Part shown: positions 1-64,000 of the stretch, in pieces | Layout of the letters: each line of letters opens with the position of its first letter | Position numbering within the stretch: position 1 is the first letter of the stretch | Assembly: GCA_015183035.1 (NCBI GenBank) | Contig: JACZZP010000012.1 | Coordinates: forward strand, 372,001-436,000 | Reading direction: 5' to 3' | Source of the DNA: Meloidogyne chitwoodi | Taxonomy: Eukaryota > Nematoda > Chromadorea > Rhabditida > Meloidogynidae | Length of the DNA: 64,000 nt | The notes under the pieces: generated by a model | Databases searched by the model: none | What the model was told of the DNA's origin: nothing | Seen by the model: the letters and a program-made list of their open reading frames with translations, nothing else | Program-made: the position numbers and the translations under genes

Positions 1-133
1 ATAATTACTTGAGTTAGTTTGAGGATTATAATGATGATTAAATGGTTGGTGTGCTTGAGCAAGTTCTTGAAGTTTTTCCATTGCTGAATTATAATTTTGA
101 TTATTATATAAAATGAGTTTAGGGATTACGAGA
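1..133 (-). repeat. inverted copy of 12246-12378 (micro-exon fragment)
   Basis: Read on the minus strand, bases 133 to 1 match 12246-12378 base for base wherever I compared them. The copy includes the acceptor, exon and donor of the first surviving exon of the micro-exon gene at 12296-12902. The match stops at 134/12245. The whole 134-12245 block, with its retroelement copies and helicase, is therefore bracketed by inverted copies of one sequence. This could be a real inverted duplication, a foldback rearrangement at insertion, or an assembly artefact. Confidence 0.9.
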
Positions 134-216
134 TTATTAATATTCAACAATATATAATTCGATACTCCCCCGAACTTTTTGCGGACAAGTTTTTGCGGAC
201 AAACATCTATATATAC

Positions 217-560
217 TGTAAGACTCTAACATATAAAATATTCCCCCTGGGCATGAACAACAATCACTCCTCCCACTTTATAAACACATATAAATAGTTT
301 AATTGTTTAAGCTGAAAGGAATCAGTTAGAGAGATCAGTCTAAGAGAATTATTATTATTGTGAATTAAAAATGTTATTTTCCTATAAATTGTATGTGAAA
401 TAAATAATAGAATAAATATTGACAGCAGATCTTGTTTATATATTTGAAGAGTTATAATCCTTCGGAGACGAGGGAAACAATTGAGTTGACTAGACTTAGG
501 ATTTACATTTCACGCTGGCCACGCGAATTGTCATTTTCTATTTCCCATCTACCCCTTCCA
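217..560 (+). mobile_element. LTR, copy 1 (3' boundary approximate)
   Basis: Starts TGTAAGACTC. It holds a TATA-like TATAAATAG near 283-291 and AATAAA-type signals near 395-420, the order expected for U3-R. The LTR end cannot be fixed because both copies continue identically into gag, and I found no convincing tRNA primer-binding site. The second copy (from 9681) has a polypurine tract directly upstream, which supports the TG start as a true LTR edge. Confidence 0.55.
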
Positions 561-2781
561 CTTTACTGGTAGCACCGGATTCTGGAGTAATCCAGGGTCG
601 ATCCATCACAGATGCGGAAACTAGTCACTCAATGATGTGGAGCGCTCCACCTGCCGCAGGGCAGAGCAGATATAATGGATCCGAAATAAATACATAGCTG
701 TCGAAAAATAGAATGCGCAGAATTCACAAACAATTAATTAAATAAAATATAAGGTATACCTTGCTGAGAAGCAGAGAAGAAACAAAAAAAAGAGAGTCCA
801 CGAGTTTGAAATGTTCAACAAAAAATAAAAAAAGAAGAAAGGAGATATAATAATAAAAGAGAGAAGAGGACATGAAAGATTTTAACAAAAAGCCCAGAAT
901 ATTTAAAAATTTTTTTCTATGACAAAATTTCCCTCTAAAATGAATCTTATTATTTTTAACAATTATTCTTATTTTTTTGCAAAAGTTAAAATAATATCGT
1001 CAATCCAGAGATTAAAGTACGAAAGGCCAAACAAGGATTGAAGATTACACAATATTTTTCTCACCATTTAAACAATATAAATTTTTGTTTTATCTCTCTA
1101 CAAGCATATACATAGCAGAGCTAATAAAAATAAAACGTTAGTCCTTTTCACACATAATCTAAGTGAAAATCTTTAAAGAAAATGGAGTTATCACAAAGAG
1201 AAAGGAGAAATATAATTTAAGAATCTCAGCACAAATCATTCATTCATTTTATTTATTAAGAGAATTATAAATAAAATTTTTTTTTATTATTTTATTTATT
1301 GTCATAAATTAAATAAATAAATTTATTATTGTTATTAATAAGTAAATAAATTAATTTTAGAAAATAAGAAGCTAATTACTTAAAACAATTAAAGCATCTT
1401 CGTATTACCGAATAGAATTCAGTGCATCACCACATTCTTTTGATTCTTCAAGGACGAGCAGTTCTCGAATTATCAATACAAACCTAGTCGAAAGACAGAG
1501 TAGTGATAAAATGACTAATACAGCAGAGGATGAAACAATTATCATGGCAATTGACAGAAATTTTTGGATAGGAAAAACTTCAATTAAAATCTCAGACGTT
1601 GAAAAAGCACATGGTGATGTGATAGTTTTAGAAGATAGTATGAACAAAGCCATAAGAGCTATTAAAAGGTATATCAAGCAGAACACAGATGCTATCAATA
1701 AAGCATCAGAGGATGTGAATTTAAATTTTGAATCAGTAAACACTCAGATAATCGATTTAGAAGATCGTGTGCAAGAGCTCGAAAACAATACACATACAAA
1801 ACAAGAAAAGTCGAACGTTGAACAAGGGAAAGGTGAAACGTCCAAAAGCACTGTAACCATAGTTCCAGGAGTAAACTCACTAGATAGGCGAAATATTGTA
1901 ACCAGAAAATTAAATCCTGATGATGACAGTGACGAATTTAATTTCAGCTTGAACATGCTCACCTCTAATTCTGGAATTGAGATATTCGGAGAGGAATCAG
2001 TCTACGCCTTTGACAAGTGGGCTGAAAGATTCAAAGATTATTTAATTATTGCAGGTAGGAATTGGACCGAACAAGAGAAAGTCGCAAGACTTCGACTAGC
2101 TTTAGGTGAAACGCCAAGAGATTTGTTCAGAGAGCTTAGTCCAGCACAAGTTGCTGATGTTGGAACAGCTTTAGTATCACTAAGAAGCAAATTAGACTCT
2201 CCTCAACGAAGGGAAGCTGCTAGACTTACCTTATCAATCTGTAAACAGAGGGAAGATGAATCGGTAGCTAGATTTTTGAAAAGACTGGTACCATTAGTAG
2301 AAGTAACAAACCCAGGTTTAGTGGATGAAGCCAGGAAAGAAAAGATCTGTGAAGAGCTAAGAGGTCGTCTTAAGCCAAGTTTAACAAATATGATGAGATT
2401 AATTGGGGCAGCACAAATGAGTGATCTACAAAAATTTAAAGAAAGAGCCGAGGAAGTGGAGGCTGTGCTTCAGGCAGACAGAGGATTGCCAACCCAGCTT
2501 GAACAGGTAGTAAATGTGCTCAAGAACCAAGGTAAGACATTCAATCTAGGCACAAGCACTCAGCCAAATAATAATTTTAACCAGAGACCCGATAATAATA
2601 ATTTCAGAAAACCCTTCAGAGAAGATTATCAGAATCCAAATACTCGAAGAATGATTCAAAATTATAGAGGAATGAACCCGAACAGAATTAATATACCGGC
2701 CAGAGGTTGGAATTCACAGCAAATGAGAAGTGAAAGGAACTGGACAGGACGATCAAGGTGTTACAATTGCAATAGGACTGG
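217..2781 (+). repeat. direct repeat copy 1: LTR plus gag, 2565 bp
   Basis: Identical to 9681-12245 (offset 9464) in every stretch compared. Identity begins exactly at TGTAAGACTC, a TG-type LTR start, and ends inside the gag zinc knuckle. The lack of visible divergence means the duplication is recent, maintained by conversion, or an assembly duplicate. Confidence 0.9.
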
Positions 2782-3196
2782 ACACGTTGCTCGAGAATGT
2801 CGACTCAGAAAAGCTTTCTATCAGGGGTCCAGCCATAATGACTATAGCACACAACAACAATCTAGCAGTTATCATCAACCAGAGGGAATGAATAATCCAT
2901 CAAAGCGATTCAATGCAGTAAATTCTGTGCAGCCAAACATGACAGTAGTACCAGTGGATGAATTGCTACGAGCATTAGGTTCAATGAAAATTGAATCAGA
3001 CACACCAATGGAAGAACTTAGGTCTGTTACCCTGAATGCGAAAACATCATCAAAGTCAGAAGAAATAAAAAATATTATCGCAACGAATAAATTCTGGAGT
3101 TGTATAATGTGGAGTTCCACTAAAAATTATTTTCTAAAATATTCTATTATTTTATACTTGGATATCAATTCCTTGTTCACTACAAATTGTTTGTAA
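1511..3196 (+). CDS. gag: retrotransposon Gag with CCHC zinc knuckle
   Basis: ORF of 561 codons. The N-terminal ~100 residues are coiled-coil-like. A helical retrotransposon Gag region follows (about residues 160-330), then an N/Q/R-rich linker and one CCHC knuckle CYNCNRTGHVARECR near residues 417-430. Gag packages element RNA into particles in the cytoplasm. The last ~45 codons, after about 3060, are probably not gag: the opposite strand there encodes the activation loop of a kinase, so the ORF runs into older DNA. No protease, reverse transcriptase or integrase follows, so this copy is not autonomous. The LTR-retrotransposon assignment rests on the knuckle, the LTR and the polypurine tract. 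Confidence 0.8.
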   Translation: MTNTAEDETIIMAIDRNFWIGKTSIKISDVEKAHGDVIVLEDSMNKAIRAIKRYIKQNTDAINKASEDVNLNFESVNTQIIDLEDRVQELENNTHTKQEKSNVEQGKGETSKSTVTIVPGVNSLDRRNIVTRKLNPDDDSDEFNFSLNMLTSNSGIEIFGEESVYAFDKWAERFKDYLIIAGRNWTEQEKVARLRLALGETPRDLFRELSPAQVADVGTALVSLRSKLDSPQRREAARLTLSICKQREDESVARFLKRLVPLVEVTNPGLVDEARKEKICEELRGRLKPSLTNMMRLIGAAQMSDLQKFKERAEEVEAVLQADRGLPTQLEQVVNVLKNQGKTFNLGTSTQPNNNFNQRPDNNNFRKPFREDYQNPNTRRMIQNYRGMNPNRINIPARGWNSQQMRSERNWTGRSRCYNCNRTGHVARECRLRKAFYQGSSHNDYSTQQQSSSYHQPEGMNNPSKRFNAVNSVQPNMTVVPVDELLRALGSMKIESDTPMEELRSVTLNAKTSSKSEEIKNIIATNKFWSCIMWSSTKNYFLKYSIILYLDINSLFTTNCL

Positions 3197-5140
3197 AAAT
3201 TTTGCAGATCCAAAATCACCAATTTTAACATGAGCATTAGTATTACGTAAAATAATTGCAAGTTTAATATTTCTATGAACAATATCTTTAGAATTTATCA
3301 AGACAAAAGTGTTAAGTAAAAAGAATACTCATCTGTTCATTTGATGCTCCATATTCATTTATTAAAATAATTAATACTTTACGACAAAATTAAAATACTT
3401 TTAATAACCTGATCGTTCCAAAAATTCAGCAGTAAGTTCCATAAAAATATTAACACAATCTGCTCGCTCAACTATTCCAATATATTGGTCAAATATAAGT
3501 ATCTAAATTATAATTTGATTCATAATTTAAGGTTATAATTCAAGTTTGAATTTATTATTATATTCAAAATTGTAATTCAAGTTCACACCTATCAAACTTG
3601 ATTTATAAAATTGCAGTTTAAAATAATAAAAAAAAAGAAAATATAAGAAAACCTTGAAATTCACGAATACGGGCTTCTAACCTTACTTTTTTCCATCAGC
3701 ATTCTCATCATCCGTTTCACTATACCAGTAGATTCTCTTGAAGAAGCTTTCTTACCTTATTTTCCTTCATTTCTCTTGAGAACAGCTACTTTGTTGTCGT
3801 CTAGTTTTGTTATATTTACCCAATGCTGGTGATGCAGAACGATTTTTACTACGTTTCTCTTTTAATATTCCTTCAGAGTTCTTCTCTAGATTGAATAGGT
3901 TGAGGAGCAGCCTTAGCAGAAAATAAAGCAATAATAGAAACAACAATATTCCCATCATCAGGATGAGGAATTGGCGAAACAGAATTGCTTCTCCTGTTTT
4001 ACTTTTGTTGAAGGTTTTTGACTTTTGCTTAGCTGGAGTTGCAACTTTTATTGTAAAGTTGGACGAAGACGATGAATTGGAAGAATCCCTACTAAGTGCT
4101 TGTGGCAGAACTCCAGTTTCAGAGTCAATATAAGGCTCACTGAAATTTAATTTTATTTAATTTTAAATTTTATCAAACTAACAGTTCATCATCGACAAAG
4201 CTATTATCTACAATTTTTGGTCTATCCTCACTTTTGAAAAATTCTCCAGTACTTGGAAGGCCAAGAATATCATCAGACCGAACTGCCGAACTCCTAAATT
4301 TAAAATAATAAAATTAATTTTAATAAAACAAAAATGTATTAACAAACTGTAATTAATCCGTTGAAGATCTGTTTTCGGTGATTCTCCAGAATCAACGAAA
4401 ACAAACAAATACGTGACCATACGTTTCTCGTCCAAAACAACTAAAATTAACCATAAACTATTGATTTTTTTCTTCATTTAACAAGTTTACCAGTCCCCAC
4501 GCCAATTGTTTAGCACTCGAGGAGTGGAAGTAAATATTCCATCTGAATCTAACGGACAAGTTTCACCTCGTTTTCCACCAAAACTAATTGATGATTCTAC
4601 CAGGTGTTCCTTTTATTGAAGAACTGCTGACTAAGGACCTTTAATTTAAAAATTTAAATAAGTAAAAATAAAATTTTTTTAATTAAACCAGATAGAGAAT
4701 GTTCAGACAATATTGTCTCAGTAATTCTATTTGGAACACTATAAACATAAGAAATAGGCGATGGTGGAGTTAATTGTGAAACAGAACTTTCAGAATGATG
4801 GTCCTTTTTTTTTTGTTAAAATTAAAGAGTAATTTTAATACAAAAATCTGAAAGAATAATTCCCATCCGGCGACGACTTTCAGTTTTTTTCTTCTCATAT
4901 AATTGTTCAACAGAATCAGATCCTGTTGGTTTAGGATCCAAAAAAAGAATTATATCAAAAATACGTCAAATATAATTCATGACTTTAAATTAACAGGACA
5001 ATGTAAATTTAAAGCTGCTTCTTCATCCAAATATTGAACTTTACCTTCAAGTAAATTATCATCCCCAATTGTTAAACGAATTAAATCTTTATGTAAATCT
5101 GTAATATCTTCACTATTTGGTTGCCTTTCTGATCTTTATT
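3065..5140 (-). pseudogene. decayed MEKK2/3-like MAP kinase kinase kinase fragment
   Basis: Minus-strand exons can be read from about 5140 down to 3065. Upstream pieces are Ser/Asp-rich linkers, for example around 4985-5140, 4688-4800 and 4200-4300. Kinase pieces are IFMELTAEFLERSG near 3430-3490, VHRNIKLAIIL then KIGDFGSAKFLQTIC near 3180-3290, and GTPHYTTPEFI near 3080-3118. The DFG and activation-loop spacing resembles MEKK2/3 (MAP3K2/3). The catalytic HRD is HRN, the following N-x-L is altered, the glycine-rich loop was not found, and the C-lobe is lost where gag sequence begins. I read it as a kinase gene interrupted by the retroelement and degraded. Confidence 0.55.
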
Positions 5141-6060
5141 CTTGAATTGCTTTAAAATTAGATTTTTTTTAGAAAAATAAAATAAAATTCAACAACATTT
5201 TTGTTTTCAATTAGAATTCTACCTTTCTTTTCAAAAAAAGAATTTAAAGATAATTTTTGTCTATCACTTGATGAAATGCTTTAATTATAGCAAATATAGA
5301 CTAGAAAAATAAGAAATATTAAAAGAAAACAAATTATAAATATAGATCCTGCTTCAAAGCAGAGAAGAATTAAATAAAAAATTAAGTAATTTTAAAATCT
5401 ATACACAAAAAAAAATTTTTTTCTATAAATTTATAACAAAAAAAATTAATAAATTGAATTACCGTAAAATCATACAATAATATTACTATTTTATTACAAT
5501 AATTTCATAATTTCTCTCACTTTGTACTAAAATTACAATTGGGTATAAATTTTTATAAAATAATAAATAAATAAATATATATAATATGAATCACAATAAA
5601 TTGTACAAAACTTAAATAAAAATCATAACACAAAACACCAAGAATTGCAAAGAATCGTAAAAACCATTAAAAAAAAAAATTATTATAATAAAAATTAAAA
5701 AAAAAAAAAAATCAAAAAATCAGTATTGTCCATAAATAGAAAAAAGAAAGATTATAATAATATATTAAAAAAAAAGGAGAGAGATCAAAAATCTTTTTAA
5801 ATATAAAATGTGAATCACATGAACATTATACATAAAAAAATGTGTAAAATCTTAAAAACCCCTCATTAATGTCCATAAATAGAAAAAGAAAGATTATAAT
5901 AATAATAAAATATAAAAAAATGTAAAATCTTGGAAACGCCTTATTGGATAAATTAAAAAAAAAGGGATATATAAAAGGCTGTAAATATACTAATGAAATC
6001 ATTACCAGTCGAAAGACTGAACATTAAATAGAAAAGACTAATCTTAATATAAATTTTATT
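5141..6060. other. AT-rich spacer, no gene seen
   Basis: Mostly homopolymer runs and short A/T repeats. A diverged short duplication (tccataaatagaaaaagaaag) recurs near 5730 and 5870. A TTTTTAG acceptor at 6059-6064, ahead of the helicase ATG, could accept a spliced leader. Confidence 0.6.
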
Positions 6061-6081
6061 TTTAGAGAAAAAAAACTAATA

Positions 6082-6912
6082 ATGTCTTCGAATAAGCTTA
6101 ATCCTGCTGAAAAGCAGAGTAGTGACCTTGATCATATTGTTGAACCACCACCTGCTATTGATACAACTGATCCATTAAACCTTTCCAGCATCAATCAAAC
6201 TCTGGCAGACGAGTTTAGCAATGGAGGATTTGGACAACCGAGAACTCATCCAAGACCAAGATCTCGAGCTGACTCTTTTGCAAATGTGGGAAGTGATTGG
6301 ACTGAAGGTCCGTATCCCGATCAACATCTTGCTGAAAAGCAAGGAACAAGTAACCCAACTGGAAAAATAATCAACTATGTGGTGGCCCAACTCCAAGAAG
6401 GTTGTGTGATCGCCGCAAAAGTGGTTTCGCAAGCCCCAGCGCCTTTACTAATGCAAATTCCTGACAATTTGGTGGATCATCCACTCTCTTTGGGAGATAA
6501 TGTGGCAATCAGAGAATGGCATGAATATGATAATTTTGGATTAGAAGGAGATTGGTTCACGGCTGGTACTGGCAAAATGTTGAACTATAATGCTACCGCT
6601 AAGGCTGTGATCAACGTTGGTGGAGGAGTAAAGTTTCGATCAGTTGGCATCGTTTTGGACACAAATAGGAATAGGAAAGGAGGTGATCGTCGACTCAAAT
6701 CAATCGAAGTGAGCTGTGCCGAGCTTCCTGGAGTCACCCGCGTCTACCGTAAGCAGTGGGGAGATACGATCAATGACAATTTACCATATCTCTCCTTGAT
6801 CAAGTTGGAACTTCAGCAAGTACTTCGACCCCCGGACATGTTGGTAGGTCTTAATTATATTCTTCCAGCATATGTTTCGTTCGGACTTGGTGATGAACAG
6901 CGAGTACACTAA
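6082..6912 (+). CDS. N-terminal part of UPF1-like helicase protein, ends at in-frame TAA
   Basis: ORF of 276 codons starting at ATG 6082, 18 bases after a TTTTTAG acceptor. The first ~100 residues are Pro/Ser-rich and likely disordered. The remainder is a folded region I do not recognise. The stop (TAA 6910-6912) is followed in the same frame by open sequence into the helicase domain, so this and 6913-9159 look like one protein split by one stop. Candidate GT/AG pairs around 6844-6946 could remove the stop, but none restores the frame cleanly. It could be a nonsense mutation, readthrough or a missed short intron. Confidence 0.6.
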   Translation: MSSNKLNPAEKQSSDLDHIVEPPPAIDTTDPLNLSSINQTLADEFSNGGFGQPRTHPRPRSRADSFANVGSDWTEGPYPDQHLAEKQGTSNPTGKIINYVVAQLQEGCVIAAKVVSQAPAPLLMQIPDNLVDHPLSLGDNVAIREWHEYDNFGLEGDWFTAGTGKMLNYNATAKAVINVGGGVKFRSVGIVLDTNRNRKGGDRRLKSIEVSCAELPGVTRVYRKQWGDTINDNLPYLSLIKLELQQVLRPPDMLVGLNYILPAYVSFGLGDEQRVH

Positions 6913-9159
6913 CCGACTGCGATCCTAAAAATTGATCTTGAAAGAGGTAAATATGAATTCCCGTTTCACCGCCAACTCGAGTGGGCGCAAATAAAGTTTG
7001 GGGAAAAAGTGATCAGTGCAGCGATCGCAGCCGAAATCGATAAGATCCGCAAGGATCAGCAGAAATATACAGTGATAGTGGAGACAGAGACTGTCAGAAC
7101 AATGGGACCGGCTCAAATGGTTGTACGCTTCGCCCATCAGGTAAGGTCGAAAATTGAACTTGTAGAGATGGCCAAATGGTATGAAGAGGATTCGTCCGTC
7201 TCCTGCTCCATAGTTCAAGATGCCTCTCCTTGCGCTCATGGATTCGTCACTCAGGCTCGAAAGGATGTCAAAGAAGACAACTTCCTACTGAAAGTGGAGC
7301 TAATTCTGGCGTATCAAGAAGCTAAAGGTGAGGACAATTGGCCAATGTGGGAAGAATATGTCAACGGTGAGCTCGATACCGTCAAGATCATACCCCTTCA
7401 ATCGACTGCAGCACTTTTAAAGCGAATGGAACTGTTTGCTGCCGACCTTCCATCTGAAGCTGCTAGATCAGGAACTTCTAAAAGTAAGTTATTAACAATT
7501 TTACTTGGAAAAGGTGATCGATCTGAACGACCAGCCATACGTGCATATCAGGTAAGTCAAGGGGCAAATTTTATTAATAATTTAGGAAATGAACAGGCCC
7601 GGACAGCCGAACTTCTTTTGGACGAAGTTCCCAGAGTGGTGTTTGCCCAGGCACCACCAGGAACTGGAAAAACACACACTGCTGCCTCAATCATGGCTGC
7701 AATACTCGAAAGGGACCCTGAGGCAAGAATTTTGGCAATGGCACCCCCAAACATTGCCGTTGTGAAGCTGGTAGAAGAAATGGATAAAGCAATGCAACAA
7801 AGTACAAGACCACAAAAGATGCTGGCGCTCTTCTCCGGAAACGGTAAAATAAGATATGCAAAATATTTAAGGGAGATCACGCAGCACTTGCTGATCACTG
7901 CGGTTGATGATGAAGAATTGATCAAGGCATTGAAGCCGACAGAAGAAAAGAAGGTGAAGCAATACGTGACAACCGTGGAAAGAAATCCCCGACTGGCACA
8001 AGAAGCCAGTATTGCGACAATTCTTCAGGCACACAAACAAAGAAGGTTGTGCTTCTCGACTTTATCCTTCGCTGAACAAGTTCCAGTGCTGTTTTCTGAG
8101 ACTACACATCTAATTTTAGATGAATCCGGTCAAGCTCCATACTCGCAGGTAATTTCTTTAATTTATAACATGCCCAAACTCCGAAAGGTGTTAATAACTG
8201 GCGATCGCAGGCAACTCAAAGTGCACTTGGAGTCACTTCCTCGAGCTGTTCGAGTCGGATTTGGACTAGACAGTGTGATCTTCAACCTTGATGCGACTGA
8301 TGGCGTTGGAAAGACGGCCCTCCAGGTTGGATACCGATCACATCCACACATTGTGAAGTGCATCGAAGCTGGATTCTACCGACCTCATGGAGAAAGACTG
8401 ACAGCCGGACTTGAAGCTGATCAGAGAAGCATGCTCACGTCCAGTACACTGAAGCTCCCCAAGGTAAGTTGCCCTATTATTCTAATTCACCAGGTACATG
8501 AAGCTGAACGAGATGCGGTATCAATGTCCAGCTATAATCCCGGACAAACATGGACTGCTTTAAGAATTCTCTGGCGCCTGGTCAATGTCTGCCCTCCGGA
8601 AGCATCAATCAGATGTATATGCTTGTATGGCACTCAATCCCAGGACATTGAAAGGGAGGTACAGGCTGAAGAAGAATTAAATGGCCGAGTTCTTGTGACT
8701 ACGGCTGACGCAACTCAAGGGCACGAGGCCGACGTAACGGTCGTAGTCACAACCGTTTCGGAATATCAGGAAAAGTCCGAGGAGGGAAAAGAGCCATTTT
8801 GGTGCGATCCAGATCGTGTGAACGTCAGCCTCTCTCGAGCCCGCCATGGCCTGATACTGATTGGGAATCTTCACATCCTGGAACAAAAGAAAGGATGGAG
8901 GGAATTTCTGGCCGAAGCCAAGCAGCATACAATTGTGGTTGGTCCTTCATACTTGGATGCCATACGTGAGGAGGGGATCGACTACAACCAAGATGGCGAG
9001 CTGATGGACAAATCAGGTAAAATGATGCGTGATCCGGCCTACTACACTGAAGAAGGAAAGCGCAATGTAAGTCGAGGGGGTTATCACCGATATGGTTCTT
9101 ATCTTTCTAGAAGCGAAGAGCAGTCTGGAGCCAGCACGTCCAAGCGGAGCCGCAGATGA
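6913..9159 (+). CDS. SF1 helicase of the UPF1/DNA2-NAM7 type
   Basis: Continuous frame after the TAA at 6910. The first possible internal start is not an ATG, so it is probably translated with the upstream part. Superfamily 1 motifs in order: Walker A APPGTGKTHT (7651-7680), Walker B-like LILDESGQAP (about 8111-8140), motif III TGDRRQLK (about 8200-8220), motif V TTADATQGHEADVTVV (about 8698-8745) and motif VI VNVSLSRARHG (about 8818-8850). UPF1-like enzymes use ATP to unwind RNA or DNA 5' to 3'. GTAAGT-bounded segments at 7553-7597 and 8464-8493 are multiples of three and could be tiny introns; one at 9067-9110 would change the C-terminus to a basic tail. All core motifs are intact. Confidence 0.8.
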   Translation, partial: PTAILKIDLERGKYEFPFHRQLEWAQIKFGEKVISAAIAAEIDKIRKDQQKYTVIVETETVRTMGPAQMVVRFAHQVRSKIELVEMAKWYEEDSSVSCSIVQDASPCAHGFVTQARKDVKEDNFLLKVELILAYQEAKGEDNWPMWEEYVNGELDTVKIIPLQSTAALLKRMELFAADLPSEAARSGTSKSKLLTILLGKGDRSERPAIRAYQVSQGANFINNLGNEQARTAELLLDEVPRVVFAQAPPGTGKTHTAASIMAAILERDPEARILAMAPPNIAVVKLVEEMDKAMQQSTRPQKMLALFSGNGKIRYAKYLREITQHLLITAVDDEELIKALKPTEEKKVKQYVTTVERNPRLAQEASIATILQAHKQRRLCFSTLSFAEQVPVLFSETTHLILDESGQAPYSQVISLIYNMPKLRKVLITGDRRQLKVHLESLPRAVRVGFGLDSVIFNLDATDGVGKTALQVGYRSHPHIVKCIEAGFYRPHGERLTAGLEADQRSMLTSSTLKLPKVSCPIILIHQVHEAERDAVSMSSYNPGQTWTALRILWRLVNVCPPEASIRCICLYGTQSQDIEREVQAEEELNGRVLVTTADATQGHEADVTVVVTTVSEYQEKSEEGKEPFWCDPDRVNVSLSRARHGLILIGNLHILEQKKGWREFLAEAKQHTIVVGPSYLDAIREEGIDYNQDGELMDKSGKMMRDPAYYTEEGKRNVSRGGYHRYGSYLSRSEEQSGASTSKRSRR

Positions 9160-9362
9160 AGAAAAGGAAGAAAAATTGAAGATGATGGAAGAAGTGTCCA
9201 GGAAGAACGTCAAGAAAATCTGTAAAATTGTAAATTTAATTAAAGGTTGTTGTTCACCCCCTCCCTCCAAAAAAAATAATAATAATAATTAATTAGGTCT
9301 TTGGCTCCCCCTTATTCTCTCACTTAATCTAATCCTCATCCTCTTTTAATCTTTTTATCTTT

Positions 9363-9680
9363 TTGAAGAAAAGGGAAAGTAATCCGGGGTATACTCCTTT
9401 TTCGACCTATGCCTTCAATTCCACGCAGACTGAAAGGGCATATCATAAGATATGCGCGGAGGACTGTCAGAATCGCGGTGGGCAGCACCCACTAGCATTT
9501 CTGATTTATCCACACTCCCAGTTTGCTCGAGTTGATGTCCTTGGCCGATTTCATTCGGAAAGGCAGGTACAGTCGATCCAGAGAGTATCAAAGGATGAAG
9601 CCCCTAGTAATCAAATTCTTTTATTTTTAAATATTTTAATTATTTCTTGGATCGTGGACGATCCTCACGTAAAGGGGAGC
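9363..9680 (+). other. ORF remnant before the second LTR
   Basis: A frame open from about 9363 runs into the LTR. Only the part before 9681 is unique. It has no family motif I recognise. It could be the 3' end of an element ORF or non-coding. GC content is higher than in the surroundings. Confidence 0.3.
9671..9680 (+). promoter_or_regulatory. polypurine tract directly before LTR
   Basis: AAAGGGGAGC abuts the TGTAAGACTC that starts the LTR copy at 9681. A purine run at this position primes plus-strand DNA synthesis in LTR retroelements, so the LTR at 9681 is the 3' LTR of an element whose interior lies to the left. Confidence 0.75.
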
Positions 9681-12245
9681 TGTAAGACTCTAACATATAA
9701 AATATTCCCCCTGGGCATGAACAACAATCACTCCTCCCACTTTATAAACACATATAAATAGTTTAATTGTTTAAGCTGAAAGGAATCAGTTAGAGAGATC
9801 AGTCTAAGAGAATTATTATTATTGTGAATTAAAAATGTTATTTTCCTATAAATTGTATGTGAAATAAATAATAGAATAAATATTGACAGCAGATCTTGTT
9901 TATATATTTGAAGAGTTATAATCCTTCGGAGACGAGGGAAACAATTGAGTTGACTAGACTTAGGATTTACATTTCACGCTGGCCACGCGAATTGTCATTT
10001 TCTATTTCCCATCTACCCCTTCCACTTTACTGGTAGCACCGGATTCTGGAGTAATCCAGGGTCGATCCATCACAGATGCGGAAACTAGTCACTCAATGAT
10101 GTGGAGCGCTCCACCTGCCGCAGGGCAGAGCAGATATAATGGATCCGAAATAAATACATAGCTGTCGAAAAATAGAATGCGCAGAATTCACAAACAATTA
10201 ATTAAATAAAATATAAGGTATACCTTGCTGAGAAGCAGAGAAGAAACAAAAAAAAGAGAGTCCACGAGTTTGAAATGTTCAACAAAAAATAAAAAAAGAA
10301 GAAAGGAGATATAATAATAAAAGAGAGAAGAGGACATGAAAGATTTTAACAAAAAGCCCAGAATATTTAAAAATTTTTTTCTATGACAAAATTTCCCTCT
10401 AAAATGAATCTTATTATTTTTAACAATTATTCTTATTTTTTTGCAAAAGTTAAAATAATATCGTCAATCCAGAGATTAAAGTACGAAAGGCCAAACAAGG
10501 ATTGAAGATTACACAATATTTTTCTCACCATTTAAACAATATAAATTTTTGTTTTATCTCTCTACAAGCATATACATAGCAGAGCTAATAAAAATAAAAC
10601 GTTAGTCCTTTTCACACATAATCTAAGTGAAAATCTTTAAAGAAAATGGAGTTATCACAAAGAGAAAGGAGAAATATAATTTAAGAATCTCAGCACAAAT
10701 CATTCATTCATTTTATTTATTAAGAGAATTATAAATAAAATTTTTTTTTATTATTTTATTTATTGTCATAAATTAAATAAATAAATTTATTATTGTTATT
10801 AATAAGTAAATAAATTAATTTTAGAAAATAAGAAGCTAATTACTTAAAACAATTAAAGCATCTTCGTATTACCGAATAGAATTCAGTGCATCACCACATT
10901 CTTTTGATTCTTCAAGGACGAGCAGTTCTCGAATTATCAATACAAACCTAGTCGAAAGACAGAGTAGTGATAAAATGACTAATACAGCAGAGGATGAAAC
11001 AATTATCATGGCAATTGACAGAAATTTTTGGATAGGAAAAACTTCAATTAAAATCTCAGACGTTGAAAAAGCACATGGTGATGTGATAGTTTTAGAAGAT
11101 AGTATGAACAAAGCCATAAGAGCTATTAAAAGGTATATCAAGCAGAACACAGATGCTATCAATAAAGCATCAGAGGATGTGAATTTAAATTTTGAATCAG
11201 TAAACACTCAGATAATCGATTTAGAAGATCGTGTGCAAGAGCTCGAAAACAATACACATACAAAACAAGAAAAGTCGAACGTTGAACAAGGGAAAGGTGA
11301 AACGTCCAAAAGCACTGTAACCATAGTTCCAGGAGTAAACTCACTAGATAGGCGAAATATTGTAACCAGAAAATTAAATCCTGATGATGACAGTGACGAA
11401 TTTAATTTCAGCTTGAACATGCTCACCTCTAATTCTGGAATTGAGATATTCGGAGAGGAATCAGTCTACGCCTTTGACAAGTGGGCTGAAAGATTCAAAG
11501 ATTATTTAATTATTGCAGGTAGGAATTGGACCGAACAAGAGAAAGTCGCAAGACTTCGACTAGCTTTAGGTGAAACGCCAAGAGATTTGTTCAGAGAGCT
11601 TAGTCCAGCACAAGTTGCTGATGTTGGAACAGCTTTAGTATCACTAAGAAGCAAATTAGACTCTCCTCAACGAAGGGAAGCTGCTAGACTTACCTTATCA
11701 ATCTGTAAACAGAGGGAAGATGAATCGGTAGCTAGATTTTTGAAAAGACTGGTACCATTAGTAGAAGTAACAAACCCAGGTTTAGTGGATGAAGCCAGGA
11801 AAGAAAAGATCTGTGAAGAGCTAAGAGGTCGTCTTAAGCCAAGTTTAACAAATATGATGAGATTAATTGGGGCAGCACAAATGAGTGATCTACAAAAATT
11901 TAAAGAAAGAGCCGAGGAAGTGGAGGCTGTGCTTCAGGCAGACAGAGGATTGCCAACCCAGCTTGAACAGGTAGTAAATGTGCTCAAGAACCAAGGTAAG
12001 ACATTCAATCTAGGCACAAGCACTCAGCCAAATAATAATTTTAACCAGAGACCCGATAATAATAATTTCAGAAAACCCTTCAGAGAAGATTATCAGAATC
12101 CAAATACTCGAAGAATGATTCAAAATTATAGAGGAATGAACCCGAACAGAATTAATATACCGGCCAGAGGTTGGAATTCACAGCAAATGAGAAGTGAAAG
12201 GAACTGGACAGGACGATCAAGGTGTTACAATTGCAATAGGACTGG
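9681..12245 (+). repeat. direct repeat copy 2: LTR plus truncated gag
   Basis: Second copy of 217-2781. It starts with the LTR right after the polypurine tract and ends inside the zinc knuckle, where it joins the micro-exon gene fragment at 12246. The arrangement LTR-gag...LTR-gag is a tandem in which two units share the middle LTR. Confidence 0.9.
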
Positions 12246-12420
12246 TCTCGTAATCCCTAAACTCATTTTATATAATAATCAAAATTATAATTCAGCAATG
12301 GAAAAACTTCAAGAACTTGCTCAAGCACACCAACCATTTAATCATCATTATAATCCTCAAACTAACTCAAGTAATTATTTATATTCTGATTATAGACTGC
12401 AATATATAATACTAATTTAA
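10975..12420 (+). pseudogene. gag: Gag, copy 2, cut in the zinc knuckle
   Basis: Same protein as at 1511 through the CYNCNRTG half-knuckle, up to 12245. The reading frame then runs about 58 codons into the unrelated sequence shared with 1-133 and stops at 12420. The knuckle has lost its His and last Cys, so RNA binding by this domain is lost. Nothing downstream belongs to the element. Confidence 0.85.
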
Positions 12421-12902
12421 ACAAAAAATAATTTGTATTGAAGTATTTATAAATTAGGGTTTTTAGATTTTCAACCAATTTATGAACAGCCAACTGAACA
12501 ACCATCAAATTTTACTTTTAATAATCCGCAAGGTTATTATTACACAGGTAATTTGTTAAATTTATTTGTACAAATTAACCTATATTTCCAATAAAAAACA
12601 TAAATTCAGAAAAGTTGGATAATCCAGTCCAATCCCTATATTTACTAAAAATAATTATTTTTAATTTAAGAGGAAGACATGGAAACTGCTTTTCGCAACT
12701 CTATGAAAGACCAAGGACCACAAAGGCCACTACATATTGGAGGTATAAATTTATTTAAATATAAATATTTATTTATTTTTAATAAAATAAATTAAAAGGG
12801 TCTCAACAACGTTATGATCAAGGAAACTCCTCTAAAGGAGAAGAAGATCGAAAAGGAAAAGGAATAGACCTAAATCTACTTCCTTCCGATGATGATGAAT
12901 AA
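12296..12902 (+). pseudogene. 3' part of phase-1 micro-exon gene (paralogue of 32678-39959)
   Basis: Four exons with clean GT/AG borders: 12296-12370 (75 bp), 12467-12547 (81), 12671-12742 (72) and 12799-12902 with a TAA stop. All introns are phase 1 and internal exon lengths are multiples of three. Encoded segments are Gln/Asn/Pro-rich (EQPTEQPSNFTF) and end with DRKGKGIDLNLLPSDDDE. They match the last exons of the gene at 32678-39959 (for example TTEQPTNFSF and KGKGKEKLDLNEFP). The signal peptide and 5' exons are missing because the retroelement junction lies at 12245/12246. Function unknown. Confidence 0.7.
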
Positions 12903-14030
12903 TTTTAAAATTTATTCATTGAATTGAGTTGTTTTGATTTTTATTTAAACTTTGATTTGAAACATTTTAAAAACTCCCCGTCAGTAAATAAAAATAAAAA
13001 ATCACAAAAACAAAAATACACAAATAACATTGAAAAATAAATAAAAATATTTTATCTATTTTCTAAATATAAATTAAACAAAAATGTTTGAATTTGTTTT
13101 TTTTGAATCTTTTTTACTTTACTGACTAATTTTCTGACTAGTAAATTTTAAATTTACTAGTTGCCTTATTTCTCAAAATCTTTCCTTTTTTAGTACTAAA
13201 ATATTAAAAGTTTTATTCTTTTTTTCCAATTTATTTAATTTTAATTTATTTAACTTTTGGTGCTAGTCCAGTTTATGAGTCCAATGAACTTTTATGAGTC
13301 CAATAAAAATTTATTATTTTTCGTCAATCAGGGAGAAGTGGGGAGGCCATTTTATAATTCCAACACTTTTAAATATAACAAATTATATGCCATTCGAAAG
13401 AGCTCTTCGGGCTTAATAGAATGAGACCAAAATAGTCCAAGTTGAACAAATTTAAACAAAGTTATACTAATTGAAACTTAGTTAATAAAACTTTTGAGCA
13501 GCCTCGGTAATCAACTAAAATGGTCTTACTCCCCCCTATGATTTTTCAATTTTCAAGGACCTATATCCTGGCTCATATTTATTTTTGCGAGTCGAATTTA
13601 GTATCATTCTACTTAGCTCGACGAGACGAATAGAATAAAATGAATTTTTCAAAAAATAAAGTACTTGACGAAAAATCAGTTAGATAATTTCATTGAACTC
13701 ATATACTTTGATTGGACTCATATATTTGAACAGGGCCAAAATTTTTTTTTAATTTAAAAAAAATTGGTAATTGTTTATTATTCCCACAACTTGCGGACAA
13801 ACTTTTTGCGGATTATTTTTAATTTATGTTCCATTTTCCTTCCACTTGGCGTTGGCATCAATCGATTAATTTTGTTGTATAATATAAGTATGAAAGAAAA
13901 AATTAGTCTTTATTTTATCCAATTTTTTAGACTATTTTGCTTTATAATGAAAATTTTTGATTTGCCAACAACTGAAAAAGATGCCATTGAATTCTTACAA
14001 GAGCTATTTTTATGAAAACTTCGTCTAGGT
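12903..14030. other. non-coding, dispersed repeat pieces
   Basis: No gene seen. It contains copies of repeats found elsewhere in the window: a GCAGCCTCGGTAATCA motif near 13498, a GTATCATTC-ACTTAGCTC motif near 13600 (also near 30370 and 42205) and TTGCGGACAAA repeats near 13790. Confidence 0.6.
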
Positions 14031-14165
14031 ACAACTTCGTAGACCCCGAAATTGGATATGGGGCAGTGCAGCGACAGCAGGATCAAAAGTCTGCCTTACA
14101 CTAGTTAAATATTTAATTAAAATTTAAGGAAGTTTATACAAAAAAAGATAGCATATCCGCATGCA
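14011..14165 (+). repeat. dispersed ~135-bp repeat, copy 1
   Basis: Closely matches 41406-41548: ATGAAAACTTCGTC at the left, GGGGCAGTGCAGCGACAGCA in the middle and TTTATACAAAAAAAGATA at the right, with few differences. It is less AT-rich than its flanks. It could be a short transposon or a structured RNA copy; I cannot name it. Confidence 0.75.
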
Positions 14166-15090
14166 AAACATGCATTTGCATGTTTTGTTAAGCCTTAATA
14201 ATCACTAATTGTGAACAAAATAATGATTTTTGAAGTGTTTTGAATATGAAATAAAAAATTTAAATGTTAAAATTTTGCATTTATATGTCCATATTTGGTC
14301 CAATCTAGAAATTTAATCCATATTTAGACAATATTTTTCGATTTCTAGTCCAACAAATCCGATCCCTATTTATTACACAAAAATTATATGTATATCCCAA
14401 ATAAAAGTTTAATCTCTCTCACATGAATTTTAAAAAGATGACAAAAAATAAATAAATTTAAAAGTGTTTTTAATGAAAAAATGAATATAAATTAAATTAA
14501 ATAATATCACAAAATAAAATATTTTAAATAGAAAAGATTTAAAAAATCTAAGATAAAAGCTGTCTAAAAGAAATCTTTAAATTTTTCTGTCACAAAGTTT
14601 AAATAAAAATAGTTCCAAAAGAATAAATATAACTTTTTAAAATCAATCATCTTTTCTTGTCAATTATAATTCCGCCTATAAGAGAAAAATAGGTGGTTTT
14701 TTTGAATTTTTTGAATAACTTTATAAATTTTGATTTTTTTATATATAAAGTTATATCCATTCGATAGCTTTTTGAAAGGGCTATCGAATGTATATAAAAG
14801 TGTTTTCGAAAAAGTCGAAAAATGTCGAAAAAATGTCAAAAAACATGCTTTTTTTGACGAAAAAAAAGTGGGTAGTTTTGGTTTTTGGACCACAACTTTT
14901 TTGTTGATAAAGGTACAGAGTTGGTCCCAGCGAGAGGGCACACCTTCAGACTTTGGGCTATCGAATGGTATAAAAATTGTTATGATCGGATGAAGATAAA
15001 AGGTAGATGTCCTCTGGAATGGAATTTAAAAATTGAGATTTATGAGATGGCAGGCAAAGGCAAAAGCAAGTTTATTTGAAAGTGGATAAG
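14166..15090. other. AT-rich non-coding, one hairpin
   Basis: No gene seen. An inverted repeat ATTCGATAGC/GCTATCGAAT forms a hairpin at about 14758-14790, and one arm recurs near 14957. Confidence 0.5.
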
Positions 15091-15091
15091 A

Positions 15092-15165
15092 TGAGTTGTG
15101 GTTGAGTGGTAGTGTGCTGGATTTGCTAATGTGAAGGAGGGTTCGAACTCGAAGGTCGATAATAT
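15092..15165 (+). tRNA. tRNA-like sequence (Ser-GCT-like), probably pseudogene or SINE head
   Basis: An A-box-like TGGTTGAGTGGTAGTG and a B-box-like GGTTCGAACTC sit at tRNA spacing, with GGATTTGCTAATG between them resembling the anticodon arm of tRNA-Ser(GCT). The acceptor stem does not pair well. A run of six T near 15165 would end Pol III transcription. A related sequence lies at 37245-37318. Confidence 0.35.
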
Positions 15166-15182
15166 TTTTTAAAAATGTATAA

Positions 15183-15690
15183 GCCATCTAGACGCAAGAC
15201 AATTAATCGCAATTGGCCATCTAGACGCAAGACAATTAATCGCAATTGGCCATCTAGACGCAAGACAATTAATCGCAAGGGGCCATCTAGACGCAAGACA
15301 AATAATCGCAAGGGGCCATCTAGACGCAGGACAAATAATCGCAAGGGGCCATTTAGACGCAGGAAAATAATCGCAAGGGGCCATTTAGACGCAGGACAAA
15401 TAATCGCACGGGGCCATCTAGACGCAAGACAATTAATCGCAAGGGGCCATTTAGACGCAGGACAAATAATCGCAAGGGGCCATCTAGACGCAGGACAAAT
15501 AATATCAAGGGGCCATCTAGACGCAAGACAATTAATCGCAAGGGGCCATCTAGACGCAAGACAATTAATCGCAAGGGGCCATCTAGACGCAAGACAATTA
15601 ATCGCAAGGGGCCATCTAGACGCAGGACAATTAATCGCAAGGGTCCATCTAGACGCAGGTCAAGTAATCGATAGTGGCCATTTAGATGCA
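15183..15690. repeat. 33-bp minisatellite, about 15 copies
   Basis: Unit close to GGCCATCTAGACGCAAGACA plus ATTAATCGCAAGG. Because 33 is a multiple of three, both strands stay open and produce spurious repeat proteins. Two more degenerate copies at 18075-18125 precede a duplicated flank. Confidence 0.95.
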
Positions 15691-17390
15691 AGACAAGTTA
15701 TGCCTTTTATACAAAAAATCAAATTTAAAAAGTAATTAAAAAATTCAAAAAAAACTATATTTCTCTTATAAGATAGGTGGAACTAGCGCACTGAAAAAAG
15801 AAACGCTTCGCGCGTGTATCTATATGAGCTCTATTTATGTCTATATGAGCTTGATTTGAGCTAGAGATGAGCTCGATTTAGCTCAAGATGATCATGATTT
15901 GAGCTCAATTTAAGCTCAAGATTAGCATGATTTGAGCTCAAGATGAGCATGAGTTGAGCTCAAAAGGAGCTTTATTTAAGCTCAAGATGAGCATGATTTT
16001 AGTCAATTTAAGCTCAAGATGAGCATAATTTGAGCTCAATTTAAGCTTTGTATGAGCTCAAGAGCTCAAGATGAGCTCAAAATGAGTCAAATCGATCTCA
16101 TATTGTGCTCGCTTTGAGCTCAATTTAAGCTCGATTTGAGCTCGAGATGTACTCGATTTGAGCTCGAGATGTACTCGATTTGAGCTCTATATGAGCTCGA
16201 AATGAACTCGATTTAAACCCAAGATGAGCATGATTTAAGCTCAAGATGAGCTCTATATGAGCTCAATTTAAGCTCTATATGAGTTCGAGATGAACCAAGT
16301 TAGGCTCAATTTTAGCCCAAGTTTGGCTCAAGCTTGGCTCATGTTAGGCTAAGTTGGACAAGTTTTGTTCAAGTTTAACAAAAATTAAGCTCAAGTTTGG
16401 CAAAAGCTTGGCCCAATTTAGGCTCAAGTTTTGCTCATGTTAGGCTCAAGTATGTCTCAACCTTGGCTCAATCTTGGCTCAGGTTTGGGTCAAGTTTAGC
16501 TCAAGTTAGGCTCAAGCTTGGCCCAAATTAGGCTCAAGTTTGGCAAAAGCTTGGCTCAATTTTGGGTCAAGTTAGGATCAAGTTTGGCAAAAGCTTGGCT
16601 TAACATTGGCTCAAGTTAGGCTCAACCTTGGCTCAAATAGACTCACGTTTGGTCAACTTTGGCTCAATTTTAGGTCAAGTTAGTCTCATGTTTGTCTCAA
16701 CCTTGGCTCAATCTTGGCTCAAATTTGGCTCAACTTTGAATCAAGTTTGGGTAAAGTTAGGCTCAACCTTGGGTCAGGTTAGGCTCGAGTTGGCTCAAGT
16801 TAGGCTCATGTTTGTCTCAACCTTGGCTCAATCTTGGCTCAAGTTAGGCTCAAGCTTGGCCCAAGTTAGGCACAAGTTTGGCTCAATTTTAGCTCAAGTT
16901 AGGCTCAAGTTATTCTCGAGTTTGGCTCAATCTTGGCTCAAGTTTGAGTCAACTTAAGCACAAATTTGGCTAAATCTTGAATCAAGTTTGGGTAAAGTTA
17001 GGCTCAATCTTGGCTCAAGTTAGGCTCAAGCTTGGCCCAACTTAGACTCAAGTTTGTCTCAGGCTTAGCCAGAGTTAGGCTCAAGCTTGGCTCAAGTTAG
17101 GCTAAAGTTTAGCTCAACCTTGGCTCAAGTATGGGTCAAGTTTGGCTCAAGTTATGCCCAAGTAGGTTCATATTTAGCTCAAATTAGGCTCTAGCTTGGC
17201 CCAAGTTTAGGCTCAAGTTAGGCTCAAGTTTGAGTCAACTTAGGCTCAATCTTGGCTCATGTTAGGTTCAAGTTTGGCTCAATATTGGCTCAAGTATGGG
17301 TCTAGCTTGGCTCAAGTTAGGCTCAAGTTATGCAATCTTGGGTCGGCCCAAGTTAGGCTCAAGTTTGGCTCAAGTTTGCAATCTTGGGTC
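15690..17390. repeat. composite satellite block 1 (GAGCTC-rich then GGCTCAAG-rich)
   Basis: A ~130-bp lead (GCGCACTGAAAAAAGAAACG) is followed by degenerate GAGCTCGATTTGAGCTCAAG repeats to about 16290, then GGCTCAAGTTAGGCTCAAGT repeats. The lead and both repeat types recur from 18075, so a multi-part unit was duplicated. ORFs here are repeat artefacts. Confidence 0.9.
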
Positions 17391-18075
17391 TTTGAGCTCA
17401 AGAGGAGCATGATTTGAGCTCAAGATTAGCATGATTTGAGCTCGAGATGAGCTTGATTTGAGCTCAAGAGGAGCATGATTTGAGCTCAAGATTAGCATGA
17501 TTTGAGCTCGAGAGGAGCATGAGTTGAGCTCAAAAGGAGCTCGATTTGAGCTCAAGATGAGCTCGATTTGAGCTCAAAAGGAGCTCGATTTGAGCTCAAG
17601 ATGAACATGATTTTAGTCAATTTAAGATGAGCATGATTTTAGCTCAAGATTAGCTCGATTTGAGCTTGATTTGAGCTCAAGAAGAGCTCGATTTGAGCTG
17701 ATTTGAGCTCGATTTGGCTTGATTTGAGCTCGAGATGAGCTCAAGATGAGCCTGATTTGATTTCAAGATGAGCTCAATTTAGGTACGAGATGAGATCGAT
17801 TTCAGCATGATTTGAGCTCGAGATGAACTTGATTTGAGCTCAAGATGAGCTTGATTTGAGCTCAAGATTAGCTCGATTTGAGCCTGATTTGAGCTCAAGA
17901 TGAGCCTGATTTAAGCTCAAGATGAGCTTGATTTGAGCTCAAGATTAGGACTGTTGGCATCCATCTGTGATGGTAAAACAGAGGCGAAGGCCCGAGAGCT
18001 CAAAAGGATCTCGATTTGAGCTAATGATGAGCATGATTTTAGCTCGAGGTGAACTTGATTTGAGCTCAAGATGAG
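17390..18075. repeat. GAGCTC-rich satellite
   Basis: Degenerate GAGCTC-GATTTGAGCTCAAGATGAGC units. A ~45-bp unrelated piece (CTGTTGGCATCCATCTGTGA and following) interrupts the array at about 17949-17995. Confidence 0.85.
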
Positions 18076-19295
18076 TAGACGCAAGACAAATAATCGCAAG
18101 GGGCCATCTAGACGCAGGACAAGTTATGCCTTTTTATACAAAAAATCAAATTTAAAAAGTAATTAAAAAATTCAAAAAACTCTCTATATTTCTCTTAAAA
18201 GATAGGTGGAAATAGCGCACTGAAAAAAGAAACGCTTCGCGCGTGTATCTATATAAGCTCTATTTATTTCTATATGAGCTTGATTTGAGCTAGAGATGAG
18301 CTCGATTTTAGCTCAAGATGAGCATGATTTTATCTCAAGATTAGCATCATTTAAGCTCAAAAGGAGCTCAATTTGAGCTCAAGATGAGCATGATTTTAGC
18401 TCAATTTAAGCTCTATATGAGCTCTATTTATGGCTATACGAGCCTAATTTGAGCTCGAGATGAGCTCGATTTGAGCTCAAAAGGAGCTTTATTTGAGCTC
18501 ATGATGAGCATGATTTGAGCTCAAAAGGATCTCGATTTAAACTCATGATGAGCATGATTTGAGCTCAAGATTAGCATGATTTGAGCTCATGATGAGCATG
18601 ATTTGAGCTCAAAAGGAGCTCGATTTGAGCTCAAGATTAGCATGATTTGAGCTCAAAATGAGCTCAAATCGATCTCATATTGTGCTCGCTTTGAGCTCAA
18701 TTTAAGCTCGATTTGAGCTCGAGATGTACTCGATTTGAGCTCTATATGAGCTCGATTTAAGCTCTATATGAGCTCGAGATGAACTCGATTTAAAACCAAG
18801 CTGAGCATGATTTAAGCTCAAGATGAGCTCGATTTTAGCTCAATTTAAGCTCTATATGAGTGCGAGATGAACCAAGTTAGGCTCAATTTTAGCCCAAGTT
18901 TGGCTCAAGCTTGGCTCATGTTAGGCTAAGTTGGACAAGTTTTGTTCAAATTTGACAAAAATTAAGCTCAAGTTTGGCAAAAGCTTGGCCCAAATTAGGC
19001 TCAAGTTTGGCAAAAGCTTGGCTCAATTTTAGGTCAAGTTAGTCTCATGTTTGTCTCAACCTTGGCTCAATCTTGGCTCAAATTTGGCTCAACTTTGAAT
19101 CAAGTTTGGGTGAAGTTAGGCTCAACCTTGGGTCAGGTTAGGCTCGAGTTGGCTCAAGTTAGGCTCAAGTTTGGCTCAAACTTGGCACAAGTTAGGCTCA
19201 GGTTTGCTCAAGTTTGGCTCAAGTTTGGGTCAACTTAGGCACAAGTTTGGCTCCGTCTTGACTCAAGCTTGGTTCAATTTAGTCTCATATCAACA
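18075..19295. repeat. composite satellite block 2 (copy of block 1)
   Basis: Repeats the order of block 1: two 33-bp units, the GCGCACTGAAAAAAGAAACG lead, GAGCTC arrays to about 18870, then GGCTCAAG arrays. Long stretches match block 1 closely, for example the CGCGTGTATCTATAT-AGCTC stretch near 18240 and 15815. Confidence 0.9.
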
Positions 19296-19459
19296 TTACA
19301 GAGCCCAAAATTCCAGGACCCCTTGGAATATACTAAAAAAATGTTTAGAATATTGAAAAAAATTTATATGTGAAATTATTTTTCTAAACTGAAAGAGCCT
19401 TAAAGTCGCGCAGCTGCTTCTCAAGGCTCGTATAAGAATAAAAAAATTCTTCAATATCA

Positions 19460-19465
19460 AACGAA
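19460..19465. repeat. target-site duplication, left (AACGAA)
   Basis: AACGAA directly precedes the left terminus AGTAGTATATAC. The same six bases follow the right terminus at 32192-32197. A 6-bp duplication is the Maverick/Polinton hallmark. Confidence 0.85.
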
Positions 19466-19790
19466 AGTAGTATATACTATAGTTTTAAAACATTTTTTTG
19501 TTTTAAAACTATAGTATAAATAAAAAAATGTAAAAAACGAAAATTCAGGACCAACACCTCTGAACTCAAACTTACGGGCAAAAAGTTGGATATAGATTTA
19601 GTACCAAGCTAAAAAGAAGTTAAATAAATAATTATTGTACCATATGGTCTTTTAAAAAATAAATCTTTTTTTTGGAAGATGTTGTGAGCGTTCGGAAGTT
19701 GCGCTTTACAAAAAAAGATTAAAAGAGATATTCAAAAATTTTTTTAAATATTTTTTAATGAAAAAAATTAATTAAAAGCAGGAAAGCAAA
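19466..19790 (+). repeat. left terminal inverted repeat
   Basis: Pairs with about 31870-32191. Shared blocks include AGTAGTATATACTATAG, GATTTAGTACCA-GCTAA, AAATAA-TTATTGTAC and GATGTTGT-G-G-TCGGAAG (read in TIR orientation). A palindrome TACTATAGTTTTAAAACA...TGTTTTAAAACTATAGTA lies at the tip (19476-19517) and also at the right end. Confidence 0.8.
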
Positions 19791-20528
19791 TTAAAAAAGG
19801 TAAAAAAATAAAATAAAAAATAAATTTTGTAATTTAGAAAAAATTAAAAAATAAATTCAAATTTAAACATTAAAAAAATACATGAATGTATGTATAATGG
19901 AGTGTAAAAACAAAAGTGGGGGAAGTTTAAAGTCCTAAAAATTTTTTAAAAGATGATGTAATAAGGGGAGGTCAAAAAACAAGAGGCTACCGTGTGCGTA
20001 GTTCAAAAGTAAGAGAAGAGGTTAATGCGTCCGTAGTAAAAAACAAGAGGCCAAAATAGATGTGCCAAAAATAGAGGCCAAAAATTTTTATATGTAAACA
20101 AAAAAAGTGTGTAAACAAGTAGGTGAAGGTCAAAGACTTCTTAAAATTTATGTGTAACAAAAAGTGTAAAGATCTAAAATGTAAACAAGCAGGTCCAAAA
20201 TTTTATGTGTAAACAAAGTGTGAAGGTCAAAGACTTAAAAGTAATGTGGCAAAAAATGTAAGGGGGGCAATGCTTTAGTAAAAGAACAAAGAAGGGCGGG
20301 CCGAATTTTAATAGTAAACAACCTAGATCATGTTAAATTTTTTGACCTATAAAAGCACAATGATTTATCAAACCAACATCATTTTTTCAACTTCAAAAAT
20401 TTCTATCTTATGATAGATTTTTTTATCTTGCCCTTTTTTCAAACCGCATTTTAGATTTTACAAATTTTAATAAATCATTTTATAGTTTGTATTTTTTTGA
20501 ATATAAAAAATTTTATTTAAAAATTCTC

Positions 20529-21262
20529 ATGGCAACAGAACATGTAAGTATTTTTAATTTAAAAAATTTTAATTTGACTATTAGTGATATTCCAAGCAGG
20601 GATGGGTAACTTTTGTATTTCGTATTATTAGACCCATTTTATTTCGTATTTCATCTTTCGTATTTTTGGACGAACTACAAAATTATTTGAACTTATGAAA
20701 TTTTTAAAATTTTGAAATTAAAAAACTTTTTTTTGGGGTAGTTTCGTATTTAGTATTTTCGTTACTTTCGTAATTTCGTATTATTTCGTGTTTTTGAGCC
20801 GTTTTATTTCGTATTACGTCTTTCGTTTTTCATTTTAGGTTTCGTAAATTTCGTATGTCGTCTTTCGTATTTTATTTTCTGATTTTGCCCATTTCTAGTT
20901 CCAAGTATCTTGGTCTTGTAAGTCTTGGTCTTTTGGTTTTCTTATTGGCCTTGGGTCTTTGTTATTGTTTTAGACCTGGAACATCTCTAATTAAATATAT
21001 ATTTTTTTACATAGGAAGTGAAGGTGTTTTGTGAACTTTTTAATAAAATGGCTGGTCCAATGTTTGAGGAAATATATGGTGAAATTGGAAAACTACAAGC
21101 AGATGTAAATGTGTTAAAATGCAGGATCGACATCATAGAACTTTATTTAAGAAATAAAACAAATTTTGATTGGATTGAGGCAGCAAAAGATTTGGTAAAA
21201 TAATTTTTTAAAGTTAATTATTTTTTTTTTAGTTGGCCGAACATGAAGCCATACATCAATAA
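20529..21262 (+). CDS. small coiled-coil protein of the Maverick, 3 exons
   Basis: Exons 20529-20543, 21015-21194 and 21233-21262 join in frame to 74 codons. The start ATG is followed by a GTAAGT donor, the second intron is 38 bp, and the stop is TAA at 21260. The middle exon is helical (MFEEIYGEIGKLQADVNVLK), likely an oligomerising coiled coil. A TATAAAAG lies upstream near 20347. The first intron contains a hAT-like MITE (20597-20897). Not a protein family I recognise; the assignment to the element rests on position. Confidence 0.55.
20597..20897. mobile_element. hAT-like MITE in intron
   Basis: Starts CAGGGATGGGTAAC and ends TTTTGCCCATTTCTA, with near-identical 8-bp flanks ATTCCAAG and GTTCCAAG (7/8). 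The interior is TTTCGTATTTCGTATT-type repeats. A related element lies near 39355-39460. Confidence 0.6.
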
Positions 21263-21548
21263 GAAAAAAAGAAGAATGATAATCTATATTTTTGTTTTAT
21301 TTTTTTATGTCTTAATAAAAGAATTAAGCCTTTAATTTATTTTTTTGCTAGTTTTAAACTAATTTATTATCTAAAAAAATAATTTTTTCAAATTTACTTT
21401 TAAGTAGAAGTTTCATCTAACGGTTGATTGAAGGCTGTACAACTGAAGCTGCTAGCCTGAACAAAAAAGTATGTTTAAAACAAAATATTTTTTTAATGCA
21501 TAAGTATTTTAAAGAAAAATTGTTATAAAATATATTTAATTTCTAGCA

Positions 21549-22100
21549 ATGTCTTCCAACAAGGAAAATGATCTTTTTTCTGACGAAGGAAATGAAGACA
21601 TAGAAAAAGGGAAGTTAAAGTTTATTAAATAAATTTTAGTTTTTTATTGCAGGACATGATTTATCAAAGAATATGCCTGATATTGAACAAGGTAAGAAAA
21701 AATAATTCAATTATTTTTTTATATAATTGATTTATTTTTTTCTAAAGGGATCGAGCACAATCAAAATGAGCGCGGAAAACCTGATATACAAGAAGAGAAA
21801 AGTAAGTGGTATTCATTTATGATGTATTAAAAAAATTCATCAAAAATGATTTCTACTTAAGCCGATGGTATTGATGATTTGAATGCTTTGGAATTAGAAG
21901 AAATTCGAGCATTTCTTAAAGACCAAAAGAAGAAAAAAGAGCAAGCTGAAGCTCGACGTCGCCGTTCTATACTACTTCTAATAGTTCTCTTAGTGCAAAA
22001 TCTGCAGGTTGTCAGCCTCCAATCCCAAAAAAAGCGAAACCAGCTGCGACAAAGAAGTTCTTTGAATAATTTAATAACATTTTTAAAAAATTTCAGATAA
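21549..22100 (+). CDS. charged multi-exon Maverick protein, incomplete model
   Basis: ATG at 21549 follows a TTCTAG acceptor. Short acidic exons (about 21549-21615, 21653-21692, 21749-21801) lead to an exon from 21861 with strings of Lys/Arg (KDQKKKKEQAEARRRR). In a second frame the end reads basic and Ser/Pro-rich and stops at about 22070 after AATKKFFE. The joins after exon 1 and the frame switch near 21965 are unresolved. A DNA- or capsid-associated basic protein is possible from composition only. Confidence 0.4.
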
Positions 22101-22103
22101 CAT

Positions 22104-22469
22104 GTGAACCGAATAAACAAGACAAGTGGCACTTTAGGTTTTAAATCGCAAAGAATTTTTTCGGGCCAGGTTGCAAAATATATGCCTGACATTTCCGGAG
22201 GTGTCCGTCAGTTATTAATATATGCTCCAAAATTAGTTGAAAACAGTATTATAGGGAACGTTACTGCTCCTCTCTTACGAGTTGTAAACGTCAGCGGGAA
22301 CCCTGGAGAAAGCGTTTCTGAAGTATATATGAATGAACATCATCATCGTTTATTAGGTAAACGACATCCTGATATCACTATCGAAATTAGAACACTTACT
22401 GGTAAACTTGTAAAATTCCATTGGGGTAATTGTATATTAACTTTACATTTTCAACGATCCCTATTTTAA
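22104..22469 (+). CDS. penton-like minor capsid protein, C-terminal fragment
   Basis: ORF of 121 codons opening with GTG; the first in-frame ATG is at 22182, and an in-frame TAA lies just upstream at 22098. The C-terminal signature of Polinton minor capsid (penton) proteins is visible: NVTAPLLRVVNVSG, then ITIEIRTLTGKLVKF and ILTLHFQR at the end. Polinton penton proteins are usually two to three times longer, so the N-terminal half is absent or lies in unresolved upstream exons. It would form the capsid vertices. It sits just before the core-like and major capsid genes. Confidence 0.6.
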   Translation: MNRINKTSGTLGFKSQRIFSGQVAKYMPDISGGVRQLLIYAPKLVENSIIGNVTAPLLRVVNVSGNPGESVSEVYMNEHHHRLLGKRHPDITIEIRTLTGKLVKFHWGNCILTLHFQRSLF

Positions 22470-22476
22470 ATAAATA

Positions 22477-22857
22477 ATGACACACGTTTTTGTTGATTTG
22501 GATAAAATAAATTGGGAACCCTTTTTAAATAACCAAGAAGGAGGAGGAAATAATAATGGTATTAATTATTTCCAGGGGACCCGCTATCAAAGAGGTTTTG
22601 GGATAATAGGAACTGTTGGGCGCTTCATAATGCCTATTGTTAAAAATTTGGCTAATACTGCTGGGCAAGAAGCTCTAACCGCGGGAAGAAATGTACTGGA
22701 AGATGTAGCACAAGGAAAGTCTGTAAAAGATGCATTAAAGCAACATGGAAGCGAGGGATTGCAAAAAGTTGGAAAAAAGCTCCAACAATGTGGAAAAGGT
22801 AAAAAACAGAAGAGAAAACGTAGATATAAAGATCAGCTAAGTTTGGAAGATTTTTGA
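22477..22857 (+). CDS. adenovirus pVI/pX-like core protein of Maverick
   Basis: 126 codons from ATG 22477, 8 bases after the penton-like stop. It has an N-terminal acidic segment, then GTRYQRGFGIIGTVGRF, an Ala/Gly-rich amphipathic helix (NTAGQEALTAGRNVLEDVA) and a strongly basic tail KGKKQKRKRRYK. This order matches the small Gly-rich, basic-tailed proteins encoded beside the capsid genes of Polintons and adintoviruses, which are compared with adenovirus pVI/pX. Expected role: internal capsid or DNA-condensing protein. No intron. Confidence 0.65.
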   Translation: MTHVFVDLDKINWEPFLNNQEGGGNNNGINYFQGTRYQRGFGIIGTVGRFIMPIVKNLANTAGQEALTAGRNVLEDVAQGKSVKDALKQHGSEGLQKVGKKLQQCGKGKKQKRKRRYKDQLSLEDF

Positions 22858-22860
22858 GTA

Positions 22861-22869
22861 GTATATAAG
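22861..22869 (+). promoter_or_regulatory. GTATATAAG box upstream of capsid gene
   Basis: GTATATAAG ends 28 bases before the MCP ATG at 22898. The same nine bases recur upstream of two other genes of this module at nearly the same distance (24753 and 25077). Likely an element-specific promoter, by inference. Confidence 0.55.
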
Positions 22870-22897
22870 TGAAAACTAAAACATTAAAAAATAAAAA

Positions 22898-24289
22898 ATG
22901 ACGACAATTAAAAAAATCGACAAAGATAGTGCTGAAGGTGTTGACAATAGAATCACCTTCTTTTCAGTTCCTGCTACAAATGTTGGAATCCAACGATCAT
23001 CATACAAAGAACTTTTACCTTTAAATGCACTTAATCAGTCTGCAGGTCCTTTCATTTTCCGTTATTTTGGAGATTCTCTATATTTAGACCTGAGTAAAAC
23101 TTTTGTTTGGTTAACTCTATCGCTCGAGAGAAAAGACACCATAAGTGGAGAATGGGTACCTATAACAGACGGTTCAGGTGAAAATTTAACGGGGGATAAG
23201 CATGCAGGTGTTGTACAATATATTGGGCTTACTTGGATTCGTCGTTTAACATTATCAATTAACGGCGTACAATGTTTCGATTCGGGGATTCATTATGCAT
23301 ATAGGTGTATTATAATGCACGCGCTTGGGGCAAATTATGATGTTAGTAAGGGTTTATACGAAGCGGGGCTTTATTACTCTGACGCCGAAGATAAAAATAA
23401 TTATGATGGAGCTGGTTTCAAGGCCCGTGCTGCACACTTTGCCAATGGAAAGTTTTGTCGTATGTTCTCACACCTAGACTTTGACTTGGCACGTCAGAAT
23501 CAGCTTTTAATACCGCATAGTGATGTGATTTGGACTCTTTATAGAAACACTGATGAATTTTTAGTACATGCTCCTAAATATCGAAAAAATGCAGGGGATC
23601 CCCTTACAGATAACATTAACACTTATCGTTTACGCCTGCAAGATTTAAGACTTTTTGTTAAACAGATGGACCTTAGTTCTTCGCTAAACAATGCAATAGC
23701 TCGCCATTTGGAACAGTCACCTGCAAAATATACTCAAAGAAAAATGGAAATTCGTAGTGTATTCCTGGGAAAAGGACGACAAGGAATAACACATCCCACA
23801 TTCACTAGCACTTGTCCTAGGCGTTTAGTCATTTGTTTTGTAAGTTCCCCGGCGTACATTGGAAATCAGGCCCTTTCACCATTCACATTTGAACATGCAA
23901 ATTTACGATCAATCTCGGCAGAATTTGGGGGTTTTCAATTCCCTTCTATTCCTTATGATTTGGATTTTGTAAATGATAATTTTGTTCGCGCATATGTTGA
24001 TATGTATTTGGGAATGGACCTCGATTCTTGGCCAAACATTGATCAAAGAACTCTTAGTATAAGCATGAAAAAATTCTCTCGTTCATCTTGCTTTTTTGTT
24101 ATTCCAATGACATCAACTCTCGAGGATACAAACGGATTAGAACTTATTCGTCAGGGTACAACAACAGTAAAATGTCTTTTTAACGAACCAATAAAAGATG
24201 AAGGATATGAAATGATAATTATGGGCGAGTTCGATTCCATATTGTCCATAAATGCCGATAGAGTTTTGAGTACTGATGGATCCGTCTAA
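22898..24289 (+). CDS. Maverick major capsid protein (double jelly-roll)
   Basis: 463 codons, intronless, ATG at 22898. The N-terminus has the Polinton/adintovirus MCP pattern FFSVPATNVGIQ, then LYLDLSKTFVWLTLSLE, IRRLTLSINGVQCFDSG and YRCIIMHALGANYDVSKG. These match the F54H12.2-like family that forms the hexon-like capsomer. MCP trimers build the icosahedral shell. The frame is intact end to end, with no stop or shift. The protease ATG follows 6 bases after the stop, so the two genes are packed like viral genes rather than like the intron-rich host genes around them. Confidence 0.85.
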   Translation: MTTIKKIDKDSAEGVDNRITFFSVPATNVGIQRSSYKELLPLNALNQSAGPFIFRYFGDSLYLDLSKTFVWLTLSLERKDTISGEWVPITDGSGENLTGDKHAGVVQYIGLTWIRRLTLSINGVQCFDSGIHYAYRCIIMHALGANYDVSKGLYEAGLYYSDAEDKNNYDGAGFKARAAHFANGKFCRMFSHLDFDLARQNQLLIPHSDVIWTLYRNTDEFLVHAPKYRKNAGDPLTDNINTYRLRLQDLRLFVKQMDLSSSLNNAIARHLEQSPAKYTQRKMEIRSVFLGKGRQGITHPTFTSTCPRRLVICFVSSPAYIGNQALSPFTFEHANLRSISAEFGGFQFPSIPYDLDFVNDNFVRAYVDMYLGMDLDSWPNIDQRTLSISMKKFSRSSCFFVIPMTSTLEDTNGLELIRQGTTTVKCLFNEPIKDEGYEMIIMGEFDSILSINADRVLSTDGSV

Positions 24290-24294
24290 TATAA

Positions 24295-24750
24295 ATGAAT
24301 TCAATACAAATTCAAACAATTTTGCAAAACTATAAGCCTCTAAAAAATAAATTTATTGGCGTTTATTCTTCGAATAATATTCCTAAATTCATTAAACGAA
24401 GAAATTTTTGCTTTATTGCAAATACTATGCGTAAAGGAACAAAGGGTGAACACTGGATCGCTTGCTATTCTGATACAAAAGATACTATAGAGTATTTTGA
24501 CTCGCTTGCAGAAGAACCTAACTGTGATATGCGCGAATCATTGCTTACAAATTATTCAAAAGTAAAACAAAATCTTTTTGTATTACAATCCCCATTTTCT
24601 GATACTTGTGGCCATTATTGTATATGCTTTTTAGTATTACGTTCAATTTATGGAAATTTTTCTTTGGTTCTACAAAAATTACATTCAATACCTGTTGAGG
24701 GGCGTAATATTATTCTTAAAAATTTTGTTCAGCGCTTAGTTATGTTATAA
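24295..24750 (+). CDS. adenain-like cysteine protease of Maverick
   Basis: 151 codons, intronless. Catalytic pattern of the adenovirus protease/ULP1 clan (C5/C48): His53 in GEHWIACY, Asp69 in EYFDSLA, Gln98 in LQSPFSDTCGHYC and the nucleophile Cys105 in the same motif. Spacing fits. In Polintons this enzyme matures capsid proteins inside the particle. All four key residues are present, so it could be active. Position directly after the MCP is typical for the module. Confidence 0.85.
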   Translation: MNSIQIQTILQNYKPLKNKFIGVYSSNNIPKFIKRRNFCFIANTMRKGTKGEHWIACYSDTKDTIEYFDSLAEEPNCDMRESLLTNYSKVKQNLFVLQSPFSDTCGHYCICFLVLRSIYGNFSLVLQKLHSIPVEGRNIILKNFVQRLVML

Positions 24751-24752
24751 TA

Positions 24753-24761
24753 GTATATAAG
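24753..24761 (+). promoter_or_regulatory. GTATATAAG box upstream of membrane protein gene
   Basis: Same nine bases as at 22861; 26 bases separate it from the ATG at 24788. Confidence 0.5.
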
Positions 24762-24787
24762 AAACAAAAAATAACCGAAAATTAATT

Positions 24788-25069
24788 ATGTTTATTTTTT
24801 TATTATTTTACTTTTCGATGACTTTCTCAAGTCAAGAGATTTTTTTACCTTTTCCTAAACATCCATATGAAGATAATACAACCTTCAATAACTGTCCTTT
24901 AAATGAAAAAATTTTGGCTCCTCCACAAAATTATATATTAGGTTTTGTCTATTTTTTGTATATTGCTTTTATTTTTCTTTTATTATTTTTTTATTGGGGA
25001 AAGAACGGTTTTATTGACCGTACTACTGATGGGAATGGATTAATTCGATTAGCAAGCCATAAAGTTTGA
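24788..25069 (+). CDS. small membrane protein of Maverick
   Basis: 93 codons from ATG 24788, intronless. It has an N-terminal hydrophobic signal-like stretch (residues 1-15), a short ectodomain with an N-glycosylation site (NTT) and two Cys positions apart, a transmembrane helix at about 49-70 and a short tail. Topology suggests a single-pass membrane protein. It is much shorter than the fusogens described in nematode Mavericks and shows no fusion-protein feature, so I give no function beyond membrane location. Confidence 0.55.
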   Translation: MFIFLLFYFSMTFSSQEIFLPFPKHPYEDNTTFNNCPLNEKILAPPQNYILGFVYFLYIAFIFLLLFFYWGKNGFIDRTTDGNGLIRLASHKV

Positions 25070-25076
25070 CCTTTGG

Positions 25077-25085
25077 GTATATAAG
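25077..25085 (+). promoter_or_regulatory. GTATATAAG box upstream of PAZ-like gene
   Basis: Third copy of the box. It overlaps the 3' end region of the preceding gene and ends 28 bases before ATG 25114. Confidence 0.5.
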
Positions 25086-25113
25086 AGATGAAAATTTTCG
25101 AACTAATATAAAA

Positions 25114-25699
25114 ATGAGGACCTCATGTATAACCTCTTCAACTGCATATACTCAATGGAGGGAACGCAAAGAACTTGAATCTAAACCCTCTTCACCTTGT
25201 CTTAGAAAAACATCACTTGTTAATCTACTATGTCAATTCAATGGGGGTTGTACGCCTGAAACGCTGCATTGTGAGATGCGCAAGAAGAATCTGGAAAATC
25301 TTAAATATATTCAGCAACTATCTGGAATGACTGATGATGATGTTGCTGCAGCGGGTATTGGACAAAGACTCTTAATGGATGGATATACGCCAATGAACAA
25401 TAAGGGACTTGTTACAAATTACCTAAACAAATTTCAAATGGAAATATATCCTTGCAAAATTACGCATTCTGGCGCAGATCGAGTATTCGCCCTCAGGGGA
25501 TATCTTCGAGTAACTATCAGGTAAAATTAAAAAATGTAAAAAAATAATAAAAAAATAATTATTCAGGCAATATTTCTACGTAAGACATAGAGTCAATCTC
25601 TATCTCCCCCGCCTCCCGCTCTTGTGTGTGTTTGGGGGAAAAAATCATCAATACTTCTACCCACTGGAGTGTATCGATGTTATAATGCAAGAAGAATAA
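25114..25699 (+). CDS. Argonaute/PAZ-like fragment carried by Maverick
   Basis: Exons 25114-25520 and 25567-25699 join in frame across a 46-bp GT/AG intron (about 180 codons; TAA 25697-25699). The spliced C-terminus has the end of an Argonaute PAZ domain: TIRQYFYVRHRVNLYLP, then LPLLCVFGGKNHQYFYPLE, matching the family pattern YF-x(n)-L-x-P-x-LP-x(n)-PLE. Upstream, NKGLVTNYLNKFQMEIYP resembles the start of an Argonaute N domain. Most of the N/PAZ interior and all of MID and PIWI are missing, so slicing is impossible. It could bind small-RNA ends, act as a decoy, or be a dead fragment. The GTATATAAG box and viral-style packing suggest the element expresses it. Confidence 0.55.
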
Positions 25700-26242
25700 A
25701 ATAAATATATTTTTCAAATGATTCTAAAAAAAATATGAAAAAATTTTAATACTTTTTATATCCGTAAAATGTTTACTTTTTTCCAATCTATAAATATTTA
25801 TGTTGAATATTTTTTCATGATTTTTTAAATCTAATAGGCTAGGGAAAAAAGCTTATACCTGAATCAAACTTATTTTGGTACTTGCGCGTTTTTCTATGGG
25901 CTAAAATTACAACAAAATAATTAGTTCCATGAAAATAATTTAAGTGCAGCCGCGGTAATCACTTAATTTTTTTCGAATTTCAGGTGTCTAACTACTAGAG
26001 ATGTTCCAGCACAAAAAAAAATAACCAAGACCAATTGCGACAGGTCTCGCGATAAAGTTACCGCAACAAATTTACTTGCGACAATATGGGCTGTACACAA
26101 AATAACCTTGGTATACAAATTATATTTAAATTGAATAAAGAATAAATTTTTATCTTTGTTGTAGATAAAAGATATATGAAAAAAATTCACATATAGCCCA
26201 CTTTTTTTCATGCGATCCGTCCTGTGGCATACTGGGTCATTA
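25700..26242. other. non-coding spacer inside Maverick
   Basis: No gene seen. Contains GCAGCCGCGGTAATCAC at 25946-25962, a motif also found in other repeats of the window. Confidence 0.5.
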
Positions 26243-26540
26243 GAAAGAGCTCCGAAGCTGAGTCGAACTAGAGATGGATAAAATTGGTCCTACAATTATA
26301 TGACGAGTTACAAACTTTTTGACAATTGAAAAAAGATAACGGATGTTCAAGCTCAATTTTGGGGTTAAAAATTAGAAAATATTATAGTAGCTAATTCGAT
26401 TGGTATAAGAGTTATTCTACGGCTAAAATTACCACAACATCCTTTCTCTTTTTTCAATTGTCAAAAAGTTTGTAACTCGTCCTATAATTGTAGGACCGAT
26501 TTTATCCATCTCTAGTTCGACTCAACTTCGAAGCTCTTTC
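26243..26540. repeat. foldback element, ~94-bp arms
   Basis: Left arm 26243-26336 and right arm 26447-26540 are near-perfect inverted copies (both contain GAACTAGAGATGGATAAAAT on opposite strands) around a ~110-bp loop. It lies between the capsid module and the PTB-like gene. Confidence 0.85.
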
Positions 26541-26636
26541 GAATGCATAATAAATTAAAAAGTATAAAAAATGGGCTTTTGTATTTTTTAATTTGCTTTA
26601 AAGTAAATTTGATTACCTCTAAATTTTTTATTCAAT

Positions 26637-29600
26637 TTATTCATTCCTTTTTTTGGAAAAAGAAACACGCAAATGGGCATTTTCAGCTAATTTGTAATTC
26701 TAAAATGTAAAAAAATTAATTTTTTTTGAAAAAGTATAATTATTTTACATGCATATCAATAAGAAAAGAAACAGCTGATTCTATATCTTCCAACTGAACT
26801 AAAGCCATTTTGTGATCATTTCTGAAAAAAACAAAAGAAAATAAAAAATAATTCTATTTTTAAAATAAAAAATTAACTGAAAAAATTTAAATTCATTAAT
26901 TTTAAAATCTTTGAAAATTTCAACAATTTGATCTTCCTCCATTCCATTTGGAATATTTGAAAGATGTAAAATTGAACATGGAGGATAAATATTCTAAAAA
27001 TATATATTCTAAAAATTAATTAATTTAACCATATAATTTTTGCTTCCAGGTTTTTTAAAACGATGAAGAGAAGAACTAGTAAAATTTTTAGTTAAACCAT
27101 CATCTGGTTGTCCTAAGAATGTTGTTTAATTAAATAAAAATGTTTTTTTAATTTTTTATAAATTAAAAAAGCATTTTTTTATTAATTTGTAAAAAATAAA
27201 TATTTAATTACCTTCTTTTGGCATTTGAACTAAATTATGTTTTGAATTAATTACACGAATTTTACGCCCATTCGATTTAAGTTTGTCCAAATGTTGAATT
27301 GCTTAATATTAATTAATTTTTTTAAATTAAATTATTTATTTATTACCTAATTGTGCCTGTTGAATATCTGAATATTGTATCAAAGCATTATTCTTTTTAC
27401 TGAAGAGGATTTTTACACGAATAACATCTCCATAGACACCTAAAACAATAAAAGCTCAAAAATTTTCAGTTTATTACTAATTTTATTTTTTTAAAAAGAA
27501 AATGCTAAAGAAGTTTTTTTAAACCTATAATAGTTTATACATAAAAAATATAAAAATAGCAAAGCGCCAATCAAAAGATGGCGTAAAGGCAGACATACCG
27601 AACAGAATGAAAAGTTTGTCTGGAGTCACAATCTAAAAAAAAGAAAATTGCCTTGAGTAAGAAAAATGAATAATACGGTAAGCAAAATTAAAAAAAGCGA
27701 AAAAAATTTTTTAATTATAATATTATTTAATTGAAAATGGACAATTTATTTTTTAATGTCTTGAGTTCAATTGCTATTCAATAAAAAATTTTTGATTCCC
27801 CTAACACTAATACTTTATTATTTATTAACAATTTTTAAGACTAATTACAAACACGTCCTCCAAAAAAATATTTGTCTATAAAAATTTTTAAAGTCAAAAT
27901 AAAAAATAGTAAATAATTGGTTGTTAATTTTAGTAACCGTAAAAATTGAAAAAAAATAAAACACTTAAATTATTAAAGTAGAAGCGTGGATGGTGATTTG
28001 GGCAGCGAGTTAAATATTTCTTTTTAAAATATTAAAAAATATTATTTATCACTACAGTCGATCTTACCAGATGTTTCTTTTTGTATAAATTATTAAATGA
28101 AGGAAGATAAAGCAAAAAATAAATTATTCAGAGATAGAACTTATTCATTTTTTATTTTATTTTATAAAAAATTTTATTTTTTTATTTTATATCCAACTCC
28201 GAAAACTAATATGGCCCTCAATCGTTTTAATGAAACTTATAAGGCGGCACTCGCAAATGGTATACACAGGCCTTATCTAGCTCGTAAAGCGAAGTACACA
28301 AGACAGAATAATTATTTAGCTGCCCTTTTACACGATTTTAACTATCGGATACACTCACTGCCCATATCACGTAACAGCAGTAGAAGAGCGCAATAAAAAA
28401 AAAGAAAAAAATATAGAAATAATACAAAAATATTTTTAATTGAAAAAATTATTTTTTTATTTATTTAAAAATAAATTTAAATTTTTATCTCTACATTAAA
28501 AAAATAGGAAACTCATAAAATCATAAATATTCTAATATACTCTCAAAAATATTCAAAAAAGAATAAAAGGATTTCTTAATATAAACATTTATTTTTTTAA
28601 ATTATTAATTATAATAAATATGGTATTTAAATTAGAATATTTACATTATCTTCAATTATTATAATATTCTTTTGCTAAAAATAATAAAAAAATCTTAAAT
28701 AAGTAAAATATTTTATTTAGTAACAACCTACAGTTTCATTTAAATTAGAAACAAGAACAACAGGTGTATTTACTCCAGACTGAAAAGCTGTATTTAAAAC
28801 TATTCCATTTAAATTATTAGATAATAATTGTCCTCCAGTTAATAAATCTAAAAAAATATTTTTTAATATAATTAATTAATAAAAGATTATAACAAAATAA
28901 AAAATAAAGCTAAGAAAAAATACTATTCAAAAAACAAACAAATAATTAATTATTATATACTATTACTTGGTTGTAAATTAATTGTTCCATGATTATTAAA
29001 TGGAAATTGTGAATTTGTTCCAATTAAAGTATTAACATTATTAGCCATTTGTTTTGCTGCAACAGCTGCATTAAATGGAAAAATTGCTCCAATTTGTTGA
29101 TGTCCACCAGTTAATTGTGATTTTTGTAAAATTAATTGTAAGTCTTTTTCATTTAATTCACCAGCTGGTAAATTTGGATTTGTATAATCACGACTTTTAT
29201 CATTATTATATTTAACATTTAAAGTATTACGTTTACTAAATTCTATATTCAACTTTAATAAAATAGAAAATAAAATTAAAAAAATAATTATTACAGTGCA
29301 ACATCCATTACAAATGTTTAATCCATCCAAAAAAATTTCTAAAATAAATTAATTTAAAATAAATTATTTTATTTGTTTCATTACTTGCATTCATTGCAGC
29401 ATTTGATTCGCTTAATTGAATTAAAGCTTGGAATGAATCTAAAAAATAATTATTTTTATTTTATTTAAATTTTATTTTTTACTATTTTTATTAAAAGTAA
29501 TTATACGAAGAACTTTTCCATAACGAGAGAATATCTATAACAAATAATAATTTAAAAAATTAAACAAATAAATAAAATAACCATGTAAAGAACATCTAAA

Positions 29601-29776
29601 GTAACAGGATATAGCATACATTTAATAATTATACGCTAAAAAATAAATTTTACTATATAAAAAAATAAAATTTAATTTAAAAACCAAAATTGAAGTTGGC
29701 TGATGTTGAACACAGCTTGATAAATTTTGGTAATTTTGTGCCATTAATTGTTTGCCCCAAATGATTATATAAAAAA
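26637..29776 (-). CDS. PTB-like RNA-binding protein (RRM2-RRM4) inside the Maverick
   Basis: Fourteen exons read 29776 to 26637: 29685-29776, 29582-29635, 29483-29534, 29385-29438, 29294-29337, 28967-29252, 28732-28847, 27599-27632, 27347-27439, 27212-27301, 27030-27112, 26878-26993, 26749-26821, 26637-26699. Frames and splice sites agree at every join. PTB hallmarks: [10 protein letters not shown] and [19 protein letters not shown] (RRM2 and following linker), [20 protein letters not shown] (RRM3), [11 protein letters not shown] and LHLSNIP then [12 protein letters not shown] (RRM4), ending [15 protein letters not shown] proteins bind pyrimidine-rich RNA and control splicing. RRM1 was not found; ATG in exon 1 gives a start. 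TIRs on both sides place it in the element. Confidence 0.8.
28211..28396 (+). CDS. small basic protein ORF in PTB-like gene intron
   Basis: 61 codons from ATG 28211, on the opposite strand within the ~1.1-kb intron between PTB-like exons 28732-28847 and 27599-27632. Rich in Arg, Asn and Tyr, ending RNSSRRAQ. The sequence is less AT-rich than its intron, which suggests coding. Could be a Maverick gene. No family recognised. Confidence 0.35.
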   Translation: MALNRFNETYKAALANGIHRPYLARKAKYTRQNNYLAALLHDFNYRIHSLPISRNSSRRAQ

Positions 29777-30202
29777 CTGAATTAAAAAAAATATTATTAA
29801 ACTCGAAAAACTTACGTTCAAAAAATACTGTAATTTAAAAATTTTAATTAAATAAAATATTTAAATTGATTTTACAAAATAAATAATTAAAAAACAACAA
29901 TCAAATATTTAATAAATAATTTAAGTCAAAAATTAAATTTTCTCAAAAAAACTTTTCTTTTTCTTTTCCTTTTTTCAATTTATTCTTTCTAAATCTGACC
30001 ATTTACCTAAAATATTTTGATATATAATTTTTCGATTAATTTTATAATTTTGAGAGCAAAAGGGCTTAAAGTTATCCGTAACACTTTTACAATCAAATAT
30101 TTTAGAGACTTAAAAAATAACAATTTAAAAAAATATAATTGTAAAATTTTAAAAATATGACCTGAAATAATTCTAAAATCTTTTAGGTAAAATTTTACGG
30201 TC

Positions 30203-30700
30203 TTAAATTCTTACAATTCGTCCTGCAAGAAAAGAAACGATTAATTTAACTCGTTCTTCAATTAAAGTAATACGCTCATTCATAATTCCAAATTGGTGTG
30301 CTGTATTGGCAATTAGATATTGCAAATCCTAAAATAGACGGTATTGTTTTTTTACAGAACCCCATATTTAGTATCATTCGACTTAGCTCGATAAAACAAA
30401 TCGAATGGTTGTCATTTTTCTAAAAACTTACATTCGGTATTTCCTCCTCGTTAACAGTATTTGGAGTATTACAGGAAGAACTAATTTTATATTATTAAAT
30501 TATTAAAAAAATAAATTGAAAGAGAATCAAAAAAACTAATTAATTTTCATTTTTCGAATCCATCTAGAAACTGACGTATATGAAACCGCATCCTCGAATT
30601 TTATTTTTAAAATATTATGTATTTTTTTTGCTGTATAATGTGGCTTTTTCTCTTTTAAATTAATTATAAAAGCTTTTTGATCACTCAGTTTTAACACCAT
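30203..30700 (-). CDS. small helix-turn-helix plus coiled-coil protein
   Basis: Exons 30537-30700, 30432-30480 and 30203-30328 join in frame to 112 codons (phase 2 then phase 0 introns). The N-terminal half resembles transposase/Psq-type HTH domains: INLKEKKPHYTAKKIHNILK then SVSRWIRK. The last exon is a helical heptad region (MNERITLIEERVKLIVSFL). It may be a DNA-binding factor of the element. It lies upstream of, and on the same strand as, the PTB-like gene, so it could instead supply 5' exons to it, though the phases do not fit directly. Confidence 0.5.
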
Positions 30701-30719
30701 TTTTTTATGGAAAAGCTAT

Positions 30720-31870
30720 TTCAAAAAAAAATACATTAAAAATTTTTAATAAATATGAATAACAATTCTAAAAAACTCGATTAAAGACTTATTAATTTAG
30801 TGGTGAAAAAACATTTAAAAGCTATATATATATTTAAAAGAATTTTATGAGCAATGAAATATTTAAAAAAACAATTTAAAAATTATGAAAGAACATGTAT
30901 TTTAAAAATTTTTCAAGTAATTATATTACAATACAAAAAAATAAAAATTAGTTTTAGAATTATTTTAAAATAATATATGGCCTATTAATTCTTTTTGTAT
31001 CAAATGAAGTAAAAGAGGCGGTCAGCTTCTTCACAAAACAAGGCGACCGGAAATAGTAGATAAAATATTTTTTATATAAAACATCTATGTACACTCACTT
31101 TATGTTCCAACTTTTTTTTTGATGTGTATCTATCCATTTGTTTAAACTTACTTTTATAAAATACGTTCAACCTTTATATTTTTTTGTAAAACAAAAAAAT
31201 TTTAAAAAAATTCTTCTTACTTTTTAAAATGTTTTGTTTTGATGGATTTTTTTCTAGAATTTTTTGTGTTTTACGGTAGTAAAACTTGAAGAAATTTTTT
31301 ATAAAATTTTTTATTTTTTTAATTAATTATTTTTTATAAAACAATAAAAATATTTTTTAAATTTATTTTGCATGAGAATTTTTCATTTATTTCTTTATAA
31401 TTTATTTTAAATCAATTTTTTATTTAATAAATATTAGTTAAAAAATAACAGTTTATTTAAAACAATCTTAGATAAATGAATATTTATTTAAAAAAATAAC
31501 AAATTAATTACCAAAAAAATATTTATAAAAAATATTCGATTATGTTTTTTATTTTGCAAACAAATTTAAATGCTCAAATAAAAAAATATTCTTCTGCTGT
31601 TTCTACTAATTTTATTATTTATTTTTATTTTTTTCTCATCATTTTACTTCATTGAATTTTTACTATAAAATTTATACAGTAATTATAATTTTTTTAATTA
31701 AATAAAATTTTATTTTTTTATATTTCAACCAATTAACAAATATAAAATTAAATTTTTATTGAAAAAATGCTTTGTTTAACTTATTTATAATATATATAGT
31801 AAAAAAATAAAATATTTTTTATTAAATAGAAAAATTATTTTAAAATGTCTTTAATATTAGCTAGTCTATC
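30720..31870. other. AT-rich stretch, no gene seen
   Basis: Homopolymer-rich sequence between the HTH gene and the right terminal repeat. I see no coding signal; a missing polymerase or integrase gene is not hidden here. Confidence 0.5.
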
Positions 31871-32191
31871 CTGTTTTTTTAATTAATTTTTTGTTTGCAA
31901 ATATTAAAAAATTTTTTGATATCCTCTAACTTTTTTTATTTATTTACATATCCTTTTTTTGGTAGAACAAAACTTCCGGACACCTACAACATCTTACACA
32001 AAAAATATTTATCTTTTTTAAAGGACCTATTTGTACAATAATTTATTTAACAACTTCTTAGCATGGTACTAAATCTGCATACACATTTTTGTACAAAATT
32101 GTTGATCCTGCTGTTTGGCCTACTCTTCTTTTTTTTTAGTTATACTTAGTTTTAAAACATTTTTTGTTTTAAAACTATAGTATATACTACT
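31870..32191 (-). repeat. right terminal inverted repeat
   Basis: Inverted, diverged copy of 19466-19790. It ends GTTTTAAAACTATAGTATAT then ACTACT at 32191, followed by the target duplication AACGAA. Confidence 0.8.
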
Positions 32192-32197
32192 AACGAA
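32192..32197. repeat. target-site duplication, right (AACGAA)
   Basis: Perfect copy of 19460-19465. Confidence 0.85.
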
Positions 32198-32584
32198 ATT
32201 TTAGAATAATTAATCCAAAAAAGATCGTATTTAAAGTTAAAAGGGGTGTTGCATTTTAAAAAATGAAATATCTTTCAGAGATGGGTAGGTAAAAGGGTTT
32301 TCATATTAAAAATGGGGGTTGTGTTTAAAGTGTGATTTTAATAAAACCAGGATGGATTTTAAGTTTTTTTTTGTTTTTTAGGCGGTTTTAAGGGAATTTT
32401 TATTAACTGAGATTTCAATGAATAATTGTTTTTCAAGCTGTTGAATTATGAGTTGCCTTTTTTACAGGGGTTAAGGAGCAGCTCATTTTGAAAGTTGGTT
32501 TTTAATTTTTAATGAAGTTTTTTTAAGAGAGTTTTAGAGGGTTATTTTCTTATATTTTACCAAAATTTTCTAGAATCAGTGTTA

Positions 32585-32640
32585 AAAGCGCGAAGCGGTT
32601 TCTATATTCCAGTGCGCGTAGCGCGCTGGTTGAATTTAAC
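32585..32640. repeat. GCGC-rich repeat related to satellite lead
   Basis: GCGCGAAGCGGTTTCTATAT then CCAGTGCGC resembles the reverse complement of the lead sequence at 15785-15815 and 18212-18245. It borders the 3' end of the micro-exon gene. Confidence 0.5.
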
Positions 32641-32677
32641 CGGAAGAACTACTTGAAGAAGATGCTACTTGTTTTTC

Positions 32678-35600
32678 TTAATCGGAGGAAGAATTTTGGG
32701 CAGGAAATTCATTTAGGTCTAATTTTTCTTTTCCTTTTCCTTTTTTATCTTTCACTTTAGAAGAGGTTCCTTGATCATGACTTTGTTTACGTTCTTTAAT
32801 TTAAAATTAAATAATTAAATAAATTTAAATAAATTTACCTCTAATTTCTACTCCTTTTCGTCCTTTGTGTCCTTCTAATTCGCTAATAGATAAGAGACGA
32901 GCCGTTTCCATGTCTTCAGCCTCTTTAAATTAAAAATAATTTTTAGTAATTAAATAAATTAAATTGCTTACCTTGTCGTCTACGTATCACTTCCCAATCT
33001 TAAAATATTTAATAATCTCTTTACTTTTTAATAAATTTAATGCTTTAAATTTTTATTAATTTTAAAGTAAATTTATTTAAAATAAATGTTTGTAATTACC
33101 TTTATCAAGGAAAAGATTTGGATTTTGTTGAATTAACGCATTAATATCTATTAATAAATTTAATAAATATTTTTAAAAATATTATATAAAAATAACCAGA
33201 AGATTGAGGTTGTTGTGTGTGATGCCCTTGTTGATGTTCTTAATTATATTTTAAATTTGAATTTTTTATTTTATAAAAATTATTAACTTTAATTTAAATT
33301 TTTATATATTAACACCAGTACTTAAATTTTCAATTTTGCTCATACTTATACCTCATACTTTTCATAAATTGAAATATTTTATTGCAATTTTTCATTGACA
33401 TTTTATCACTTCTGATGAATTAATTTAAAGTGTTTAGCAAAATTACGAAGAGCTATTAATTTATGGCAGAGTTCGCATCAACAAAATCAAAAAGGGTAAA
33501 AAAAATCTTATTAAAAAATCATAAGGTATAAAATTTTCTTAATTAAAGTATACTATAATTAAATAATTTTTATCATTGCTCAAATCTATATTTTTTCACA
33601 ATAAGGGTTTACAAACTTTTTATAGACACGTATATCAAGATAAAGAGTTCGATTTTCGTGATGGATAGATATTAAAACTTTCAGGACATTTTCAGCGTCG
33701 CAGGAGAAAAATTTTTATAATTTATTGCCCTCTAGTTGCCAAAAATTCACTTTTTTGGGAAAAACTACTCATACATCATACTGTAATGCTGTTTTGAAAA
33801 GAAAGAAAATAGTATAGAATTTGTATGACTTCTCTTTCGTTTTATTGACCCCATCAAATATTTATCTTCCCCTTTTCTATATATTTTATGCATTTTTCCT
33901 CTCAAAAAAAGTTATTGGGCTTTATATATTGGTTTTTATGTTTATTTCGTTTTGAGTATTAAAATAAAAGGAGTTTTATATTGCGCTTTACTTACTTGTT
34001 TTATTATTGTGGGTAATATTATTAATAATTATATTTATTCTTACTATACTCATACATCATACCGATGTATGAGTATGAGAGATGAGTATGATTTTGGTAT
34101 GACCTTCCAAGCACTGATTAAAACTAACAATTAACATTTATATATTTACCTGTGGTAGTTTGTGGATTATAAGATGGTGGATATTGACCATAAGATGGTT
34201 GTTGTGGAAAATAAGGTGGTGGTTGTTGATTATGTAGATCAAAATATGGTTGTGGTGTTTGATGAGGTTCTTCTTGATCTTCTTAATTATATTTTAAATT
34301 AGAATTCTATTTTTTTATATCGTTTAATTAAAAATAAAAATTAATGTCTGATTGGGATTGAACTGAATTATCCAGACTTTTCTGTATTTTTATTTTAAAG
34401 TTATTTAAATATTTATTCTAATATATTTACTCCTTACTACCACCCTCTAATATAATCCCACCTATAGAAGAGGTTTAAAAATATAACCACATGGGATTAT
34501 ATTAGAATAAATACCGTAATGTGTACAAATAAATTTATAAAATTAACTATGTTATAACCTTGTTGATAATCAAAAGAAAAATTAGTTGGTTGCTCAGTTG
34601 TTGGATACGTTATTTGAAAACCTAAATACTCTAATTTATATAAAATTGAATAAAATAAATTCAATTTTGTTTAAATTAAAATTATTAAATATTACAGACA
34701 ATAATCAGAATTTAAATAATTACCTTGGGTATGTTGTTGATAATAAGAATAATCTAATTGTTGTTTTTTAGAAGGTTTTTGTATATTTTTTGGTCCTAAA
34801 TTATATTTTTAAATTATTATTATGTTGTTACTAGTTATTTTATTTTCAACAATATATGTACATATAATTCAAAAGGTATAAATTAATATAAAATATATAA
34901 TATTTATAATGGAAGTGGAACATACTGTTAACTAAAACTTTATTTATCCTTCACATACAAATGTTCAATTGACATAATGTTCAGAGATTTTATTTTTAAT
35001 TAACTCTTCTTCCAGTATCAGAAATATTCATTTTATAAGGAGTTTAATTCTTATTTATAGTGTCTGACCATTATGTCTCTTTATCATTTGACGTGAAGAA
35101 AGAAAGAGGAAAGGATACTGGTAATTAACAGGAAAGTATGATGTTGTACTTAAATATTACTTGATACTATTACCGTATTTCCTCTAATATAAGTGCATGC
35201 TCTATTTGAAGCGCACCCTCCATTAGAAGCGCACCCTACGAAGGGGTTGAAAAATAAAAGCGCATGCGCTTGTATTAGAGGAAATACGGTATTTACATTC
35301 CAAAGCGATGGAACCCTGGTGACCACAAACTTTAATCTAATTTACTTTTTATTTATAATGTCTCAGAATATTATGCCTCTTTACCATGTATTTGAAGGAT
35401 AAACTATTATGAGCTTACGAAGCGATTTAATTAAATTGAAGCTTTTTAGTGACGAATGTCCCTGTCTAGCTTACCCTACTTACTGTGGTAGCAGAACTAG
35501 AGATAGGAATTTTGAAAAAACCGGGATCGGGAAAAGGGAAATTTAAAAATTGAACGATTCGGGACGGACCCGAATCGGGAATTTCCGATTCCGATTTCAT

Positions 35601-38600
35601 CCCGTTGTCTCAAAATAATCAGGAAAACGGATCGGGAAACAGGATCGGGACCCGATCCTGTTTCTATCTCCAAGCAGAACCATTCTATTATGACTTTAAT
35701 AATTCAATATTTCATATAATTAACATGCCTTTGCAAGATTTAATGTGTGAGAAAACATCGCTTCTATTACTTGTCCCAGAATTATATTTTTTGCATTTCG
35801 TACAAATAAAATTATTTGTATCCTGGTCAATGGTTATATGATTAAAGCTATTATCTTCAGTTTTCCATTTTATCAAAATGTTCTTTCTTTGCTCAGCTAG
35901 AGATAAATATTTTAAAAATTAAGTAAAAATAATAAAAATTTTAATATAACGTATTTCCTAAAATTTAAAATATAATATCCCTATTTTGATGAGAATTGAA
36001 AATAATCTCCAAGTTTCTATTTTAAAAAATACGGTATTTTTAAATAATATATAACCTGTTTCCTTTGCTTGATTTTTTGGTCCTGAATTATATTTTTAAT
36101 TATTATAAAGATGAGTCATAATGTGATTATGATTTGGTTCATATTCAAAAATACATAATTCAATAAAGCAGTGATTGGCAACTTTCGTATCTAGGATTTT
36201 TCGGGTTTTTAGAACATAAATTGGTTCGCTTTAATGTGTTGACGATTAATTAACTTTGTATTCTATGATTTATTGCCCCTTTTTTTATTTTTAAAAATTT
36301 TTCTTTTTCCTTGAAGGAGTTAGCAATAGCCTTTTTTAATCTTTTGAGTGTATAAAATAATAGTGATATGTTAAATTATTATTATTGAGTGGATTTGTTC
36401 TACTATAAAAGCTTATTGTATTTGCTTAAAAGGTTCACTTAGGTTTTTACGTATTGTCATAAGTATTATAATCTTCAATATTCCTTTTGTTAATAATATT
36501 TGTTTATTTCAATTTTTAAGATAAAAAATTTATAAAAATGCTAACTCCATCAAGGAAAAATAAAAAAAGTGGGCAATAAACTTTAGTATTACCGACAAAT
36601 GTGAAATATACCACTTTTTTTATTCTCTCTTTTCTTTTTGTTATACGTTTAATGACTTGACGGAGATTTGCTAACCATCGATTTCCTGACCAGTATACCT
36701 GCACCGGACAATTATCTTTCTTTACTATTTGTACGTAAAAGAGAGGAATTACTCTACTTAAAAATTGATATTCCGTATAATTAACTTGCCTTGGCAATTT
36801 TTTACGTGATACGAAATAGCTATTTTACGAATACTTGTTATACTGTAATTGTTGCATTTTCTACAAATAATTTTTTTTGAATCATCATCAAGGAATATAT
36901 GTTCAAAATTATTTTTTTCTTTCAATCTATTGAAAGATTTCTTTAACGCATCATATTCTAAACAGGGTTGGGTCGAAATTTCGATTTCGATTTCGAAAAC
37001 CGAAATTTCGAGGTTTTTATTTCGAATTATTTCGATTTCGCGAAATTAAAAAATTTCGATTTCGAAGGAATTTCGATTTCGAACTTTTCATAATTTCGAT
37101 TCACTACGAGTATTTTTTACACCCCTAAAGATTGTATTTTTTGAAAAAATGGCATCCAAGGGGCGGGTGTTTTACCTTGATTCGAGGAAGAGAAAAATAT
37201 AAAAAGAAAGATTCATTATAATTAAAAATGTTTTATTTCTTAGTACGAGTGTGGTTGAGTGGTTAGTGTGTTACTTTATGATAGTGATCTTTATGTGGGT
37301 TCGATTCCTATGTTATTTGCACAACTAGCGGAGATGGACGCCCTTCGGGCGTCCTTCTCCACTAGCAAAAAACAATAAACTTAAAATATTCTGACAATAA
37401 AAACTTTACACTTACAAACTTTTTAAAAGAACAAAACACATAAATACTGAGACTCTAATGTTTCTGACTCAAGTGTCTCTTATTCAGAATCAAATGTCTC
37501 TCACTCAGACTCAGTGTCTCACTTAAGTGCTCTTAATCAGACTCAACTATCTCTTACTCAAAATTACGTTTCTCTGACTCAAGTGTCTCTGACTCAAGTG
37601 TCTCTGACTCAAGTGTCTCTGACTCAAGTGTCTCTGACTCAAGTGTCTCTGACTCAAGTGTCTCTGACTCAAGTGTCTCTGACTCAAGTGTCTCTGACTC
37701 AAGTGTCTCTGACTCAAGTGTCTCTGACTCAAGTGTCTCTGACTCAAGTGTCTCTGACTCAAGTGTCTCTGACTCAAGTGTCTCTGACTCAAGTGTCTCT
37801 GACTCAAGTGTCTCTGACTCAAGTGTCTCTGACTCAAGTGTCTCTGACTCAAGTGTCTCTGACTCAAGTGTCTCTGACTCAAGTGTCTCTGACTCAAGTG
37901 TCTCTGACTCAAGTGTCTCTGACTCAAGTGTCTCTGACTCAAGTGTCTCTGACTCAAGTGTCTCTGACTCAAGTGTCTCTGACTAAGACCCCTCAGCACG
38001 ACTCCTCCTTTTTCGTCTGGCATCACTCGAGCAGCAGGGTTCGTCGGCGTCACTGGAGCAGCAAGGTTCGTCGGCTTCACTGGAACAGCAAGGTACTTCG
38101 GCGTCGGTGGAGCAGCAAGGTTCGTCGGCGTCCATATTTTAAGCAAAAGTCAGCAGGCAGCGTTGTTTTTGTTTTAGTGTTGTTATGTAGTAGCGTTAAA
38201 GACTGATCAAAATAAAGGGTTTTTATAGTATCCAAGTTCAAATTTATTTTTCAAGTTTTAAAGTTCAAGTTTATTTTCAAGTTCTAAGTTCAAATTTTAA
38301 TTCAAGTTTATTTTCAAGTTTTAATTTCAAACTTAAGCCTTATTCAAGTTTAATTTCAAGTTGCAAACCCTACTATTAAAACCCCCCATTTTCACTTCCC
38401 CCAATCACTTGTCTATAAAAACCGGACAAACAAACAGACAGACGGACAAACATTCTCAATTATATATATAGATATCTGGGGACAGTAATTATTATTTGAT
38501 TTATTTTTCCTTAGTTTTAAGACATTTTAAATTTAGAAAAAATATGTATAAGTCATATATTTTTGCTTGCGGTGCTAAAAAGGTGAATTTTTGGCAGGTA

Positions 38601-39959
38601 AAGTACAATTATTTTAAAAAATTTTCGCCTGCGGCTTAACAGGGAATTGTTTTGCAACAGGGATAAAAAATTCTCATCAATGGCACTAAAAAGTTTAATT
38701 TTCAACGCATAGGTTTAAAATTTTTCAAAATTTTTCGCCTGCGGCGCTAAAATAATCCAAACTTTATAAAAATTAACCCAAGCCGACATTTGAGGTCAAC
38801 TCGTAACAACCCTGATGCCAAGTGCAAAAATTGCAATTATAATTAAGGTTTCTACTTTTTTTATCATTTTTTTGAGAATTTCGAATTATTTCGATTTCGA
38901 TTTCGAAAACCGAAATTTCGAGGTTTTTATTTCGAATTATTTCGATTTCGCGAAATTAAAAAATTTCGATTTCGAAGGAATTTCGATTTCGAACTTTTTC
39001 CAATTTCGACCCAATCCTGATTCTAAACATTAAATATATTTAAAAATAAAGTAAAAATTAAAAAATATACCATCATTTTTAAAATTAAACTCTAAAATAT
39101 TTATTCTAAAAAATACTTTATTTTTAAATAATAATATAACCGTTTTGTATTTGTGCTTCTGTTTTTTGTTCTTTTATTTGATTTTCTTCTTCTGAATTAT
39201 ATTTTTTAATTATTATAAGAAAATGTAAACTACGCTTTTATGTACTAATTTTAATATTTTTTTTAATTAAAACAATTCAACATTTACAATTCTTTATGTT
39301 TTACAAAATAGAGGATCTCTCGATTGCAAAAAATCGTACATTAAATTTTATGTCAGTTTAATAACGGGCAAGTTTCAGATTTCGTATTTCGGAAATTTCG
39401 GATTTTTAGGTAATTTTTATTTGGGATTCCGTATTTTATTTTCTAGTTTTGCCCATCCCTTTTATTTGGTTACCTGTCTCTTTTATACAAGGAGCTAAGT
39501 GATTTTGTGGATAATATCTAATTGCGTTTCCTTTTTTTTTAAATGTTATTTGACCATTACATTTATAGTCTTTTCCTTTCCTATTATTAAATCTCTTGCA
39601 ATGCCAAATGTTTCTTAGTTCAAAATAGTGAAATCCCTTATGAAATAAAGATACATTGCTACCTCTATGCTCAACTTTAAATTCTAAAAAAACAAATTAA
39701 AGTTTTCTTCAGAACAAATTAAAAGTTTAACATATAACCCATTTGTTAATATTAAATTACCTGGTTGATGTTCTGCAAAAAGTATAACGTCTTTCTTATC
39801 AACATCTTCTTCTATATTTGTATCTTCTTGTTCATTCGTTTTTTGTCTACTTAACTGGCCTTTTGATCTATTATCTTCTCTTTGTTTTTTTTTTACTCCA
39901 TTTACAGCCATAATGGCCAAAATATTTAAAAATATAAATAAAATAATTGAAATTTTCAT
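32678..39959 (-). CDS. secreted micro-exon gene with FLYWCH-like domain, 12 exons
   Basis: Exons from 5': 39761-39959, 39474-39683, 39141-39191, 36056-36082, 34724-34795, 34559-34621, 34150-34281, 33197-33238, 33100-33147, 32972-32998, 32839-32922, 32678-32793; 356 codons. Every intron is phase 1 and every internal exon (27-210 bp) is a multiple of three. Exon 1 encodes a signal peptide (MKISIILFIFLNILAIMAVNG) and an acidic-basic linker. Exon 2 looks like a FLYWCH zinc finger (LFHKGFHYFELRNIWHCKRF ... CNGQITF ... NHLAPC). Later exons are Gln/Pro-rich; the last ends KGKGKEKLDLNEFPAQNSSS. Exons can be skipped or shuffled without frame loss. Probably secreted; function unknown. A cut paralogue lies at 12296-12902. 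Confidence 0.7.
35173..35289. mobile_element. foldback MITE with TA duplication
   Basis: CCGTATTTCCTCTAATA at the left and its reverse complement at the right, flanked by TA on both sides as in Tc1/mariner-type MITEs. In an intron of the micro-exon gene. Related ends occur near 34444 and 35950. Confidence 0.65.
35498..35672. mobile_element. hAT-like MITE, 8-bp duplication AGCAGAAC
   Basis: Flanked by perfect AGCAGAAC at 35490-35497 and 35673-35680. Terminal inverted repeats TAGAGATAGGAA / TTTCTATCTCCA. The interior is GGGATCGGG and CCCGATCC repeats. In an intron of the micro-exon gene. Confidence 0.8.
35713..35812 (-). pseudogene. zinc-finger-like fragment in intron
   Basis: Minus strand reads FICTKCKKYNSG then FSHIKSCKG, a C-x2-C...H-x3-C pattern, ending at a stop. 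A similar piece (IICRKCNN ... YHVKNCQG) lies at about 36775-36885. Both are in the large intron between exons 4 and 5 or 3 and 4 of the micro-exon gene. They could be lost exons or transposon remnants. Confidence 0.35.
37245..37318 (+). tRNA. tRNA-like sequence, probable SINE or pseudogene
   Basis: A-box TGGTTGAGTGGTTAGTG and B-box GGTTCGATTCC match Pol III consensus. An anticodon stem-loop can be drawn with loop TTATGAT, but the acceptor stem fails. Related to 15092-15165. Confidence 0.35.
37324..37366. other. very stable hairpin with cUUCGg loop
   Basis: ACTAGCGGAGATGGACGCC and GGCGTCCTTCTCCACTAGC pair over ~18 bp with two mismatches around a C(TTCG)G loop. It directly follows the tRNA-like unit and is the most GC-rich spot nearby. 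It could be a SINE tail structure or a processed small RNA. Confidence 0.55.
37576..37980. repeat. 15-bp minisatellite, 27 perfect copies
   Basis: Unit GACTCAAGTGTCTCT, 27 identical tandem copies, with degenerate copies from about 37450. Both strands are open (LTQVS repeats forward, SQRHL reverse) because 15 is a multiple of three. A forward ORF spans 37514-38206, but no start context, splice signal or conserved domain supports a gene. The perfect identity means recent expansion. Confidence 0.95.
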
Positions 39960-40009
39960 TTCTTTTTCCTAAAATTAAATATAAATAAAAAATAATTAAT
40001 TAATTAAGA

Positions 40010-40770
40010 CGGGACAGATTTTATTAAGTAATTTTAACAAAATCAACGTTAAGTTTATATCTAATTACTCATTAATTATTTGTTTTGCTACCAATGTTTA
40101 GAAGCTTGTACCAATGTTACGAAGTATGAGTACGAGCAAAATGAAAATTTCCAGCCATTGCTTAAAATGCCCTTATAAAAATTTAATAAATAAATAGAGG
40201 CCGTTAAAATCGCATTTTAATGATCATTAAAAGTTACCTAAGAGAGATTTCTGGGATTAATCACGGAAAATCACAAAAATAAAAAAACAGAATTTCTGGA
40301 CTCGTAAAACCCCGAATGGATCTCTCCCGTGCTGCTCTCTAGTTTTTAATTATTAATTAATTGTTTAGTAAATAACTATAATTAAAATATATTTATTAAA
40401 ATGGTATTTTAAAAATTTTATTGAAATGAGGAGAGAGTGAAGATATTCTGTTATCCATTGATATATTTTAATAAAGAAAAATGAAAAAAATTAACTGTCA
40501 ACTACCTTATAAGGGGTAAAATTTCAAAAAATATATATTAAACGTAAATTAACAAGGAATATACATCAGTACTATTTTACATTCACTCCCATCAAAGAGA
40601 GCAACTATTTATGTATTGGCTTTTTTAGATAAATTTTTAAAAATTTATTTAAAGTAAAAGGATAGATAATTTATAAAATAAACTTTGATAAAATTCAAAA
40701 TGGTTCTGATCTTGTTTAGAGTACAATCTAAGTTTGAGTTAAAACAAGTTTCTTTAAGCAATTAGAGTCT
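40010..40770. other. AT-rich intergenic, no gene seen
   Basis: Between the 5' end of the micro-exon gene and a foldback element. It would hold the micro-exon gene's promoter; no clear element stands out. Confidence 0.4.
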
Positions 40771-40777
40771 CATTTAA

Positions 40778-41013
40778 GTTACCGGAAAATTCCTCTTTTA
40801 ATGGAAATTTCCTCTCCGAACAAAATTTGGAAAATTTAAAGTTATTTTAGATTATTTTAATAAGATTATTCGAACATAATACAATTTTTAATTGATCCAA
40901 ACTCATTTTATAATTATTTAGGTAAGATTTTTCTGTTAAAAGAGGTATTTTATAGAAAGAATACTTACGCTCGGACAGGAATTTTCCGTTGAAGAGGAAT
41001 TTTCCGGTCACCA
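40778..41013. mobile_element. foldback element CCGGAAAATTCCTCT, copy 1
   Basis: Starts CCGGAAAATTCCTCTTTTAA and ends AGAGGAATTTTCCGG. A second copy with the same ends and related interior (TTATTTTAATAAGATTATTC-style block) lies at 47516-47740. Confidence 0.7.
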
Positions 41014-41183
41014 TTTAACTGTACACGGAACGTACCGGTCTATGTTTCGTGATGTAGCTTTCAAGTGTTGTTTCTCTAGTTCCAAATTCAGCTTTATGTC
41101 TCGTTTCAGTTTCTGCCAAAGTGACTCTATATTCTTTGTGTGGATTGATTTATCTTATTTGCGTGAATAAAGTCAATGTACAC

Positions 41184-41284
41184 CAGGGTTGCCGAGGGTT
41201 GAGCTCAAGTATCGGGTCGAGTGTCGGGTTTCGGGTCGTCGAAAATTCCTTGGGTCGGGTTTCTTGTAACCCGCGGCAACCCTG
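41184..41284. mobile_element. 101-bp hAT-like MITE, 8-bp duplication ATGTACAC
   Basis: Perfect terminal inverted repeats CAGGGTTGCCG/CGGCAACCCTG with perfect 8-bp flanks ATGTACAC (41176-41183 and 41285-41292). The interior is TCGGGT-rich. Confidence 0.85.
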
Positions 41285-41405
41285 ATGTACACCCCTTATT
41301 GTCTTAGGAAAAAATCAATCAAAAAACATAAAAATTACTGAGTGGGGCTTCAGCTATACTACACCCCTATTATTTAACAAATGGCTCAACAACATTATTT
41401 TTTAA

Positions 41406-41548
41406 TGAAAACTTCGTCTAAGTACAACTTTGTAGACCGCGAAATTGGATGTGGGGCAGTGCAGCGACAGCAGAGGATCAAAGTCTGCCTTACACTAGTT
41501 AAATATTTAATTCAGATTTAAGCAAGTTTATACAAAAAAAGATAACTT
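41406..41548 (+). repeat. dispersed ~135-bp repeat, copy 2
   Basis: Partner of 14011-14165; see there. It ends about 35 bp before the 3' end of the coiled-coil gene on the other strand. Confidence 0.75.
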
Positions 41549-41581
41549 TAAAAAATTAAATATCATTAACACTTTTTTTTT

Positions 41582-44500
41582 TTAATTTTCTTTAATATTT
41601 TCTTTTAAAATTTGTTTTAATAAACTAATAAATTCATTTGACTCTTTATACTCTAATTGACCCTTTTCAGACTCTAAACTAACTTTTTCTTGTTTTTCTA
41701 AAACATTTTTGTTTTCCTTTTCAGACTCAAATTCTTTCCCAAAATTAGCTCTTAAATTTTCTATAAAAGGCTCTGTCACTTGTTTTATTTGTTTAAACAC
41801 TTGTAGCACACTTAACTTATTTTTTTCAACTTGTTTTTCAATTGAATAATAAAGTTTAAATTCTTCATTATTTTCTTCTAAATTTTAAAAAGAAAAATTT
41901 AAAAGAAAAATCAAAAATTTTTTTAAATTAAATTTTTTGTATTTATGTGCTTTGGGTCCCCCCTTTTTTCAAAATTATAAAATATTAAAAATTAATACAA
42001 ATAATATTTTATTTGAAATAACTCATCGAGCTGAGTCGGAAAAGACCAAAATAACTTAATTTGATTAGACTTGAAAAAAGATATAATAAATGGAAACTAT
42101 TTTCCGCGAAAATAACTGGAAGCAGCCTCGGTAATCACTAGATTTAATCGTTCATAACTTTGTTCAAATCTAACAAAATTAACTTATTTTGGTATCATTC
42201 GACTCAGCTCAATGAGTTCTTTCAAATAAAATATTATTTGTATTAGTTTTTAATATTTTTATAATTTTGAAAAAAGGGGGACCCAAAGTACAATTACCTA
42301 ATTTTTATTTTTTAAGTGTCGGATCGTTGGATATCTACAAAAAATAAAAAAACAAACCTTTAGTTTTAACAGTACTAATTAAATTATTTCCAACAACATT
42401 TTCTCTTAGACTTTTTGAGTTGCAACCTAATAAATTTGAAAATCTTTTTGAACCACCAAATCCTCTTTTTGAACCAAAACTTGATTTTAAACTACTACTT
42501 TTAGTCACTTTATTTTTTAATTCTTCTTCCTCTTCTTCTGAATTATTTAAATTATTATCTAACCAATAATTGAAGCTTAAGTCATTTTTGGAATTTCCAA
42601 TGTTTAAATCTTCCATTCTTATTTGTTCTGAATATTCAAAAATATTTTTTTCATAATTTTCAGAATTTAATAAATCTTTTATTTTCATCATATCCTTGTC
42701 AAATTCATCTCTTTTTTCTTTTATTTTTTCTAAGCTTTTTAATGATTGTTCAGAATTTAAAGCCAAACGGTACGAATTATTATAAAGTTTTTCAATAGAA
42801 TTATTTAATTCTGAATATAAATTTAATTTTTTGTAATTTATTGTTATTTCTTTTAATTCTTTCTAAAAATTAATTAATTTTATTTAATTTTATTAATTTA
42901 ATTATTTTATTTTAATTCTAAATTTAGAAATTCTCATTTTGCAATGATTTTTTGACTTTATTTAATTTTATAACACTTTAACTCCCTTTATAAGGACACC
43001 CTAAGGGACACACAAAGGTATATGTCAGAGTTATCCAATATGTCCCATTTTATTTTAAAAAACACGGATTAGGACAAGCAAATAGGGGTGTGTCCTTTGT
43101 GTCCTTATAACGAGAGTCACCTAATTAATTTATTAATTACAATCCCGTTATAGGGACACCCCCGAAATGTGTCAACGAATGTCTTTTATTCAATATAACT
43201 TTATATTCGACGCTTTTTTGGTTGGAAAAACCTTAAATTGACTGGAACATGGGTGTCCTTATAACGAGAGTCAATTATATATTTAATTAAAAATTGTAAA
43301 TTTACATTTTGCTTAATATCCTCATTTATATAATTAGCAATTTTTTCTACAACAGAATTATAGTCATCCATAAATTTTAGCATGCTATTTAAAGTTTCTT
43401 GTTTCATTTTTATTAGTATTAATTCATTTTTAATTTTTGTTTTTTGTTCCAAAATATCTTTTATTCTGTTTTGTATTTTTGTTTCTGATTTTTTAACCGG
43501 TCCTTCTTCTGTTTGTATTTTTGTTAATTCTGATTTTTTAACCGGTCCTTCTTCTGTTTGTATTTTTGTTAATTCTGATTTTTTAACCGGTCCTTCTTCT
43601 GTTTGTATTTTTGTTAATTCTGATTTTTTAACCGGTCCTTCTTCTGTTTGTATTTTTGTTAATTCTGATTTTGAATTTTTGTTCAGAAAGTTGTATTCCG
43701 CTTTTATGTTTTTTACAGATTCTGATTTTTCCTCTATTTCATTGTTCAGTTTTTCAATAGCAAATATCAAAAAGTTTTTTAGATTTTCATTTTTATAGCT
43801 TAAGTCGTTTACAAATTTTTCGATGTCCATACCAACAGATTGAATAAATTTGATTTCTTTTAATTTTTCAAATTTTTTTAATAGTCTTTTTCTGAATTAA
43901 CAAAAATATACTATTAAAAAAATTTATAATCAGAATTTTAAAAAAAATAAGAAATTTCAAGAGAAAATTCTGTTAGAAACAGGATTGATATTTTTAGATA
44001 AAATTGTTTAGTTTCTTATATTTAATATAAAAATTAAAAAAAAATAAATTTACCTCAATCTTAATTCTCCAAATTTTGACTTAACATATTTTCCTTCATT
44101 AAAATATTCACACCATTCTTTAAAAAATAAAGTTTGGCCTTCATTGTCAGTCAAAAGCCAATTTTTTGGATTATTACCTTCACAATTTGGCTTTAAATTT
44201 CCAATTTTAATTTTTTTATTTTCTTCTATAATTCCACATTGTGTAAAATCATAATTTTCTGTTACCAAATATCTTATATAACCTTTCAAATTATTTTTAA
44301 ATTTTTCTTCAATATTTTTAATTTTATTTTGATAAATTAATTTTAATTCGTTTATGTTTTTGCGTATGTTTGAAAATTGTTTTGTCAAATTAAAATAATC
44401 AGTTGGATATTCTTTGAGAATTTCAATTATTTTTGTCAATGGGATATTTGTTTCTTTCTAAAAAATTTATTTTTTAATTTTTAAAAAAATATTTTTATTT

Positions 44501-46423
44501 TTTGTAATTAAAAAAAAAATATTTTAAATTTTTAAAAATTTTATTAATTTTTAAAAAAGACAAAAAAGGAAAAATAAAAAAGAGCAGCCTCGGTAATCAC
44601 TTGGAAGCTAACAGAGAAAGTTAACTTACTCTGCGCTCTCTGCCTTTGTATGACTAAACTACCCCACCTTTTTTATTTTAACATAACTTTTTTTTTAATT
44701 TATATAAAAATATGAACTAAAAATTTAAAAATAGGTAATAAAATTAGCTTTATTTAAAAATTAAAGTTTGTAAAATTTGGTCAATTTTTGATAAATTTTA
44801 AGAAGAAAAAACGACAAAATAATCTGTTTGGACAGACATCTGGACATTTTTTTAAACTGAAATCGGGAGGGAGTTCAGCCCCTTAGACATTCACTATAAT
44901 TCTGTAACACAGTCATATTTATATCTCTGGAATTCTGTTTTTGTAAAAAAATTTTATCAATTATCTTTCAAATTAAACTTTTAAAAAATTGGCGCCTTCT
45001 CCCAGGAGATGTTTCCAAAAAGAGATAAATTAAAACCTCTAGACTATTTTAAATAATTTATACCTGATGGTCATAAAGTGTTGTTTTTATCTCTGCCTCA
45101 TCCATTAAATTTTGATCTCTATACTTTTGTTTTACAAAATTTTTCAATTTAAAGGTTTTCATTGTTTGAGGTGTTTGAACCATTTCTCCCAATTTATCAA
45201 TTAATTTATCCGTTTTTTCTTTATCTTTTCCATATTGACATTCTTCAAGCATGTCTTTAATTTCACCATAAGTTGAATAATTAAAATCTGAAAAATAATC
45301 CACTGCTAATTTTTTATCTAATTCTGCTAATTCTTCATTTTTTTCTTTAATTTCTTTAATTTCTTTAAAATTATCAATTTTTGAAAAATATTTTAAAAGT
45401 TGTTCGAGTAATTTGTTTATTTTTTCTTTTTTTAATTTAATTTTTTTATTTTCTTTTTTACTTTTGCTAAATAATGGATAAGAAGGAGCTGTTTTTCCTT
45501 TTTCAGACTGTTTGGAACTTTTTGATTTTTTCGGACTTTGAGTAAATTGGGAAAGACCTTTTCCACTTTTACTATGTAATACTATATTTTTTGGAATACT
45601 TTGATCTGTTCCAAAATTTTGACTTTCATTAGGTAACTTTTCATTAGAATGAAAGTCAAACTTTTCAGAAAATTCATTTAAACTTTTTTTTGATTCTTCA
45701 GTTCCATCAAGTGATTTATGGTAATTATCAACATTTTTTTGACTTAAACTTTGCATTAATTTTTCAAATTCAGGATCATATAAATTCTCCTCTTCTTCTT
45801 CAGCAGAACCTTTAAGTGCATCAACAGCTTTTTCATGTAAATCAAAAATATTTGTATATAAATCTTTAAATTTTTTCTCTTCATTTTGATTATTTTGATA
45901 TTTTCTATTAATTTTAAAAGATTAACAATATAATTTTTTTATTAAATATTTTTTAAAAATAACTATTTCGACACAAACAGGCCAACTAAAAGTTTTTCTA
46001 ATTTAATTAAATTGGAACAAAATAATCTTGAAAAATTTTGGGTTTCCCAATACTTGGGTTTCAAGTAAAATTGAAAATTCAGTAAAAATTAAAAAACAAG
46101 GCAAGAATGAAATTTTGAGAAAAGAAAAAAAGAGGGGTTAATTAATTAATTATTTTTATTTAAAAAAATAAAATTACTAACAAAAATCCTTGGAATGGTC
46201 CAAATATATCTCCATTGAGGGCATCTTTAGCTTCTTCACTTTTTAATTCGCTACTTTTATTCTCACTTTTATTTTCCTCACTTGTAAATTTCTTTTCTGT
46301 TGCAAAAAATTCACTACTTTTGGGTGAATTAAACTCTTTTTCAGTTGATAAATCCATCGAAATAATATTAAAATTTGCAAATAATAATAATAAAAGGACT
46401 AATTTTTGTTTTTTCTTAAGCAT
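41582..46423 (-). CDS. secreted coiled-coil protein A, 6 exons
   Basis: Exons 46182-46423, 45064-45904, 44054-44457, 43306-43891, 42358-42862, 41582-41877 join in frame to 957 residues. Exon 1 is a signal peptide (MLKKKQKLVLLLLLFANFN) plus an acidic Ser/Glu/Lys segment. Exon 2 is Lys/Ser/Glu-rich. Exon 3 has a compact domain with LKEYPTDYFNL, KNNLKGYIRYL and a Cys pair (QCG ... NCEG). Exons 4-6 are coiled coil, with four identical 15-residue repeats (KSELTKIQTEEGPVK) in exon 4. All six exon units have counterparts in gene B at 53970-59199 with the same intron phases. Unknown family; likely exported, possibly an effector-like protein, by inference. Confidence 0.7.
41947..42291. repeat. foldback element in intron 5 of gene A
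   Basis: GTGCTTTGGGTCCCCC at the left pairs with GGGGGACCCAAAGTAC at the right; arms are ~140 bp. The loop contains GCAGCCTCGGTAATCAC. Arm motifs (GGTATCATTCGACTCAGCTC) recur near 13600 and 30370. Confidence 0.85.
42976..43273. repeat. two tandem MITEs with TIR CTCYCGTTATAAGGACAC
   Basis: Inverted ends at 42976/43115 and 43142/43273, each CTC(C/T)C(G/T)TTATA(A/G)GGACAC against GTGTCCTTATAACGAGAG, so two ~130-bp units lie side by side in the intron between exons 4 and 5 of gene A. Confidence 0.65.
43488..43672. repeat. 45-bp coding repeat x4 in gene A
   Basis: Four tandem copies, identical at nucleotide level as far as I can read, encoding KSELTKIQTEEGPVK. The antisense ORF here is an artefact of the repeat. 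Confidence 0.9.
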
Positions 46424-46599
46424 TTTTAAATTCTAAAAAATAATTAATTAATTTAATTTTAAAAAAGACAAAATATTATTATTTTTTGGTAGGTATTTTG
46501 GTCGGTAGGTGATTTGTCTGTTAGGTGAGTTGCCCCGGACTCACATTTTAAGGGGTCAGTTAACCTCCAACAATCCTCTGGGTATTTATAGTTTTGTTT

Positions 46600-46880
46600 T
46601 TCTTTCGTTTTTTAAATCAACCTTTTTAGTGACGGATACGGTAGAAAGAAACTTGCGGAATGAAACTTGCGGGATACCCACTAAAGTTTAAAATAAGTTT
46701 ATTTATTTCTGCCCGTAGTGCGCAACTTGAGGACGAACTTTTGAGGATAGACATTTGAGGACGACATTTGAGGATCGACATTTGCGGACGACATTTGAGG
46801 ACGAGAATTTTGAGGAACGACATTTGAGGACGAAAAATGAGGACGACTTTTGAGTACGACATATAAGGACTGTAATTCGA
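46600..46880 (+). repeat. TTGAGGACGAC subterminal repeat arm (left)
   Basis: Degenerate ~11-16 bp units TTGAGGACGAC/ATTTGAGGA from about 46730. The reverse complement lies at 51063-51235, so they form inverted arms around the transposase gene. The preceding GTGCGCAACTTGAGGACGAA matches the other arm's TGTGCGACATTTGAGGACGA. Confidence 0.7.
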
Positions 46881-47515
46881 TAAAAAAAATAAAAAGTTAT
46901 TATTAATAAATAATTTTATATTTTTTACAATAAATTAGCCATTTATTTATTAAATTTAATTTTTAAAAAATAAAAAATATGTGTTTTTTATTTAATGATT
47001 TTGATAAAAGGAGATAGGCAAAAATTGAATTAGTTTCCAATGTACTATTATAAAAAAAATTTTAAATTGTGCGAAATTAAATTACTAAAAAAATCCAATT
47101 ACATTAAAAATACTGTGTTTGTGTGGGAAATATAAAGAAGAAAATGTAATTATGGAAAAAAATTTGAAAGAATGTTCGTTTTTTTATAAAAATATTTTAA
47201 AAAGTAAAATATAATTATTAGAAAAGACAAGCTTTTTTGAAAATTAAATTATGGATATTTGTTAAGTAAAATATGTGAATGTAGAAGACTTTAAAAAAAT
47301 GTAAACATTCATAGAAAACGTATATGAATGAATTTAAAAAATTCTTCTTTAGAATTTCGTCCCCAAAAAATATATATTCCTTATATTTGGAAATTAATGT
47401 TTAAATAATTTTATTTTGTATTATATGGGCTTAGTTTGAGCTAAAAATTATGTCGATAATTGCAATTCTAGGCAAGTGACCAATTCTAAGACTCATTATG
47501 CTATTTATTCGAGTC

Positions 47516-47740
47516 CCGGAAAATTCCTCTCTGAGATTTCACTTCAATCTTTCTGAAAATTCTTCTCTGAACAAAATTGGAAAATTTTAGTTATTTTTAT
47601 AATTTTAATAAGATTATTCTGACATAATACAATTCTTTAAGTGATAAAAAATAATTTTTATAATAATATAAGAGTGATTTTTCAAAAGTGATATTTTCTA
47701 GAGGGAATAATCTCCTTGGAGAGGAATTTTCCGGACAACA
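47516..47740. mobile_element. foldback element CCGGAAAATTCCTCT, copy 2
   Basis: CCGGAAAATTCCTCTCTGAG at the left, GAGAGGAATTTTCCGG at the right; interior related to 40778-41013. Confidence 0.7.
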
Positions 47741-47878
47741 CTTCGTTATGATCTCGCGCAGTTTGAGCACTATACATAAGTTTAAAAATGTAGTAAAGCT
47801 TAAGTTTTTATGGGTTTTTTTGAATATAAGCTTAGTCTTAAAAAATTGGAAAATTAAAGCTTATCTATAGCTGAAATA

Positions 47879-48563
47879 ATGAATAAAATTATTCTTATTA
47901 TGGCTCTGACTATGTGTTATGTTAACGCAAGTTCAAATATATTTCTGTACTTGTATATACATATAAACGTATAAAGGTATATTTAGGGCTATAATTACTT
48001 TTGTACGTCACCTTGGTCGAGGAACAAGTTATTCAGTGCATGCAATGGAGAGACATGCTCTGCGATCAGCATCAGGGTCAATTGTAAGAGGTGGAGCTAA
48101 GAATTCTCTGAAAAAGGGGACAAAAGCTTTGGCCGCGAATTTCGTGGGTGGTGCAGTTGGAGGCGCAGCAGCGGAAACAGCTGCAAATTTATTATCATCA
48201 AAAAGTTAAATAAATTTTTCTTTAGTTTAATAAGTTTATAAATAGAACAATTGCCCTATTATTTTCCTATTATTGTGCGTGGACCGAAAAGAACTGAATT
48301 TTTTTTGGAACGCGAAGATATTGAAAATCATAATAATCTGTACAACTTTTTTGAATTAATGGAAAAAGCTGCTGGCCAATCTTTAGCAGCTTGTTGTTAT
48401 CTAGGTAACTAAAAATCTAATTAGTTTATCTTGATTTTAAGATGAAGATGGTGTTGCTAGAATGCTTATTCGTACTAGTAATATGGAAATTATACGAAAT
48501 AGAGCAACTACTATTAATCGGCAAACTTTTTTCAATTGTGATATTACTTGTCTACTCCCGTAG
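47879..48563 (+). CDS. small secreted protein, 4 exons
   Basis: Exons 47879-47946, 47987-48204, 48246-48404 and 48442-48563 join in frame (intron phases 2, 1, 1; introns 37-41 bp). The N-terminus is a signal peptide (MNKIILIMALTMCYVNASSN). The next exon is Arg/Ser-rich then Ala/Gly-rich (ANFVGGAVGGAAAETAANLL), and the rest is mixed, ending CDITCLLP. If intron 2 is retained, the protein stops at 48209. A Maverick-type terminal-repeat fragment begins about 30 bp after the stop. No family recognised. Confidence 0.5.
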
Positions 48564-48589
48564 ACTAAAAATACTATGCGATCGGCAAG

Positions 48590-48800
48590 CCGAAACTTCC
48601 GGATCAGCGCTTCAGGACTCAAACTTTTGGTCCAAAACTTGGATATAGATTTAATACCATGCTGCAAAATTGTTATATAAATTTTGTTCCGTAGTCATTT
48701 TGAAAAGGCAGAGATTAATTATTTTGTAAGCTTTTGTTGGCTTCCGGAAGTTTCGCTCCACCATACCGGCTGGTTAGGCCTTCAGCAAGCCATTTTCAAA
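48590..48800 (+). repeat. copy of the Maverick-type terminal repeat
   Basis: ACTTGGATATAGATTTAATACCATGCTGCAA... and TTCCGGAAGTTTCGCTC align with 19575-19720 of the left Maverick TIR and, inverted, with the right TIR. A further inverted copy lies at 51226-51380. The same terminal-repeat family therefore bounds a different gene content here. Confidence 0.7.
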
Positions 48801-48906
48801 ATTTTTCTTTTAATAAAAATAAATAATGTAAACATTACAGAACATAGTTTCATAAATCCTACACATATTTCCAATATTTTAATTTAATTATAACGTTATT
48901 TTAGGC

Positions 48907-50555
48907 ATGTTATTCCGTATACTAATCTTCTTTTTTTGTTTTAATGAGATTTTGAGTGTAGGAACAACAAAAAGGAAACCACTGGTATTCTTCGAAGGTT
49001 TCGAGTATAGACAAAAAGGTCGCTCAAGTGATGAAACAATTCAATATTGGCAATGCACAAGAAACGTTTGATTTTAAAAAATTTTTAAATTATTTTGGAA
49101 ATAATAGGATTGCCCTGGTCGAGCTCATTCTGACATAGGGTCTGAGGAATTACGTGTTATTACCCAGCATAATCATCCTCAAGTACGTAACTATCATGCA
49201 GTCCGTGAGCGTAAATAAGAACTAAAGCATCGAGCTTCAGCAAATCAAGCAGAACACTCAAGAGAACTTGTTGCTCAAGCATATCATGATTTATCAGACG
49301 CCCAGCTTATGGCAATGCCGAGCGGCTCGGCACTTGTGCGCCAGGTCCAACGACAACGTGTAGTGCCCGAGGCTAGAGCAGTTAATGCTGTAGAAGTTCA
49401 AAACATTGTAATCGGTGGTGAATTTGCAAATGATAATGACGGAAATCAATTCCTTCTGTATGATTCAAGAAACGGAGAACCAAATGAACCAGTTTTTTTT
49501 ATTTTTGCATCTCAACGAGGACTCGAAAGATTGAGAACATACCGTCACTGGAGCGGAGACGGAACCTTTAAAATTGTTCCATCTAATTTTTTGCAGATAT
49601 ACACACTTAATATTTTAATCGAACAATCTTCCTTACCTTCAGCGTATATTTTAATGACCAACAGAATTGCCAACACATATAGACGTATATTCCAAGTGCT
49701 ACACAACCATATCGGAGTTGCACCATTAAGCATCATGCTTGACTTCGAGCAAGGTTCTAATCAAGTTTTAAGACTAAATTTGAAAGTAAATTTAGCGGCA
49801 AAAATTGCGTTCCAAGATATATGGCCAGAAGTAGAAATTAGAATGTGTTTGTTTCACTTGAGTCAATCAATTACAAGGAGAATTCAGCGAGAAGGACTAG
49901 CTGAAAATTTTGATCAGAATGAAAATTTTAAAAGAACTGTCCGTTCGTTAGCATCTCTTGCATTTGTTCAAGTACAATCAGTTGCAAATTACTTCGAAAT
50001 TTTACAGCGAAACTCTCCACCGGCTGCAATGCCCATATTTCAATACTTCAAGAAGTTATTTAAAGTTATTTCATAATTAAATTATATTTTATTAATATAT
50101 TAAGCACATACATAATTCGTGAAAATAACCAGGCTGCTCTCTTCCCACCACTGCTATGGAATCATCATAACTCTGTTATATTAGATATGTGTCGGACAAA
50201 TAATGCACAGGAAGGTTATCACTTAGCACTCCGCAGACGCTTCCATAGTATGCATCCTCCGCTATCAAAGTTATCTACCTATAATTATGATACTATATTT
50301 TTCACTAATAGGCTTATTGTTACTATTAAAGACGAAGAAAGTATTATGCATGATCGGTTGCGTATCTACCAGCTTGATCCAACTCGAGGGTTGCAAATAA
50401 AACCCAGATCAAAAAAATATATAAATAACGATAGAGCAATCAAACATCTTGTTGAACGCTTCGATCAAATACAAAATCCAAACGAACAACAGATTTTAGA
50501 CCATCTACGTGCAATACAGTACAGACTTGCTGGCAATAATTTTGATGATTGGTGA
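48907..50555 (+). pseudogene. FLYWCH zinc finger / MULE-type transposase gene with in-frame stop
   Basis: Exons 48907-49065, 49108-50054 and 50105-50555. It starts after a TTTTAGGC acceptor. The first residues look like a signal peptide (MLFRILIFFFCF). A FLYWCH finger follows: KPLVFFEGFEYRQKGRSS, YWQCTRNDCPGRAH and QHNHP (Cys, Cys, His, His). A TAA at 49216-49218 interrupts the frame directly after RERK. The MULE transposase core follows: YRHWSGDGTFKIVP, PLSIMLDFEQ and CLFHLSQSITRRIQ. The last exon has MCRTNNAQEGYHLALRRRFH and HPPLSKL. Apart from the stop the protein looks complete. A 5'-truncated product, readthrough or decay are all possible. Confidence 0.75.
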
Positions 50556-51062
50556 CACTTTTATGGTCAAAAAATTCATATAACCTCCTTTATAAAAAAA
50601 TTACCTTAAATGCTCTACTAGAAGCCTTAGGTATTTATCTAAGGGTCTCTTTGGATGGGTTCCTAAAAAAATGAGCTTCTACTAAATCATTTAAGGTTAA
50701 CTATTAATAAAAAAACTTGGATATGACTGAAATAAAATTATGAGTTTATTTTTTTAATTATTTCTTTTATTTTATTTTTTAATAATTTTTCTTTTTTAGT
50801 TTATTTAGTTCCATGTGTTTTGTTTTTTAAATATTTTTATTATGTTATTTATTTTACTTTGTTTTATTTTTTTGTGATGTGGTTTGTTGGTGCCTGTCTA
50901 CGGTTACGGGCCGAAACAGGCGTTATATGTTATTGTGAGGGACCGTACTGATGATGGCCCGCCCTCATTATTTTTACAAAATCGTTAAATAGATTTTTTC
51001 TTTAAAATTCTGGGTACGTTCCAAGGTTCATACTTCAAATTCTACTAACTTGTCTGCATTAT

Positions 51063-51380
51063 TTTTTTATTCCTATATTGTCCTCAAATGTCGTCCTCAA
51101 ATGTCTGTTCCTCAAAAGTTCCTCCTCAAGTGTCCGTCCTCAAAAGTTCATCCTCAAAGGTCGTCCTCAAATAACGTTCCTCAAAAGTCTATCCTCAAAT
51201 GTCTATCCTCAAAAGTTCGTCCTCAAATGTCGCACAACCTTTCTGCCTTTTTAAAAGGTCAACTAGTAAAATAATTTATTTAACAATTTTGTAGCATTTT
51301 ATTAATTCTATATTCAAGTTTTGAAAAAAAAGTTTGAGTCTAACAAGAAATTTTAGCTTCGCAAGTTTCAGCCTCCCACA
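51063..51380 (-). repeat. right inverted arm: GTCCTCAAATGTC repeats plus terminal-repeat copy
   Basis: 51063-51235 is the inverted partner of the TTGAGGACGAC array at 46730-46880. 51236-51380, read in reverse, matches the Maverick-type terminal repeat (AATATAGAATTAATAAAATG, CTACAAAATTGTTAAATAAA). Confidence 0.7.
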
Positions 51381-53720
51381 GATGGGAAGGTTAAATTCTC
51401 AAAATAAATAGATCGAAAAAAAGTTTTGCTATTATTTGACCTTCTTGGTTGTATTTATTTCTTAAATTTAATTTTATAAGGTTCTCTTTTGACTAAACTT
51501 TTATAATTAATAATTTTAAAAATTTAAAATTAAATGAAAAAGACAATTAAATTGGGAAGGATTGACTCAATTTAAATATTAAAAGAAGCTAGACAATAAG
51601 AAGAGTCATTTGATTTAGTAAAGGATTTTTTATTTATTTCTATTTAAAATACCCAAATCACATGAATACTAGCTTTATGACTTAGGGCATTTTATTGTTA
51701 TCGCGAGATTTTTTGAACACGTGTGTCAGACAATTCCACAATTTAAATTAAAAAGTACATTCTCTCAATTAATTTAAATTTTGCCCTCTAATTAAATAAA
51801 AATTTATTTATAATTAAATAATTAATTATTTTAATTAATTATTTGAAAAAAAAATAATTAGAGAGGTAAAATTTCGGTACTTGAAAGAAAAAATATAAAT
51901 TATGTGTATTCAAAGCAATGCTCGTAAAGTTCAAGTTCCGGGACTGGAACGACGGAACTACCAAATTCCTGGAAATTGTTTGGAACCTCTTCTGGGACTA
52001 ATTCCAAAAGTCTATTTTCCACATTTAACAACTTTTAATTTTTTTGCAGATTAAATACGTTGTGGTACTGTTTTGATCATGGGAGCTTCCTCAGATTATT
52101 AACACCTGTGGATTAGTGTTATTCAAGGTAAGGTAATAAGGCGGTAATTTTCGGTATTAATTTACCGTACCGGTCCATTTAAAAATCGGTACTTTTCGCA
52201 AATGTAATTTTCGACATTACCGTTTTAGGATGCATTTGTAGTTGTTGGCTATCTACATGTATGAGAAAGGCGTTTGAAGTTAGTAAGGGTCTTTGCATTT
52301 TTGGCGTTAGGAAAATTGTACGCTTATTTCTCCTTTTTAATCATAGTATATCTTTTGGCACAGATCTCTTTATTTCGAAATTATTTATAAAATATTATTT
52401 TATTTAAAAACTTGAAGATTTATTCTATTAATTTTATTAACAAATGTAAATCATTTTTATTTGTTCTCATATCATTGCTTTTCTTTTATTTACTGAAAAT
52501 TTTATTTAAAAAATTTATTAAAAAATGTAGTTTAGTTTGAATATTGTATCAGCGTATTTTTGCTTTATTTTAATTAAAAATAAAATTTTATTTTATGAAG
52601 CAGTAGATGAAGAATTATAAAGATTTGGGAAATTTTTATAAAAAATTTTATTTGTAGATAAGTATATATAAATGTGCCAAACAATTAGGTTTTTTTTCAC
52701 TCTTTATCTAATATTATTTTTCTACCTAACCTGTTTGACACACGACACTATTTTTTTCATTTAAAGATGACCACGCCTATTAATCGTCGGTTGGCTTCTC
52801 CTATTAAACTAAATCACTTCTACTTAATTTTTTGCTTAATTCTTCTACCTTTTTGATTGCTCGAAGTTGTTGGGGTTTTTCGCTTTTTATCGGGTTCTTT
52901 ACTTAGGTTTTGTTTTATGGGAGTAAATAAAATTATAATATCGGACTTCTCGGCACAGAGCCGAAATTAAGCCATAAATCGTTTTTGTTTATTTGCAGGG
53001 ATTAAGCCAACCAACGTCCCTATTTTGATCCTTTATTATATAATATTTGTGTGGCGTCCAAGCTGTTATTGGCGTCTAATAAAGTTATTTGGCATTTGTG
53101 TGTATTTATTTTTTTGGTAAAATTAAATTGCGCCATTGGCGTATGCAAAACAATAAAATTATTGGTCGCGTCATAATTAGTGTCGCTTTTTTCAACAACG
53201 TTTTAGAAAAAAAAATTTAAAAATTTTTTTTTTAATGTTAAATAATATAAAATTAATTTTTACAAAATAGTTTTATAAATAAATGATAATATTAAATAAA
53301 ATATATTTTAAAAATTTGTTCAAAAAAATATTATAGAAAAATATTTACATAAATTAAAAAATATAAATATTAAATAAATTTATAATTATATGAAATTGGA
53401 GGGAAAAAATAAGGAAAAAAACATTTTGATCCAAAAAACTCAAATTTCTACAGTTATGAATATTTTAAAAAATATTTTTTTAATAAATCACAAGGGGATG
53501 GGTTAATTCAAAGGTGTGGGATTGAATAGAATAAATTAAAAAAATTAAAAAATTAAAAAAAAAAATAAAAAAAAATAGAAAAATTCTTCAAAACTAAAAA
53601 GATAATTCATTGAAACTCGAAACTAAAAAGATCAAACTTCGAAAATTAAAAAACAAAAATATAATTGTAAATATTTAAAGATCACATTTTGTTATATACA
53701 TTCCTTTTCTATTTTTTGTT
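51381..53720. other. long AT-rich intergenic stretch, no gene seen
   Basis: Only tiny ORFs. One 29-codon ORF at 52767 follows an AAAG and is not convincing. A TACCGTACCGG-rich patch near 52150-52230 looks like transposon debris. Confidence 0.5.
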
Positions 53721-53728
53721 CTTTCCTG

Positions 53729-53930
53729 TTATGTTTCCGCAACTTTTTGTCCGCAAGTAATAATATTAATTTTCTCAAAGAGATTATTTTGGAGGCATAA
53801 AATCAACAATCTTAAAATTTATAAATTCCTATTCTTTTCACATCTTCTCTCCAAGAAACTCCCGACCTTTAAGAAAATAAATTTATTACTTGCGGACAAA
53901 AAGTTGCGGACATTTGTGAACATAACAGTA
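53729..53930. mobile_element. MITE with TIR containing TTGCGGACAAA
   Basis: GTTATGTTTCCGCAACTTTT at the left pairs with AAAAAGTTGCGGACATTTGT ... AACATAAC at the right over ~45 bp. Similar TTGCGGACAAA pieces occur near 185 and 13790. Confidence 0.7.
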
Positions 53931-53969
53931 AACAACCTTTTTTTTTACAAAATTCTCTTTTTTTAAAAA

Positions 53970-56900
53970 TTAAACTTCTTTTTCAGCTAAAAGTTTGTTC
54001 AGTAGACTAGGAATATCATCTGACAAAATAATATTTAATTCTTCGTTATAATATTCTTCTTCTTCATTTTTTTTATTCTTTTCATTTAACTCTTTTTCTG
54101 TTATTTCTTTAATTTCTTCAAATACTTTTAACACTTTTTCTTTGTTTGCTAGTATTTTTGAATAAATACAATTTTCTTCTTGATCACTCGGATTTACTTT
54201 AATAATAAAATTAAAAAATGTTATATTTACAAATGGTCAATTGGACATAATGGGCATACAGTCAAACAACAAGATTAATCAATCGTATTTTCCTTAGACT
54301 ATTTTAGGCAAGGGAAGAAGAAATTTGCATTTATATATATTGGAGATGGTGAAGAATCCCCGAGATTATTTTACGGGATCACGCTCCCGATCTCCCGTCT
54401 TTTTTTTGGAATTTCGATTTTCTAATTTCTGGATTTGTCAGGATTTGAATCTTTTGGCATTATTCAAGTAGATATTTATTTTTAAAATAATCCCAATTTG
54501 GGATCTTGGAAATTTGATTTTTCCGGACTCTCAAATATACAAAAAAATCATTTTCTTACCTTCAATCTTGTTAATAACTTCAAAATCTTTTGATTCTCTT
54601 CTTCTTGTTTTATTTTTTAAACGATTAAGTATGGAAGCGCGAAAACTTCCACGCAAACTTAAACTTCCTAACGAAGGAGTTTGTAAAGAATTTTCTCCAG
54701 AACTTGTTTTTGAACTATTTGAGCTAGTAATACTTTCTGATTTTAGACTAGTATTATTTTCAATAATACAATCAAAGTTAATTTGTTTATAATTTACTTG
54801 TTCAATTATATAAATAATATTTTGGTAAATATTATTACAATATTTCAAATCATTTTTTAATTTCTCAATATTTTCATAATGTTTAATTTTGTTCAAATAG
54901 TTTAATATTTCTTTCACTTTTGTTAAATGTTTATTTAATTTATTATTTTCCCCTTTGAATTCCTCCTTTTCAAATGCAATTTTTTCCTTCAAATTCTTTT
55001 CCAACTCTTTAAATTTATTTAAATATTCATCAATATTAATTAATCCATTTATATCTTCATTTATTTCTAATTCTCCAATTAATCCAATTTCATTTTTAAT
55101 TAAGGCTATTTTATTATTTAAATATTTTTTAGTTAATTTCTTTCTTAATTCATCACTTTTATTTAAACTCCCCTTTTTAATTATGTTCAAATTTTCTGTT
55201 ATATTTTCCAATTCTTCTAAATCCTTTTTTAATTCATTTTTCTTCTCTTTAAATTCCTCCTTTTTCAATGCAATTTTCTCCAATTTTTTCTTCAAATTAT
55301 TTTCCAACTCTTCAATTTTTTTTAAATATTCACCAATATTAACCGATCCATTTATTTCTCCAAGTTTTTCTAATACTCCAATTGATCCTTTTTTATTTTT
55401 AATATATTCTAAATGCTCATTTATATATTTTTTAGTTACATTCTTTATTAATTTATCACTTTTATTTAAACTTTTCATTTTAATTTTGTTCAAATTTTCT
55501 TTTATTTTTTCCAATTCTTTTAAATCCTTTTTTAATTTATTTTCCTCCATTTCCTCCAATTTTTCCTTCAACTTCTTTTTCAACTCTTCAATTTTATTTA
55601 AATATTCATCAATATCAATTAATCCATTTATATCCCCTAGTTTTTCAAATTTTGCATTTAATCCATTTTTATTTTTAATAATTGTTATTTTATCATTTAA
55701 ATATTCTTTAGTCATTTCATTTTTTATTTTATTTAATTTTTTATTTATTTTTTCTAAGCTTTTTAATGTTTGTTCAGAACTTAAAGCCAACCGATACGAA
55801 CTTTTATAAAGTTTTTCTATTAAATTATTTAATTCAGAAAATAAATTTAATTTTTTGTAATTTATTGTTATTTCTTCCAATTCTTTCTAAAAATAATTTA
55901 AAAAAATATTTATATTAGAAAATGTTCGGCAGTCTCTTGTAATTTTTTATTAAATAAAAGCTAAACTTACCCTTACTGTTGAATCAACGTATGAAACAAT
56001 ATCATCTACAACAATGTTGTATTCATTTAAAAATTTTAGCATAATTTTCAATGTTTTAATTTTCTTCTTATCTGTTTTTTCCATCTCTTTTATATCTTTC
56101 TCTGCCTCTAACAATGTTTCTAGCATTTCATTTATATGTTTTTCTATTGTTTCTTGTTCAGATGTTTTTTCTTTGTTATACCCTTTTATAAAAACAATTA
56201 AATTTGTCTCTGTTTTCTTAAACTTTTCCTGTTCTTGTTTTTCATATTGTTTTTCTGATTTTTCCTGTTCGTGTTTTTCATCTTGTTTTTCTGATTTTTC
56301 CTGTTCTTGTTGTTCATATTGTTTCTCTGGCATTAACATTTCTTCTATAATTTTTTTCATTTCTTCATCTTCTCCATTACGATCTATCAAAATTTTAATA
56401 AGCTGTAAAATTTTATTTCTCTTATTTATTTCTTCTAACGTATTTATTTGTTCTTTCTCTGATTTTAATAGCTTTGAAAGCTGTTCTCGCAATATTTTAT
56501 TCTTTATATTGTTCATTTCTTTTGTAGAATTTGTTTTATTTTTTGATATTTCTATTTCTTTTTGATTATTAGTGTCATCATTTATTTCTTTATTTAATAT
56601 TTTTGCTTCCTTTTTATTTGTTTCCTCCAACAGTTTATTTATGTGTTCTTTTATCTCTTTTCTTCCACTTTTTACTTTATGATATTCGTTTATAAAAACA
56701 ATTAAATTATGCTTTGTCTCCTCAACATTTTCTTGTGTATGTGTTTTTTCGTGTTTCTCTGGTAATAACATTCTTTTAATAATTTCTTCATAACTTTCAA
56801 ATTTATATTCTATCAAAGTTTTAATGCAAAATAAAAATTTCTTTCTCTTAATTATTTCTTCTAACGTATTTATTTGTTGTTTCTCTGACTTTAATAGGTT

Positions 56901-59199
56901 TAAAAATTGTTCTAGCAATTTTCCATTATTTTCATTTTCTATTTTTTCGATAAAATTTATTTTATTTAATATTTTTGTTTTTTTTTCCAAAATAAATTTT
57001 TTCCAAGTTATTTATCGTTCCCTTTAAAGAATTTTCATCATTAACGTGTAATTCAGACTTTAGAACTTGATTTGTTTCGCTAACAGATTTTACAATATCA
57101 ATATTTTTTAATTCTTCGAATTTATTTAATAATTCGATCCTTAAAAAAATTATTTAAAATTCATTAAAAATTTTAAAAAATAATTTTCTATGTACGCAAA
57201 CATTTAAACTTTAAAAAAACCTAAGTTTATTGAATTTTGGTTCATTTCCATAACAATTAGGATCTTCAATTTTTCCATCTCCGCATTGTTTTAAAAAAGA
57301 AGAATTATTTGCCGTTAAAATTTTTATAAAACCTTTTAAATTATTATCAAATAAATTTTTAATATTATAATATTTATCTTTATAACTAGCTATAATTTTG
57401 GTATAATCATTTGAAAATGATCCAAACAAATTAAAATAATCGAGTGGATAATCTTTTAAATATTCAACCATTTTGCACAATAAAACATTTGATTTTCTCT
57501 AAAGAATTTATTTTAAGAAATTTATTAACTTTATTTTATATGTCTTGGATTGGGAACAATTATTGAGACTCAAATGGATTTTGGACAATTATTAAGACTC
57601 AAATTCAAATTTACCCTATATCCTTGTAATTCTACTGATAAATAAATCATTTCCATTTTATCGGCATTAATATTAATTTTTTCTCCTTTTTTGGCTTCAT
57701 GTTTAGCAAAATAATTGTTCACAAGTAAACTAATGTTGCCAACATTTTCAATTGTTTCAGGTGATAAAATAAGTGAATTTAATTTTTCTATTAATTGACC
57801 TTTTGAATTTTCTTCATTATTTTGTTTTTTAATTTTATTATATAAATCTTCAATATCTTTAATAATAGTATTTTTATTCCAATTTGGAAGGATTTCTTTT
57901 GCTTCATCCAATAAAATATTTTTATTATTATAAATATTGTCATACATTTCTTTATTTTCTTTTAAAAAAATTTCAAATGCTCTTATTGCTGTGTCTATAT
58001 CAATTATATTTATTTGCTTATTTTTCTTTTTCTTTTCGCCTACTGTATTGCTATTTATTACCTTATGAATTGCAACTTGTTTTTCTTCTTCAGGTTTAAT
58101 TTCTTCTTCAAGTTTAATTTTTTTTTCTTCAACTTTTTCGTTTAAATTTTCGTCAGTTATGCTTGCAAGTCTCATGAGTTCGATTCTCCTTTTTTCCGCA
58201 TCTGTTTTTTCTTCTGGTATTTTATGGTCTATGTTATTACCCTCATTTGTGTTTTTCGGTAATTTAAATGGGAATTTTCTATAAAAAAAATTTTTTTTAG
58301 AAAGAATTTAATATTTTAGTTTACTAACAATCCTAAATCTGACGGAAAAGCATAAAAATCGCTATTACGCGGTTCTTCAAAGTTTGAAAGTCTATTTGGA
58401 GTAGCAATCTCCTGTACTTCTGACTGAAGAATATTAATGCATTCTTCATGTTCTTCATTTATTTTTTGTTTTTCATCTAAACCTAAATGTTTAATTAATT
58501 CCAAAGAATCAATTTCAATATCATTTGGAGTTTCTTTATCGTTTTCTTCTTCAACAGACTCTTTAAGTATATTAACACAATGTTCCTGTAATTCTTGATT
58601 ATTTTTGCATAAATCTACATTATTGTTCTCCTCATCTTGTTTATTTTGATGTTCTCTAATTAATAAATTAATTTAAATAATTATATATTTAATAAATTAT
58701 TTTTAAATAATTTTTTTTAATAATTATTTTGACAGACAAAACTCACTGGAACTATTCCTAACTTAGATATTACTTTAATTTTGAAAAATTTGGGTTTTTC
58801 CGAAACTTTATTTTCAGGTAAAAATTGAAAGAAAAATTGAATAAAAATGGAAAATCAGGCCATGAAGAAATTTTGAGAAAAAAAGCCCTTAGGTGCTCTC
58901 AGATAATTTCAAAGCCAAAACATATATTAATTATTTTTATTTAAAAAAACAATTAAATTTACTAACAAAATTTCTTCCTTTTTATTAAGGGCATCTTCAG
59001 CTTTTACACTTTTTAATTCGCTTTTTTCCACATCTTCATCTTCCACACTTAAAGATTTTGCTTCTGTAGATAAAAAAGTTTCATTTGAATCTATAAACTT
59101 TTTTTCAGTTGAAAATGTCATCACAATAACGTTAAAATTAACAAATAATAATAATATTAAAAAGACAATTTTGTATTTTTTGTATTTTTTCTCACGCAT
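53970..59199 (-). CDS. secreted coiled-coil protein B, 7 exons, one frameshift
   Basis: Exons 58967-59199, 58329-58655, 57615-58278, 57221-57498, 55971-57139, 54560-55886, 53970-54196. Signal peptide exon (KIVFLILLLFVNFNVIVM), then charged exons. The YLKDYPLDYFNLFGSFSN ... NNLKGFIKIL ... QCG domain matches exon 3 of gene A. Two very long coiled-coil exons have internal duplications: two ~150-residue units in 55971-57139 (QINTLEEI ... LIVFI) and three to four ~95-residue units in 54560-55886 (IDEYLNKIEELKKKLKEKLE). Exon 57139-55971 carries one base too many: the frame shifts at an A-run near 56975-57010. About 1400 residues if the shift is repaired. Function unknown; paralogue of A with expanded repeats. 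Confidence 0.65.
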
Positions 59200-59204
59200 T
59201 TTTT

Positions 59205-60125
59205 AATTCTAAAAAATATTTAATTATAATTTAAATTTGAGGGAGGTCAGTTAAAGTTTCTCCCCAATCCGCTAATCATTTATAATTCAGCGCGCTTGTT
59301 CGTCAAATTTTTCGACAATTTAAAAAATTTAACAATTTAATTTAAATAAAAAAATGAAGTTTAAAATAAAAAAATTTTTTTATATAAATGAATGGAAAGA
59401 AAGAAAGAATTTAATAGAATGCCCGTCTTCCATTCGATTTTAATAAACTGCCAAAAATCATAAGACAATCATTTAAAAAAAAATATAAGGGAAGAAAAGA
59501 GACTGTCAAATTTAATTGGGCATGTAACGACACAATGGAAAAGTCAATGCCATTCATTCATTTTAGACATTAAATTTTATAAATTAAAGGAGTATTGACT
59601 AAAATGTCCTTTTAAATTAAAAAAAATTTTTTAATTTTAATTTTTAAAAAATTAAAAAAATTTTTTTAAAGTTAAGCTATTTTTAAACAATCAAACCTTT
59701 TAAATTAAGAAAAAATATTATAATAAAAATTAAAAAATAACAATTTATTTTAATAAAAAATATTTTTAATAATTGCTATGAAAGTATAATACAAAAAAAT
59801 ATAAAAACTTGAAGAAAAGACTAAAGTACAATTCAACAATAAAAATATAAACTTTTTACAATTTTGTGAATTGTACTTTAGTAGAGAAACAAAATAAAGT
59901 TTAAAGTGAGTGAACAAATAATATTGTAATACATAAATGTAATATTATTAAATAAACAATATCTGTGTTTTTTGCGAATGTTTTTCCTAAATAAATTTTT
60001 ATTAAATAAAAAAACATTTCAAAATGTTAAAAAAATATATACAATAAAATAGAAAAAATAATTTCATTGTTTAAAAACTTTCAAAAATTGAATATTTTAA
60101 GTGAATAAATAATAAAATATTATTT
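59205..60125. other. intergenic, no gene seen
   Basis: AT-rich sequence between the start of coiled-coil gene B and the end of lin-2. An inverted pair GACTAAAGTACAATTCA / TGAATTGTACTTTAGT forms a hairpin at about 59820-59884. Confidence 0.5.
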
Positions 60126-60131
60126 AAATAT

Positions 60132-63100
60132 TTAATAAACCCATGAAATAGGTATCCATTGTGGCATAGCAGATAATTTTTCTACAATACTTTCCAATTG
60201 CCTAATAGTTTCATCAATATCATTATTGACCAAAATTAAATCAAAAAGATGTCCAAATGATTGGTTGAGAATGTTTGATTCTTTTACTAAACGTTCAAGA
60301 CTTCCATCTGGCTAAAAATTAGCAAAATTATTTTTTTATATAAATATATCTCAAAAAAAAACAAAAAATAACATCAGGTAATCCATGCAGATCAGGAGCA
60401 GCAATGAACACAACAAATGGGGAATATTCAGCAGTTCGAAGCACTTTTAAGGCCTTTAATAAGAATATTTATAATTGTAATTCAAGTTGATTTATTTTCC
60501 GGAAAAACTAATTGTGATATTTGATTTTAAATTTGCAATTGTAATTCAAGTTTATTTATTTTCCGGAAAAACTAATTCTGAAATTTGGTTTTAAATTTGC
60601 AATTGTAATTCAAATTTATTTATTTTCCGGAAAATTTATTTTACAATTTAATTTTATAGTTTATGGAAAATTAGTTCTGATTTGCGATTGTAATTTAAGT
60701 TTTAGTTATTTTACAATAATTTAAATATTTGTAATTATTAAATTAATTTAATGATTTCTACCTGCGGTTCAACATCTAAAATAGCCATTTTCCCTGTTCT
60801 ATGTATTGATCTAATTGTTTCTAATTTAGTTCCATACAAACATTCTTCATGTGTTCCATATTCTAAATAATCATTTGCTTGGATATCAGCAAGCATTTGA
60901 TCGTTTGAGACAAAAAAGTAGTGTTTTCCGTCAATTTCATCACGACGAGGAGGACGAGTTGTGTCTGAAATAATAGTAAATATTAGAATTTTTTTAGTTA
61001 AAAAAACTGACGAGGTATTGGATACGCAAAACGGTGTGGATGTAGCCTAATAAGTGTATTTTTAATATGCCGTCTTCCAACACCATGTGCTCCTAATAAA
61101 ACAAGAGTTTTACGTCTAAATGTTGGAAGTCGAATAACCTAAAAAATAAGTAAGTTTTTGATAATTTTTTACATTAATATTTTACCTCTTCATAACTTAT
61201 CATTTCCATTCCGTCAAATAATTCAGAATGTTTGCGTAAATATTTTGTTGTATAATATTTATTGCTGCTAGAACAAAGATTAGACTTCTTTTTACCACCA
61301 AAAATGAAGCAATGAGAAGATTCGCGAGCTCTCTCCACTGCCAAGCTGAATTTAATGAATAATAAATTAAATTAAATTTCCGGAAAAATACAAGTTTAAA
61401 TAAATTTTCCGGAAATTTTAAATAGAATTTCAGAATTAAAAAAATACATATTAATCTAATAAATACCAAGCAGTTCTCCATTCTTGTAGTTCGGGTGATG
61501 GGATAAGGCCGGCCATATTATTATTACCATGAAATCTTTGCTGCCTAGAAGGAGGTGGCTTTTTCCCTGCTGATATGTGATTCGAAGTTGAAGCTAAAGC
61601 TGCTGCAGAAGTAGAGGCAACGGCATTTGATACAATCGAAGGAGTTGTTGCGTTCCACAGGGAAGTGCCTAAGGCAGGAGAGGCGCAGACAAAACGAGCT
61701 GAATAAATTTAAATTAATTTTATATTTAAAATAAATAATTAAAAAAAAACCTTGCCACCAATTGTGGTCATCTTTTGAAATTACTTGTAAAACATCTCCA
61801 GTTCGGAAAGGTATACCCGCATTAACAGAAGGAATTAAATCATCTTGTGTGGGATCGTAGTCAAACCTAATTTTTTTAAAAGTTTAGCAAACAAATTTTT
61901 AAAATTATTAAAAATATATTATTAAACACCAACTGTGCGCGAACGAATATTTCACAAGAAGGTGGAGCTGAACGATAGGAGGGAACAATTTTAAAATTGA
62001 CTGGTCCTCGAACATCTCTGATTAAATTGCTTTATTTTAATTTTAAAATAATAAAGAACCTTAAAAGCCTCTGAATTTGCTCAACTGATTTCTTAGCAAC
62101 AGAAATATTATTAATTTCAAGAAGCTCGTCGTCTACATGTAAAGTTGCTTGCCTATGAATAAGCCCACCATGCATTATACGGCCTACAAAGCAACGACCA
62201 TCTTCAGTCATCTAAAAAATAAATCTAAAAATAAACTTAAAAGAAAACACAAATCAGGATTAAAACAGAAATACAAATTGTAAAAATCAGAATTAAAATA
62301 GAAATACAAATTGTAAAAATCAGAATTAGACTTAACAAACAAAATTCAGAATCGCAATAATAATTAAACTTTTCCGGAAAAAATCAGAATTGTTAAACTT
62401 ATGTTAGCAGAAAACACACAGGAAGAAACAAAGAATTACAATAATAAACAAAATATTTTGTATAAAACAATTTAAAATACCTTCAATGTTATCCCCATAG
62501 GTTCTTCAGTCTCTTTTGTAAATTGTACTAGCCTAACACGCCCCGCTGGTAGAATTAGGTCATCGTCATCACCGGTTAAAGGAAGTCCTGTGAAATCAGG
62601 GTTATTATCTACATTTGCGATGATTTGTTGTTGCGATCTAAAATATTTTATTTTAATAAAATAAATGTAGAGGTTTTAAAAATTAATTATACCGTATTTT
62701 AGAGGACTCTGCTGGTATCACTCTATCTTGTTGATTATATTTTTGTTTTTGGAGGTGAGAGAGTTGTGCAGTGCCCGTACATATTGATCCATTTGGAAGG
62801 GATTGATTATGAGTTGACGTTGAGGGTTTACCAATGTCCAAAGTCTCAAGAATAAAGATAATTGTAATTTTTATTTTCAGTTTAATTTAAATTACATTAA
62901 CACCAGAAACGAGTTGTGAAGAATTAATAACAACTACATCCGGAGATGTTGGTTGACTGCTACCACTACTCGTTGTTGCTAAAGGAGCCATTGCCGCATA
63001 CACCTCTTCCATGGCTACTTCTTGAGCTTGTAAAATTGACTTAAATTAATAAAAAAATTTTATTTTAAATTTTTTATATTTCACACCTGTAAATGTATAT

Positions 63101-63245
63101 TGTCTAGCATTTCAAGTAATTCAGAAGTTTCTGCACTTTGTATATTATGAGAAAGCAATTCTTTACGAGCTTCACGAAGCGATCTTTCTGCGTGCCTATT
63201 TATTGGTGCTGGACGAATAGCTTCAATGCGAATACGGTCGTAGAG
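60132..63245 (-). CDS. lin-2: LIN-2/CASK membrane-associated guanylate kinase (3' part)
   Basis: At least 13 exons from 63245 to 60132: 63087-63245, 62904-63039, 62693-62844, 62481-62637, 62060-62211, 61930-62017, 61750-61866, 61467-61698, 61186-61345, 61012-61138, 60762-60964, 60373-60453, 60132-60311. Domains in order: L27 ([20 protein letters not shown]), PDZ ([34 protein letters not shown]), SH3 ([23 protein letters not shown]) and guanylate kinase ([37 protein letters not shown]), ending [10 protein letters not shown] as in CASK. It scaffolds receptors and channels at epithelial and synaptic membranes with LIN-7 and LIN-10. The CaM-kinase domain is not in the window. A ~62-bp tandem repeat sits in the intron at 60476-60680. 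Confidence 0.92.
60476..60680. repeat. ~62-bp intronic tandem repeat, about 3 copies
   Basis: Units of TGTAATTCAAGTTTATTTAT plus TTCCGGAAAA-ctaattctg in the lin-2 intron between exons 60762-60964 and 60373-60453. Confidence 0.7.
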
Positions 63246-63549
63246 CTGTTTAAAAATAAAAAAATTTCAACAAAAAAATACAATTTTTTATTAATAAAAG
63301 AATTATTTTAAAATAAATTTAAAAATAAAGTTAAAAATTTATTTAAACTCATAAAACTAAAGAAAAACCTAGATAAAAATTCCCATGAAAAAATACCCCC
63401 TATTTACGTTAGAATTGTAAAAAGTTGCAATTGTAAAAATAGGGTGTATATATTGAAATTGTAAAAATAAATGTTTATTTTTTAGTTCCTTCGCTCAAAT
63501 TGTAAAAATTTAGTAATTTGTAATTGTAAAGTTGAAAGTTTATTTTCTA

Positions 63550-64000
63550 TTAAACAGACAGACGCCCTTCTCCCTCAAGGCATTGCCTTGTATTTGTTGT
63601 ATTTTTATTAATATTATTATAATTATTAATGCTATCAGCGAGCATTAATTGAAGCAGTAACATTGACGGCATATGAACAGCTGTAGCCGCATTATAAATT
63701 AAATTATTTTGTTGGCGTAATCGACGACGTTGCCAACGACGATAAGAGAAATCACTTTCGTTGTTATTATTATCTTCGTTTAATTCTGTTGTTTCTTCTT
63801 CAAAACAACAATCACAACAAAAACAGCAACAACAGTTATGTTTGGTCGCTGCTGAAGATAAATCTGCAAAAAGTCCTCCCAAACAAATTACACAAATGCA
63901 AAAACAAAAAAATGCAGCTAATACAAGTGCGAATAATGCAATACCTCCAATATTATTTACAACCGGGAAAATATTGGTAGAAGATTGGGTAGTAGAAAAA
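63550..64000 (-). CDS. C-terminal part of a single-pass membrane protein, cut by window end
   Basis: The frame is open from the window edge to TAA at 63550. It has a Ser/Thr-rich segment, a transmembrane helix (IALFALVLAAFFCFCICVIC), a Cys cluster right after it (CCCCFCCDCC, likely palmitoylated), an Asn/Asp-rich acidic tail and an Arg-rich patch (YRRWQRRRLRQQ). It lies upstream of the first visible lin-2 exon on the same strand. It is either a separate neighbouring gene, with lin-2's kinase exons farther out, or nested in a lin-2 intron. No family recognised. Confidence 0.55.
   Translation of the reverse strand, partial: FSTTQSSTNIFPVVNNIGGIALFALVLAAFFCFCICVICLGGLFADLSSAATKHNCCCCFCCDCCFEEETTELNEDNNNNESDFSYRRWQRRRLRQQNNLIYNAATAVHMPSMLLLQLMLADSINNYNNINKNTTNTRQCLEGEGRLSV

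Follow-up and report, generated by a model that had tools for sequence, protein, structure and literature searches.

A probable non-autonomous Maverick/Polinton derivative carrying a truncated, partly constrained PTB gene in Meloidogyne chitwoodi

Our analysis of a 64,000-nucleotide window of the Meloidogyne chitwoodi genome (contig JACZZP010000012.1, positions 372,001 to 436,000; coordinates below count from the start of the window) points to a 12.7-kb mobile unit. We interpret it, with a probability of roughly 0.7, as a non-autonomous Maverick/Polinton derivative carrying truncated, partly constrained PTB cargo. As judged by sequence comparison, the unit shares its end layout, its left genes and its capsid module with sister elements that match DNA polymerase B (polB) and integrase. 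An internal deletion of about 11.8 kb removed the part holding these two genes, and the whole unit entered a dispersed repeat in a single insertion that duplicated 6 bp.

The boundaries proposed in an earlier note on this DNA held up. The unit has perfect inverted ends of 27 bp, and the perfect 6-bp duplication AACGAA lies on both sides of the unit (19460..19465 and 32192..32197). The left terminal inverted repeat (19466..19715, forward strand), whose outer 27 nt equal the right end, has a layout also found at the end of the sister L083; its right counterpart occupies 31960..32191 on the reverse strand. Mavericks start with AG, and a 6-bp target-site duplication is their norm; the terminal repeats of this unit likewise begin 5'-AG. 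A search with the joined flanks identified both the left flank (19290..19465) and the right flank (32198..32660) as parts of the same dispersed repeat. Excluding matches that covered the right flank alone, the joined flanks were continuous across the junction in at least 16 repeat copies (40 of 48 candidates scored), five with an identity of 94-98% and 11 with 83-85%. At C6, the only junction read base by base, this repeat contains an empty site with one AACGAA, a single copy corresponding to both duplications, and is identical at 616 of 627 positions (98.2%). Everything between the ends therefore arrived as one unit, as the earlier note had supposed; the empty-site check that the note named as able to refute its reading thus turned out in favour of that reading. 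We also considered termini unrelated to Mavericks and rejected this option: the outer motif recurs at the end of L083, which bears a capsid gene, and at C28. The segment 31961-32098 is in addition similar to the inner part of a repeat of about 930 bp with 200-bp arms and different ends (two loci examined), and the end motif was absent in 79 of the 84 loci examined, most of whose sequences stop before an element end.

The left half of the unit carries virus-like genes, all on the forward strand. A small coiled-coil-like gene (21039..21375, product beginning MAGP) matches C13:76579-76925, on the left side of a sister element, at 69%, and the next left gene (21544..22126) has 79% similarity to two stretches of sister elements, C13:77460-78036 and C8:584105-584681. 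The capsid module follows. Its first two open reading frames (ORFs), 22101..22469 and 22474..22857 (the latter with a basic C-terminus), are only candidates for proteins with a structural role; none of the 25 ORFs of the element gave a Pfam match to a packaging ATPase or minor capsid protein. The gene at 22898..24289 encodes a major capsid protein with the double jelly-roll fold of Mavericks/Polintons, as predicted by structural modelling (only capsid-protein matches were interpreted in the structure searches), and 24295..24750 encodes an adenain-like cysteine protease (PF00770, 22.2 bits against a cut-off of 21.3), in agreement with the capsid and protease genes first noticed here. Downstream are a small hydrophobic ORF, judged by eye to be a putative membrane protein (24761..25069), and a further ORF (25063..25524). 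The module common to close sisters stops near 25703.

Within the window element, we found no match to polB (PF03175) or to the rve integrase domain (PF00665). Comparison with two sisters indicates that these genes, already reported missing, were genuinely deleted rather than overlooked. The junction lies at 22127..22129: position 22126 corresponds to C13:78036 and position 22130 to C13:89844. Between those points C13 has a partial polB match (C13:82009) and an rve match (C13:88358), and the layout of the C8 sister across the deleted interval is the same. Since the PF03175 match is lacking here and the partial matches in sisters fall inside the interval deleted here, we filed the unit as a deletion derivative and not as a complete Maverick. 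An rve match lies 2-4.5 kb upstream of the capsid gene in all eight other copies with a capsid identity of at least 88%, and a partial polB match about 8.2 kb upstream in four of these eight; the window's own locus was left out of these counts, C13:120806-121024 was counted together with its copy C13:119638, and an other-strand polB match near that copy (C13:107487) was excluded. Several related elements in the genome keep long polB, integrase or capsid frames, and such elements presumably provided copying and integration in trans.

The right half contains the cargo. A PTB-derived gene of 14 exons (26637..29744, reverse strand), delineated by DNA homology to host PTB over 26626-29768, encodes a 407-aa protein with RRM2, RRM3 and RRM4. 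It has GT-AG boundaries at all 13 introns and no internal stop. Matches to RRM_8, RRM_5, RRM_1 (two stretches each) and RRM_occluded exceeded the Pfam cut-offs, and the three domains align to solved chains of human PTBP1 (PTB/hnRNP I), from which the element protein differs in lacking RRM1. Homology to the host begins downstream of RRM1, which the host gene presumably has, and the ATG of the element copy falls within captured DNA, at a place that is not in the reading frame of the host gene. A processed (retro-)copy was ruled out, as both copies have the 13 introns of the stretch that was compared. The cargo is thus, on the evidence of the alignments, a DNA-level, intron-bearing, 5'-truncated copy of a host PTB gene, consistent with the PTB-like gene reported earlier inside the element. 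The genome has two PTB loci altogether, and this element is the only one bearing PTB. PTB genes are a regular part of the host's gene set, and the introns at the host locus, C26, are at the same places, as would be expected if this were an ordinary host paralogue around which Maverick pieces had landed. We consider that reading extremely improbable: similarity to the host gene reaches only 24 nt upstream of the ATG and 11 nt past the stop codon, and the empty site with its single AACGAA rules out a paralogue with flanking Maverick debris unless the locus is misassembled.

The earlier note had also described an Argonaute/PAZ-like gene and, with it, a cargo set for RNA silencing and RNA binding. 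No Argonaute/PAZ or Piwi match was detected in any of the 25 ORFs of at least 60 aa or in nine shorter ones, in a Pfam scan whose sensitivity to split genes is incomplete and which also missed two unspliced PTB ORFs. As no such gene was found, the silencing part of the set is unsupported; the one RNA-binding gene present derives from the host's own PTB family.

Around and within PTB, repeat insertions give the right half a patchwork structure. One occupies 25873..26545 with hairpin arms at 26238-26347 and 26436-26545, and its first 90 nt or so have tens of genomic matches; a second, repeat-like insertion (27985..28378), absent from the host gene, sits in the long PTB intron (28731-27633). Beyond PTB lies an HTH-like/coiled-coil gene on the reverse strand (30203..30700; exons 30700-30537, 30480-30432 and 30328-30203). 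The right arm (30193..32191, reverse strand) is common to one other locus, C28:518086-520596, with 4.2% substitutions and no PTB beside it. This patchwork, together with the absence of 25703-30193 from the sister loci compared, would fit host PTB DNA having entered an element already resident here. Such a nested insertion appears quite improbable, however, as the divergence of PTB from the only other PTB locus is greater than the insertion site permits (8.2% against 1.8%), which would require an already diverged source, and none was found. Among the observations that weigh against our preferred reading of a derivative with partly constrained cargo, PTB occurs in this one element only, the right-arm sister is without PTB, and the polB matches of the close sisters are partial.

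We compared the element and host PTB copies to evaluate their divergence. They share 90.8% of amino acids, with dN 0.044, dS 0.131 and w 0.33 (bootstrap 0.21-0.54). The 12 short introns carry 57 substitutions over 695 sites (8.2%) and 44 indel events, 28 of which are not multiples of 3; intron 7, at 1,099 and 1,228 nt, holds separate insertions and was left out of these counts. Only two exon indels, each of 1 nt and in the last codons, break the frame, and the 1.2 kb of PTB coding sequence has no stop and no frameshift before those codons. About 25 frameshifts would be expected under neutrality, with a probability of 0.029 for no stop, though the frameshift expectation is overstated, since runs of four or more A/T make up 39% of introns versus 14% of exons.

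These data bear on whether the PTB DNA is a passive passenger, trapped by chance and slowly decaying as a pseudogene without a role. Its single copy within the element, the missing RRM1 and the repeat insertion inside an intron all suit that account, as do the residue changes: at the 24 differences in aligned RRM stretches, human PTBP1 agrees with the host at 10, with the element at one and with neither at 13, placing most polarizable changes on the element branch. Under assumed splits, w on that branch is about 0.5-0.7, and one 100-codon linker block has a pairwise w of 1.35. Nevertheless, the open frame beside so many intron indels, the splice sites retained at 13 of 13 introns, and an estimated number of element-branch replacements lower than neutrality predicts (Poisson P <=0.003 for each of three assumed ways of dividing the synonymous change) make passive decay unlikely. 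Constraint on the element PTB is partial.

The order of divergence, with PTB introns (8.2%) above the right arm (4.2%) and the insertion site (at most 1.8%), dates these events relative to one another. Because the PTB introns are more diverged than the insertion is old, the capture of PTB by the element lineage most likely preceded this insertion, and selection probably preserved the PTB reading frame over much of the intervening period. The same order, with one arm lacking PTB, could instead reflect horizontal cargo, the element having brought PTB from another nematode species and the 8% being species divergence; nematode Mavericks do carry genes from one species to another (Widen et al., as summarised in PMC10680173). 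We regard this origin as unlikely too: the changes fall mostly on the element branch, unlike plain orthologue divergence, and the C28 arm may lack PTB simply through truncation.

How a captured and constrained PTB copy might serve the element is more tentative. The 407-aa protein, with RRM2-4 and without RRM1, would be expressed and compete with host PTB for pyrimidine-rich RNA, shifting how host or element transcripts are spliced, or how stable they are, to the element's benefit; we put this mechanism forward as a possibility that falls short of an even chance. More doubtful still is the fullest version, a satellite-like Maverick moving in trans with a functional, trimmed nematode splicing regulator, possibly from another species, kept by selection as an RNA-processing effector.

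Few kinds of captured cargo genes have been documented in animal Mavericks. In nematodes these include wosp proteases and krma kinases (Widen et al. 2023, as summarised in PMC10680173); those elements, like ours, are virus-like and combine capsid genes with a nematode-derived cargo gene, whereas here the cargo is an intron-bearing splicing regulator in a unit without polB and integrase. Turmoil-1 of C. elegans, a Harbinger element, is likewise described in PMC2572040 as a nematode DNA transposon with a captured RRM-encoding host fragment and intron, but that fragment spans 205 bp within the inverted repeat, with its 5' splice site destroyed and no selection, in contrast to the roughly 3.1 kb, 14 exons, open frame and signs of selection seen here. 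Mavericks of nut weevils, according to PMC13419823, also embed foreign genes, some of them retained, but differ in their bacterial donor and insect host. Pack-MULEs and Helitrons, which belong to another element class, similarly capture gene fragments at the DNA level, and PMC6431247 calls full-length gene capture exceptionally rare. Among the literature matches listed, none reports PTB as Maverick or Polinton cargo; RNA-processing cargo in nematode Mavericks was not found in the literature searched, and the excerpts of PMC12680543 and PMC7593179 contain nothing on PTB-type cargo.

In this case, one genome displays the boundaries, the empty site, a dependency-creating deletion and an order of ages. 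This raises two testable questions: whether captured RNA-processing genes are retained by virus-like elements because they are helpful to the element, and whether an element without polymerase and integrase could spread such a gene in trans. Our findings suggest that virus-like elements are able to acquire genes for gene regulation and to hold on to them; if the fullest version of our interpretation is true, a Maverick without replication genes of its own would be shipping a host-manipulating gene.

The unit at 19466..32191 carries inverted repeats at both ends that are perfect over 27 nt (192 of 232 aligned bases are identical across the outer ~240 nt), and it is flanked on each side by AACGAA. 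We joined the left flank, including one AACGAA, to the right flank following the second, and searched the 47,477,280-base assembly (30 contigs, the window being C4:372001-436000) with this query. It matched without a break over the junction in 16 copies of a dispersed repeat, with an identity of 98% on contig C6, 94-95% on C27, C29, C3, and C1, and 83-85% in eleven others. At its own locus in the window, the query split into 1-177 and 171-639, the overlap reflecting the duplication. The earlier note had proposed looking for an empty site with a single AACGAA, and such a site is present: the C6 copy, the one among the 16 that we read base by base, is identical to the joined flanks at 616 of 627 aligned bases (4 gap columns) and has one AACGAA at the junction. 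The continuous match together with the single AACGAA argues that the unit inserted as one piece. Unless the C6 copy was emptied secondarily, by precise loss or gene conversion, the unit arrived whole, later than the split of the two repeat copies (1.8% divergence). Directly left of the flank repeat lies an 11/22-bp minisatellite (18500-19290).

Inside the unit, the segment 25703-30193, which includes a repeat insertion at 25873-26545, had no counterpart in the sister Maverick loci compared. Positions 26626-29768 are homologous to the host PTB gene (C26:1617223-1620489) in exons and introns alike, in three blocks of 77-86% identity; DNA and protein searches recovered just these two PTB loci in the genome. 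The element copy (26637..29744, minus strand) has 14 exons, 13 introns that are all GT-AG, and an open frame of 407 aa, in which Pfam recognized RRM_8, RRM_1/RRM_5 (two stretches), and RRM_occluded. Its ATG lies within the captured sequence, where the host equivalent is out of frame; as read from the sequence, the element is 8 nt shorter between the ATG and RRM2, bringing the ATG into frame. The tract ending in AATTCAG that precedes this ATG could be a candidate spliced-leader acceptor, and AATAAA overlaps the stop codon, both motifs being frequent in AT-rich DNA.

Upstream of the PTB copy, also on the minus strand, is a small HTH-like gene with three open exons, whose similarity to Pfam families was sub-threshold. 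The right arm containing it (30193-32191) had one close match, C28:518086-520596, with 1,903 of 1,986 ungapped positions identical and 91 gap columns; by eye, the counterpart of HTH exon 1 is not in frame at that locus. In the stretch adjoining this match, past 520596, C28 carries different DNA and PTB is absent. Substitution divergence is 8.2% in the PTB introns, 4.2% between the right arm and C28, and at most 1.8% for the insertion. Given this ranking, the PTB gene was most likely already in the element lineage before the present insertion. The C28 arm may have lost it or been cut short, or else PTB may have come from a source that had already diverged, other species included. The locus adjoining the C28 match (C28:520074-524500) has split ORFs, one with a signal-peptide-like start by eye, and could be a truncated element or an element with other cargo.

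Over 403 codon pairs, the element and host PTB differ with a dN of 0.044, a dS of 0.131, and a w of 0.33 (bootstrap 0.21-0.54). By block, w was 1.35 in the linker (100 codons), 0.19-0.30 in three other blocks, and 0.81 in the final three codons. The 12 short introns accumulated 57 substitutions over 695 sites, and of their 44 indel events 28 have lengths not divisible by three; the 1.2 kb of exons show indels of 9 (in the start region), 3, 12, and 3 nt, as well as two single-nucleotide indels in the last codons. A neutral model starting from the element's own exons left the frame stop-free in 2.9% of 20,000 runs and predicted ~25 frameshifts on the element branch, an expectation perhaps inflated threefold, since A/T runs make up 14% of exons vs 39% of introns. 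Even one third of that number would make their near absence unlikely. Host and element differ at 24 residues of the aligned RRM stretches. At 10 of these, human PTBP1 has the host residue, at 1 that of the element, and at 13 neither; most polarizable changes therefore fell on the element copy, and assumed splits give the element branch a w of about 0.5-0.7. These sequence comparisons point to partial constraint, part of which could be older than the capture.

Already described are the Maverick cargo genes wosp and krma in nematodes (PMC10680173) and an RRM fragment, not under selection, captured by a nematode Harbinger element (PMC2572040). Among the papers listed in our literature searches, none reported a Maverick/Polinton with PTB or another RNA-processing gene as cargo.

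Elsewhere in the window, a GC-rich stretch (43%; 6028-9159) holds two ORFs side by side, the second encoding a 748-aa superfamily-1 helicase (AAA_11/AAA_12); the ORFs flanking this stretch, 1376-3196 (zinc knuckle) and 10840-12420, are near-identical over their first ~490 aa. Close to a MULE transposase domain (49219-50076), 48569-48762 and 51271-51378 resemble a ~930-bp repeat, itself similar to the segment 31961-32098 of the right arm. Two minus-strand clusters of long charged ORFs (42335-45921 and 54531-58307) have similar starts (KEL.EITINYKKLNL) and are perhaps a duplicated gene family; none of the three ORFs scanned matched Pfam.

This 47-Mb genome harbors numerous intact-looking Maverick families: 59 of 62 capsid matches lack an internal stop, part of the 62 lying on seemingly near-identical contigs such as C16/C17. 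Long polB, integrase, or capsid frames persist in several copies across the genome, most of which belong to other Maverick families. The unit has neither polB nor integrase, so its movement needs help in trans, and related elements would supply replication and integration. PTB acts on pyrimidine-rich RNA; judging from this role and from the domain content, the three-RRM protein would compete with host PTB for such RNA, to the element's benefit.
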